The translations under genes and the position numbers were made by a program. From contig CM073324.1 in NCBI GenBank assembly GCA_037043015.1, positions 28,312,097-28,376,096 on the forward strand: a stretch of 64,000 nucleotides of DNA. The letters are read 5' to 3'. Of the stretch, positions 1 through 64,000 are shown one piece after another. Origin of the DNA: Bryum argenteum. Taxonomy: Eukaryota > Streptophyta > Bryopsida > Bryales > Bryaceae. Each line of letters begins with the position of its first letter. The first letter of the stretch is position 1. A model generated the notes under the pieces. The model searched no databases, had not been told where the DNA came from, and saw only the letters and a list, made by a program, of their open reading frames with translations.

Positions 1-1083
1 TACGGACTAATCAATCAAATAACTTTCAATGAAGATCTATAATTTACAAAGTAAAGAGGCTTTTGAGTTTACAACTTCCTTTGTATTGTAAGTAAGTTGC
101 CACATTGGTTTGTTGGGACAATGACTCACATCCGCCACGAAGATGAACGTCAACGTCAATAGCAGAAAAACACCTCTTATATGTATAGGGGCATACATGA
201 TGTTAATTTTATTGTTCTTGGTTTCAAACTCTCCTCCTCCAAAGTTATTCACAAAAACCATGGAGTTGTAGAAAGCAAAATAAACAAAATATAATATTGT
301 ATGCAAAAGGTTTACTATGTGTAAGAGATTTAAGATGTTAACAGTAAATAAACAATCTAAAAAGCACAAGATGTCAAGGTGCATTTATGAAGTCAAAACA
401 ACCAAAGGGTTTTGAGATCAATCTTAGTTCAATAGAACCATTAGAACAAAATAAAATTGTTTGTATAAACAGGAAATTAGATTGGTTATTAAACTTTGGC
501 TAAATTGATAGAGCACTTATTCTAGAAGCTCTCTTAGATGACAGAGCCAAACATCCCATCCACAAATCATTTCAAACATAGTGTTTGGACCTTGTCACAA
601 AAACTCCATCCAAATACGTTGTGTACACATAGGATAAGAGGTATGGGTTTCAAAAATTCATAACCCAAAGAGGTATGAACACACAAGTAGATAGATCATT
701 GAACCTTCAGATGCTTCCGATGGGGTTACTATTTCAAAGACTCTTTTTATAGTACAAAGTCATTAGTAATGGATTGGGTATATCAGTTCGAATAACCTTT
801 TATGTGACTTTTAACATACGCTCACGTTGGATAACCTTTATTGACTCAAAAAATTGAATATTGACTTAAAAAATCGAGGGCGGTCTTGAAACACTTCTTA
901 TTCTTTTTGAAATGAGTGAGGGCAATCAAAGTTACTACTTGTTGTTTATTTATAAATATCTTATCATGTTTGTGTTGATTTATGGCCGCCCTTTGAAACT
1001 CCTGATTGATCATTGTTTGGGCTATCAAGAGTTGAAATGTGCAATATTATATGGTTGGTTTGAGATTATAGATTATATGAAAT

Positions 1084-1141
<58 letters not shown>

Positions 1142-1752
1142 TTCACTCCTAAGCCTCGACTTTGATTTTTAGGTACTTATATTTGCATATATTGAATTCA
1201 TTATCCTTTATATTAGAAGTATATCAAAGTTTAAAAGTATGCAACCAAGCATCATATCCACCAAAAAAAAAAAATTAATTTCATAATAGGGTTTGAATCA
1301 AGTCACGTACAAGAAGCTTATAATTACTAAAAGGGTGACAAGAAAATTGTTGTATCAATTCTACAACCACAATTGATAGTATATTCATCTGACAAAAACC
1401 TATACCCCTATTTTATATGGTATCATATTTACTACTCTAATATTCACTTGAAAGTCAAGCAAAAATTATTACAAATAATCATGACAATTCCAATAAATGA
1501 TCAAGTGATCAAGTCACATGTTGAGTAGATTTAATACGATTGTGTATTTTTGGTCTTTAATCATAACCTAGCATAATCACATTGATTGAACCAAGTTCAT
1601 CCCTTCATTCATGTGTCCAATCTTTTGTGAAATAAAATCTGATGTAACTTCAATTCCAAACTAACTCCAATTGTTAAGTTTGTAGTGCCACCAAGGTTAT
1701 GATTCTAGTACAATATATGGTCAAACTCCATTAAGAATGATTTATTTTTGTT
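1..1752. other. AT-rich intergenic spacer
   Basis: This is the spacer downstream of the DRC4 stop codon. It is strongly AT-rich and holds only short open frames. The longest, on the minus strand at 37-384 (115 codons, hydrophobic N-terminal half), resembles nothing I recognise and is probably chance. A dinucleotide tract lies at 1087-1138. I see no RNA gene and no transposon terminus. Confidence 0.6.
1087..1138. repeat. (AT)26 microsatellite
   Basis: An uninterrupted AT dinucleotide tract of 52 bases is read directly from the sequence. It lies in spacer, so no coding effect is expected. Length polymorphism is likely. Confidence 0.97.
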
Positions 1753-2707
1753 CTATGGCATCATAGAATTGGAAATGTAATGAGGTAAACCCATCTCCTC
1801 AAGTGGAATGCCGTACTCTGCCATCTTTGCTTCAAATGCTTTGATAACATCATTATGTGCCTGATAACCAAAATATGAACTAACTTTTTTGACGTTTCTT
1901 GCTTCTTGTTCATTTTCAATAAAAGTATCAAGATTATTTTAACATTTATTTCGAGAAAATCATAATTTTTATATATATAGAGTTTCAAGACGATTAATTT
2001 TTATTACCTTCGTAACTTTTCCTAGGTCGTAGCGTAAGGACTTGATCAAATTATTCTTCGATTCCAAAACATTTTCTATACCGGAATTTGGGTCCAGTTT
2101 AATTCCAGCTTCTCCAATTTGTGCTTCCTACATCATTGGACCAGTTCATACAAAACTAGTGTAACTCCATGAATTCTTGGAATCATAACTTTAAACCACA
2201 AGCTAAGTTGTGAACATTTTTTTAATCAACTAATATGATTAAAAGACCAATCTTTAAGTCAAGCACCTTTTTCTCAAGTTTTTCTCCCAAAACTTGCACC
2301 TTGCGTTGTAGAAGCATGCTCTTAAGCCCACACTTTTGTTGGACATCATAAATGCTGCTCTCAAATTTAGCAAAAACTTTGTCTCTTTCCGCTTGAAGCT
2401 ATTTTGATAGGAAATTGATAAGTATGCAAGAATATAATGTTCAACTAATGAACAACATTGAGCTACGTTTCATTTATTACACATAGTATGTAGTGTTATG
2501 GGTAATTAAAATTCTTAACCTCTAGCCGACCCTATATTTAATATCAACATTTTGGAAGAAGTGGTGAAACTTTGAAGATCCATGATATCTACCGAGGTAA
2601 CCCAACTCAAGAGACAGGGTGCTTGAAGATTCTCTACAAAAACTTCTCAAATATCCAACCCTAGTCCAACTTCCTAAGATTAATCTACTAGTAAATTTGG
2701 ATTGGCC

Positions 2708-2758
<51 letters not shown>

Positions 2759-5700
2759 AAAACTAAAACTAAACTGAAAAGTATCTCAATGACAGGATGT
2801 CCCTTTAATGACCAAAAGGACAACATTTGTGACAAAAGTTTAAAATGTCCAAATTGTTGGGACGATCACACACAAGTGGCTGCTACAATTGGATCGTGGA
2901 TTGACACGAATGATAGGATGTTGGTAATGACATGTCGCAAAACACACAAAGCTCTTTTGTCATTTGAGACACTTTCTATGGACCCTTTAACAAATTGCCA
3001 TTGTTTCCGTCGTTACTTTCTTGCCATTTTCTCCTAGTGATTTTCTTTGTTTTTGAGAAATGCACCTATTAAGCGAAAGTTTGCATTTCCATTGTCAATT
3101 AGAAAGTGGTAGTTGTGAACAATTTGGTAACAACATGTGACATTGCCTATTGCTACAGAAAAGGTGAGAATTAGTAAAAATCTGAAACTATTTACCTGTT
3201 CACATCGTTTCTGGAGAACTTGGAAGTCCCATTCTAGTTGTTTAAATTGCTTTGTCTTTTCCTTTAATCCTGAACTTGCTTGAGCAAGTAAGTGTTTGTC
3301 CTAAAATTGGTTTATCGTTGTTTATATGTAGAAAATCCATTATGATATTAGAGTATAATCTATAGCAATATGTGAAGCAAAGAAATAAGGATATTATGTT
3401 TATTGTCTACAATATGACCATGTAAAAATAATTACTTTTTCATAGTTAGTAAGATCTCTTCTGAGTCCATCAACCTCCTTCAGAGCTTTTGCCAATGGTT
3501 CAGTAAGCCTCTTATTTTCTTGTGCAATTTCATACATTAGTTTCTCATTGGCAGCCTCTTTTTTTTTCATATCTGTCACATCTTCCTAGAAAAACTACCA
3601 TGTGAAGCTGTGAGTGGTTTTCACATGAGTACCTTATCAAGATCTTATGTAAATACAAGTCTTTATTAAGGAAACAAGGTAATGTAGAGGCACTCTCATA
3701 GAGATGAATGCTAGAGAGAAATTAGCAACTAATCAAGTTTCCAAGTCATACCTTGAGGGTTTTGATTAAGTCAAGGTTATTGTGAGTGATATCGTTGTAG
3801 TAGCATTTGATTTCCGTAAATGCTTTCTCATGTTTCTTCATCAACTCACTAACATGCACATTCTTACGTTCTTCAATCTCTTGGATCTCTACTTTTCGCC
3901 GTAGGTCCATTTCCTCTCTTAACCCCTAAAGGCCCAAGCGTTTTTGCAACCTCCAATCTCAAAATCTGCGATTTTTGACCACATTGTGGAGTTTGGAGTA
4001 TGGCATAAATTTTTATTGTATTCTGGAACATTCAACCGTAAGATCTTGAACCTAACTTCATCCATGATTACCATGTCAAATCTCAACCGTTGGATCTGCA
4101 CCATTTGTGAGATCATAACGTTCAAAGTTGATGCAGAAATTTTTTTGTGGCTTGCCCGAAAGACATAGTCTACTTGGTGCAAAGGGAGACTTGGTGATTG
4201 TTACCCTAAACATTTTGCTAGTATTTTTTTCCATGTTAGAAATCAAGTTGGCCACACCCATGCAAAATTTTAGACACTCATTCCACTTTTTGGACCTTCA
4301 TACAATTTTTTTTCTAGAAGGAGGCAAAAAAGTACTCTAAGTGAACAAATTGGGGTTCTAATACAAATCCACCATCAACTTTTTGAATTTTTCAAAAGTG
4401 AACGGTGAAAATGTTCCTTTACACAAATCAGAGTCATGGGGGAAAAAAAAATTTGAAAAAAAGTAAAATCTCAATTATTGACAATTTTGGAGAACATAAA
4501 CACACATATGCAAATTAGTAAATGGACGGGCAACAAAGAAGAATGGGAACCCATTCTCAATCTTACGGGCCCATTGCTGGCAATATGGCAGAGCTATGAA
4601 TAGCCTACTGCCACCATAAATACTTTGCCTAATATTCTATGTAGATAGCTATGACATGTGTCACTTGCAATAAAGGGAGGGCTTTCTTCCCGTTGCTCCC
4701 CACCGTTACTAAGCTCCCTAAGCTCTTTATAAGTTCCCTATAAAAAGATGATCTGACAAAAAGGCCCACGCTTGCAACGACAAAGTGGATTTGACTGGCA
4801 CCTTGGGGAGCCACATGAGGTGGCAGGAATTTCGTGATCTGGAAAGAGCCGAGCTGGAGGAGCTGGCCCGCCTTGCTGCCGTCCCTGGCCACCACTTGTA
4901 CCGTGCAGTAGGCGCACTGATTGAAGCCCCCTTTGCGAAGTCGTTCTCCAGGGCACAAAATAGAATTCTCCTAACTGGAGAAAGGACTCCAGGGATTGCC
5001 GAACACCTACAAAATCACCAAAATTTATCAATTTACAAGAATTCTAATGTAACTAATAAAAAAATAAATTATCCATAAGCATAGTATTATTCATAGTATT
5101 ATTACTAACTTTTGTATGTGGGGTAAGAAACAAAGCAAAGAATTATTCACAAGCAATATTCAAATTATTGTGGTGTCATTTGTTTGTGGGGTAAGAAATA
5201 AAGCAAAGTATTATTCATAACTCAACTACTATTCATATTTGTTTGTGGGATAAAAACATAGCAAAGTATTATTCACAAGCAAAGTACTATTCATATTATT
5301 ATTACTAACGTTTGTTTGTGGGGTTCGAAATAAAGCAAAGTATTATTCACAAGGAAAGTACTATTATTCACAAGCAAAGTACTATATGCGCAAAATGTGG
5401 GGTAACAAACTTGAGCTTCCTCTTTGTATGCAAAAAAGAAATACTTACATTCACTCACATATGGCGTTGGCGTCGTATGGCAATATCTGTGTGCCACTTC
5501 TCAAAGCAACCTCGATTGAGACACATCCATTTGTCTCCACACTTCCGGCAGTAATAATGTGGTTCAAATTTTTGGCAAACCACACACCGACGTCGTAATT
5601 TTGTATATGTGGGTACACAAATCAATGGCGTGTTCCTTGCTCGAGGAATATCCGCGGGGTGTGAATCTCTCATAGGCCACCCTTGAAGAAGGGCTTCACA

Positions 5701-8700
5701 TAAGCCCTTCTTGAATTGAAGGTGTGTCATCGGCGTGCGGTTATATCGATAGTGTTTCACACACTCCAAATAATATATATACATGTTGACAATCGAGACA
5801 TCCAATAAGAAGAAAAAATACGGTGCCACCACTTGTGGCTCCGTACTTGGCATGAATAGGATGCTCGGAGTTGATCGGCAACATCTACACCTCGCATGTG
5901 AGTTGTATATTCTTTCAAAATCGGGGATGTTAGAATCATTTCACGACTTGCACCATTTCGCCGAGGGACCGTTACTACCTTCTCACATGGGGGTTGAATT
6001 GGCAAATAATGAGTGGAAATAAGAAGCACGGGCTTCTTATCCTTCCACATAACACATGATATCGTGCGGGTGTCATGCATTTTCCATAAAGTTGTGCCTT
6101 GAGGCACATTTTTGAAAGAATTGGTGTTTTTCAAATCTAAGGGAAGACCAACCCGGTTTGCCCTTATTGTCCCACATGCATACATTTCCCGTGATAAAAG
6201 AGTTGTGAAAAGTCCAAAACTAGTGAAGTAATTATCCATTGTCACGCAATGGCCTAAGTTCCAAAGGCCATCCACTAACCTCATAACTACATTATGGGCC
6301 AATCGAGCATCGCCAAGAACAATATTAGGTTGTTCTATGGGAAGGGGGGCTACAATATTGTCTTTTCCACAATAGATCTCGAAATTCCATACGAACTTTG
6401 AAATCGAGCATGCCAAACACCAAACCTTCAAGCCCCACTTTTGAGGCTTCTTAGGCATATATTGACGTATCGGTGAATATGTCCCCTTATAGCGAATCAT
6501 CATTTCATCAATGGTCAAATATTTTCCAAGAAACCATGCCTTTTTACATTGATCTCTCATAGCATTGACTAACCATCTTGTTTGACCGATTTTGTCATAA
6601 CCCGGGTCCCCTCTAGTTTGTCCTTCCATGTTTGTAAGATGGAGACATCTCCTAATGTCTTGAAATCGGGCCCGTGTAAATATATTTGAAATACTTGGGC
6701 ATCCAAAGAGGTCATCACGCATCCAATATGTTCTTACATTAGGTTGAACCCTCAACCCCATATATATGGCTAAGGCCATAAATGCTTTGAGGCTCGAAAT
6801 TGTCATATTCTCCCAAGTAGGACCACCTTTGGTATTTCCATGCTCATCTAAAGGAGCATTTGCATACCGATTAGTTTCTTGAACAATAGTGGCCAACATG
6901 TGTGGAGTCCAAAAGAGGCCAAATAAATCCATAAAACTTGGCATACCACGATGATGACGAGAAGGACCCATGGGTTTCCCCAAAAATGATATCGGCATTG
7001 GATTATACATAATACTTGGGTTTCCCCAAGTCTCATTCCTAAATTGCCACCTAATATCCTCTTGTTGATGGGGTAACCCATCGTTACGATTATCTCCATC
7101 ACTATCAGAGGCACTTTCAAAATTGGGTAAGTCCTCACTATCATTCCCACCCAAATCATCCCTCACACCATTGCGTGTCATTCTCCTTCTTATTATATGT
7201 TCTTCCTCAACATCATCATCCCACTCCATATTATTATTACCGCCCTCAGTATCATTGCCATAGAATTCTCCAGGCCCAATACCAGTACTTCTCTCCCCAA
7301 TAAAAATATTTGGCTGCAATGTGAATTGACCAATATTTTCTTCTGAAGTCACAACTACTGGTTGCCCTTGTAGCCCAAGCGTATGGCCTGTAAGGGGAAG
7401 GCCAGAAGGCGATGCACCCGCCACAGGAAGGCCCTGGTGCCCGGGTAAGCAGGCGTGCCGGCCGTTGCTGCTGTTCGGCTGGAGATGCCCCGCTGCGCTC
7501 GGCGCCGGACCCCAGCTGGCAGCCGACGCGCTTGACTCGCCGACGTGGCCCGACCTCGTGGCCGCGGCGCTGTGCCAGCCCGCAGTCCGCCGGCTTGAGT
7601 CCCATACTAGTCGCAACGCCGTTGCATCACCGCAATCTTGGTCGACGCCTAGCTGCAGCGCTGGTCCGTGCATCTCACCACTCCCGCTTGCTTCTTCGGG
7701 ATCAGGTCCAGCATTGTAGATCTCACCACCTCTCTTCCGTCCTCTTCGGCCAAAGTTTATTGCTGCAAGCAAGACTTCAGGTGGCCAGAGGATATCCTCA
7801 AGACTTGCAGCTCTCTCCATACCACTATCATCTTCTCCTTCTTCATTACACAATTCTTCTGAGCTTGGGTAATACGCATGCACTGGAGATTGCGAATTCA
7901 AGTACTCGCCGTTGAAGCCAACATCTGTATCAGGGAAGGTCATGAGCTCAACTCCAGGTCCTAGATCTGGCAATTCTTGATGTTGAGGAGGTAATATTGC
8001 TTCAGGACTAGATGGTGGGCTTGGAGGAACCGTAGTTGGTTCCGGTTGTGTCTGTAGACGTGAACTCCTTCTCATTGGAATATTGTCCCACTCCATCTGT
8101 ATTCTCCAAGTTAGACATTACTCATAACTCTCAACTATGAAATTTAGGTACATGTTACACAAGAGATACTCACCTCCTTTGACTTCTTCCATGATCGACG
8201 TGGAGGCATTGCTTGTATCGGGCCAAGTAGATTTGACAATATCAAGAAATTCTTGCTCAAAAGCGTGTTGATCAACCCACCCTAGAATATGTGCGGCTTG
8301 CCTGTAGAAATGGTGTCGGAAATTATTTGCTTGTGGATTTCTTGGCCAAGCTTTGGACTTCTTACGAACGCGTAAACTGCGCAAATGTTTTTGATCAAGC
8401 AGTGAAAGGAGGTCATGAATCTGATGTGCTCGAAGGTGTTTGCGTACAGCCCAGGAACGAAGGCGAGCTTCTGGATCGGCAGATGGAGGCGGCAATGTCG
8501 AAATAAGAAGTGGCTGCAAGTTTCCGACACTCACAACCGCAGTATTGGGTTCCTGCATATGGTCATATTAGTCAGTTGATGTGATGTCAGTTTACCATGC
8601 AAGTTCCACATGCAAACCAAGTTCATGTTCATGTATTCGAACCCGTTGATGTGATCGCTCCTCGATCTGTGCAATCATCTGATCGCTCACTGGCGCATGG

Positions 8701-11219
8701 GCTGCCGAAGTTGGTGATGATCTGCAGGCTGCCGAACTTGATGCAGCGGCGACCTTGAAGCTGGACGGTCGGAGGCAGCTGCAGTACGCCTCCGAAGGAA
8801 CTCGTCGACCTCCCTGGCACGTACAGTTCGCCGCCGATTCCTCTCGCTGAAGCTCAACCTCGGCGGCAAGTACAGTTGGACCACGAAGGAGCTGTTCGAT
8901 CTCCCTGGCCGAAGACTCTACTGCGTAATCACCATTTTCAGTGCTCTGATCATTTTCGGTCCATACTGGCACCTCGATGAATCCTTCTCCTACTGTTGCA
9001 CTCGCCTCTCTCGAATCGGTAGTTGCTAGTGAAATGATGGCAGCAGTCACAGGAACCCCGTCCAAAGAATTTGCAAAACTAGCCATAATGGATTTTTGTT
9101 ACTTTTGAAATATGCTTTGGATTTGATGTATGCTGTTTGTTGTTCCCAACATCTTTCCATGAGTTTCTCATTCAAATTCTGAAATTTGAATCGCCCCATG
9201 TCAGTGTGTTCTCAGCCGCCAGTTTCACGAAGTTTGTAGTTATGACATGTATTTGGAGGGGGCGTCAATCTTTGGCCAGTCCCAAAGCATTCAATTCTGC
9301 CGAATGTTGGGTCCTCCAAAACCCTGCTTGGAACCCCTGCCCCTCTGGAGTTTTCTCGAGTGACCCTCGCAACTGCCCCCATTTCCACCTTGTTCCTTAG
9401 TGGCCACAACAACAACCCGTTCTGCCCTTTCTCAACTCCAAATCAAAAATTTGCTCTACAAGGCACTAAAATTGGAATCTTACTTTGCAAATTTTACCAC
9501 ACACAATTACTATGTTTCCCGACACACACACCAAATTACAGCCCAAAACACCAAAATTTGACCTCTCATCTAAGGTGCCCAAAACTGCAAAACGCCGATT
9601 CGGCTTTCCTGGGCCTTTAGGGGTTAAAGTCTTGATCTGTTGTGCAAATGTGTGTTGCAAAAAAACTTGAAATAAAATTCACATCTTAAATTGTAAGTTT
9701 CCAATAATAAAATACTTTAATGAGGAGATGACCTTTCGTTCAGATTTTTGTTGAAGTTCTTTGGCATTTTGATCAAACTCTTGGCGCATCTTTGTGGCTT
9801 CTTTTGCATGTTCCTAAAACTTTACTCAAGGTTTGAAATATTTGAGTGGTATAGAATAAGTGGTTACTCTAATCTATATGAAAATGCATTTATATACATA
9901 AACAATAGCACTAGATAAATCTTTCTTGAACCCAAAATTTTCAAAAAAAGTGCAAGATATTGTAGTCTCCTTGAGATAAAAATGTCATTTCTCGTACTAG
10001 TTTGAATGCTCGTATGACATCTTCATAGGACAATTCCATCTCTTTTACACGGTCTTTAAGAGCACGTTTATCATTCCTGCAATTTGCGTCCAAAATTTAA
10101 CTGCATCAGACCAACAAAATATCAGCTACATTGAGTCTTTAATATACCACATGAAATATATTTTAGTATATATCAATGTGAGTAGTGCCAAGAAGCTCTA
10201 CGATTAAGAACATTAACGTACACAAGTTCCCCTTCACGCTTGCTAAATTGTTCTCGTTGTAATTTGAGAGCTTGTTCGTTGTCAGCTTTTATTGTAGCTA
10301 TCATATTTTGTTGCTCATATAGTAGGTGTTTCATTTTTTGGTTGTAAACCTGAATTATTGACCAATTCATTAAAAACTTTGATATGGCATAATAAAGTTA
10401 TTAATCAAATAGAACAAATAGATAATTTTTACCCTTCTCCAACATGACTTGGTCATCCACCACAGAAGATCATTCTTCAACAACATAAGTGGGACAAAAG
10501 AATATTATAAACTCTCAAAAAAGATATTGCAATTTGACTACAAACGAACCTTGAGCTCAAGTTGATGTGCTTCTTCAAGCTTTTCCATAGCTCTATCCTT
10601 GTTGCGAAATTCAGCACGTAACTTGTCATACTCTTCTTTTTTGACTTCCCAAAATGATGAGACTTTGTCCTGAGAATATGTTTTAGTACAAATAAGTAGT
10701 ACGAAACTTATTCCACATAGTTTAAAAGACCATTAAATTTCTGGTTGTTTTTTGTGTTCTTGAAGTCAATGAATATAATAGAGTACTTAATATACACCAT
10801 ACATTCAAGTCCTCATGGATAACATATGTTACAAAAAAGTTAGAACCTCCAGTCTCTAGGCATCTAGATGAACAAGGAGAAATTTACAAGAACCACTCAA
10901 AGAAGACTTGATAGTCCTTCTTTTATACAAGTTCCTCAATTTTGATTTCTCCAATATGGTGCACACCAATGAAGGTTTTGATTTTAAAGAATGCACCAAG
11001 TTGCTATTAGTTTTTTTTTTTTACACAAAAAGAGAATGTATAATTTTGTATTCTTACTCGTTCGAGCATCATGAGATTGCGCTCTTGGGTCTCTTTATCC
11101 TTGGCGACATTGATGACTGCAATTTGTGCCAATAATTCGGCAGGTGTGGGACCTTCTGGTCCTTCATTTTTCTTCTTTCCCTTTCCCTTCCCCTTCTTCC
11201 CTCCTTTCTTTGGTCCCAT
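1753..11219 (-). CDS. DRC4: Dynein regulatory complex subunit 4 (GAS8-like), interrupted by a piggyBac element
   Basis: This is the axonemal nexin-dynein regulatory complex subunit (GAS8/PF2 family), which links doublet microtubules and controls dynein in motile flagella, here those of sperm. Exons on the minus strand: 11219-11058, 10669-10550, 10349-10222, 10076-9998, 9813-9733, 9636-9628 plus 3922-3752 (one exon split by the transposon, counting one TTAA), 3585-3436, 3300-3196, 2398-2267, 2127-2008, 1860-1753. All introns are GT-AG. The sum is 454 codons plus stop, close to the family length. The N-terminus is Lys/Gly-rich ([17 protein letters not shown]). The rest is coiled coil with family-typical stretches: [99 protein letters not shown]. 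The element sits in codons for T-L-R near residue 194. Read-through would give 190 native residues, then about 56 codons (the last 52 transposon-encoded), then a stop. No other lesion is visible. Identification is from remembered family motifs. Confidence 0.93.
2709..2756. repeat. A48 homopolymer in DRC4 intron 8
   Basis: A run of 48 A is followed by a few AACTAA-type units. It lies in the intron between the exons ending at 3196 and starting at 2398. It may be the tail of a retroposed sequence or simple expansion, and it is prone to sequencing error. Confidence 0.9.
3919..3936. repeat. Left TTAA and terminal inverted repeat of the piggyBac element
   Basis: TTAA at 3919-3922 is followed by CCCCTAAAGGCCCA (3923-3936), the exact inverse of 9610-9623. 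On the minus strand, DRC4 coding sequence resumes directly after this TTAA. Confidence 0.96.
4780..4990. other. GC-rich island in the 3' part of the piggyBac element
   Basis: A block of about 200 bases is distinctly GC-richer than the AT-rich DNA on both sides. It is open on the plus strand ([20 protein letters not shown]) and on the minus strand. No known domain is recognised. A captured host gene fragment is possible, and non-coding is equally possible. Confidence 0.35.
5070..5390. repeat. Degenerate direct repeats inside the piggyBac element
   Basis: Several imperfect copies of a 50-70 base unit recur, built on TTTGTTTGTGGGGT, AAATAAAGCAAAGTATTATT and CACAAGCAAAGTACTATTC. They lie between the transposase stop and the left subterminal region. 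They could be internal binding sites or ordinary tandem expansion. Confidence 0.7.
5455..8096 (-). CDS. piggyBac-type transposase, one frameshift near the C-terminus
   Basis: A 779-codon frame (8096-5757) starts at ATG 8096 directly after a plausible acceptor CAG. It begins with a long acidic, Pro/Ser-rich region. The DDE_Tnp_1_7 core starts near residue 360 ([20 protein letters not shown]). Probable catalytic acidic residues lie in [12 protein letters not shown] (about residue 530), VTMDNYFTS (about 621) and [13 protein letters not shown] (about 685). The family motif [16 protein letters not shown] follows. After HKWWHR the frame is lost at a T6 run (about 5808-5820). The expected sequence, [10 protein letters not shown] onward, continues in another frame to 5455 and ends in a Cys/His-rich finger ([20 protein letters not shown]). 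A single one-base indel therefore separates core and finger. Otherwise it is intact, which fits a young element. The loss could also be a sequencing error in the homopolymer. Confidence 0.9.
8118..8558 (-). CDS. Accessory open frame upstream of the piggyBac transposase
   Basis: This 146-codon frame has a composition unlike random AT-rich DNA, including a basic stretch ([18 protein letters not shown]) and a helical segment ([20 protein letters not shown]). A good donor (GTGAGT, 8173-8168) follows an in-frame Glu/Val/Lys/Gly segment. An acceptor-like CAG lies just upstream at about 8553, so it looks like an internal exon of the element's transcript. I could not make its phase agree with the transposase ATG at 8096. 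Function is unrecognised. It may be a separate small protein or an N-terminal exon. Confidence 0.45.
   Translation of the reverse strand: MQEPNTAVVSVGNLQPLLISTLPPPSADPEARLRSWAVRKHLRAHQIHDLLSLLDQKHLRSLRVRKKSKAWPRNPQANNFRHHFYRQAAHILGWVDQHAFEQEFLDIVKSTWPDTSNASTSIMEEVKGGEYLLCNMYLNFIVESYE
8592..9086 (-). CDS. First open frame of the piggyBac element, unknown function
   Basis: A 164-codon frame starting [14 protein letters not shown], on the transposase strand and near the element's right end, so it may be the first exon of the element's transcript. It contains a Cys-rich patch ([17 protein letters not shown]) and is otherwise Ala/Ser/Glu-rich and GC-richer than its surroundings. Possible donors lie near 8597-8610, but I could not join it in phase to the next frame. 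No family is recognised. It could be host sequence captured by the element. Confidence 0.4.
   Translation of the reverse strand: MASFANSLDGVPVTAAIISLATTDSREASATVGEGFIEVPVWTENDQSTENGDYAVESSAREIEQLLRGPTVLAAEVELQREESAANCTCQGGRRVPSEAYCSCLRPSSFKVAAASSSAACRSSPTSAAHAPVSDQMIAQIEERSHQRVRIHEHELGLHVELAW
9610..9627. repeat. Right terminal inverted repeat and TTAA of the piggyBac element
   Basis: TGGGCCTTTAGGGG at 9610-9623 is followed by TTAA at 9624-9627. The nine bases at 9628-9636 are the start of DRC4 exon 6, preceded on the minus strand by an intron acceptor CAG at 9639-9637. Confidence 0.96.
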
Positions 11220-12659
11220 GATGTCTGCTTTAGGGCTTCAACCACCTTCCCCTTCCTTCTCGCTTCTTTAGAACTCACATGAATGTGCACATCAATAATG
11301 TTGAATAAATGAGCTACTTTCAGTGATATTTGTTTTCATAACTCATCAATTTTGTTGCAACCAACATTTTCAGACTTGTTCTCGTGTAAAACGTTTCTGC
11401 ACAAGGCAAGCACACAAATGGAATGCGAGTTATTCTCAATTTTGCAGCTGTAATCTTGATCTAAAACTAAGTGCACGAGTGGACTTAATAATTATGATAA
11501 GTAATACTACAAAAAGATTGATTGTTGCTAAGTCTAAAGTAGTTTTGACTTGTGAGAAGATGATTGATAGGGTTTCTATTGAGTAAGCAAAGTGCACAAA
11601 TATAATATGCAACAACATGTTCATTTGTTTTTATGAGACTCAAAAATTTCAGTAGTCGCCACTCATGGGTTTCAAAAATATATTGATGGAGTAACTATAT
11701 GCGTAAAGAAAATTACCTCTGCACATATAATTATTTCTACAATATCAATTTCTTCACGTACCATATGTGCCTACATTTAAATAGAGAAATTTTGAGATAG
11801 TTTAATCTTCCATGTCGCACATATTTATGCAATACCTCTCAACAAAACAAGTTAGGATATTGTTCACCTTTGTCCCTACGATGACCGAACTTGCTCAAAT
11901 TTAGAGCACCACCAAAATCAGTCATTAGACTTATTTCTCTGTGGTGATTATTTGCCCTAGCCTTTAAGTTTATTCTAGAATGTACACCACGTTTTAATTT
12001 TATTCTGAAACATCACTTTCCAGAAGTCATATCAATGAAGAAAATCTTAAAAATATGATTATGTTATCATTGCTCACCCACCAACCTTGCACATTCTCCA
12101 AAAGAGATGTTTGTGATCAATCCACAAGGAACCCGCTTAAATGAAATTTGTTCAATTTCTAAGCTCGTTTCCTTGTTAGGTTGTCTCAATTTTTTCCTCA
12201 AAGGCGTAATCACTTTTAAAACGTAGGTCACCAACTTCAAATGGCAACAATGAAGTTCACTTATTGGATAACGCTATAATACATTTCTCAATTTTAGGTA
12301 CAATGATATATTGTTATTATTTGACCAAAAGTCAGCATAGCTTTGGGTTAGTAAATAATGGTATGCTTAGCCTCTTTGCAATATAGACAAAATCTTATGT
12401 TTATTCAGACTTATATAAGGTTGTATTTATACATATTATTGTGGTAGTTATAGTGAGCTTTCAATTCTATAGTGGGTAAACTCTTTGAAGTAAGTCATGT
12501 ATTCTATTGTCATTGTTGTTGTTATTTTTTATGACTTTATGCCTAAAATGAATAAATATAAATTTATAGAGAGCAAAAGATTGTCGGAATTAATGTGAAT
12601 AAATATGGAGTTTATTATTTTGATACTTTTGAGAATATAGTACCAATAACCCTATACAA
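11220..12659. other. DRC4 upstream region and spacer
   Basis: This is the putative DRC4 promoter side (the gene reads leftward from 11219). The ATG is preceded by an AT-rich region with no clear TATA box that I would commit to. No gene, RNA or transposon terminus is seen. Confidence 0.4.
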
Positions 12660-13440
12660 GGAGACTGTTAAGAAAAAACATTTTGGATGACAAGCTAAAA
12701 TTTTGAAGGACCACAACTTCATCCAAACTGGGTTGTGTCTCAAATCGAGTTCAAGTTGTGAGATACAAACTTTAGATCCTTCCAAGAAATTATATACTCA
12801 TGCATGCATTTTAGTGATTGCAACTTTGACTTGCTTTTGGGTTTTTAAACGTGGGGCGTGTTTTACCATTGCAAGCCTATTATGTAAAACTCAATTTACT
12901 TCTCTTTCTAAAAACATTGCATGAATATGATCTTAAAACGACATCCAACAACTTTGTGACTAGATTCATTTTTTTTCTTTTTATTTTTTTTGAATAATTT
13001 TGGTATTGCATTTGAAATGATAAGTTTCTATACTTGAAAATCAAAAAATTGCATGGTGCATGAGGGGGGTGTATCTACTTTATCAAGAGTTGGACTTCAA
13101 CTTTGTTTAATGGCTTGAATGTCAATTTGAATCTAGTTTTTGTGGTAGAAACCTTAATTGCACCCAAGATGTGAAAAAGACATGCCATTTATTTTGAAAA
13201 TTCTTTCCTTCGTGAGTTTTGGGTCAATTTCATTGGAACAAGTTTGTTGGTAGTATTTTCACTTCAAAGTGAGAATGATGAATATTTTTGATCTTTTTGA
13301 GTACTAGTACGTTATAATCTCTTAATTTATGAGGCCTCATGACTCTTTCCATCTATGACACTTTTCTTGCAGATGTTTTTTTGCTTTATATAGGTTGGAA
13401 TGTCTAGGAGTTGAAGCAGGGGCTCATCTAATTCCTGGAT
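12660..13440 (+). repeat. Interspersed repeat, diverged copy (family also at 33.2, 40.3 and 41.3 kb)
   Basis: The sequence starts with ACATTTTGGATGACAAGC and contains a segment like GTGGGGCGTGTTTTACCATTGC. It later holds AATTGCACCCAAGATGTGA and GAGGCCTCATGACTC. The same ordered landmarks appear at 40340-41284, in part at 33230-33851 and 41300-41500, and inverted around the CACTA element. No coding capacity. The best-preserved copy (40313-41284) has piggyBac-like TTAA-flanked ends. Confidence 0.65.
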
Positions 13441-14664
13441 GTCCTAGCCTATTTTTCGCCAAAAACACATTTTCAATGTAAGTCATTTAGATCTCGACTG
13501 TATAGATGGGGCCACGTCTGTCAAATTTTAAGCCATGTAGCCTCATAGATTGCAAGATCATAACGTATTGATATACTCAAGATAGATCCAAAAAATTCAT
13601 TTTTTTTACTGTAGCCCCTAGACGTGGCTCACTATCTTTAGCCAAAATACACAAATTTGAAAAAATATATAGATGTAAATGGAGGCAAGTACTTAGATTT
13701 CAACCATACGAACTTGTACTAAACCTATGGTAAAGAATGTGGACCAAATTTTAAGTCTTGAGGCCTCATACATAAATAAATAAATAAATAAATAAGAACA
13801 CCAAACCCTTGTAGGCCTAGCGTGAATAAAATGCCCGTTTGACCTACCCTTGATGCTATGCCCCCGGGACATAACAACAATGAGGCCTCGTACATTGGTG
13901 CATGAAGGAGATATATTTCCAAAAGAATCATCTATTTTTTCACTTATTTCATTGTAATAACATCATTGCATATCCAAAACCAAGAGTGTTTGGATCAAAA
14001 AATTCAAAGTAGAAAGTTCTTTTAGAATTCATCCTAAGATCACACTTGAGTAAGAATATTTATGAAAAAAAATTCTTAATTCAAAATAAGAAATTAGACT
14101 GGTAAAACATGCCGCATGTTTGAAAATACTGAAACTAATGAAATTGTCACAAGAATTCATGCCATAAATTTCAAAAGATCTTGGCTTCCATCACAAGGAA
14201 GTAGATCTCATGTGGAAACCAACCTAGCATATTCTACTATAAACAAAGTTCGGATGAAGAAATCTCGTTCAAAGTTTTGAATTGTCATACAAAATAATCA
14301 AATTTAGCATCTAGAGCTTGTAGGAGTGAAAGTGATGATGCTGCTAATAGAATTATTGCAATAATATAGTCACTGACTAGAAAGGTTTTTCATCTTTATC
14401 TAAATATCACACTTGTCCAAAGAAAAACTATGAGAAAGTATACTTTGTGTAGATATTGGCCTAGCAATGGTGAAACTGCCTAAATAGTCACGATATAAAA
14501 AGAGTCAAAAAGTAGTCTCTCTCTCCTCGAAACGGGACGGGTGTTTGCGAATAACTGGCACTAGTATATTTCGGAAAAATACCCCACATCTAGATACGGT
14601 TAATTCCACTTGGACGTATATGTTCTTGGCATGGACCACTTAATTGATGGATCCTCTATGTACG
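13441..14664. other. Spacer with diverged repeat fragments
   Basis: At 13434-13480 there is an inverted, decayed version of the right end of the repeat family (CCTAGCCTATTTTTCGCC). A GAGGCCTCAT-type motif recurs. The rest is AT-rich with no supported gene. The last five bases (14660-14664, GTACG) are the copia target duplication. Confidence 0.45.
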
Positions 14665-14891
14665 TGTTGAAGATACAAATGAAAGCAAGGAGAATACAAA
14701 GTAAGCACCAAGAAGATAGACACAAAAGAGAGAGTCTTAGATTGTGGGAAAGAGTATATGGAGGTACAAGGAGAGAGAAGATGAATAGTACTTCTCTCTC
14801 ATAGGTCTAAAGTAGTGGAGGTATTTTACACTAGTGACTCATCTAGCTAGAAGACAAAGGAGAGCGTATGTGAGAATATTAATTCTCAACA
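14665..14891 (-). repeat. 3' LTR of the copia element
   Basis: 227 bp, TG...CA ends, about 224/227 identical to the LTR at 20869-21095 by eye. The purine-rich primer tract GAGGAGGAG (minus strand, 14900-14892) abuts it directly. Confidence 0.97.
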
Positions 14892-14900
14892 CTCCTCCTC
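14892..14900 (-). promoter_or_regulatory. Polypurine tract of the copia element
   Basis: GAGGAGGAG on the minus strand ends exactly at the 3' LTR, the expected place for plus-strand priming. Confidence 0.75.
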
Positions 14901-14970
14901 GCTCGACGAGGTATTATAATATAAGCTAACGCAGTGAACTGATACAAATACGGCTAAATGCCGATGATAG

Positions 14971-15070
14971 TCGCCAAGTCCTGGACTTGGTCGACTGGAT
15001 AAAACGTCGGTGGTTAACCGACCGGTCCGAGGTTCGATTCGCGCTGGCCTTGTCGACTGGTCGGGGAAAC
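14971..15070 (+). ncRNA. tRNA-Asn-like Pol III unit, probable SINE head
   Basis: An A-box-like TGGTCGACTGGA at 14988-14999 and a near-perfect B box GGTTCGATTC at 15031-15040 have tRNA spacing. Between them is a 5-bp anticodon-type stem (GTCGG/CCGAC) closing a 7-base loop TGGTTAA, whose middle reads GTT (Asn). The base before the anticodon is G instead of U and the T-arm stem does not pair, so it is not a working tRNA gene. A tRNA-derived SINE, or a tRNA-derived piece captured in the copia 3' region, fits best. The 3' limit is not visible. Confidence 0.6.
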
Positions 15071-15119
15071 TCGCGGCTTGGCATGCTAGTGAGGCAGGAA
15101 TAACCTGTCGGCCCAATCA

Positions 15120-15367
15120 CCTACCTAAACCGTGACAAGATGCAAAGCACCCCAAGATGGCTAACAGACTCCATGCATGGAATCAGAAATCGTGGTTCTC
15201 ACCACGACCCACCTTTTATTTGTTGCCTCATTAAAACCTTATTTGCGAAAAACCTTGATGATGATTAAGGGAAAAAACACAAATGAAGGAAAAAGAGTAC
15301 AGCTAACTTCATCACCTCTTCTTATGGTAAAACCCATTGGGAAAAATCCAGAGAAGAGTATGAAAAA
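15120..15367 (-). other. copia 3' untranslated region
   Basis: This is non-coding sequence between the RNase H stop (15368) and the tRNA-like segment. It has no internal feature beyond A-rich stretches. Confidence 0.5.
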
Positions 15368-16882
15368 TTATAGGGTAACTTCTTGTTCTATTACATTTAA
15401 CTGACGCATGCCAATACCATGAACAAGTCGACGATGTACAGATACCGGAAGCGCTTTCGTGAACAAATCTGCAAGATTGTCTGCTGATATAATCTTCTTG
15501 ATTTCAAGTACTCCAGTTGTTATCAAATCATGAGTGAAACTGAAATACTTCGGATCGATATGTATGGTTCGATCGCCTTTGATAAAACCAGCTTGCATTT
15601 GTGAAACACAAGCACTATTATCCTCATACAAAACTGTAGCAGCGTTGTTATATGGTAATCCAGAATTTGTTAAAATAAACTTATCAACGGATCTTAGCCA
15701 TATGCATTCTCTAGAAGCCTCGTGTAAAGCAATAACTTCAGAGTGATTCGATGATGTCGCAGTTATTGTTTGTTTTACAGATTTCCAAGAGATAGCAGCA
15801 CCGTGTCTCAAGAATACATACCCAGTTTGAGATTTGGAGGTTGCTGGATCGGATCTATAACCAGCATCAGCATATCCAATTAATGTTGAATTAGCCGATC
15901 GTGTATAATGTAGACCCAAATGCTCAGTTCCCTTCAAATATCGGAATAAATGTTTTACGCCGTTCCAATGTCGTAAAGTAGGACGGGCACTATGTCGTGC
16001 TAAAACACTCACTGCAAAAGAAATATCTGGCCTTGTAGATTTAGCCAAATATAAAAGAGACTCCAACCGCTGCGAGGTATGGATATTGTTCGCCCAATAT
16101 ATCCTCCTTTTCCTCGCAAGGACGATAAGGGTCATCACCTTTGGTACTACGGCCAACCATCGGCGGAGATAAAGGATGTGCATCAATCATGTTAAAACGT
16201 TTTAAGATTCGATTGATATATGTCGATTGAGAAAGAAAAACGCTACCATCTTTCAAATGAAGTACTTGTAAACCAATACAGAAAGTGGTTTGACCAAGTA
16301 ATTTCATTTCAAACTCCCGAGTTAAAAGCTGAGTAGCTGCATTGCATGCAGATGGTGTTCCAACAAGATTCAGATCATCAACATATACTGCTATAATAAC
16401 AAACTCTTGTTTATCTCGTTTGATAAATAAACATGGAGTAACTGGTCATTCTTAAAATGATGACTGATGAAAAAATCTCTTAAATGTTGGTACCAGATAC
16501 GGCCCGATTGTTTAAGGCCATATAGAGCACGTTGCAATTTAACTCCACGATGTTTACTAGCAATAGGTGCTGAAGAACCCGTGCAATCAAGTCCGGGAGG
16601 AACCTTCATGTAAAGGTTATTTTCGAGTGATCCATAGAGATAGGCAGTGACAACATCCATGAGACGCATTTCCAAAGTGAAATGCACAGCCATACCGATT
16701 AAATATCGGAAAGTAATAGAATCCATAACAGGTGAGTATGTTGAATCATATTGAATTCCAAACTTCTGAGAAAAACCTTGAGCAACCAAACGCACTTTAT
16801 AACGAGTGATCGTACCTTTGTCATCACGTTTGCGCACAAATACAAGTTTGTAGCCAAGAGTTTTGTTTGTGAGATTATTCAC
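15368..16882 (-). pseudogene. copia reverse transcriptase and RNase H, frameshifted
   Basis: The reverse transcriptase reads from 16882 (YKVRLVAQGFSQKFGIQYDS, LMDVVTAYLYGSL, LYGLKQSGRIWY). The frame is lost near 16440. The catalytic YVDD is present in another frame at 16386-16375, followed by KLLGQTTFCIGLQV. A second shift lies between 16041 and 16186, after which RNase H reads to the stop at 15368 (LIGYADAGYRSD, SLYLAK-type and ADLFTKALP motifs). At least two frameshifts plus the upstream stop mean no functional Pol. Confidence 0.93.
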
Positions 16883-16897
16883 AATAGGGCCAAAAAC

Positions 16898-18631
16898 TTA
16901 ACGTTTTCTCAAAGATGTATACTCCTCCTCAATAGCAGCTTTCCATTTCGGCCAATCAGAGCGACGCATCGCTTCGTCAATAGTTGTTGGTTCGGGATCA
17001 TCTTTCTCGCAAGAGATGCTCTCAGCAATCATACACAAGAAATTGTCATCGAATTCAAAATCAGGCCTATTCAATATCTCACCAGTGTTACAATACAAAA
17101 TTGATAATTCTGTATTAGATGGAGATATTTCTCCAACTTGTGAAGTTTGAAGAAAAACAGTTCGATTTTCTGTAGGAGATGCTAAGGGTGGAGTAGAAGG
17201 AAGTTGATCAGAACTTATCCTTCTTTTACGTGGTTGCTTACCTGGACCACGAGTACGCTTCATTGTCGGCTGAGTATGTATAGTTGCTGGAGAATCCACT
17301 GTAGAAACTCGAGCAGGAAGATTCTGAGCTTCATTGAGTGGATTCTTAGTAATCCTCGATGCGTTGTTGAAACCGTCAGGTGTTTGATTAGCAATCTTTT
17401 GCAAATATAGAATTTTAGCAACTTCACTTTCAGCCAAAGAAGATCTTGGATCAGGATTTGATATAAATGTTTCAGCGGCTTTGAAATCAAGAAGTTTAGA
17501 CTCTTGAGAAGATGTTGCGTAAGTTAAAGACGGAAATTTATCTTCTTCAAACCGGCAGTTAGCAAAACGGGCTCGTAGCAACGTACCGGTAGTTAGACTG
17601 ATGTAGCGAATAATACTTGGAGAATCGAATCCAACATAAATCCCTTCTCGTCGATGAGCATTAGTTTTGTGTCGATAGGGTTCAGAGGTAGGAACCCAAA
17701 CACGACATCCAAATGTCCGCAGATGAGAAACATCTGGAACTCGTCCGGAAAGAAGTTCTTGTGAAGACGCAATCTCCATAGATGAAGGTCGAAGACGGAT
17801 TAATGTCGCACCGTGTGAAACAGCATGTCCCCACATTGTCGAAGATAAATGAGAGTGAAGAAGTAGTGATCGTGTAATCCACTGAATCCTTTTAATAAAA
17901 GATTCAGCTAGACCGTTTTGAGCGTGTTCATACGAGACTGAATAAGTGAGGTCAATCCCCGTTGCGCTGCAATAATCCTCAAATGCCTTCGAACGAAACT
18001 CTTGAGCATTATCCATACGTAGCGTTCGAATTGGATAATCAAGAAAATGAGCCTTGAAACGTATAAGCATTGAAAGTAAATTGGCGAACGCCAAATTTCT
18101 TGATGATAATAAAGAAACATGAGATTGCCGACCCGATGCATCAACAAGAACCAAAAAGTATCGAAATGGTCCACTCATAGGAGTTATTGGACCGCAAATA
18201 TCCCCATGTAGTCTGGAGAGCATTGGTGGCAATTCATTAGGTAGTTTGTATAGTGAAGGCTTGGCAATTAATTTGCCTTGTACGCAAGCCTCACACAAAC
18301 CCATCGAGTTAACACTTGTTGGTTGTAGGTTATGTTCTACAACGCATGGAAGAATTTTGCGTAAAAGTGTAGAGCCAGGATGACCCAATCTTCCGTGCCA
18401 AAGTGCAACTTTATTATTTTTAGAAGACAAAGCAAAACTACATATAGTAGGTGGTCGGATTGGAATCCGGTACAAGCCAGTTGCCGCAGCAAATGCTGTT
18501 TCTACCACTTTGTTATTCTGTACAAAAACCAAAGGCTCTCGCTTATCTAGAATACTAGTCGAGAGGTGCGAACATCTCAACAGCTGATCAGGCTTCGAGG
18601 TGCAGAGGGAGAGTACATAGCACGCATGCAT
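16898..18631 (-). pseudogene. copia integrase region with start of reverse transcriptase
   Basis: A long open stretch carries the integrase HHCC finger (WHGRLGHP ... CEACVQGK), the catalytic acidic residues in LHGDICGP, RMDNAQEF and NGLAESFIKR, and the C-terminal GFDS / FGCRVWVP segments. It runs into the linker before reverse transcriptase (WPKWKAAIEEEYTSL) and is stopped by an in-frame TAA at 16900-16898. The reverse transcriptase continues beyond in the same frame. Confidence 0.94.
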
Positions 18632-19848
18632 GTAATGGTGGTGCCCTCAGGCAAAATCACCTTTGTTGGTCCCTCCTGGAAACGAAATACATTCGATCCA
18701 GCCATAGTCATTAAATTTCTGGTTTGCCAGGTTGACAAATTATTTATGTCAAAAAATGCTTTATCCCGCAGGATTGTATGAGTAGTTGCAGAATCAAGGA
18801 GAGCATCGTGTGACTCACCAGGAGAGATGTCCTCTGCAACGTACGTTTCCATTTCGTCGGTTTGAAATGGATCCATAGAAGCATCCATGGTGTGGGCCTC
18901 TCGTTTCTGAGATTTATATCGCTTGTTCTCTTGGAACATCTTTACAAAATACTCTGGTGTTCTGCAAACATTAGCCAGATGACCTACTCTGCGACATTTG
19001 TGGCAAGAACGCGTCTCTGATGGACGCTTACCACTACCAGTGGTAACGGAAGAAGTATTCTTCCGTTGAGTCTGCGGTTTTCCCTGGTTAGACTGATCAT
19101 GCTGTTTGTTACGGTATTTCTTAAACTTTTGGTTCTTAGGTTTAACACTAGGAACCTGGACAGCATGAGACTCAGGTACAAAGGTACCAATGGGGCGAGC
19201 TTCTGCATTTCGCAGAAGGAGCTCATTTTGCTTCTCAGCAAGAAGTAGAAGAGACATGAGATCAGAATGGTTAGTAAATCTCATATTTTTGTACTGTTGG
19301 GCCAGTACAGCATGAACAGGTGGAAAAGTTGAGAGAGTTTTCTCAATCAATTCTTCTTCAGTTATGTTTTGACCACAGAGCCTTAGTTGTGAAATTATCC
19401 TATAAAGCTCGTTGTTAAAAGCAACAAGAGTTGGAAAATCCAACACTCAAAGATGGGTTCAGTCAGAGAGAGCTCGAGGATGAAAAATAGTTTTCTGGTG
19501 ATCAAAACGAGATTTGAGCTTGTGCCAAAGTTCATTAGGATCTTCAATCTCCAGATATTGATACTGGAGAGATGGGACTAGATGGTGACGAAGAAGAAGT
19601 AAAGCTTTCCAAGAAATGGAAGGCTGGAGAGTAGGACTTACAACCATTCCCGGGTCGAAAGCAATAGAACCCGATAACTGGTCCCCAAAGATGTGAGCTT
19701 TAGCGGTCCTCGCCCATAATAGATAGTTATTGCCATCTGCTGACAACTGTGGGAATTGTAGAGGTTGAAGTCTCATCGGAGGGTCAAGGTTAGTAACAGC
19801 CACCGGCATGGCTGAAGATGTAGCCACGGAAGAAGTAGAAGAAGTCAT
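18577..19848 (-). pseudogene. copia gag and protease region, broken
   Basis: Capsid-type Gag starts at 19848 (MTSSTSSVATSS) with LQFPQLSADGNNYLLWAR, the usual copia N-terminal motif. Two in-frame TGA codons (19461-19459 and 19449-19447) interrupt it, and the same frame continues with LYRIISQLRLCG. A CCHC knuckle (CHKCRRVGHLANVC) and an aspartic protease active-site stretch (LLDSATTHTILRD) follow. The frame then ends near 18577, where integrase is in a different frame, so a frameshift lies around 18580-18630. Confidence 0.93.
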
Positions 19849-20040
19849 AATATTATTGAAAATATAAAGTGAGAGATTGACTAAAATATAAACAAGTTAG
19901 TTCGAGTTTTATGTATAGTGAGGAAAGAGAAATATTAGATAGTTAGTGAGAAGGTAAATGTACAAAGTACAAATTAGAAACTTAAAGAAATGTACGGTAA
20001 AAGTTAAGAAGAAAGTAAAGAAGTTTAGAAAGTAAAATAT

Positions 20041-20340
20041 GTATTGCTAAAAGAAAACAGTAAATTTTTATTAACAAAGTAGTAAAAAGTAAAAATAGTA
20101 AAAGTAAAAAAGTAAAAGTAAAAAGTAAAACTAAAACAGTAAAGGTAAAAAGTAAAAACAAAAGTAAAACAGTAAAAGTAAAAACAGCAAAAGTAAAAAC
20201 AGCAAAAGTAAAAAGTAAAAAGTAAAACTGAAATAGTGAAAGTAAAAGCTGTAACAGTAAAAAGTAAACGTAAAAGTAAAAAGTAAAAAGTAAACGTAAA
20301 AGGTAAAACAGTAAATAGTAAAGGTAAAAAACGATAAGTG
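20041..20340. repeat. GTAAAA-type simple repeat in the copia leader
   Basis: About 300 bases consist mainly of AGTAAAA / GTAAAAA units of variable length, between the 5' LTR and gag. On the element's sense strand this is TTTTAC-rich. It is probably slippage-prone and gives the element an unusually long, low-complexity leader. Confidence 0.9.
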
Positions 20341-20850
20341 GGAAGTGAAGGAATAAAGGAAAAAGAAGAAAATATTATTATATTATGGAGATGGGAGAGA
20401 TGGAGAAGAGTCCAAGGAGTTTTGGAGTAGTGATATTAGGTGTTATTATATAGAATAAGGGTTTGGAGAAGAAGCTTAGAGAGGAAATTGAGGTTTGTAG
20501 AGGAAGATTTGTAAAGAGAAAGCTTCCAAATGACAACTAAAACAAGTAAGAACAATAAAATGAAACCAAATATGAACAAAACGAGAAGAAGTGGCGAAAA
20601 ACGAAGTTTGAAAAACAACAAAACTAAGTTGTGAATTTTGTCAATAGAAGTTAAGAAAGAGATGTAAGGAAGTTTAGAGTGTGAGAAGGGAAGTTTTAAG
20701 TCAAAAGGGAAGATTAGAAAAGAAAGAACTTGTTCTAAGATTTTGTTCTAAAAACAAAACTCCTTCTAAAAACTACAATAAAATCAAAGAGAAGTAGAGA
20801 TAGCTAAGATAGAGTATCAAGAAATTAGTACTAAGAACTAAGAACTATGA

Positions 20851-20868
20851 AAGAGCGTGCTGATAACG
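20851..20868 (-). promoter_or_regulatory. Putative primer binding site of the copia element
   Basis: On the minus strand the bases directly after the 5' LTR read CGTTATCAGCACGCTC. The TATCAG core recalls the initiator-Met tRNA primer sites of plant copia elements, with divergence after it. Position and partial match are the only evidence. Confidence 0.5.
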
Positions 20869-21095
20869 TGTTGAAGATACAATTGAAAGCAAGGAGAATA
20901 CAAAGTAAGCACCAAGAAGATAGACACAAAAGAGAGAGTCTTAGATTGTGGGAAAGAGTATATGGAGGTACAAGGAGAGAGAAGATGAATAGTACTTCTC
21001 TCTCATAGGTCTAAAGTAGTGGAGGTATCTTACACTAGTGACTCATCTAGCTAGAAGACAAATGAGAGCGTATGTGAGAATATTAATTCTCAACA
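20869..21095 (-). repeat. 5' LTR of the copia element
   Basis: 227 bp, upstream of gag on the minus strand. Differences from its partner are single-base, for example an A/T near position 15 and a T/C in the GGTAT(T/C)TTACAC segment. Confidence 0.97.
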
Positions 21096-21189
21096 GTACG
21101 CCTTCACAGGGTCTCACACTATTGTCAGACTCATATTCTTGCTTGGTTGACCACCATGAACTGATATCATCATGAAAAAATCATCAAAT

Positions 21190-24093
21190 ATGGATGAGAA
21201 CCAGGTTGTTCGAATTGCCCATGCCGTGATCCTTCTACTGGACTTTGAGAAAGTGTATGATCGAGTCAACTGGACCTTTCTTGAAGAAACCATGCGTAAG
21301 CTGGGATTTTCAGATACGTGGGTGCGCTAGACGTCCTCTCTCTACCGCAACGCGCAGTCCTCTATTTTGGTGAATGGGCAACGTCTAGAACGTTTCCAGC
21401 TTGAGCAGTCAGTTCATCAAGGGTGCCTACTAGCACCGTACTTGTACTTGTTTGTTGCAGATGTGTTAGCACACCTCCTCAACGATCCTGTGTATAATGT
21501 TGAAGGCATGGTGTTGCCCGATGAATCAGTAGTCCGTGTCCAAGGATTCGCCGATGACACGACACTCTTTCTAAATGGAAAAGCAGACAATCTGAAGAGA
21601 ACTAGCAAAGTCATCGATCTTTTTTGCTCTGCATCAGGTGCAAAGATCAATTGGAAGAAATCATGCGCTGTCTGGGCATCCAACAAAGTCCGTGGTTGGA
21701 GCTGGGGCGAGGATTTGGGATTGAAGTGGCTTGCCCCAGGTGAAACGACAAAGTATCTCGGATTTCTGTTCGGGAGCGAAGTATCATTCATGGAGAATGA
21801 CACAAAGGTCTTGTTACAGGTTCGAAACAAGTTGTGCGCATGGGGTGGCAAGAGATTATCGCTTGCTGCAAGGATCTTGGTAGCAAATCAAGTCATATTG
21901 GCCAGTATCTGGTACTTGGCATCGTGTGCCGAAATTTCTCAAGGGACGCTGCTACGAGTCAGAACACTCGTGCGCAACTTTGTTTGGGCCGGAGACCCCG
22001 AACACGGTGCTCGTGCGCGAATCGCATGGGACACAACAATCATCCCCACTTCGTATGGAGGATTGAAGCTTTTTGACCCAAAAGCTCAAACACATGCACC
22101 TTTAGCGAAGATGATGGTCCGAGCAATGGCCTCGGGCAATGAACTGTGGAAGGCATTCATACGCCACCGGATCGCAAAGCTAGCTCTTAGGAGAGACGGG
22201 GATTGGGGTGCATCCGAAGCGTGGCTTGGTTCTGCACCATCGGTAGTGCCGCAAGGCTCGCCCTTGTGGAAGGCAATCTGGTGTGCCTGGAAAGCAGTGC
22301 GCCTGGGAACTAAGCAGGAGGTTCCAACAACAGTTGCAGAACAACTTTGACAACCATTATTCTGGAACAGGCCCCTCAAAGTTGATGGCATTATGCTAGG
22401 GGAAGAAAGACGCTCTCGGTTCCGAGGGTGGACTCATAAAGGCATACTCGTAGTGAAGGATGTCGGGAATTCCGATGAAGCTAGTTGGAAGCCAGATTGG
22501 CAACTTGCAGAGGAATCTCAATCTTATCGGGTCCATGAACTCTCGGATCGTGTTAGGCGAGCAAGTTCGTCACTTTCCCTTACAAATCCGCCTTCCTTGA
22601 CTGCAGGAGTTTGGCTCACGATGCGCTCTCAAGGAGCTCGTCCCTTCTATCTATTGGAAAATTTCAGCAATGGAAGTTGGACAGCGCTCTGCTTCAACCA
22701 GATGTCCCCGGCCTCCAAGTTGTTGCCGGATCCCCAAGGATTAGTGACCATTCCGCGAGTGGAGCTCCATGAAGCCAGAGTCATTTGCTCCTCAGCAGCA
22801 GGAAAGGCATTGCACATTAACCCATCATCGGCCTTGCCCGAAGCCAATCTGTGGGCATTTCGTCACGGCGTTGTTGAAGACCTCCAGTATGACCCAAAGG
22901 AGTGGATGTGGGTTTGGCAAGGGGACATGGAGCCGACACACCTTTTCAACTATACTACCAAACGCGGTTACCGAATAATTATTCGTAACCAGAGACGTCA
23001 ATTGCGTCTTGATGCTCAATTGTCCAGACAAGGTTTTTCGAATCAGCAGCGAGGACAATTCTTCCGTAGGCTGGGGCACCATTGGACCCCTCGCAAGGTA
23101 AGTTGCATGGTGTGGCTCACCATTGCGGAGGGCCTCCCAATTGGTGCTTGGAGAGCCAAGTTTGGCCAGTCGGGTAACTGCTCCCTGTGCCTAGGTGAAG
23201 TTCTTCAGACTGCCCGTCATGCATTTTTTGACTGTCCAGCAGTGAAGGTGGCATGGGCTTGTCTGAGAAGGATGCGTACTCTTGCGGGCTTGGCGCCCAG
23301 CCTCTCGACTTGGGACTCGGTGTTGCTTGGTGACTTGGACACGCCGAGGCCAATAGACGGCGAGGCTGTCGGTGACATGACTTGGGATACATGGACATCA
23401 TACAATGTGAATGATAAGACTCCTTGGCATATCCTCCGCTCAGTCCTCCTGTAGACGATTTGGAGCGAGTACTGTGACTATGACTTGCATTCTGGTTGTT
23501 TTCATTTGGGTGTGGCTCTTTTTCGCAGCTGGAAGATCACCATTCAGGCAGGCATGGGTGCTTGGTATGAACTGTAGAGGCACCGGAAGAAGAGGAGTGC
23601 GGAGAAGAATGCGGCGATGGTGCATCACTTCCTCCACATCTGGTGCAAGGGTGACATCTTATGCAGAAATAAAGGAGGTGTTCCAGCTTGGAACCCGGCG
23701 CCGCACTTCGAATTCCTACCTCAAGAGCTGAGTAGGAGATTTGCGTCAACGAGAATCAACCAGGCTACCAATGCTGGTTTTGCAGGAGAAAGCTCTCCTC
23801 CCCATTCGGAGTCGAACGTAGATGGCTCAGGCAATTAACCACCGGTGCCCCCACGCACTTGGGTGGGCAACCCCACTCCTCTCCAGACCCGGTTTCATCC
23901 TGAGGAAGTTTCATCAACACTCTTACTCGATACAGCTACTACCGAAGCGGATCACAAGGCCTCTCTGATACTTGAGAGGATCATGGACTCTCTCGTGGAT
24001 GAAGTCATTGCTGAAGGCGAAGTTAACTTCCCGGAAGACATTCAGTCTCCTCATGACCTAGAAGAGCAGTCAGCCTTCTGGGCCAATCTGTGA
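21190..24093 (+). pseudogene. LINE ORF2 remnant (non-LTR reverse transcriptase), 5'-truncated
   Basis: A single frame runs 2.9 kb: LLLDFEKVYDRVNW, FQLEQSVHQGCLLAPYLY, the catalytic FADDTTLF, TKYLGFLFG, and a C-terminal zf-RVT-type finger (CSLCLGEVLQTARHAFFDC). No endonuclease domain precedes it, so the copy is 5'-truncated at about 21190. Five in-frame stops interrupt it (TAG 21328, TGA 22348, TAG 23452, TAG 23575, TAA 23836), but I find no frameshift up to the TGA at 24091. The copia element ends just upstream (21095), and I see no LINE sequence left of the copia element, so the copia is adjacent rather than nested. Confidence 0.92.
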
Positions 24094-24406
24094 AGCTAGT
24101 TTTACTCTATGACCCAAGGTCTGTTATCATTATTTGACCCTCGGTCTTCCAGTGCTCCCTCTGCAGGGCCAAGGGCTTGGCGATGTGATCCACTCGCATG
24201 TAATTGTTCTCGTTTATTTACTCATACCCCGGAACACGGGCTTAAACTGTTCGAATTGCCATGTGGCCTTGCAAACATGACCTGCGATGAGTGTTGGTGT
24301 CCATGTCCAAGAAAGGAACAGCCAATGGTAGCCCCACCAAGACTGCCACATGTCAAATACCCCCTCTAGCCTCTGAAACGGCCATCGTTGTAACTGTGAA
24401 GATACA
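24094..24406 (+). other. Probable LINE 3' region
   Basis: Non-coding sequence follows the last stop of the LINE frame. I could not place a poly(A) tail or target duplication. Confidence 0.35.
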
Positions 24407-24681
24407 GAGCTTTGCCGCTCACTAAATCCAATCCATGTCCCCCACTTAAGTGGGACCCCAGTTTTTTTATTTTCCGTTTTTGACTCGGGCCTCAAGGTCA
24501 TTTTTTTTATTTTTTTTTTGAAATTTGGGGTCTGCACCCCCATTTCTCCCTTGGGGGCCTCTTCTTGGAATTTTAAGGCCTTAAACACAAAAAAATACCG
24601 GGCAGCCTTTTATTAGCCTCCCTCCACATTTGGAAATTCTAGGGCGAACATGGATTGGATTTAGTGTCCGGCTAGAGCTTC
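24407..24681. mobile_element. Foldback / MITE-like element
   Basis: Its arms contain a perfect 19-base inverted repeat, CACTAAATCCAATCCATGT at 24420-24438 and its complement at 24648-24666, with looser pairing outward to about 24407 and 24681. The 209-base centre has T-rich runs and no coding potential. Total size is about 275 bp. I could not define a target duplication, so the superfamily is open. Confidence 0.7.
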
Positions 24682-25900
24682 TCTCTCATCTGACATATGC
24701 CAGTTGCCCAATTTCCCTCACTGAACACCAGCGCTCCGGCTGTGAAGTTCATGTATACAACTTCCAATACGACCAAGCTCTACGTGTAGCGATGACCACC
24801 CAGGTTCCATTTACGATCGAAGTTCTAAATTTGAGAGATGCTTGTACTGTGTCACCACTGGATTGCGTCATTTCATTGCTTTCTTGCAGAATATGACGCT
24901 TTCTTGATAGGAATCTGGTAAGCTAAAAGTAGAGTTCTAATTTCCGACAGGGATAACAACAAGAAGCGCGCTGTAGACACCTTGCATGCGGTTTTGAACT
25001 GACTCTTCGTTTGTTTGATTCCATGGGTGCAGGTGAGGCGCGTCTTCTTGAAATGAAAGCTTAGCTCTCACCTTACGGCAGATTTCTACCCTTTCTACCA
25101 ACTGCTTATTTTCATAAAGTAGTGCAATTCGCAAGCTATGCTAGTAAGAGTATCTGGATTGCTTGACTCCTCCTGATGATTCTAGTGCCAACAATGCTCA
25201 GTTTTCCTCATTCCAATTGAATGATCATCTTCTGATGCTCTCAAACTATGACTATTATCGATCATGATCTGTTCGATAACTTTGCTTATGGACCCCGCCC
25301 TCCCTCCCGGCACTGTCTGGTGACATAAGACTCACTGCAGTATGTGGCGATAGAAGCTCATGTTTTCGTAGTCTCAATCCTATCCCTACAAATACTGCGA
25401 CATCCTATCTTACTTGACATAATCTGTCTTTGAAAAAGCAATCACGCAGTAGAGCCTGTGTGGTTTGACTTTCACATACCCATTGGGTACCAAATCTAAT
25501 GTCTGCATCATGTTTTTTCATGATCTTGATTCTGGTCACAGCGAGACTGCAAAACTATGCTATACTTGATGATTTCTAAAACTTAAAATAATCAACCATG
25601 CGGCAAGACCTGCTCTGTAGCTTTTTCTGTCATCAATTATTTTTTGGACGATTATGTTCTAGTTTCAAGAACATGGTACATCTGATTGGGGTTTCGATCA
25701 TTGTCCATGTACTGATAAATGATAGAGGAGAAATAGCATGTTCGTGGCTGAGCAATGATACAAGAAACGACATGAAAAAAGTAGACAAAAGGATCCCACA
25801 AATGGGGTGTCTAGTATAGTACTGTATCTCTCCTTAAATCCACTTGGAAATGGTGAATTTCCTTGTGCTTCTTTCTACTCATGTTTCATGGCGATTGACT
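24682..25900. other. Spacer without recognised features
   Basis: Mixed composition with no open frame above about 90 codons that looks coding. The sequence TGTGTAG at about 25907 could be an acceptor for the next locus, so upstream exons might hide here. I recognise none. Confidence 0.4.
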
Positions 25901-25904
25901 TGTG

Positions 25905-27888
25905 TAGGACGATGTGTCTTTGTTGCATGGACTCTGGTCTCCTGACGTCGTTGCTGCTGGCTACGGTGACCCCCTGCCTGCTCCGTCCCCTGCAGTTCAT
26001 GCTACGCTGGCCTCGCTCGGATCTGCCAAAATTCACAAGTTCATTCAGGAGCAGGATAGAGATGCCCTCCTTGATCGCGACGACGACGGTGAGCATGCAA
26101 CTCTGCTTCTAGTCACGCTTGATTTGTTCCAATAGACCCTTATCTTGAACCTCACAATACGTGACTCTCCTGAGAAAGCTTTGGCCCACTCTCAACTTGC
26201 CGAGATGCTTGATTGGGAGAATGAGGACTTTTTGCAAGCTGAATGGGACTCCACTGCTGTCCGTGCGGCTCTGAAGGCCGCTAATCCACATGAGCCCCCA
26301 CATCCATCTCCAGGCAATCAACCACTACTAACCATCCTTTCCTCAGTGGTTTGAACATTGATCCTGCGCAAAAAGCTTCTCTGGAGGATCTGGTCGACAC
26401 GATCCAATCCTCCCATGCAGAGAAAGATTTGGCCCTCCTGTTGGCCTCACGCAAAGGACCTATCGTGCCACTAACACCTACACGTTCCATCGAAGCTCAG
26501 GTGGGTGCAAAGGCCCACTGATGTTGGAGCCTACCTAACATAAATCTGTTAGGTCCAATCTCTATTCCGATGTGGCGTACTTGGACAAACATTCAAGCCA
26601 CCGAGATGGACGCGCTCAAGGCGAATGCAATACACGACACTGGCATCCTCCGGGATGGCCAACCAATCTCTGGTGCCTTCCTGCTAGCACTCTTCGATCA
26701 CAAGAAATACTCTTCACCGGAGATACGGATCCTGACCAAGCAAGCTTTGAACTCCAGTTTCGGAAGAATTGAAAAATATTCCTCAGTTGTTTGGAACTGT
26801 CAGCGCCCATACTTCAGATGTACATGCAAACCAGATTCTTCAAATGGTTGCAAAGGCGATGTGATGTGGTTTGACCACGCCATATGGTTCATGGTGAACA
26901 ATCTGCCTATTTTCTTCGACAAAGAATATCCATCCCTGGCTCCTAGATTCAGGGCGTTCATTATATGGGTGAGTGACGGTGCTCGAGTGGCTGTCCGTCC
27001 AAATCACCATTCACTTTACACATGAATAGATGGTGGAGGCTTTCCTACAGTTTGTTGATGATCCGAATGCCAAGCTATTGGCAACACTCCCTGATGCTGG
27101 TATTCGTCAAAATAATAGAGCGTTGGATTAAACCAGCTTCTTTCTCTGCTGCAAATCTAGCGACATCGGGATCCCACAACACTAGCAAACGACCACGTCT
27201 GAACATCAATGCCCCTGCATCTCCGGGAGATGAGTTACACACTCCTCCTTTTTCTCGAAATACTGTGCGTGGCTCGATGTGTGGTGGACGATGTGGACGC
27301 GGCAGGTACAACCGCAAATACCGACCCTCTCTCCAGTCCGCACTTCTCCCACTACAGCACTAGCGTGGGTCTCCTGCCACATGTGGGGTACACCATCCGT
27401 CGAGTCCAAACAAAGCTTTCATTTTTACAGAACCTGCCTACCGCAACCCTCCTGTTTCTCGCTCTACCGTGCAGATTTCCCTGGTTGAGTCATATACGAC
27501 CTTAACGCGTGCTCCCCCAACCTCCGTCTCTGTCCCACAGAGTTTGTCTCCAACTCCATCTCAGAATGAGACTACATCCTCGGCCAAGACAATTGCTCGC
27601 TTTAAACGTGCTTCCATGAAGGGGCATTTTCTGGACTGGGACTCTCTGTAGCACTAAGAACGTGAGGACTGCATGATTGCGGATCTACCAGACCGGTTCC
27701 TCTCCCACGATGCGTATGGACGTACTCGTCTTCAACGCACAGACATGAAACAAGGTGTCAAGTATCTCCACGTCTTCTACTGTAGCCATGCAATGGAGTG
27801 GCTCAACTTACGGCAAATTTTCACGGACGTTTTCTCCCACTTTGGTTTAGTGGATCAAGTCTATTTAGATGATGTAGCGTTTTCTTGA
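25905..27888 (+). pseudogene. Upstream coding part of the reverse-transcriptase locus, decayed
   Basis: Codon-like stretches in changing frames: a segment beginning LLHGLWSPDVVAAGYGDPLP (about 25914), LAEMLDWENEDFLQAEWDS (about 26190), ALKANAIHDTGILRDGQP and YFRCTCKPDSSNGCKGDVMW (26570-27025), and KQGVKYLHVFYCSHAMEWLN (27673-27888). GTGAGT-like donors (26095, 26970) and a downstream AG (27030) suggest introns, for example about 26970-27030, after which VEAFLQFVDDPNAKLLATLP follows. The last segment shares the frame of the next one and is separated from it only by TGA 27886. I recognise no domain here. It may be the N-terminal part of the same protein. Confidence 0.5.
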
Positions 27889-27897
27889 TCATATGAC

Positions 27898-29809
27898 ATG
27901 AATCTTGCTACTTTTCTCTACAAACCATCTGATTTATTCAAACACTTTTCTTTCATACATCTACTTGACTCAGATGATAATTGCACTTGTATGACGGCTC
28001 AACGTTTACGATCATTTATTGATCCTCTTACAACCCATGAGCACTTAGGATTTTCCAAGCCTACCCCGCATGTCCGCTCCATGGACTTACGGATCATACA
28101 GAACCTCCGGCTCAGGAGCGAACTCTCTCATGGCTTGAACCACATTCCTCTGTCACCGACAGATCTCAACCAAGCTATTTGGATAGCACTCGATGCCTTT
28201 GCACGGTTATATGCTCTATTACACTTGCATGATTACGCGTTGTCACTACCGGATGCGTCTGCATATTGCAGACTGTTTTGCGTTGACAAATTACATGATG
28301 CTTCTCGATCCAACCACTTTGGTTTCAGATCATCCAGCCCTGCTTTGTTCTCACACAATGCTATGATGAATGAAGTAAATCGGCTATTAAAACACGTATA
28401 TGTATCTGGTCTGAATAAGGCCAATAATAATCCCTGCTTCATTTGTATCAAGCATATTCATCTCCAGGCGTTTGAACAATTATCTAGTACGGACTTTACA
28501 CCCTATATGTCAAGGAAATCCTGGGAGATGCCCACATCGATACTCGATGTAGTGCGCAATGATCTCTCCATACTACTACCCGAAGCCCCACCTGTTCACC
28601 TTGCTCTCCCTTTCTTGATGGCATCCTATAAGCAGCACAAGCTCAAATATCGATGGCTGACTAACGCGTTCTATACTGTCTACAACTCTATTGCCTCGGT
28701 CCTAACAGTGGCCACTATGGCCGTTTTGGAAGCTTTCAAAACCTGAGCACAAAAAACACTTCGTGGCTACCGTAACTTCCTTGGTGTGGAGACCTCCATC
28801 TTCTGGATGGTCGACTCCATCCTCCACGTTACACTAAATTTACCACATGAGATGCATGACATCTATGTAGCTGATATTACAAAATTCTTCGAATCAATAC
28901 CGTTAAGTGGCCCTGACAACTTGATGGACTCTGTCCGTTTCATCATTAAAACTGGCTATGTTACTGCATCCAAAATCCAATACAAAACTGTGGATTAAAG
29001 TTTCGAAAGATGCTTCAGCGTCCTCGGCACGATGGGATACATCCCGGCCTTGATATGGAAAGTGGATTGACATGCCGTTAGTACGTTTACTAGAGCTACA
29101 TCTGTGGCTCATGAATAACTGCATGGTCACACTTGGTGATCGCGTCTGGAAGCAAACCAAAGGGATTCCAATGGGATTTAGTTGTTCCCCGCTCAATTGC
29201 AATATTTACCTCATTGCATATGAAGTGAGATTCATACAACAATTAGCTACCCTAGGTCGCAGGGACCTCATGGCTAAATTTCGTCATGCCTTCCGCTATA
29301 TTGACGATATTTGCCTTTTTAATGTCGAGAATCCTCAATCTTTTTTGGACCCAACACAACCCCGTACTAATGACAACCGTTTTTGGATATACCCTCTCCA
29401 TGTATTGGAGATCAAATCCGAAATTGAGAAGTTTGATGCGGAAAAGCCTCTACGTGGTATTTCTGCACATTTTATGAACATGCAAGTTATCCTTGACCCT
29501 ATGAACTCTACAGGTTTTCTTATCAAGAAATATGATAAACGTCGTGCTCTCCCGTTTACATACTCGCAATTTATCACGTTCCAATCCAATCGACCAGTGA
29601 GAAATGCATATAATATTGTGCTTTCACAAGTTCTACCAATACTCTACCTATCCAATTCAGTACAAGCTGCGGTGGAAGAAATATCAGCTTTATTTTACAC
29701 CTTGACATGCAATGGCTTTGTGGAACAACACCTTCGATCTAAGGTTGTCTCATGGCTCTCTGATGGCTACTTCCCGGGGGCCAATGTCAATGTCTCGGCT
29801 GTCATATGA
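27898..29809 (+). pseudogene. Unusual reverse transcriptase (GIPMG / YIDD type), decayed
   Basis: Segments are 27898-28743, then 28747-28995 in the same frame after TGA 28744, then TAA 28996 and a frameshift, then 29072-29809. The order of motifs is consistent: IQNLRLRSELSHGLNHIPLS, PCFICIKHIHLQAFEQLS, LPFLMASYKQHKLKYRWLTN, a DITKFFESIP segment carrying a first catalytic Asp, KGIPMGFSCSPLNCNIYLIA (GIPMG at 29162-29176), RYIDDICLF (YIDD at 29297-29308), then IKKYDKRRALPF near the end. It has no LINE, LTR or group II intron hallmarks and no endonuclease in view. From memory it resembles the RT family with GIPMG-RYIDD-YDKR motifs seen in algae, bryophytes and some animals. It could alternatively be a Penelope-like or cellular rvt-type gene. 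I am sure of RT, unsure of subtype. Confidence 0.85.
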
Positions 29810-30240
29810 ACCATAAATTGGTAACATTTCTGGTCTCGTTTACATCCTCTTTACCTGGTGCTACCAGCTAACACCAATTCCTACACTTTACTAGTACTTG
29901 AGTTGGTTACATTTATATATTATTATCCATTCTTGTTGTGGCAACGTTACACAGCTCGATAATTCACGCTCCTAGTGGCGCAGTGATTAAACAAGCAAAG
30001 AGAGTTTTCATACATCTCCTTAATGATCCATGAAGCTATGTATGGAAAAAAAATTTGAGCCTGGTATGCACCTCTATGAAAGAGTATGGACATACCAGGT
30101 CTCATTCTTCCAGAGCTACGCTAACGAGGGGATGGTGGTGGGACTCTCTCTCTCTCACTCTTACTCTCTCTCTCACTCTCCCTCTCTCAAAAGTTTGTCT
30201 ATAATGGTGATCCTTTCTAATAATTAATGATTAGCACTTC
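29810..30240 (+). repeat. Possible tRNA-derived SINE fragment and (CT)n tract
   Basis: TAGTGGCGCAGTGATTAA at about 29971-29988 resembles a Pol III A box, and TTTGAGCCTGG at about 30053-30063 resembles a decayed B box (GTTCGANNC). A CT-rich microsatellite (TCTCTCTCTCACTC units) occupies about 30147-30188. Only motif similarity supports the SINE reading, and the spacing is longer than in a tRNA. Confidence 0.3.
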
Positions 30241-30439
30241 ACTCTTACTAAGTATTGATTATATATAATCTACATGCCAAGTAAAGAAATAAAGAAAATG
30301 AAAGAGATAATATTGAAATGAGAGACATGGGAACACGAGACAAAGGGAATTTGGGCATGAGGGTGGGGATGGGGGAACGAAGGATTGGAAATCAAAACGA
30401 GGGAAGAGCACCAAATTATAGTTGTCCCATCGGGACAAC

Positions 30440-30487
30440 AAATATCGTACTTGTTTCACAAAGATAAAATATGCCCCATGTTTGAAA
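30440..30487 (-). repeat. Interrupted repeat copy, left fragment
   Basis: On the minus strand this continues the repeat family (CATGGGGCATATTTTA, compare 40535-40555 on the plus strand). It is the part separated from 32829-33060 by the CACTA insertion. Confidence 0.65.
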
Positions 30488-32828
30488 CACTATAAGATTG
30501 TTTCAAATTTTGGATTTTTTAAATAAGACATCTAAAGTCGATTTGACGTCTTAACAATGACTTTTAGACTATAAGTTGGGTTAGTGTCTAAGAAGACATT
30601 AAGAAGACATTTGAAATATAGAAAGATGTCTTGGAAAATATGACGTGTCAAGGTAAACTTGGAAGGGTAAGAAGTGGGTCACGTGGAGGACACATCAGCG
30701 CCATGTGGACGGGGAGTGCCACATGAAGATGAATTTCATCCTGATGTGGAGTTTTCCGTGGTCAATTAAATCGTGACGTGGCGGCGCCAGAATCTAACGT
30801 GGATCCGGAAAAATCTGACGTGGCACACGGGAAAATCTGACGTGGCACAAAGGAAAATCCGACGTGGCATGCCACGTCAACATAGTTTTGTCTGTTTTTA
30901 TATTGAAATAATGGTAATAAAAGACATTGAAAGACATCTAAGGATTTCTTACGAGACATATAAGGATGTCTAATGAAACCTTTTACAATGTCTTATGAGA
31001 CATTTTACAATGTCTTATGAGACATTTTACAATGTCTACGATGATGTGTTTAGTAGTCTAAGCACGTCGTCGGAGTCGTCCACTTAGACATTGTAGTCAT
31101 TACTTTTCATATTGCACGATGTCTTAGATGATGCTTTGCAGGACGTGTATAGGATGTTTTTTGTGGTCGTACAAAATGTTTATAAGATGTTTTATATGAT
31201 GTTTTGAAGATGTTTGCGAGGATGTTCTGAAGGTGTTTTTTGTGATATTTCACAAAATGTTTTATAGGATGTCTTCAAAGACAATGTCCCTCCACGATGT
31301 CCCTTTACTATCATCGCTTACGGTCGATACCTCTACGGTCATGTGCATGTCCTGTCGCTGCACATGTTCAATAAGTCAATATCGACTGCATTTAAACAAG
31401 GGGTTTGTATAGGCAAAAATTCTGATTTGGTTCCATTTGATTGCACTACCTAGGTTAATATAGTTTTCATCATGACCTCAAGATATCGACACAATTAGAC
31501 ATTTTTGCGGACATCTACTTAGACATTCAAGCAGACATCTTTGAAAACATCCTTGAAGACATCCTTGAAGACATCATTGAAGACAACGTCATAAACATCC
31601 ATGCAAACATCTGTTCGCGGCCTCAGATCGTGTTTTGCCGCCTCTTTGAAGTTGTGAAAAAAAACAACAACTCACTTACTTTGGCATACTTCTTCTATGT
31701 TCGTGTGTTCTTTAAGCTTTCCTTACCACCGTACAGGGACCCCAACCCCTCATGTTTCACCCTACAAAACAGAATTCAATCAACACATTTTGTTCATAAA
31801 TATGCGAAAATTGCCGTATATATTTAGGCCCTTACCACACCATCGGCAGGCCGCCCTTGCCTGCTGCCGCTGCTACAGTATTTCTCCTAAATTTTCTCCA
31901 CTTTTTTTCAATTGCCGGTCAACTTCCAGGCACTAGTGCCTGGTAGTTTTCAAGTGCCTCCCATGTGCGATGTCATTACCATGTAGATCCCAAAGCAACT
32001 TCCAAAGCAAACCCCAAAGCTACAAAGTTGCTCCATGTCACTCTTGCTACTCTCCCTACTTCCTCTCATGTGGCAACCACTTGCTAATTAGAACCAATAC
32101 AAATCTTCCATCTCATTGCCTTTCCTCCCATGTGGTATGGCCCTTAAAAAACAATATTTGCTAACTAAATTATTTTATTAATTAAATAATAATTGAATGA
32201 TAATATTTTAATATTTTAATATTTTATAATAAATATTTTATAATTTTTTGATTTTATTAAATTATTTTATTAATATTTATTATTTAAATATTCTCAAATA
32301 TTCATATGATATATATTTAAAATTAAATTATAATATTTAAATATTTTTATAGAAATTGGACCAATGAAAAAACTGAAATTACAAGACTAATATTATGAAA
32401 TTCATATTTCGATATTTTTAGTTGTACAAAATAAAATTATAATGCACATATAACAAAAGAGTATTTAAAAAGATGAAGTTTCTTTTTTTGTCCTCCTGCA
32501 AACCACTGCCCATTATTATGTTTTTTTTTTACAACCGGGCTACTTTTTACCCCCTTACCGGTAACTTTCAGAATTTTTTACTTGGTGAAACCGGAATTTC
32601 TTGCCAACATGGCAGTTTCATGTATAACGCGATGTCTTAATAGACAGCTTATAAAACATCCACGTATCTTTGAATGTCTTCAAGTCATCTAGCACTCCTA
32701 GTTGAAAACATCTTCAAAACATCAAGATATCTTCTCATCTTACAAGACATTTTGCAAGACATGAAGACATCTAAAAAGTGATCTTCCAAAATCTTAAGAC
32801 ATTCAAAATTCGATGGTTTCTTATAGTG
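30488..32828. mobile_element. Non-autonomous CACTA (En/Spm-type) transposon
   Basis: It begins CACTATAAGA (30488-30497) and ends TCTTATAGTG (32819-32828), a 10-bp inverted repeat. Direct AAA on both sides (30485-30487, 32829-32831) is the 3-bp duplication typical of CACTA. Subterminal regions are filled with AGACAT / ATGTCTT units in both orientations (about 30520-31300, 31500-31610 and 32630-32810), matching CACTA subterminal repeats. No transposase is found in 2341 bp. The flanks join into an uninterrupted copy of another repeat family, which confirms the boundaries. Confidence 0.92.
30791..30880 (+). repeat. 22-bp tandem repeat with ACGTGGC cores
   Basis: Units start at about 30791, 30812, 30834 and 30856 (AATCTGACGTGGCAC with variable ends), ending in the palindrome GACGTGGCATGCCACGTC. 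ACGTGGC is the ABRE/G-box core, but the repeat lies within the CACTA element and is most simply part of its internal repeats. Confidence 0.8.
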
Positions 32829-33060
32829 AAACCTCGAAAAAGAGTTGCCTTGACTAGAAAAATGCCACTAGTTTATAATTCACTCGATAACTTTGCAAAT
32901 TCTTAACACAAACTAGATTTAATTAGGACCCAATTCAAGTGATTTCATCCAAAACAAACTTTGAATGAAGAAGTTATGGCTCGTTAAAGTAGTTACTTGC
33001 CATCCAAAATGTTATTTTTTTACATATGGCACGATCACGAGTTACCTTTTCCAAGCCTAC
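32829..33060 (-). repeat. Interrupted repeat copy, right fragment
   Basis: Read on the minus strand it contains GTGCCATATGTAAA and AACATTTTGGATGGCAAG, the landmarks found at 41289-41335 on the plus strand. With the left fragment it forms the empty site of the CACTA insertion. Confidence 0.7.
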
Positions 33061-33229
33061 TTTTTTAATCCAATCATTTTTTTGTAAACCACTTTCACGC
33101 TACTGTAAACTTTAATTTCAACAACTTTTTAATTGGAAGTTTTCAAATTCATATTACTTAAGTTGTAGATTTCCAATGATGTACGTAAATTGAAAAAACT
33201 GATAATGCATTGTCCTTGGTAAATGCTGC

Positions 33230-33851
33230 ATTTGCCTACATCTAGACTTTTCGTGCAATTATTGGACTTTGATTCATCATGGAATCCCCCATGAAGTGTA
33301 CATATTTGGCAATATCTTTACAAGAACCAGAAATTTTATTTTTTAATTGATAACTCTAGACTTGCAAAGTCCAAAGTTTGGTAAATGTATCATAGTAGCT
33401 AGGCCTCCTATTTTGAGTTTGGTTTTTGTAATTAAATACTTGATTGCATTCAAGATGTGAGGAAGACATGACATTCATTTGAGCCCAAAAGGTCTAGTTT
33501 TGGACTCTTCTTCTTTTGTGACTTTTGGGGCGTTTTCACCATCACATACTTATTATTGAATTATGATGACCTATTACGGTTCAAGATTTTTCTTGGTTTG
33601 GAGGTGGAGGTGAATATCTTTTTAGTTGCAATAGGTTTATTTGTATATATTTTTTTTTCCAGCACAAATATGTTATGATCTCACAATCTATGAGACCTCA
33701 TGAGTCAAAATCTGACCCCATGACTCAAAATAAATTTACTCCAAAATAATCTGGTTAAGATTTATTTTTTTTTTTTTTTTTTCATTTTATCCATGGAGCT
33801 TCTAAGAAACTTGTGTTTTTAAGGCTAAAATTGCCTAGGGACGTATAGGGG
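33230..33851 (+). repeat. Interspersed repeat, right-hand part
   Basis: Homologous in order to 40740-41284: TTGCATTCAAGATGTGAGG, AAAGGTCTAGTTTTGGA, GAGACCTCATGAGTC, and a right end CCTAGGGACGTATAGGGG at about 33834-33851. The expected TTAA after it reads CTAG, so the end is mutated. Confidence 0.6.
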
Positions 33852-35208
33852 CTAGTGAACAAATTGTTTTATGTTGTGGATGATTTCAACTTTCCGAGGG
33901 AATCGAAAGAGGGGTTCCGGTGCAGCATCGATTCATCCAAGTGCATTCGTATAAGAAAAGGATGCTGGCAAACGATCTTCATCCACTTCATTCGTCATTC
34001 GACTGGAAACCCTGACAGGAGGCTCATTGCTGTTATTATTTCTGTGTCTCGGTGTCGGAAATCTGGCCTTCATCGTTGCCCTTTGATTGCCACGGCTAAG
34101 CTAAGTTTAGCTATCAGTCTTTGAGCAGGTCAGAAACACGGCTCCGCACCTGTGTCTGTCCTTTCTCTGTGAGCTTGGGTTTGAAGGATCGTCTGCGGGC
34201 GATCGGGAGACGCGCGATTGCCACCAGCCATGGTGAGTTGGGGGCACACTTTTGTGCTAGCTTCTCAATTTCGTCATACTGTTCAATGTGGATTAAATTC
34301 TTCCGCAACACAACTCGACTGATTGAATTTTACGAATTCAGGTCCGGAGCAGGCGATAGCCTTATGCTTCTCTTGCTTGCATGTTAGTTCATTCGTGTTT
34401 TTCACATTTGCAGTTTGTTTTCTTCAGTTGGATCTATTTGTTAGCTTCGATGTAGGAATGCTGTGCACAAGTTTTGCAAATAAACTGCACTATTTCAATT
34501 GCCTTGAGTGGCTTTGGACTTCGTGAAACTTACTTCCGAAGTTTCCGCTTACGCTTAGCAGTGGATGTGGATTGAAGTAAATAAATTCGAAGCTGTTCTT
34601 GAAAATCGGTGCTTGTTAGTACGACCTGAATTCGACCTGAATTGATTTGGAGGAGTTGGAAGATAATGGAATCAATCTTCCCCTGTTTGCGTATCAATTC
34701 GATGTCAGATGTAGAGTTGGACTCTATTTTTTTCCATGTCGGAAGTCACTCACGGTGTACAATTCAGCTTCGTTAACATCAGTGTCTGGCGTAATACTGC
34801 GCATCTCAGTCCAATTTGGCATTTGACATGCTTCGCACTTAAAGACGCGTCACCTTATCGGTTCCTATGTTCGTTAGGGTTTGATCTCTTCTTGCTTTTG
34901 ACATGCAATCTGCTCGAGTGTTTTTCTGGGGTCGAGTGAGTTTTAGGGTTCTGGCGTGTAATGTTGCCCTTCATTTTCCATCCTCGCTAATTTTTGTTGC
35001 ATCTCATGTGGAGTCGCAGGTCCGTAAAAGGCTGCTGTGTTGTTTTGGAGATGACGGGAGCAAAACGAGCTTGTGACTAGAATTTCAAATTGTTTAGAGA
35101 GCATGTGGTAATTAGATAACATCGCTGGTCTTGGACAAGTTATGTACTTAGAGTCACTGGGAAGAGTCACGGGTATTTGGTAGTTAGCCTTTTGCAAAAT
35201 AGGTTGAG
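33852..35208 (+). promoter_or_regulatory. AP-3 delta upstream region and 5' untranslated region
   Basis: The composition becomes gene-like from about 33,900, with short open stretches and CCATGGTGAGT at about 34,230 that could be a leader-intron donor. No convincing protein is encoded before ATG 35209. I cannot place the transcription start. Confidence 0.4.
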
Positions 35209-38167
35209 ATGGCTATGGCGGCGTCGGCAATGATGGAGTCCTTGTTTCAAAGGACAATGGACGATCTGGTGAAAGGTTTGCGGCTGCAAATGATAGGTGA
35301 GTCTCGATATTTGGCGAAAGCGCTGGAGGAGGTACGGAAGGAGATGAAGTCCACGGACCCGGTGATCAAGGTGACTGCTCTTCAGAAATTGACGTATCTG
35401 CAGATGGCCTGTGGAACTGACATGTCGTGGGCGTCATTTCATATCGTGGAGGTGATGACCATGCCCAAGTTCTCACACAAAAAAGTAGGCTACCTCGCGG
35501 CGGCACAGAGCTTTCATGAAGGAACGGATGTATTGGTTCTTACCACCAACTTGCTCCGGAAGGACATGGGAAGTAAGAACGAGTACGAGACAAGCATGGC
35601 CATCGAATGTCTGTCGCGGATTTTGAATGCGGATCTGGCAGCTGCATTGACGCCGGAAGTCTTCACCTTGATGGCTAGTAGCCGGAGTTTCATTCGAAAG
35701 AAGGCCACCCTAGTGTTGTTGAGGGTTTTTGTGAGGTTTCCCGATGCCATCAGGGTTGCCTTTAAACGACTCGTGGAGAAGATGGATGACGTTGAACCAC
35801 AGGTAGTGTGTGCTGCAGTCAGCGTTCTGTGCGAACTTACTTTGAAAGATCCACGGGCTTACCTTCCGCTGGCTCCGGAATTTTACAGACTATTTGAAAA
35901 GTCCACCAATAATTGGCTCTCTATTAAGCTGGTGAAAATTTTCGGCGCTTTGACTGCGCTGGAACCTCGCCTAGGACGCAAAATTGCAGGTCCGTTATGT
36001 GATCATATGAGAAAGACACACGCAAAATCATTGCTGTTTGAATGCATCCGCACGGTCACGCTTGGGTTGATTGAGCATGAGGGAGCTGTTAAGCTTTGTG
36101 TTGAGAAAGTGAGGGAAAACATGGCGCTTGGAGATCCGAACTTGAAGTACTTAGGACTGAAAGCGCTTGCTGCTTTGATGGATCCACATCCATGGGCGCT
36201 GGAAGCAAGTAAAGAGGTCATTATTAAATGCTTGAATGACGGGGATTTAAGCATACAGAGAAGTGCACTCGTTCTTATTATGGGCATGGTTTCTGATAGC
36301 AACGTGGAGGAGACAGTGCAGGTACGAATCGCATAATTACTAGAGCTTTCCTTTTGGACCACGGTGCACATGTGCCTGGTTGCTTGGACCAACTGCAGTA
36401 GAGACTGGTGCCGTAAGGCTGATAGTTGGTATGTAGTTGTGATGGCAAGTCGAGGTGTGGCCAGCTTCAGAGTTCCTCAAGCGTGTACTAAGAAAATTCC
36501 GGCTCTACATTGCTTTGCAGGTGTTACTTCATTATGCACAGTCAGCAGATGCAGGCTTCTGCAACGAACTAGTATCGTCAATACTGCAGACATGTAGTCG
36601 GGTTCGTTATGAGCTAGTATCTGATTTTGGCTGGTATGTATCAGTTTTGGCGGACATTGCTCGCATCCCTCATAGTGAACATGGCGATGAAGTAGGCCGC
36701 CAGCTCGTGGACATTGCACTCCGTGTCGAGTCTGTGCGGAGAGATGTCGTGAGAGTGTCACGTGGGCTCCTTGTCGACCCCGCGCTCCTCGGGAGACCTG
36801 CATTGCAAGGCGTGCTTTGTGCGGCAGCTTGGATAGTTGGGGAGTTCATCGACCGAGCACCTCTAGTACCATTTGAAATCTTGGAGGCTCTTCTCCAACC
36901 CCGCACACGGCTTTTGCCTTTCTCTGTACATGCGGTGTATCTTCAGGGTGTCTTGAAGGTTTTCGTGTCTTATGCCAAACGGAACTCCCGTGGAGAATCA
37001 AAAGATCCTGAGCAAGAGGAATCTGGTGAGCGAGGGTCTTTGCATGCGGCTGTGGAACTGATCAAACAGAACGTGACTCCTTTGGTGAGTAGTGTGGACA
37101 TGGAAGTGCAGGAGAGGGCGTGTAATGTGTTGGGATTGATTCAACCGTTTGAGGACCCCAGCAATGCAGGAAGAATGAAGGAAGCTTTTGAGACGATAGC
37201 TGTCCTCAGCGAGGTGTTGTCCATGGAACTGGGACCTGTTTCTGTGCATGCGCAGGGAAGGGTTTCATTGCCTGACGGTCTTGTGGTCGAAGAAAATCTT
37301 GATGCTCTAGGTCCTGTTGATAGCAGTGATGACTTGCTCCTGCACTCTGGAGAGGCAAGACCTAGCACCACTTATCGAGAATGGGAAGCTGAGTTCAACT
37401 TCCAACCGCCAAGTAAGGAGACCTCCGCTTCCGTTTTGGATTCAAGTGCTGCGTTACTACAGCAGCATCGTAGCAGACATGGAAATTACTATTTGCCAAG
37501 TGATGCACCCTCCGCGGATTATCCGCCACCCGCTGCAACTGCAGAAGCTGCACCTGATGTACCACCGGATACGTCTATGGGCGATGAGAGTTCCCTGTTG
37601 CGGGCCAAGTCCCGACAAGGGAAGGCACGTAGGCCAGTTGTTGTTGCATTGGACGACGAGGATGATCTGCCTGGTGTTGCAGCACCTGTGAGCAAAAAAG
37701 GCTTAAAGGATGAGTTGGTGTTCAATGCAATACGAGATGCTTTGTCTGCAGACGGGAACAAGGGTGTCACTTCAGCCGATGGGGGAGAAAGTCATCTTGG
37801 TGCATCCTCGTCCAGGAAGTCTCGGCCTGGTCATCGTTCTGTGAAAAACAGAGAGAAGACTAGTCCCAGGAAGGGGGATGAAGTTGGAGGTACCGATTTG
37901 GGCAACGAAGCTGGCAGACAAACACCAGATGGGCATAAGGAGCATCGAAGGAGCAGACATAGACCCTCGAAACACGAAATTCTTGTACTACCGAATAATG
38001 ATGGGTCTAGTAGTGAAAATGACAAGGAAGGCACATTCCAGCTCAGCGAAAAGTCGCATAGAAAGAAACATAATCATCGATCTTCACATCGGCATAGCCG
38101 ACGTCAGGGGAAAAGCCCTGTTTCTACAACGCAGAATCCAGGCTCAATTCCTGACTTTCTCCTGTAG
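35209..38167 (+). CDS. AP3D: AP-3 adaptor complex subunit delta
   Basis: This is the large subunit of the AP-3 coat, which sorts cargo from endosome/trans-Golgi to the vacuole. Coding exons are 35209-36321 and 36521-38167, phase 0, with a 199-bp GT-AG intron (GTACGA ... TTTGCAG), giving 919 codons, near the size of plant AP-3 delta. Residues about 10-550 form the adaptin-N armadillo-like solenoid (AMMESLFQRTMDDLVKGLR, TALQKLTYLQMACGTDMSWA, NNWLSIKLVKIFGALTALEP, FGWYVSVLADIARIP). The junction ETVQ / VLLHYAQSADAGFCNE restores the family sequence. The C-terminal 250 residues are low-complexity, acidic then basic His/Arg/Ser-rich (KHNHRSSHRHSRRQGK), as in the delta hinge. No ear domain is evident, as in other plants. 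The start is the first in-frame ATG of the conserved N-terminus. An alternative frame through 36455-36520 exists but would add residues foreign to the family. Confidence 0.95.
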
Positions 38168-39290
38168 AAGGTTGTTTGTCTTTGGTGAAAGTCTTCCAGT
38201 TCTTCATATGCGACAGAGGCACCCTCTCTTGGAGCAGGTCAACTTGAGGGATTGCGAGGTACTGTGGAGTACATCTGGTATTCAATTGGACATCAAGAGA
38301 TCCGAGTTGAATTCGAGCTTATGCTGTGGCGGAGTGCATTTCTTTTGTTGCACAGTAGCGTTGATTAGAATGTCAATGGAAGCTTGTGTAGAGGCAAGCA
38401 TCCAAAGGGCCCTAACTGCGACAACATTGAGCTGTCTTGCCTTTAACTGTATGATACACCACCCATTGATATTTGTATCCGGCCAAATACTTGCAGGTTA
38501 GTTCTTCCTGTTATGGTTTGTAGATGTAGTTGCTGCGCAATGTTCATAGTAATCAGTAGGGGCTTACTGTCATTGCACGGCATCATCCCAACAGAGTTTG
38601 GGTAGTTCATCTTTCCTTTGTTCCAACTTATTGTTCCGGTTCCATCTTGATGAAATTTTTTTCTCCCATTTGGCAAGTAGGTGATATCAAAGCACATCTT
38701 TTTGCTTACAGGTTCTAGGAGACGGACGAAGTATGAGGCGGCGGTGTGTTGGATGTGATCATGGGATAAGAACCGTCTCATTGTTATCGGATAACCATAT
38801 GAGTTTACACCCAGGTGAAGACTTGTTTTGCTCTTATCTCTCACTCAGTTCTTAAGTATCTATACAATGCTCTGGCAGGTACTGTGAGCACAACTACGCA
38901 CACCGCAAGTAGCTTGTCATTCAGTATATCGATCCTGCATTTAAGAGGGTGGTTTATGCCAGCTTTATTATATGTTTCAACTTTGTTTTGAAACGTTTAT
39001 ATCATGGAGAATGGACATCTTGCAGCTGTCAAATATTTATTCACAGTGCTTTCCATTTGTTGCGAGAGCTCATAAATTTTATATTGCTCGTTGTTTCTGG
39101 CTCAGGTACATTCTTTTAAATCTCGCTACAGTGGTTATTTGGCAAGAAGTTATTTTATATCAAATTACTTTTTGAGATGTTAGTCACCTTAGAGGAGGTG
39201 TCAAGGTTCATTTTCCCCAATTCAAATAGCTCCATAAGAAAAAAATAAAATAAAAAAAGTTCGACTTACTATATATATACATACATATAT
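38168..39290 (+). other. AP-3 delta 3' untranslated region and spacer
   Basis: Sequence after the TAG at 38165-38167 has no supported gene. The next few hundred bases are probably 3' UTR. A short TATA-type tract lies at about 39271-39299. Confidence 0.45.
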
Positions 39291-39579
39291 ATATATATGA
39301 AACGTTCTGGGTTTAGGGTCCCTACATTTTGTTCCTTTCAAAAAAAGTTTCAAAATTTGAGTTTTTTTTCCAAGATTCACAAACTTATAAGTCATAAAGA
39401 CACTTGCTCGTTGTGACCGTTCTTTATCATTAGATATGTGTGGTTCAGATATGTGTGGTTCAAGTGTTCATATATCCAATGACATGCATGTTTTTCTATA
39501 CTGTTGTTTTTAGACCTTCTGCTAGAAAATAATTTGCATGAAGGTCAAGAAAATGGAACTAGTCTAATAAATTTTGTGT

Positions 39580-39910
39580 AAGCATATCAAATCTGACTAC
39601 TTGCATGGAAAAAAATACGAACAAAATATTTGGGGTAACAATCTTTAGGTCCCAATTTGTACCATGGAGACAATGTCTACCAAAGAATGCTCAAAAAAAT
39701 TCTGCACAAACTTTACATGTGATGATCTCGCAAATGGTCCTATGGTCATCTCTTGAATCAATAACTAAAAGTAGGCTTGTATGCAAGATCTTACGGTTGA
39801 AAGTGTAAAAGAAAACTGATTTTACTTAGTGTACACCCCTGGGAACGCATGGAGGTAGAAAGTTACAATTATGAATATTCAAGCTCCCAAAAATGCAAGG
39901 ATCTTCAAGG
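39580..39910 (-). repeat. Diverged piggyBac-related fragment
   Basis: 39600-39810 matches the minus strand of 4040-4265 in the piggyBac left region (CATGGAAAAAAATACGAAC, ATGATCTCGCAAATGG, AAGATCTTACGGTTGAA). The expected end lies at about 39910, followed by TTAA (39911-39914). The last 40 bases read inward retain a CATTTTTG-type subterminal motif but the terminus itself is decayed. The other end is not seen. Confidence 0.6.
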
Positions 39911-40312
39911 TTAAGTCTTGAGCTTTTGTGTGCATCTGCCCATCTAATGATTATGTAAACCTCCATTGCTTGTGAGATGAATAGATAGATGATAGGTAAT
40001 CCTATTACACAAATTGAAACTCAAAGGGGCCTTGTCTTAATCTCATAATGAACTTGTAATACTTGGTCAGAGTTCAATGTGCAGAAATTCTCAAAATGCT
40101 CAATTTCCATAAAATCATTGGATTTTTAAATCTAAATTGTGAAAGAATTTTGAAAACATTTGTAAATTTTCTCATATTCGTCCTCTACAAGATCCTAAAG
40201 AGTTAAGCTTGCGAACCATTTCATTGAAAATCTAAAGGAGACTTCAACCATGAGCTCGTTTTGGAGAAAAGATGATGGTCACTACCTCCTTAGGCCATGA
40301 GGGGTTACTTAA

Positions 40313-41284
40313 CCCTTAAACGCTCACGATGTCGAAAAACGACATTTTGGATGTACATCAGAAACTTTGAAGAGCCATATCTTTTTCTTCCGAGGTCCGT
40401 TTTGGATGAAATCACTTGGATTAGGTTCCAAATCAAGTCTAGTTTGTGTTGAAAAATTTTCAAGCCCATGCAATAAAGTATGAATTAATGGAATGCACTT
40501 TAGTGAAGACAACTCTTGTTTTTGGGTTTCCAAGCATGGGGCATGTATTACCATTGCAAGCCAATTATGTAAAATTGAACATAGTTTTTCATGATTTTTT
40601 TTTCATAGTCATGATCTTAAGGTGATTCTTAACAACTTTGTAGAGAGAAGTTTTTTGATCCAAATGATTGTGCTATTGGATTTGCAATGATGTTTTGTCA
40701 ACAGAAAAAGTGAGAAAATGGATGATATTTGAGGAGCATTATCTCCCTCATCCACCGTTGGATTTCAGCTTAATTTTTTGGGATGGCCTCCAATTAGAGT
40801 CTACTCTAAGAGGTAGAAACCTTAACAAGATCGAAGATGTTTTGAAGATAAGGCATGAAATTGAATGCAAAGGGTCTAGTTTTGGATTATTTTTCCTTTG
40901 TAAAATGTTCGGTAGTTTTTACCATTGCATGGCTTTTATTTGAGCCAAGATATTTTTTTGATGAATTTTTGTTGGGTAAAGGACTTATTAAGATGAAGGT
41001 GAACATCTTTCTAGTTGGTGATTTTTTCATTGCAATAGGTATATTGGTAGCATTTCCACCTCAAAGTGAAAATGATGAAATTTTGCAGTTTGTTTTTGAT
41101 ATTAATATGTTACGATCTCCCGATCTATAAGGCCTCATGACTCAAATTTTGGTCCACATGATCTTCGATAAGTCTATTACAAGTTTGTATGGTTGAGATC
41201 TTAATAGCTTCTCTTGATTTTCATCTATGACGATTTCTATGGAAATGTGCTTTTCTGCTAAAAATAGGCTCGGGCGTTTAGGGG
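40313..41284 (+). mobile_element. Non-autonomous piggyBac-like element
   Basis: The element is 972 bp flanked by TTAA (40309-40312, 41285-41288). The left end CCCTTAAACGCTCACG and the inverse of the right end CCCCTAAACGCCCGAG agree at 13 of 16 positions and share the CCC(C/T)TAAA start with the 3.9-9.6 kb element. There is no transposase frame. Relatives at 12.7, 33.2 and 41.3 kb show it is a dispersed family. Confidence 0.8.
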
Positions 41285-41540
41285 TTAACATGTGCCATAT
41301 GTAAAAATACAACATTTTGGATGACAAGCTAAAACTTTGAGGAGCCATAAATCTTCATTCAAAACCCGTTTTCCAAGATATCACTTATTTTGAGTTTTAG
41401 ATCAAGTCTAGATTGTGTGGTAAAGATTGCAAACCCATTGAAGAAAATATGAATCAATGGCATGCATTCTAGTGACGGCAGCTCTTACTTTTGAATTTTC
41501 AAAAATGTGGCATGATGGAGGCAATTTTTTTGGTGATTGG
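41285..41540 (+). repeat. Truncated copy of the same repeat, adjacent
   Basis: Starting at the shared TTAA, the sequence repeats the left part of the family (ACATTTTGGATGACAAGC, GATCAAGTCTAGATTGTGTG, GTGACGGCAGCTCTT). It stops at about 41,520, where GC-rich promoter-like DNA begins. Confidence 0.7.
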
Positions 41541-42644
41541 TGATTATTTTGTTGCCAAGGGTAGCAGTGGCAAACCACATGGACATTGCGCTTGGAAGGG
41601 AGATGAAGAATGCAAGAGGAGAGGAAGCGACGGGCAGTTGGGGAGAGACGGTCGGAGAGCAGCAAAAAGCAAGCCAAAGCAAGGAAAGGGAAGGAAAGGG
41701 AAGGAAGCGAATGGGCCATGGAGGGAGGGGGCATTGTGTGGGCTGCAATCCAACTGGACTGGGTGGCCAAACCCGCGCCATTTGCTCATTCCCCGCTCAC
41801 CTGCTGCTGCTGCTTGTGTGGCGCCAGTCGAGCTTCTCATATCGCCCCAGATATTTCCGTCCCCCCTCTCATCTCCCCCCTCCGTCCACATCACCTCATT
41901 TCCTAGATTCCATGCCCCTGTCATTCCGGCGTTCATGCTAGGGCGTCATACGCTGGTCCGATTATGTTATTCATTTTTGCGGGGTGCTTCCGACTTGGTT
42001 TTGAATGCGAGTAGTGTGCGCTCGGCGGGTGACGGACAGAGGCAACGAGTGGCGGCGCTCGCCTGCTTGCTCGCTCACGTTGCCCTTTCCACACACCACT
42101 GGCGTTTCCTACCCCCGCCAGATTGCTTGCCCCGCGCCCTTTGTCTCTCCCCTGCCTTGAATTGCTGCCCAGCTCTCGCTCTACATCTTTCCTCCTTTTG
42201 TCCGTGCAATTCTTGTGCTGCATCTGTGGTGCTCCAAGGTGCGTCTTGCACGCCCGCCCTCGTCCTTTTTGTTGCCATCGTCGTGTGCCACAGAGTGTCA
42301 CTTTACTTTCCGTTCTTTAATTAGAAAGAATTGTGTTGGGTGAGCTCGCTCGGTTGCACTGTACATCTATTCTCTGAGCTAGCGATTCTTCACTTGCCTT
42401 TTGATCATATTATATGAAAGTGAGGCTGTTTAGCGATTCGAATTGCAATTGGAATTTAGAAGATTTAAGGCTGATTGAAGTGGATTCAGTGCTGCTTGCT
42501 GTGTGAAGTCATCTTCAGCTGTGGTCGATGGAGCTGACTAGAATGTGAGTGTGAAGACACCGGTGGAATCGGGTATGGGCTGATCAGAATCAAATTAGAA
42601 GATTCAACGTAAATCCTGTGCTCGAACCTTTATCCGATTCTGTT
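41541..42644 (+). promoter_or_regulatory. GC-rich promoter / leader region of the SMUBP2-type helicase gene
   Basis: Composition changes sharply to GC-rich with CpG and CT-rich stretches (about 41,560-42,330), ending at the conserved ATG 42645. Overlapping frames are open on both strands here (up to 277 codons at 41491-42324), but their Pro/Ser/Cys-rich sequences look like by-products of base composition. No TATA box is obvious. Confidence 0.5.
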
Positions 42645-45600
42645 ATGGCGACTCCGGCATTGGCGAATACAGGAGTACTGGGCACTGACTTTCTGTCATC
42701 GCGTGTCGGAAACCACCTGTCTTCTTTGAAAAAAATAGCTTCACCTTTCGTGTCAGTGAACTCGAAGGGGAGCTTCAGCCATAGCCAGCCGTTCCTGTGC
42801 GTTGTTGCCTTCGCTGCAGGACGTCAAGGAGATGGACAGAGTCCAGGTGAGGGGCCCGAAAAGAAACCTTTTTACCTCAAGAATAAGAGACGGAGTGGAA
42901 AGAACACAAGAAAGAGGAGCGAGGGAGTGGAGGTGAAGACAAGCGATCTTCGAGCCCTCCTCTCCAATTCGGCAGCTCCTGTTTTTTCTGAGGAAACGGA
43001 GGCTCCGTCGGATCTGACCTCGCAACTTTCGTCTGATGACGACGACGACGCCGTTGAGGATTCAGGTATGCTTGGATTCTTGTTGCCAATTTGAGCTCTT
43101 AAGGGTAGGCAATGATTGAACGATTCAACCGTTGTTCTCATCAACTCGGGACGTAACAATCATAAAATTCTGCATCACTTTCAAGGTTTCAGCATCAGAA
43201 TACCCATGATACGCTACAAGAGATTCGAGTACGAGAATTACCGGTGTCGGGCCACTGTGCAGAGCTTGGACCCCTAACAGAGATAAATTTGGACTGCATG
43301 TGCAATAAGGGCGATAGACAACGCTTATCAGGGACTGTTACACCCAGGACGCAGTTAGGATTTCCGGATGTGCTGCACGTAATTCAGACAAAAACATGTG
43401 GAGATGAATGAATATAATGGCCTTCGCATGAAACAAAAGCATATGTATTTTCTACTGTTTCTATTTGTATTTTCTTCTGGTCAGGCTTTTCCTGTGCTTT
43501 TTGCAATGATTACAAAGTAGCCTTCCTTCACTTACCTGGCCCAAGATCCTGTTTTCTTAATAATTTGTAGCATGCCACATACCTGGGACGAGTGTGAGTT
43601 CGTCATTGCTGCAACAATCCTGAAACCCCGAACAATTTTGTGAAGAAAATGCCTAGCCTTATCGGATTTTCGATTCAAGTGGCGGTTCAACCTTTGCTAC
43701 GAAGAGGAGGCATGACGAGAGGAAATCGTTTAGAAAAAGTCATTTTTTCGGGACAACGGAGGCCCGCATCGCTGATATGTATTGCGAAAGGTCTTGACCC
43801 TTTGCCAAATATATGGAAACAAGCGGGAGGCATGAGCAAGTGTGGTCGTGGTTGCAGATGATGCGGAGAAGCCTGGGAATCCGCTGGGGAGGAAAGTGCT
43901 GGGCAAGGCAGTAGTGAAGTGGATGCGGGATGGCATTGCGGCCATGGTGGGAGAGGTAGCGTGTGCGCAGGAAATGGGAGAAGTTAAAGAAGCAGAGGAG
44001 CGCATGGGCACGGGTCACAACCTGGTCGCGCTGGCGCAGCCCTTCTTGCTGGCCAGACCCATGCCTCAGGGCCTGGAGCCTGTTTGCCTCCGTGCCAGCC
44101 TTCATTATCCCACCATCTTTGACCATTATCAACGCGAGTTGCGCGTAGCTCTGCAAGCCTCTCAGGTACGCACACATTCTCAAACATGGATCGTGTGGAT
44201 ACTTCATGAACGAGGTCCCAGTTTTTGATGCTTGAAGTAGCGTGTTCTCAGTTTGTCATGAATTGGCAACTTGTGGAGGCACCTCCGGTCGTGATAAAAC
44301 CCTGACAATGATGTTTTTTCTGGTTCATGTCTTTGTTAGCTTTCTTGACAATTGCTGAAGCTCTCATTTTTCAGAATACATAAATGTACCATGGACCTTC
44401 TGTTAGCCAATTCTATTGTGGGCAGTGAGTCTCTACGATGTACGGAGTCCAGTTCAAAGAAGTGAATGTTGGATGTCGCGGGTGCAGGCGAAAGGAAAGG
44501 TGGAAAACTGGCAGAGCACTGAAGCCTGGAAGCTTCTGAAGAAGTTCGCAAAATCTGGTACGGTGACGTTTTATACGTTAAACGTGTTTGGGTTTTGAAA
44601 GTATGTGGTAATCAAGCCGGCAATCTCATTGTGAATATTCTACGCATAATTGATTATCAAAGGTTCTGGGAAAAGAAGTAGAAGCCGTCTGTCCTGCCTA
44701 GTGTGACATTCCGTGTCTTATAAATAGCACAATGTCCTAAGAAGGAAGAGTCGGATGGATGGCATGAGCTGAAAGGCAGAAAGTGTACGGAGGTGTGTGC
44801 TTCGTGGAGCGGTGCTGCACTTTTTATTGTGAACTTCGTACGGTTAGAAGGTGTTTCAATTGGGAGTTGACGCCAGGGTCATGTTGGCACAGGTGGGCAC
44901 CGGGCGGTCGCTAGGAAGGCGAAAGAGCCCAAGCAGATTCATGACATTCTAGGAATATCTCGGGAGCGGATTGCTGAGATCCAGTCTCAGTTGGACACAT
45001 TTGTGAAGAGAGGTTTGGAGCTCTTGCAGATCGAGAGAGATGCTGAATTGGAAGCCACGCATCAGTCTCTAGAGGGTGCTGCGTCTGCCATTGGCTTCCC
45101 TTCCAGTACTTCTTCAGACGATATAGACGAGCAGGTGCTTGAGAACTGCGATTCTATCGCCAATTTGGTTGCCACTGGTTCCACCACAGGTACGATATCA
45201 TCTGGAAAGTTTGATCAGTTTACAAAATGTGCGTTGTGCTTTCTGATCAGGACCATCCTTGTGAAGCGGCTTTTGCACAAGATGGTGATAGGGAGTAAGA
45301 AAGACGGAAAATGATAAGATAACAATACAGAGAGATTAGTGTACACGGCTTCGTACACTAGAAGATTTTCTATTGACCATCTCATCCCCTAAACAAGCTT
45401 GTTGTATCAGGAAGGAAATTGTCCCGTGCGCACGTCATACATAGATTGCGTCGTAGCACTTGATATTTGTACGAGTTTTTCGTGGAAGACCCGTGGATTG
45501 ATTTCTTCTAGCAGAATTATACTAAGAGCATATTATGAATGCTTTTGCCTCACAGGTCTGGGAGGAATGCACTTGGTCAGTCTGTCAGTTGAAGGAGGAG

Positions 45601-48600
45601 GGCATCTGCCTCCTACGACAATGTCCCCAGGCGATATGGTGTGTGTTCGCATATCTGATAAGAAGCGAGGAGGGTCAACCATGGAATGCATGCGAGGGTC
45701 AGTGTACAGTTTGGCTGAAGACAATAACAGCATCGCCATTGCTATCGAAGCTCGATACGGCGATCCCACGTTCTCTCGCCTTTTCGGAAAGTCATTGCGC
45801 CTGGACCGTATCAGTGCACTTGCTGATGCCACCACATATCAGGTCGGCTCTCCTTTAATTTTCATTCCACGTTTCTTCACCAGGAACAATTTAGTGCAGC
45901 GTGACGTTGTTATATGTTTGCAATAATATCCGCAGTGTACAGATATGTAGATATAGAGAGTTTCTCGGATTGGAAGGAGATTTGTTTCTAAGCATCAGAG
46001 TTCAGATATTTTGTCAGCCTAGTCTATCGAGGTCTACTTTAGTCTTGACTATCGGCACGTGTCCGTCTGACTGGGCTATGAAATGTTTCGTTGGCAGCGT
46101 GATTGTGAAGCCCTGGAGCGGCTTCAAAAGCATGGATTAAAAAAGAAGAATCCGGCAGGGTCAGTAGTGGCCACACTGTTTGGGGAAGGCCCTGACATAT
46201 GCTGGCTAGCGCAGAATGGGCCGTTGTCGCCCATTCCCAAGTTTGAGAAGTCCTCGTTGACGGAGGCTCGGTTTGATGAGTCCCAAAAGCGAGCCATTCA
46301 GATGGGATTAGACAGGAAAAGGCCCGTGGTTGTTATTCAAGGGCCGCCAGGAACAGGGAAAACCAGTGTCGTGACAGAGCTCATCGAGAGGGCAGTGCTG
46401 CGCGGGGAGCGCGTGCTTGCAACTGCACCCACCAATGCAGCTGTGGACAACATGGTGGAAAGGCTGGCTAATGCAGGTCCGTCCGCTTGTTCGGTGCTCA
46501 AATGTCTATCAGTAATATTTATCTGGCTTTTTCCACTAAGAAATCCTCCGCGGGCCAGAAGCTAGAAATCAGTGCTCTATCCTGGCAAAATGTGCTGAAA
46601 AGTTTGCTATCTACAGCACGTATCTCACAATGCTTGAAGGATATTGATTGTCTTACCTCGGGTTCTAGAGTATTCTCAATCCTGATCGAACAACTTCATT
46701 GCGCAGGTTTGAACGTGGTCAGGGTAGGGAACCCGGCCAGGGTAGCACCGGCCGTTTCTTCACGGTCTCTGAGCTTCATTGTCGACAAGGAGCTGACAAC
46801 GTTCCGAAGAGACTTGGTGAGGAGGCGAGCGGACTTGCGAAGTGATCTGCGACAGTGTCTGGACGATGACTCCGTAGCTGCTGGGATTCGGCAGGTGTTG
46901 AAGCAGCTGGGAAAAACTTTGAAACAACGAGAGAAGGAGGCTATTGATGATGCTTTGACATCCGCACAGGTTTGTTCGCAGTCGGATAGCCAGCCGACTT
47001 CTACCTTTGAGTAAATCTTGTTTGTCCTGGATGTTGTTGTTCTTAATGCAGTATCATATCTTTAAGAACAGTAGGGCCCGCATTCATGTGCATCCGATGG
47101 CGGTCGGTGGTCTGTCTACAATATCTACTTTCAAATCATTAAAGTACAAACCACTAATCGTGAATGTCTTCACTTTGACCAAGAATAATACGATTTTCAC
47201 ATGGATCTTCCATGTGAATTTTATGTATCTTGATGTCTGATTCCCGGTACAGTTTCCTCTGAAGGGCTAATAATACGACAACTTCCACACTTCCAATACT
47301 ACATGTAATAATATCTGTCATTGCATGTGAAAATGACAGTAGCCACAAGGAATGCATGAAGCGGTTGCTACCAGCACTTGTCTCCTCGCGTAGACGTTCA
47401 TCTACTCCGTAGATTTTCCAATCCAGAAACATTAGATTTTTTTCTGGGTGCATTCAGACGGACAATTGGAGGAGAGGTGTAATACGATTTTGCCTGATAT
47501 GAGGGCTGTGCAGGTGGTTCTATGCACCAACACGGGAGCTGGTGACCCACTGATTCTGAAACAGGAGGCGTTCGATTTGGTGGTGGTGGATGAAGCGGCA
47601 CAGGCAATTGAACCGTCGTGCTGGATCCCGCTGCTGCAGGGCAGACGCTGTGTGCTGGCTGGGGATGCCTGTCAGCTGGCTCCTACGATCATGTCACGGC
47701 AGGCCCTGGACGGCGGCCTGGGCGTATCGCTCATGGAGCGAGCAGGGGCTATGCATGGTGGGCTTCTGAGCACCATGTTGGGCACCCAGTACCGCATGCA
47801 CCATGCCATCGCTCTGTGGGCGTCACACGAGATGTATGGGGGTCGTTTGCGGTCGGCCCCGCATGTCGCATCCCACCTTCTCCGTGATTCTCGTGGCGTC
47901 CAGGTAGGACTATTCTTGGATCGTTCAACCTTTCAACCTCCTGCACATTTATTCGTTTTGAATTGTTTGTGATCAATTGTTGTCTCTCGACTAGTGCTTG
48001 AGAGTTGCACCAGCTGAAGCTTTTGTGATTGTTGTCTAGCTCTGCGTTTTTTCTTTTATCTCGTGGCTCTTCAGGGGATTACCAGATAAGACCTCTCTCA
48101 TTTTCGTTCGATTTTCGAGACACAGCCACTTACTCTTTTGTTGACCGTCTATTTGTAGGACTCTCCGCTCACGAGGGTGCCTATGTTGCTGCTAGACACG
48201 CGGCTGCCATTCGGAAGTCTGATTCCCGGCTGCGACGAACGGTTGGACCCAGCGGGGACTGGATCCTTCTACAACGAAGGCGAGGCGGACATCGTTGTCG
48301 CCCACATTCGAGCCCTTCTGGCCACAGGTGGTATCTTGAGCTCACTGTCATTTCAAGCGGTGGTGTGCTCCTGATTATCATGTCTTGATTATTACCCCGT
48401 GCTAGCTCTGATTCTAGTCTTGTAAGAAGAAACGCTGAATGTGGGCGAAGTACGATATACAGGTGTTCCTCCGGCTTCAATCGCAGTTCAGTCACCTTAC
48501 ATGGCCCAGGTGCAATTTCTGTCCGACCGCATTGAGGAGATTCCGGGTGCTGAAGGTGTCCAAGTTGCCAGTGTGGACAGTTTTCAAGGGCGGGAAGCGG

Positions 48601-48994
48601 ATGCAGTTGTCATCTCTATGGTACTACTTCACGAACTTCTGCATCTTCGGGCTTTGGGGTGGGACGTGTTTGACTGTTCTGGACGATGAGTGTTGTAGCT
48701 GGCTAGGACTACGGATGATGAATTGTGTACGGGGTTGGGATATGGGCGCAGGTGAGGTCAAACAACATAGGAGTGTTGGGCTTTTTGGGCGACAACAGGA
48801 GAATGAATGTGGCAGTCACCAGAGCTCGGAAGCATGTCACCATAGTTTGTGACAGTACGACCGTGAGTCGCAATGGGTATCTGCAGCGTCTGCTTCAGCA
48901 CATTCGTCGCTTTGGCGAGGTCCGTTGCGCCCGTCCCACGGAAACGCCACCACGTCCCAAGAACAGCTCCTCCCTGCCTTCCAGGACGACGTAA
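42645..48994 (+). CDS. SMUBP2/IGHMBP2-like superfamily 1 helicase, probably organelle-targeted
   Basis: ATP-dependent 5'-3' nucleic-acid helicase of the Upf1-like group, most like the plant protein AT5G35970. Exons: 42645-43065, 43858-44165, 44488-44557, 44893-45189, 45556-45842, 46098-46476, 46707-46969, 47514-47903, 48159-48327, 48463-48620, 48752-48994. Every junction is GT-AG and in phase, giving 994 codons. Motifs: QGPPGTGKTS (Walker A, 46341 on), VLATAPTNAAVDNMVE, VVVDEAAQAIEPS (DEAA), LAGDACQLAPT, GTQYRMHHAIA, VASVDSFQGREADAVVIS, NVAVTRARKHV. All catalytic motifs are present. The N-terminus is Ser/Ala-rich with few acidic residues (MATPALANTGVLGTDFLSSR), like a plastid or mitochondrial transit peptide, then an acidic linker. 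The UPF1-1B-like region includes STTG/LGGMHLVSLSVEGG and LPPTTMSPGDMVCVRIS. Exon boundaries rest on remembered family sequence and splice consensus. Confidence 0.93.
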
Positions 48995-49580
48995 GCAGCC
49001 CCAGGTCCTTTGCTTAGCCGCGTCCTCCACCTCCAGCCCTCGCATCTGTAATGTATACTGGAAAACGTGGTTGTGATTTTGTTCTTTGTGATGGGGGCGT
49101 TCTCAACCGATTATTTGTCATACTGTAAACTATTGTAGCTGGTGCAAACGTAATCTGCACTATCACCATTTTCAGGAATAGGTTGATGCTACTTGTGTAT
49201 CCTACATTGAAATTGATTAGGTACTGAAGAAAAGAAATTGGAACCACAGCGGCTTCTCTGATGTTTAGATGCAGAAAAGTGCAAATTCTTCGATGTATCA
49301 TATTTTATCTTATTTTCTGAACTTCGCACTTATGTCTCGAATCTCTGTCTCACAATATGATCTATTTTACTCACTTTGAACCCGCAGAACATTTAAGATC
49401 TGAACTGGTTTGCATACCGTATTGAAGAACATATAGGATTTAGGGTGGTTTGCATCAAGATTATTTTAAAGGTACGTTTATGACAAGATAGCAAAATTTT
49501 GTTTAAAACATTAGTATATGAGGTTGTTGAGATTTTGAGAAAACAGCTCCTTATACTGCTGGAATATGATCAAGTGCACT
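48995..49580. other. Helicase gene 3' region
   Basis: Downstream of TAA 48992-48994 there is a likely 3' UTR followed by AT-rich spacer. No other gene is seen. Confidence 0.45.
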
Positions 49581-49589
49581 AATGTGTCT

Positions 49590-50472
49590 CACAATGCAGA
49601 CGAAATCAATTGATATATTTTGGTGGTGCAATTGGTTATGACTATCATGTAAAGCAAGAAATGAAGCTTTACTAACTTTATAAACATAAAAACATAAAAA
49701 GACATTGTCAACTGTAAAATCCTACACCTAACTTGTCCATGTATATGTGTACCAAATCTGAGTTTTAAATCCCTTACCAATTGTGAGATTTTGATATTCA
49801 AAGTTGAAGAAAAAGTTTTTTCCCCTTGTTGCACAATGGAATTTAAGTTTTTTGTGAGCCCAAAAAACCAATTTTAAGAGTAAATTTGAACTAAGGCTCT
49901 TCAAGTTCTTGTTCTTAAGTGAGTCAGGAACATGCCTATGGAATATTTACCCTCATGCGACCCATAAAACCTAAAGTAATGCCTATGCAATATTTACCCT
50001 CATGCGACCCATAAAACCTAAAGTAATGCCTGATTATTCATATGGAGGTAAGCTGAAATTCAACTTCAAGGACCCTCTTTGATAATAAAAATGGCATGTG
50101 AAGAATAACTCGTTGAGTAATCCAAATGGTGAAATCATGCCTTAAAAAGTTATTTCAAGTACAAAAATTAAAACTTGAAAAAAGTAAAATCTCAATTTTG
50201 GGTGAGTTTTTGAAGTTCCTTCGATCTTAATTTGAGAATAAACGAGCATATCCTGCAGTTTGGGCAGTTTTGGGTAGATATCAAATAGTCTTTTCAACCT
50301 TTGACCGTGAATATCTCCTAAAGTATGAGGAATTCTGAAACATGAAATGAATTTTTGGAAAGCTATGAAAAAACTCTTCAACCTTCAAAAAGTTTCAATT
50401 TTGTATGAGCTGAATATAGTAAACACGGGGCTGACCCAACCCCAAACAACCCGCTCTTTTTGACATTAGGGG
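49590..50472 (+). repeat. Diverged piggyBac-related element, right end visible
   Basis: 49720-49830 is homologous to the piggyBac left region at 4030-4145 (CAACTGTAAAATCCTACACC, CCTTACCAATTGTGAGA, GATATTCAAAGTTGA). The right end reads GACATTAGGGG at 50462-50472 followed by TTAA (50473-50476), the same terminus as the intact element. The left terminus was not found, so the copy is decayed or truncated. Confidence 0.6.
49932..50025 (+). repeat. 47-bp tandem duplication
   Basis: Two copies of a 47-base unit starting ATGCCTATG(G/C)AATATTTACC differ at one base. They lie inside the diverged piggyBac-related repeat. Confidence 0.95.
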
Positions 50473-50504
50473 TTAAACCAAGCTCACTTTGCCTATTTGA
50501 GAAT

Positions 50505-50770
50505 CCAAATGCAAACCTTGTGCTCAAATTCACTCATTAGTTTGAGCATTACTATTGCATTGTTTGGCAACAACATTCATTCATTAGTTTGAGCATAACT
50601 ATTGCAATATTTGAATCTTTTTGGTATAATTAGTGAATCAATCTGAATTTCATTTGATATTACATAGTTATGTATGAATATAATATTGCTTCAAGTAGCA
50701 TATTTTAAAAACAATATTACGCTATTCATGCTCAAACTAATGAGTGAATGCTCAAACATAAAATGGGAAA
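50505..50770. mobile_element. Foldback / MITE-like element
   Basis: A perfect 21-base inverted repeat links 50529-50549 and 50728-50748 (core CACTCATTAGTTTGAGCA), with weaker pairing outside. A third partial copy of the same motif is in direct orientation at about 50576-50600. The centre is AT-rich and non-coding. Target duplication is not defined. Confidence 0.65.
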
Positions 50771-52904
50771 GTGAAAATTGGAAAGATATACGAACAGATG
50801 AGTACCCAGCAATAAGTAAGCCATTCGAACCTCCTGATTTGGTATGAGGCCTTGTGTAAAGGAAGAAATCATTGCCAACAATTCAACGCAGACAAGATCT
50901 CCATGATGAGTGAAGAAGGTTATCTTGGATCATCCGTTTGGAAGTACTGCAACAGTATCGCACACCTGAATCTGAAGGTGCACGCCTGCAGGTTTCCATC
51001 ACTCATATCGCCCCGTCTCCACTCTCAACGCTTGTACATGAGACTCGTAAAGTCTCTCATCAAAAAACTCAAGACAAAAGGATTGGACTAAGCTTGTCAT
51101 CATAGAAACTTAACTTGAATTGAAATCCAACGCTAAAAACTAAGCTGAAACTTAGCAGTCGACGAAGGAAAGGAGATGTAACTTCTCCGGGCCTTGCTTT
51201 TTTTTCCTTTCAGGTTCAAGAATATCTGCTAATAATCTCCACCCCTAAATCGAAAGTGTTCACTCTCCTGATCTCCGATAGAGGGTCGGTAGAAGCAACT
51301 TACGAGAAGCTCGTAACTGGGGCTCGGAATGATTTTGCGCACGACCTACAGTGCAGTATATCTGCTCAAGATGGATAACCAGGAAGAGAATCTGCCAGCC
51401 TTTGGTCGACACTCATGTCTTTCTGCCTTTTTTCAGCTTGATTTGCTTTCAGTCGTGTGGTCGACCTGACAGGCTGACTCCGCGCATACCATGTGCTCAT
51501 GTCTGCATCTGTCGATTTGAAGTACGACGCAAATCTGCTAAAGAGGGTTTCAACCCGTCTGGTTAATCAATAGCGAACTCAAGCCCATAACCTCCATTCT
51601 ACAGTTAGCTTGTCTTACATGTGCAAATTTTTCAATTTTGACGAGCAATTGTCGAGCATATCTCGTTTCGCCCTTATATGCCAACTCTCAGTTGCTGCCT
51701 GCCTGAATTCATCTTCGTTCCTCCACTCTAAGAATTACCAACATTCTTTCCTTCTTACTGCATCATCCTCTGTATCATATCAACCATTCAGGGTTTAGTG
51801 AGGGTTGGAAAGTCCGTGAGAACCAAATTCGGCACACTCGATGACGCGCTGCGCTCACTGCACCAAGAGGACAACTTGCAAGAACCACCATACTCAGGAT
51901 GTACAAGTTTGAAAGTGCACCTGATCATCGTAACAACAATTCAAATGCTTCATTACTGCATTCCTTTTGCACAAAAAGAAGAGTTTCAGTTATTATGAAG
52001 TTTAATTTTCTAGCTATCTCCCGCCAAGTCTTTCTATTGTAGTGACCGGCAAATCGTAAGATCCGACGGAGATTGTATCACTCTCAATAATTGACGGGAC
52101 CATCAGTTCCTGTCGTGACTCCTCACTAGAATCTTGAACCTACGAATTCAATCGAGCTTTCTTTCAAGTGAATGCGCAGGTCAGTTCTGATGTACCACCA
52201 CATCAAGACAAGTGTTCACCGCTTCCAAGAGCATGAAGCGAGCATGAGGTTCTAAAATGCACAGAATTTGTTAGCTGATCTTAATCCTGTTAAAATGGCG
52301 TTATCCCGTTGAAGTTTGTTAAATGTGCTCAAAATGAACCAAGTGACATAGGTTTTTTGTCACTGACCATTGACAAATATTTCCTGAACTTGAACAGCCA
52401 TTGAGAAATATACGGCCTTTGACGAAATATTTCTCAACGATAAGAAACAACAATGTTTTTGAATGTCAAAAGGATGGCAACAATATTCTATAGTAGAAAT
52501 TTCAAGCCGATGACATTTTCATTTCCAAAGAGTAGAAGTACACTAGAGTGTTTTACAATTTTGCACAACTCAAACGTACTAAAAACATACCAAAAGTCAA
52601 ACTTCCAATTCTCTTTTTCAAAAGGTGTTTACCTTAAATTTGAATGTTATTTATAAAATGGATGACATGTGTGGCTATGGCACTCTACACTAATTATGTA
52701 TATCCAACTTTCATGATAAGGAATTTGTAAGATTCCATTAAGTTTTTAAGGTTGGAGAGTTACGCTTGGTGCACTCATGATGTAATCACAAAGTCAAACA
52801 ATTGCAACTTTTTACCAGATCTCATATTTACCCCACCTAAATTTGCTCTCGATGTAAAATAGGGAGAATTTTAACCATAAGAAAAGCTATGTCTTATTAT
52901 GTAC
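50771..52904. other. Spacer without recognised features
   Basis: Several frames of 60-80 codons occur (for example 50852-51091, 51351-51566, 51610-51798) but none resembles a known protein and they do not join in an evident splice pattern. An old gene fragment at about 50,850-51,090 cannot be excluded. Confidence 0.35.
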
Positions 52905-53299
52905 TAGAGGGACCCGTGCACCCCGCTTCGCTTGGATATATCCAAGAGCTTGCTGAAGACATGAACCATTTAATATCTATGCTATTTAGTTTGTAAATAT
53001 AATATCTATGCTATTTTGTTGGTATAATATCTATGCTATTTAGTTTGTGTTTCACACTCTCCATGTCTCAAAAAAATGTGTGAAATGAGGCAACATTTCG
53101 CAATTCAGTTTCGGAATTTTCCTCTCAAATTTCCTAAATTTGTTGTTCCTCAGACATCATGTTCGCCAGTGGATGCTAAAGCAACCTTGGGGATTACATG
53201 TCTTCATCATCGGAAGGTGCGCCAATAAATTGCCTTGATTTATAACTCCTCAGACTTAGCTATCATATGTTCATCACTAGAGATGTAAGGGCCACATTC

Positions 53300-55300
53300 A
53301 GCAGAGAGCTTCATCATAGACGACGTTGTAACGCATGAGGCCGTCATCACGATGTGGCCCTTTTGCCAACATCACAAAGACGTTACTTGCTCCCTTTGCA
53401 CGTAAGAAAGCCACATACAATTGCCCATGGGAGAACACATCCCATGTGAGGCATATCTCCACAATGGGAACAATTTAGCCTTTAAACTTGTTGAAGGTCA
53501 TAGCGTATGCAAGATGGAGGGGATACTGTCTTTGTTGAACGACAAAGGGAAGGCATGTGCTTTCAGAAATGACCGGAATGTGGAGAATAAATGCAACATA
53601 CCCTACATATTCTCCTCAAAGAACTTCTGCTTCTATCATCCGCACAGAGCAACGGCGCACGATGAGACGGGTGCCATTGCATAACCCATTTGATAGATCC
53701 CGGTTACGTAGGAGCATGATAGATGTGCCAATTTTGACGTTGAGCTTCTATGAGGGCCAACCACTTATTTCAAGGGAGTCCAAACATTCGAGTAGGATTG
53801 TGTTAGTACCCTCTTCATCTTGGATTGTGTCTGCGCTGAGGTAGTCAAAGATTTGACCTGGAATTGATTCAAGTATTGCCTTGTTTATTTTTGCTACATC
53901 ATCATTGGGGGCAGCAAGGATGGCGCAATTTTTTAAGTATTGAGGACCGACAGATCCATCTGCGATTCCAAGATATACCGCCTCAATTAGGGTTGTCATA
54001 TCATGCGTGTTGTGGTGATCGGGCGAACAAACCGGGCGGACAAGTTGTCCAAGGCGGGCAGCTTGCCTGCCCGGTTTGACTCCTTTAAAGGTTGTCATAT
54101 CGGGTGTGTTGAGGTAATCGGGCGGGCAAACCCGACGGATAAGTTGTCCCGGACGGGCGGGCGGCCTGCCTGCCCACTTAGACAACCTTGATCCTCAATG
54201 AGGCCTTGCTCTGTTTGGTCACGCAATAGCATGCTTGGCGGACAACAGATGACATCTTCTTCTCCTTCGACAACCTCTAGCTTGCTCTCTCTGAGTGCTA
54301 GTAGCTAGTGTGCTAATGTCTGCTTCCCCAACTCGGTTACTCGCGCACTTTCTTTTGCAGTGCGCATATTCCGACGTAATGCCTTCTTATTGACATAGTC
54401 CCACAGGCCACAGATACAACTCTTTAATGGATTCCGCAAAAATATCAGGCCTTAACCCTTTCGGAACAATTGGAAGGACCTGCAAAAAGTTGCCGCTCTT
54501 AACGCATACTATCCCTCCAAATGGCAAGTCACGTCTATTAACATCTAGTAAAGTCTTGTCAACTGTCTCAAATGCTAGTTCGTGCATCATTGGTGCCTCG
54601 TCCCAAAGGATCAAGCGTGTGCGACGCATCAGTTCTGCTAACTAGCTTTGCTTACTGAAGTTGAACACAAATGTGGGATCCAGGTTGATTGGGATCTTCA
54701 ACCTTGAATGGCTTGTCCAGCCTTTCTGAAGCAACATTGCAGTAATTCCCGACGACGCAAGTGCCAATGCAATATGACCGTGTGCACGTACCGCTTTTAG
54801 GATCATATTCTCCAAGTACGGTTTCCCGGTACCACCCGGTCCATCAATGAGAAAGTATTTTCCAATTTTGATTGACAATACGCTTCCATGACGTCATTGA
54901 AAATTGCACGCTTCTCATTAGTCAGCGTTTTGATCTGTGTATTCACCTCCTCCCTAAGCAAAGCGTCCTTCTATCGTCAAGCTGCTCCATGATCAAGGAA
55001 TTGACCTGCAGATTGTCTAATGCAATTGTAGGGTGGGGCAAGTCGAAATCAGCTAACGATTTATCAAATTCCGAAAGGAGTTGAGCAATCAGGTTTAATG
55101 CAAGATTGTGAATCTGCTCCTCTGACGGGTTCTTGACTCCTTTTTCTTGAAGTTTTCTCTCATAGTCAACTGACAAAGCATCATAGTTGCGCTCCCACAA
55201 TTGCACAGAGAATGCTGGTGGACCATGGATAAGCATCATGACAAACAATGATCGAAGTTGGTCACCTGAATGCATGACTGACGCTTCTTTCAATGCGCAT
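53300..55300 (-). pseudogene. Helitron Pif1-like helicase region
   Basis: Pieces in order: LWERNYDALSVDYERKL (about 55,190), FLIDGPGGTGKPYLEN (Walker A-like with Pro in place of the final Thr/Ser, about 54,850), RLILWDEAPMMHELAFE (DEA, about 54,610), FGGIVCVKSGNFLQVLPIVP, YLKNCAILAAPNDDVAKIN (about 53,930), KLNVKIGTSIMLLRNRDLSN (about 53,730), LAYAMTFNKFKG (about 53,500) and GQLYVAFLRAKGASNVFVM (about 53,420). A MITE interrupts the domain at 53988-54192. Confidence 0.88.
53988..54192. mobile_element. hAT-like MITE inserted in the Helitron helicase
   Basis: CCTCAAT flanks the insertion on both sides (53981-53987, 54193-54199; 7 of an expected 8 bases). The ends pair around GGTTGTC: TAGGGTTGTCATA on the left, inverse of GACAACCTTGA on the right. 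The interior is GC-rich (GGGCGGGC motifs), unlike the host element, and is made of two similar halves of about 100 bp, each starting GGTTGTCATATC. Removing it joins helicase sequence on either side. Confidence 0.75.
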
Positions 55301-55699
55301 TTTCATTTGTTGTCGTCGTTGAACAAGCCCTATATAACGCATGCCGTTTCGAATGTGTCAAAGAAAACCCCATTGTGCGTGCACAGATCTACAAAAAACA
55401 TTGCTCTCGCAACTTTCGTGAGAAGCGTCCGCAAAAGTAACGCTCTCCTGCAGAAGGGCTAATAAAATAAAGGCGTCCAACTGCATACCCCTTCTTTCGA
55501 ATCGTCCACATCCTTTCCTGCACATTTCAGACAAATTTGGAAGGGAAGTCCAAGTAAAGCACATCTCTAGCAAGTGGAATTGTTTGGTTTGCCATAAACC
55601 ATTCCGTCAGAGTTGTCTTTCTAACACAATCTTCGGCGAGAATTTGGCCAAGGTCACCATAAGCAGCAAATGTCACCCGGCCGTTGTTGATCTAGTACA

Positions 55700-58046
55700 T
55701 GAACATGCCAACGCTAGATTGCCGCGCTGACATCGGGCATTTTGAAACCAAAGAGTCTCCGTGTAGCCTCAGACGTGGAGATGTATTGGGCATCAATGTA
55801 CTGTCGTATCTCATCCTGACTCTCTAGAACCGCCGGTGTACAATCGTGGCCTTTGTACACATATTTAAACAGGTAATTGACGGTTGTGATAGACGAACAT
55901 ACCCGGAAACACGAATAGGATGGTCAAAATTAGCTGACATGGATTTAATCATAGACGCCGATGAAGCACTTCTCTCAGCATTGATGTGCGCATTGTACTT
56001 GCGTACTAAGTATAGGTTGTGGGGGACAACCCAACGGTTGTCAATGCAGTTTCCTTTCGCATTGACAAACATGGGCCGATTCTCCATCCGCCTGTACTCC
56101 GTTATTGTCCACACTTGTATGCTCATTGAATAGGAGTGGATACCATATTGTGCATTTTCTATCCTCCATACAGGGAGCATTCGGATTCGAGGCGCCACAA
56201 GGACCATGCACTAAACACTTTGTAACCGTCTCATATGCATCTCGCTTAGTCATTGGGTGATTTGGGTCAGGAAGCTCGGCTGAAACCACGGAATCAATCT
56301 CTTCAATGGTTCGCAACTTGTTCTCCTCTTGAAGGATCAAGAGGATGTGCGCATGGTGTAACCGTGTAAGCGACGTTTTTGGAACTCAATCACGTAAATC
56401 TTGCCCTTCACATCACCCAAAATTTTCTTTTATTTCATGTCTTGTAAAAGTTTCTTGGAGTTTTATTGCAAAAACTCAGCTAACCAAGTCCCGCTGATCT
56501 TCCCCCACTTGTCCCGGTAACAGCTCCGCTGTTATCTCTGGCCATTTTGAATTGCATGTGAGTGTCACAAACAAATCTAGCAGTCCAAGGGCCCTCATTA
56601 TTGCCATGGCGTCTTGGTAAAGCTAAACCATCTAACATGGGCTGCCAACGAAGGATAATGGCAAGATGTACATCTGTCCAACCTACACTGTGTCATGATC
56701 TTGAGCATTCATGACATCCAACAGGCCACTGTACAGATCGCTCTGCATTTTTGACCGATTGTCATGGTAATACTAAAGACGATTTTGTTTGCAGCATGCC
56801 CAAGCATGTACCATATTTGCTGGAAAAGACAACCGGCATAGAAAATATAAAATTCCTTATTGGCTAGATGAAGCATGTATGCATAGTATTGCCTTTGCGT
56901 CACCCGCTTGGAGCCACCTTTGCCTGCAACAACATTTAATCGTTGAATTGCTGCCTATCCAAGCCAAACTCCCTAAAGAGGATGCGAGTAGACCAACCAT
57001 TACGACCGTCTGAGAACAACAGAGCATAGTGAAGTGGCAAATATGGAGAGTGCAGGTATGATATATTTGTTGTTGCGGCCCATTTCTCAACTTCATAACA
57101 ATGTCTCGCTCTGAAATATTGTCGTCATTGTCATTGTCCACCAAGATCGCTCGTACGTCATCTGTTGTTGGAGCATTGTAACGGCGTTTGTAAAATGATC
57201 AAAGCGCTAGAAGCCGCAGTTCCAAATCTATAGCAGGAGTGTTGGCGATGCATTGGCAAGCATTTTCGAACAACTGGGCTAAAGGACTATGTTGTTGAAG
57301 CATATTTTGTACGCCCTACAATGTATCACGGTCGAGATCCTTGAAAATCATCATGCGGCTGTTCACTGCGGCGTGATTATCTGTAATATATAGCTAGAAA
57401 AAATTTTTTACTCCCCCCTCCCCTCTACAAAGAACAGACTGCCCATCCTATGATACAACTTTCCATGGAGCCGACACGTGTAGTTTCCACCCTGAGTAAA
57501 GCGCTTGTCGATCTTGGCTCCAAGAGAGGTGAAGGCAAGTACGCTGTTGTATGCCCGAATATTATTGCAGAGCTAACTTACTTTTAGGGCGTTGTCACGT
57601 AGCAAGCTCCGCAAGGGCTTAAGAGGTGGTGTCAACTATTAATAGGAGCTCAACTTTTCCATCGTCACAATTGACATGGTGAAAACCGGATTAGCATTGG
57701 TCGAACCCCTTCCCCTAATCCCTTCATCCAGCCAGTACAGAGGGTTGCATAACCCGCACACAATGTTCATGTGACAAAGGACATGTCGGATACTTGTAGC
57801 GATGCCATCAACCACTTGTCGTGCCAACGGCACCTCGGGTGGAGTAGGACAATGAGTTGTAACCCGTTACCGCTGAGATTCACAGTGAGCTCCTTTATGG
57901 TCCTCAGCCATGTGCCCTTGCCGTTTCGCACGCCTTCCCCGCCTAGCAGCATTCGCAGCTTCACGCTCAGCTGATATACGTTGTGCCCTTCTCTCACGCG
58001 CCAATCGATTCTGACGCGAACGTGAACTTTCTGGAATAGTATTCAT
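55700..58046 (-). pseudogene. Helitron Rep (HUH endonuclease) region
   Basis: Recognisable pieces in several frames: CGLCNPLYWLDEG (about 57,750), NIRAYNSVLAFTSLG, MTQRQYYAYMLHLAN (about 56,900), LLDLFVTLTCNSKWPEI (about 56,550), the HUH motif RLHHAHILLIL (about 56,360), the segment GPCGASNPNAPCMEDRKC (about 56,200), and the tyrosine motif YLFKYVYKGHDC (about 55,860). The last two catalytic elements are preserved as sequence, but frame breaks between them exclude an active protein. Confidence 0.87.
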
Positions 58047-58120
58047 TTTTTTGTGATTTTGTGATTTTGTGTTTTTTGTGTTTTTACGTCCTAATAAAGT
58101 TTTACCATTTGACGTGGGCC

Positions 58121-58312
58121 GCCAACGAAGGACGACAGCAAGATGTACATCTAGCCCACCTACACTACGTCTTGATCTCGAGCGTTCATGGCATCCAACA
58201 TGCCACTGTACAGATCACTCCGCATTTACGACTGATTGTCTTGTCGTTGTCCTGCAATTCCGACTGATTGTCGTAATACCGAAGATGATTATGTTTGCAC
58301 CATCTCCAAGCA
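58121..58312 (-). repeat. Duplicate of an internal Helitron segment
   Basis: The sequence corresponds to 56641-56807 in the same orientation (GCCAACGAAGGA, CAAGATGTACATCT, CATCCAACA(G/T)GCCACTGTACAGATC), with an extra block of about 30 bases that duplicates GACTGATTGTC. It lies upstream of the Helitron reading frame, so it is either a second Helitron fragment or an internal rearrangement. Confidence 0.85.
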
Positions 58313-59130
58313 TTGGATTGCGAAGGTGCCAATGGATCGGTGTACAATATTTTGTTATAGAAGTAGATAAAGAGGCTAATATTCCATGACTGCCAATTGT
58401 GATAAAAATGTTTTTTGGCCAAGTGAAAGTTTATATCACTGCAAGGTTAATATTGAAGCCCTTATTGGTAACGAGTGCATGAATATGAATGTCTTTTAAG
58501 AAATTTAGTCAACATTTTTTCTCAAATATGTAATTTGGCACTGTCGAGTCAAAACCTACTACCCCCATTTGGTACATGTATTGATCTATTTGCATCCCTT
58601 GCAAAAAAAAAAAAAAAAAATGCAAGCCAACTTTCAATAAATTTCACATATAAAATCACAGTCTTACAAAGACAATACTATTACTATGCTTTGAACCACA
58701 AAGGGCTAATAAATATCAATAAAAGAATACAAAGAACAAATTCTTAGTTAATACCCAAAGGGGCATGTTCATTCAAAGAAAATCTATGCAAAGTAGGTAT
58801 GTTGAAAATGCAAGTGCACACATGGAAGTGGATAGATCTTTTAAGTCATGACAAAGTCGATGGAGCAGTCGTGGCTGTGTTCGAGGAAGTCAATGATTGT
58901 CGGCTATATATATGATCACATTCATAAGTTAAAATGCATTTGTTGGAAGCAACGGTGCAACATTTTAGATATTATACTGTAGGTCTTTAAGGCGTAATGA
59001 CAAGGCACAAGAGTTGATAAGAAAGAGGACCAACCTGAATGGATTTCTGCATTTGCCTCCACTTGACAAGCTCCGTCACAAAGCCAAGTGTGAGCTCCCA
59101 GTAGATGAACAGATGGCAACAAGGCAGGGA
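58313..59130. other. Spacer
   Basis: AT-rich spacer with a short A run at about 58,602-58,620. No supported gene. Confidence 0.4.
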
Positions 59131-61369
59131 AGGTGTGCAAGAGAGTGATGTTCAGAGGATTTCTATTCTATAATGCAAGAGTCCGAATGGAGGAAGGAAG
59201 TGGAATGGGTCAAGGTCTCCACTCCGCTCGGCTCAAAAAGGTGTCCTCACACCGCAATCAACTCGTCAGGATCCCGGAAAGCGGAACCATGCCAAAAGCA
59301 TCGAGCATGTTCTCATGGGATCAAAAGAGTCCCGTCCTTGCTTTAAAGAACTTGGGGAACGTAAGAGGAGCATGGATAACGGTGAGGACGTGTAAATGTG
59401 GAAACAGGATGGGGAGGAAGGGTGAGCACAGGGCAGGGCAGGTGAGGTAGAGGCAGCGGGCAGGTGAGGTCGGTCGGTGACGGTGGGGGCCGGGAAAACA
59501 CCGGGCCACCTCGGTCGGTAGCAACCGGTGCAGGCCAGTCGAGGAGCGAGTCGCTCGCACCCGCAGTTACGACTTACGAGTTACGACACCACCCCATCCC
59601 ATTCCCATTCCCACAGCTGCGGGTGCTCCGAACATTACGCGACGGGACTTGAATCATACGAGGATCACTACTAGTGCACACGTATTCCCTCGCTCATGAG
59701 TGGTGTCGCCGCGATTTGATCGTGGCCGTGTCTCCGTCTATCCTCCATTGCCCGTCTTCTCCTCTTCATCTTTTACTCTTCATTCTAGTACCCAAAGTAT
59801 ATACACTGCCTGCATCCTGCCTGTGCACGACATCAACACATCAACACAATCATCATTCTCCTCACTTATTCTTTTCATTGACTGTGGACCAGACATCGGG
59901 GACGTTTTTGACCCTCACTGGTGGTTATTTTTCATCAAATTTCTTAGGTTCCGTTGGGCCCCGTTCTGAGAGATTTGCATCTTCCTACCCCACCGCACTC
60001 CACCTTGAACTAAATCTATATACAAACTTATTATCAAATTTTATATCGATACAGATGTCAAAGCTTAGTGGGCTTTTTGGTCAAATGCACGGTTTCAAAA
60101 TGGTGCAACTGTTCCCGGACTTTGCTGTGGCGCTATGGAGCCAAGCATGGGCAAGTTATCATGTCGTATTCTTGTATTGTATATGTACTATACAAGTACA
60201 GTATTGTGCTGTACACGGTACAAAAAACAACGAATCCTTTTATCCCCTCATTGATGGACACTGCTTCCGTAACCCGGTACAATGAACATGGTCATAGTCT
60301 GGGCCACCACCATGCCAATGTTTATCATACAACTCGAGTATCATGGACATCATTTCTTTTCATGTTCTCATGTCTCAAACTGCCACAACAACAATTATCT
60401 CAATTGCTAGCTTTTTTGGAGAGGTCGCACATCAAGTTTTTTGGAAGAGGTCGCACATCAAGCTCTTTTGAAGAAAGAAATTTAAGAATCGCAAATCTCA
60501 CCCACTTTCAATTATATGCTTGAGACTCTTACACCGCACGTAATCATTAAATCAGATGTATTAAAAGTGTTACACACGGAGACAACTTAAATGTGCGGAA
60601 GTGCATTCACATATCTGAAGGAACATGGCAGAGTAGTTTAGTTTATTGCAACTTCACCCTTGCAATAGGAACTACAGTACGATCCTGTTCACAAAAACTC
60701 TGATGGGTGTCACTGGGTTTGTTTACCACAGAAAACCACAAATACAGATTGAAAGTGGATTCAGCTGTGCAGCTGACCGACTGGTGTAACTTTGTGCATT
60801 TACAAAATATTAAAGTCTTCCACACTCCGCGCTGCATCAGAAGATATCGCTGCTTTAATCTTCTTGGGATGACTGTACCCCTGGGACTCAGGTAACAGTT
60901 GTGACCGACACACTCACCGGCCCTCGAAAAACTCAGTCCACTCCCTTCGTTCTGATTGGGTGTGTAATGAGTGCAGTCCGTGTGCGATGAGACAGTCCGT
61001 GTGCGATGAACTCGTGGTAACTTTAGCTTACTCACAATCGCCCTTCGTCACAGGTTGCTCGATAAGGCGCACATTGTGTTGTTGGCGCTCATTGAATGAG
61101 CGAGGTGCTTCTAGCAGGCTCTTTTGAAAAGTCCACTCTAGAGAGACATTCCAGAAAATATCCTGCCCCTTCACTTCCGCTTACCTCACGACAAGCCAAA
61201 TGGAATTCTGATAATGCGCCCATGTATCGGCCATTCCTCCGTTGGTTTGCAATGAGCATTTAAGAATGAAGGTGATCCCGGCGATGAGGTCCTAACAAAG
61301 AGGCCTCTATAAGGACAACCCTTGCCCTCATGGTTTAATTTGGTTTACGGTATGTGTGCCTTGCATATG
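59131..61369. other. Spacer with GC-rich, promoter-like block
   Basis: 59,400-59,660 is GC-rich (GGCAGG, CGGTCGG and CCCATTCCCATTCCCA motifs) and then becomes CT-rich, resembling a promoter or leader. A 203-codon frame at 59674-60285 follows, but its composition (Ser/His/Leu/Cys-rich, no domain) does not persuade me. No downstream exon is recognised. Confidence 0.35.
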
Positions 61370-61373
61370 TTAA

Positions 61374-61736
61374 TCATTAAACGCCCATGGGGTCTGAAAT
61401 GGGCAGCCCAAAATTGAATCACAACGTCTTTTGGACTTGGGCATCATGAATAGTGCACTTTTTGAACTTGGGCATCATGAGTGAACCAATCAATGATGAG
61501 CTTGCAACCTCCTACAAGGTTATGTACAGACCCCAACCTACCTACCACAATGCTTTCAAAGCACAAAATCACTCATACAAATTGTGATTTAATCTGTAAA
61601 ATTTCACTTTTTGAATACACTACAAGAAGGTGACCAGTTTGACATCAAAATATAAGTGAAAAGTTCATTACACTCAGAGCTACAGAGCAGATTTTGTTGG
61701 AAATGAGCCCCTCGGGCTCTCTTGGGCATTTAAGGT
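61374..61736. mobile_element. Small TTAA-flanked, piggyBac-like MITE
   Basis: The element is 363 bp between TTAA at 61370-61373 and 61737-61740. The left end TCATTAAACGCCCATG and the inverse of the right end ACCTTAAATGCCCAAG agree at 12 of 16 positions and share the TTAAACGCCC core with 40313-41284. No coding capacity. Confidence 0.6.
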
Positions 61737-61802
61737 TTAAGAGAAGGGAGCCTTGTAAGTCAGCAAACAAAAATAGTTTCGTGCACCTAGTGCAAGTTAG
61801 TT

Positions 61803-61865
61803 TGTGGTAAGCCCTAAACGGCGTGACAAGTTATTTCGTGGTAAGCCTTCAACGGCGTGACGTGG
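61803..61865 (+). repeat. 35-bp tandem duplication with ACGTGGC end
   Basis: Two imperfect units built on GTGGTAAGCC...AACGGCGTGAC start near 61803 and 61838. The second runs into GTGACGTGGCAA, an ABRE-like core. It lies 1.35 kb upstream of the gene at 63214, so a regulatory role is only a guess. Confidence 0.6.
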
Positions 61866-63080
61866 CAATGTGTAATTCGCCTTCCTTATTTTCCCTATTC
61901 CAAAGGAATACATGATTATCTTTTGAAGTTGTCCTCATATTATAAACGTAAGCAAAAATACACTTTTAACAGGAGGTCTTTTAACAAGAGAGCAAGTTGT
62001 GGAGGGAGGAAATGGGGAACCATTGTGGCCCTTGCCACCGCCTGCTTTCTCCACTCGTCCCATTGCTGAGACCATGTGCCGCACCAGTAAGGAATGCCCT
62101 AAGTGTCTCAAAATTCAAATCAATTATAGGTGCATGATTACTGAAGACCATTGCATGGACTTGAAAGCAAATATTCTACTTATTGGCTCAATTGATGGGC
62201 CTCAACTCTATTCAACCAGATGAGATGTGGCAGTTTGGAGAATTGGTCCCCAAGCAAGAGTGGAAATTTGCAACTCTGTTGGAGCACTTGCATTGGGATT
62301 ACCCCTTCAATTGACCTCTAAAATTCCAAGAAAGCCAAATGACTTTTCTTTAGGGACTTTTATTTACTTTAGAGAGCTTAGATGAAGGGGTCAAACATTA
62401 ATTTTTTTGGGCTATATTTTGGTTTGCATGTCACAGTACGGCTATATTTTGGTTTGGTACAAGGTGTATGTGGTAAAATTCCGAAAGTCTAATTTCAAAT
62501 CCAGATATTATGAATTTAAAATTTTGTGGTTTGATGGTTTGATGATGCAAATTTTAATTTTCTGAGGCCAAATAGGGTCAGACAATTTTTTGATTGATGT
62601 TTTTTTGCAATATGTTCATGACCAAGTACTCATATTTAAGAAGAGACGGTTATTGAGAATCCAAGTTGAAACTTCTGAGGATTTTACAGACGCGAGCATT
62701 AGTATTCAGAAGAGCGTACAGTAGAAATTTTGATGAAAGAGCTTGGAGTTTTGATGGTTCATGTAAAACGTCTACAGTAGGTGCTCGTATGGTACCGGGA
62801 CTCGTTACAATATCGTCACAGTACTTCACTGTGAGTGCTGCGAAACCCCTCCACCGTCACACTATTACTAGTTACAAGGAGTTGGCACCCCCCAGGGTTA
62901 CCGCACTGATATTGTACTGTGGCACCGAGCATCTCCTCGGCGAAGATTCTCCTCCTCGTGGCACCCACCTTGTCGTTCTCGCGCACTTCCGTCTTGCACG
63001 AAGCTGCTTGCGTCCCCCCTTCCCCGCGATCATCAGTGCCTTCCGTGATCAATCGCATCCTTGGCTGCTGCATCTCAGCG
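61866..63080 (+). promoter_or_regulatory. Upstream region of the Gly/Tyr-rich protein gene
   Basis: AT-rich to about 62,800, then GC-richer toward the gene. Frames here (for example 62666-63574, 302 codons) are out of phase with the supported gene and look incidental. No transposon end is seen. Confidence 0.4.
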
Positions 63081-63088
63081 TATATATA
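63081..63088 (+). promoter_or_regulatory. TATA box
   Basis: TATATATA in a GC-richer context, 126 bases before ATG 63214. Transcription would start near 63,115 in the CT-rich leader (CCTCGTTCCTTCATTCCTC). The rest of the leader has CT-rich stretches typical of strongly expressed plant genes. Confidence 0.7.
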
Positions 63089-63213
63089 CTCCCTCGTTCC
63101 TTCATTCCTCACATCCTGCTTTTACATTGCTTCCTACTCCTCCACTACTTACTCACCTCCTTGCATTTTGGCTTGCATTCCCTTCGCTCTCTCCTCACTC
63201 CTTATCCTCCACC

Positions 63214-64000
63214 ATGTCGTACGGAGATGAGTCTGGTTACGGCTCCAAGAAGGCCAACTACGGCGATGACGACAACGAAGGTGGCTACAAGGCTAGCACT
63301 TACGGTGAGACCACCGCTGAGGAGTCGGCTTACTCGCGGAAGAACAATGATGACGAGGACGCCAGCGGCTACGGCCAGAAGAAGTCATCCGGATATGGAG
63401 GCGACGAGGAGGGCAGTGGCTATGGAAAGAAGTCCTCTGGATATGGAGACGATGAGGAAGGTAGTGGTTACGGCCAAAAGAAGTCATCCGGCTATGGATC
63501 CAAGAAGAAGGATTCTGATGGTGATGGTATTCCCGATGAGTTTGAGAAAAGCCAGTACAACAGGGAGGACGTAAGTTTCTTGTCCTGCATGTAGGCAATT
63601 CAGCAATGTCGGTGACGGATCACGTTTATTGTGTTGCAGGAATCTACTTTGTGAATGTGTAGTGCAGTGTCGAATCTGTATTTACTTGAGACGCTGAAGT
63701 GAGTGGCTGGAAATTGGAGTAGGAACACCCGCGATCCAGCGATTTGAGAAAGCTCTGACTGATGAATCGTGCATTTGTAGGTTGAGAATCTGAAGGATCG
63801 CACGGACATTGATGACGAGGAGAAGGAGCATCGGCGTAAGGTGCTGATGGCCGAAGTGGCAGCAGGTGTGGTCGGAGCGGGAGTGTTGGGAGTGGCTGGG
63901 TATGCTGCCTACAAGCACTTCGGCAAGAAGGACGACGACGAGGAGAACACTGGCGAAGAGGGGGAGGAGAGAACTGGTCGTAAGAAAAGAGATGATGACG
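63214..64000 (+). CDS. Gly/Tyr/Lys-rich acidic protein, 3' end beyond window
   Basis: Exon 1 is 63214-63570 (119 codons, ATG in context CACCATGTC). The GTAAGT intron is 63571-63780, ending TTGTAG. Exon 2 is open from 63781 to the window end, phase 0. Residues 1-100 are repeats of SSGYG(G/D)DEEGSGYG(Q)KK type, then KKDSDGDGIPDEFEKSQY, a Ca-binding-like DxDGDGxPDE motif (thrombospondin-3-like or EF-loop-like). After the intron comes a charged helix (DEEKEHRRKVLMAEVAAG) and a short hydrophobic Gly/Ala stretch (GVVGAGVLGVAGYAAYKHFG), followed by an Asp/Glu/Lys-rich tail. The EKEHRRK...AEVAAG segment faintly recalls the C-terminal part of ABA/stress-ripening (ASR) proteins, which I would not press. 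Function is unknown. The TATA promoter and composition suggest an abundant, perhaps stress-related protein. Confidence 0.85.

Follow-up and report, generated by a model that had tools for sequence, protein, structure and literature searches.

A young piggyBac family in the moss Bryum argenteum and a full-length copy interrupting a coding exon of DRC4

The coding sequence of DRC4, part of the nexin-dynein regulatory complex, is interrupted in the assembled genome by a full-length piggyBac element. We put at about 0.82 the probability that this is a recent, random insertion by a member of a young family and that it makes a loss-of-function allele of DRC4 in the sequenced plant. An earlier note on this DNA had proposed a piggyBac at a TTAA within a DRC4 coding exon, and the proposal is borne out by perfect 14-bp terminal repeats, by a TTAA on both sides and by a transposase matching the Pfam domain DDE_Tnp_1_7 with an E-value of 4.5e-71. 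All positions below refer to the window, that is the whole stretch of 64,000 nt that was analysed, in which tRNA and Rfam scans gave no matches.

DRC4 lies on the minus strand and runs from 11219 to 1753 in 11 exons, with a CDS of 1,365 nt encoding 454 aa and ending in a single terminal stop. The exon model was drawn by hand from the reading frames, guided by what is known of DRC4, and was checked against solved chains and relatives. In this model all 10 introns are GT-AG, and the exons and splice sites other than the interrupted one are intact, as had been stated before. The exons of the model are:

11058..11219, minus strand, DRC4 exon 1 with the ATG
10550..10669, minus strand, DRC4 exon 2
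10222..10349, minus strand, DRC4 exon 3
9998..10076, minus strand, DRC4 exon 4
9733..9813, minus strand, DRC4 exon 5
9628..9636, minus strand, DRC4 exon 6a (IKT), preceded by the acceptor CAACAG
3752..3918 (3752-3922 including one TTAA), minus strand, DRC4 exon 6b, with the donor GTATGA
3436..3585, minus strand, DRC4 exon 7
3196..3300, minus strand, DRC4 exon 8
2267..2398, minus strand, DRC4 exon 9
2008..2127, minus strand, DRC4 exon 10
1753..1860, minus strand, DRC4 exon 11 with the stop codon

Removal of the element together with one TTAA joins 9 nt (9628-9636) to 171 nt (3752-3922) and restores an exon 6 of 180 nt with phase 0 at both ends, which is the unbroken 60-codon exon that the earlier note had described. 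Across the restored joint the protein aligns without gaps to all 10 relatives that were compared (eight of 452-483 aa and two of ~300 aa). Residues 1-451 of the 454 in the restored protein are covered by a solved DRC4 chain (best E 3.8e-156), and this full-length match to known DRC4, found together with the Pfam GAS domain at residues 219-410, identifies the gene. The top three predicted-protein matches, among the best 120 of 1,067, are all from mosses: Ceratodon purpureus (86%), Sphagnum and Physcomitrium. As assembled, the reading frame continues for 194 DRC4 codons and 52 element codons and then meets a stop, giving 246 residues. Since the GAS domain lies entirely past the insertion point, the whole of it is lost. 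A search of the assembly for the empty exon 6 site (31 bases, up to 3 mismatches) found no such site anywhere. This makes it less likely that the assembly includes a second haplotype or a close duplicate, and has no bearing on a diverged paralogue.

The element occupies 3919-9627, which is 5,709 bases with both TTAA copies, or 5,701 bp from repeat to repeat. The span given earlier, 3919..9636, is right at its start and too long at its end, since the element stops at 9627 and the last nine bases, 9628-9636, are host exon. The terminal repeats CCCCTAAAGGCCCA and TGGGCCTTTAGGGG are perfect 14-bp inverted copies of each other and form perfect arms of 18 bp when the TTAA is counted. The parts of the element, with what each assignment is based on, are:

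3919..3922, no strand, TTAA target-site copy adjoining exon 6b (sequence)
3923..3936, no strand, terminal inverted repeat CCCCTAAAGGCCCA (62 exact genome copies including TTAA and the next bases)
3923..9623, minus strand, piggyBac element body, 5,701 bp, with the transposase codirectional with DRC4 (sequence, Pfam and copy alignment)
5455..5853, minus strand, Cys-rich C-terminal transposase end, out of frame with the 779-aa frame (frames)
5757..8096, minus strand, transposase frame of 779 aa with DDE_Tnp_1_7 at residues 389-762 (Pfam; Asp motifs aligned with piggyBac and piggyBat)
8118..8558, minus strand, open frame of 146 aa upstream of the transposase (no Pfam match)
8592..9086, minus strand, open frame of 164 aa upstream of the transposase (no Pfam match)
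9610..9623, no strand, terminal inverted repeat TGGGCCTTTAGGGG (61 exact genome copies including TTAA)
9624..9627, no strand, second TTAA copy (sequence)

The frame at 5455-5853 has a stretch that is Cys-rich by eye and no Pfam match; in one of the 21 copies examined it is continuous with the 779-aa frame, and its end closes the resulting 880-aa frame of that copy. Judging by the frames, 8118-8558 could be either an exon upstream of the transposase or a frame in its own right, and the top-scoring acceptor-like site of the region, at 8552, falls within it. G+C-rich blocks were seen by eye at 7370-7690 and 8690-8930 in an otherwise A+T-richer element, whose 1-kb GC profile peaks at 0.52; the block within the N-terminal part of the transposase frame could be captured sequence.

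The TTAA duplication, the short terminal repeats starting with CCC (a mark of the piggyBac family), the DDE_Tnp_1_7 domain and three Asp motifs place the element in the piggyBac superfamily. Its transposase aligns with piggyBat (9c0f) at an E-value of 2e-25 and with PDB 6x67 at 9.9e-22; the latter is named 'Transposase' there and we take it to be the insect piggyBac (IFP2, Trichoplusia ni). The homologous domain extends over about 370-390 residues, with the three Asp motifs, RGVDVADQ included, lined up with both structures and presumably holding the catalytic Asp. The TTAA target and the CCC-starting terminal repeat are also shared with piggyBac. In contrast to piggyBac and piggyBat, from both of which it is distant in sequence, the moss family has its own ends, CCCCTAAAGGCCCA, and a length of 5.7 kb, which includes long flanks and two additional open frames. 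The nearest transposase relatives reach 61-62% identity over the domain (sources jgi and lgn; domain search with at least 120 matches), and the search with the whole protein gave one match, 46% identical over 24% of the query, among the 7,998 best candidates scored. This is a new family within the known piggyBac superfamily, with a clear gene-breaking insertion.

The 259-Mb genome contains 62 exact left ends, matched by a 33-base pattern that takes in the TTAA and the bases following the repeat, and 61 exact right ends, matched by a 34-base pattern with the TTAA; the reversed control of either pattern has no match. All left ends except one, on contig C6 near 1.296 Mb and without an exact partner, pair into elements of 5,698-5,716 bp with both TTAA counted (61 of 62), and the genome-wide pairing of all 62 revealed no internal deletion derivative that keeps two exact ends. 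Searched at the DNA level, the left end returned at least 41 places, namely the window, 39 near-identical sites and a single one at 75%. Full copies were fetched from all 39 near-identical sites, which make up 39 of the 61 other places, the remaining 22 being known from their ends alone; a further sequence fetched for the 75% relative (L048) is without an exact end and was excluded from all counts. Each of the 39 has both ends and a TTAA on both sides, with 5,690-5,708 bp from repeat to repeat, and since all of them show the same ends and target-site duplication, chance is excluded.

Insertions of the family are spread across contigs C1 to C11. The distribution is uneven as regards two contigs: C1 (44.1 Mb, the longest seen) carries one of the 62 left ends against 10.6 expected by length (P 1.3e-4), and C2 carries 18 against 8.3 expected (P 9.6e-4), P values which refer to contigs picked after the counts were seen, with eight contigs tested. 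The single copy on C1, L047, is also the sole divergent one of the 40 aligned; C1 could be a closed or a sex-linked chromosome. Elsewhere, two full copies (L045 and L046, G000:C2:1907221-1918618) stand tail to tail with a single common TTAA; both carry a substitution at 4567, as a local jump would leave them. The right flank of L022, TTAAcccctaaagatccaag, resembles the end of an older relative, and so does the 75% match at G000:C6:13134662-13134946, which lies ~150 bases from the copy L016.

The copies are alike enough for the insertion to be recent, which the earlier note had offered as one possibility: besides the ~62 exact-end copies there is the near identity of 39 of the 40 that were aligned. 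L047, with 115 substitutions relative to the window copy, was excluded from the age figure; its substitutions away from indels are mostly crowded in the parts that match 8440-8930 and 9215-9374 of the window, in a mosaic-like manner. Compared with the 38 others, the window copy has 0-18 substitutions (mean ~7, most beside indels) and 6-18 indel events. When only columns at a distance of more than 8 positions from the nearest indel are considered (4,553 in all), 12 are variable among the window copy and these 38. Four pairs of neighbouring columns account for eight of the 12; these doublets, counted as four events, may be consensus errors. Eight events correspond to ~5e-5 per site per copy (39 copies, filtered columns). 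At a mutation rate near 7e-9 per site per year, the filtered differences would make the family about some thousands of years old; the raw differences taken at face value would give roughly 10 times that age or more, which would still be young. Polishing may have shifted the likeness of the copies in either direction.

Indels occur at 75 positions among the 39 copies; in the 21 copies for which they were listed, many fall in homopolymers. In 20 of the 21 copies read for frames, the window copy included, the longest frame is 415-824 aa, as opposed to the 880 aa over which the transposase is open in the remaining one; the shorter frames are probably broken by such indels. The break near 5812 in the window copy may likewise be an assembly error and so says little about activity.

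To see what the family has struck elsewhere, the joined flanks (280 bases a side) of the 39 other copies were read for coding frames. The longest frames are at L017 (188 aa), L027 (112), L031 (99), L039 (94) and L045 (93), the last of which runs into the neighbouring copy. L017 (G000:C5:11359909-11365617) interrupts a 225-aa frame that matches NB-ARC just above threshold (E 3.1e-05, 23.8 bits vs a cut-off of 23.5), while its 140-aa piece has no Pfam match. This was the sole other site compared with Pfam, and a reading of this kind may overlook insertions that fall in short exons or other genes.

We propose that a full-length piggyBac of a recently multiplied family entered a TTAA in exon 6 of DRC4, codirectionally with the gene. 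Translation of the disrupted gene would then end after the 194 own and 52 foreign residues, and the allele would be null or nearly so. With insertions spread over C1 to C11 and one more in an NB-ARC frame, a random hit is the simplest cause, and with ~62 insertions it would not be very surprising that some sperm gene was struck. The flagellated cells of mosses are the sperm only, and therefore loss of DRC4 should cost the green plant, a female or a clone nothing. The insertion would thus survive as DRC4 probably serves swimming sperm alone while the haploid green plant grows clonally; an alternative cause of its survival may be that the sequenced plant is female. The allele would be private or recent, and precise excision of the piggyBac could in principle cure it.

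Several published systems bear on this scenario. Knock-out of DRC4 makes mice male-sterile, according to PMC11910659, and in P. patens vegetative culture is described as relaxing selection on sexual-reproduction genes (PMC7358436). The case resembles the P. patens Gransden strain in that sexual-reproduction genes decay without harm to the green moss plant (PMC7358436 and PMC10521525), and differs from it in that male infertility there comes mainly with point changes, whereas here a transposon sits in DRC4. In rice, piggyBac leaves a coding sequence without a footprint (PMC10905368), so the DRC4 allele could revert if the element were active. The rice excision reporters described there likewise carry piggyBac at a TTAA inside coding sequence; they are engineered and supplied with transposase, while the moss element is natural and no excision has been seen. 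The Gransden strain has also been linked to ccdc39. A ccdc39 mutant is male-sterile, as given in PMC8648619.

Other readings of the insertion have to be weighed against a recent allele that breaks the gene. It may be somatic or culture-born, present in part of the sequenced tissue, with the assembler having chosen the occupied form. The apparent youth of the family would fit continuing movement and one of the 21 copies examined has the open 880-aa transposase frame, yet the assembly contains no empty site within 3 mismatches, though an assembler may drop a minor form; we regard this reading as unlikely, if well worth keeping in mind. It appears improbable to us that the insertion is harmless because a diverged second DRC4 takes over the function. 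Moss genomes often hold duplicated genes, and the search that failed to find an exact or near exon 6 site is blind to more than 3 mismatches in 31 bases, but within that range it argues against such a copy. An assembly artefact is barely credible: the many small indels of the copies, often in homopolymers, do resemble consensus errors, but a misjoin is not expected to duplicate a TTAA and leave an exon whose frame is recovered to the exact base, and all 39 of the other full copies fetched show the same form.

The allele could also retain some function through splicing. If exon 5 were spliced to the end of the element, at CCTTTAG/GGGTTAA (the slash marks the junction), a DRC4 of 452 aa would result that carries G in place of IKT. 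This junction keeps the frame, and the predicted product meets no stop before the normal one. The acceptor scores 1.9, which falls inside the span of -2.5 to 8.7 that DRC4's own acceptors reach when each is scored with itself left out; these scores come from a small matrix built on DRC4's own 10 introns and so have low power. Against this, the site ranks 87th of the 368 AG sites in the region, three AG sites at most ~45 nt upstream of it reach similar or higher values (1.8, 3.8 and 4.0), and the 3' end of the codirectional transposase would probably stop transcription first, so that we find a partly functional allele of this kind very doubtful. Maize Ds and dSpm, which are spliced as introns, offer a precedent for a transposon end serving as a splice site; unlike theirs, the splice end of the moss element is a prediction with a weak score. 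Skipping of the interrupted exon 6 as a whole would yield an in-frame protein of 394 aa, as the exon is symmetric (60 codons, phase 0 at either end) and the frame stays open without it. Of the 94 columns that are invariant in the alignment of 11 rows, however, 33 fall in residues 191-250, which the exon encodes; function of the product is unlikely, and this outcome has very little probability in our view.

A bolder version of events would have the family still moving in the living moss, with ends that make its gene insertions reversible or tolerable, and the DRC4 allele would then be a switchable clonal fertility mutation. As the repeats are inverted, every insertion shows the acceptor-like end CCTTTAG/GGGTTAA downstream, whichever its orientation. 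Were this version true, excision would restore the TTAA, and the in-frame end would let sperm perhaps make the 452-aa DRC4; we consider it a long shot. The reading we prefer remains the loss-of-function allele produced by a recent random insertion.

Even so, the ~62 copies, near-identical where aligned and with at least one open transposase frame, are a candidate for a naturally active land-plant piggyBac. The superfamily itself is among those found in all groups surveyed, land plants included, according to PMC4438587. The repeat table of a fern study gives it 0.00% of the assembly (PMC6890710), and insect piggyBac has been used in chrysanthemum (PMC10797517). Of the piggyBac types in small animal genomes, 88.7% are represented by fewer than six intact copies (PMC10813416), which makes ~62 exact-end copies in one moss notable, with the difference that intactness in animals was judged by the transposase too and the moss count is of exact ends. 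PMC10619864 uses 'piggybacking' in another sense and was set aside. Among the papers listed, with few subscription journals covered, titles and abstract openings contain no earlier account of a young moss piggyBac family or of a transposon in a moss DRC4. The DRC4 insertion adds a conserved sperm gene apparently caught soon after its breakage, and it fits the view that haploid clonal mosses shelter mutations in sexual genes.

Elsewhere in the window, inspection by eye points to a Copia retrotransposon and further reverse-transcriptase-like elements at 15368-19446 and 21367-29809, and to frames resembling AP-3 delta adaptin and a UPF1/SMUBP2-like helicase at 35209-38167 and 46083-47972.
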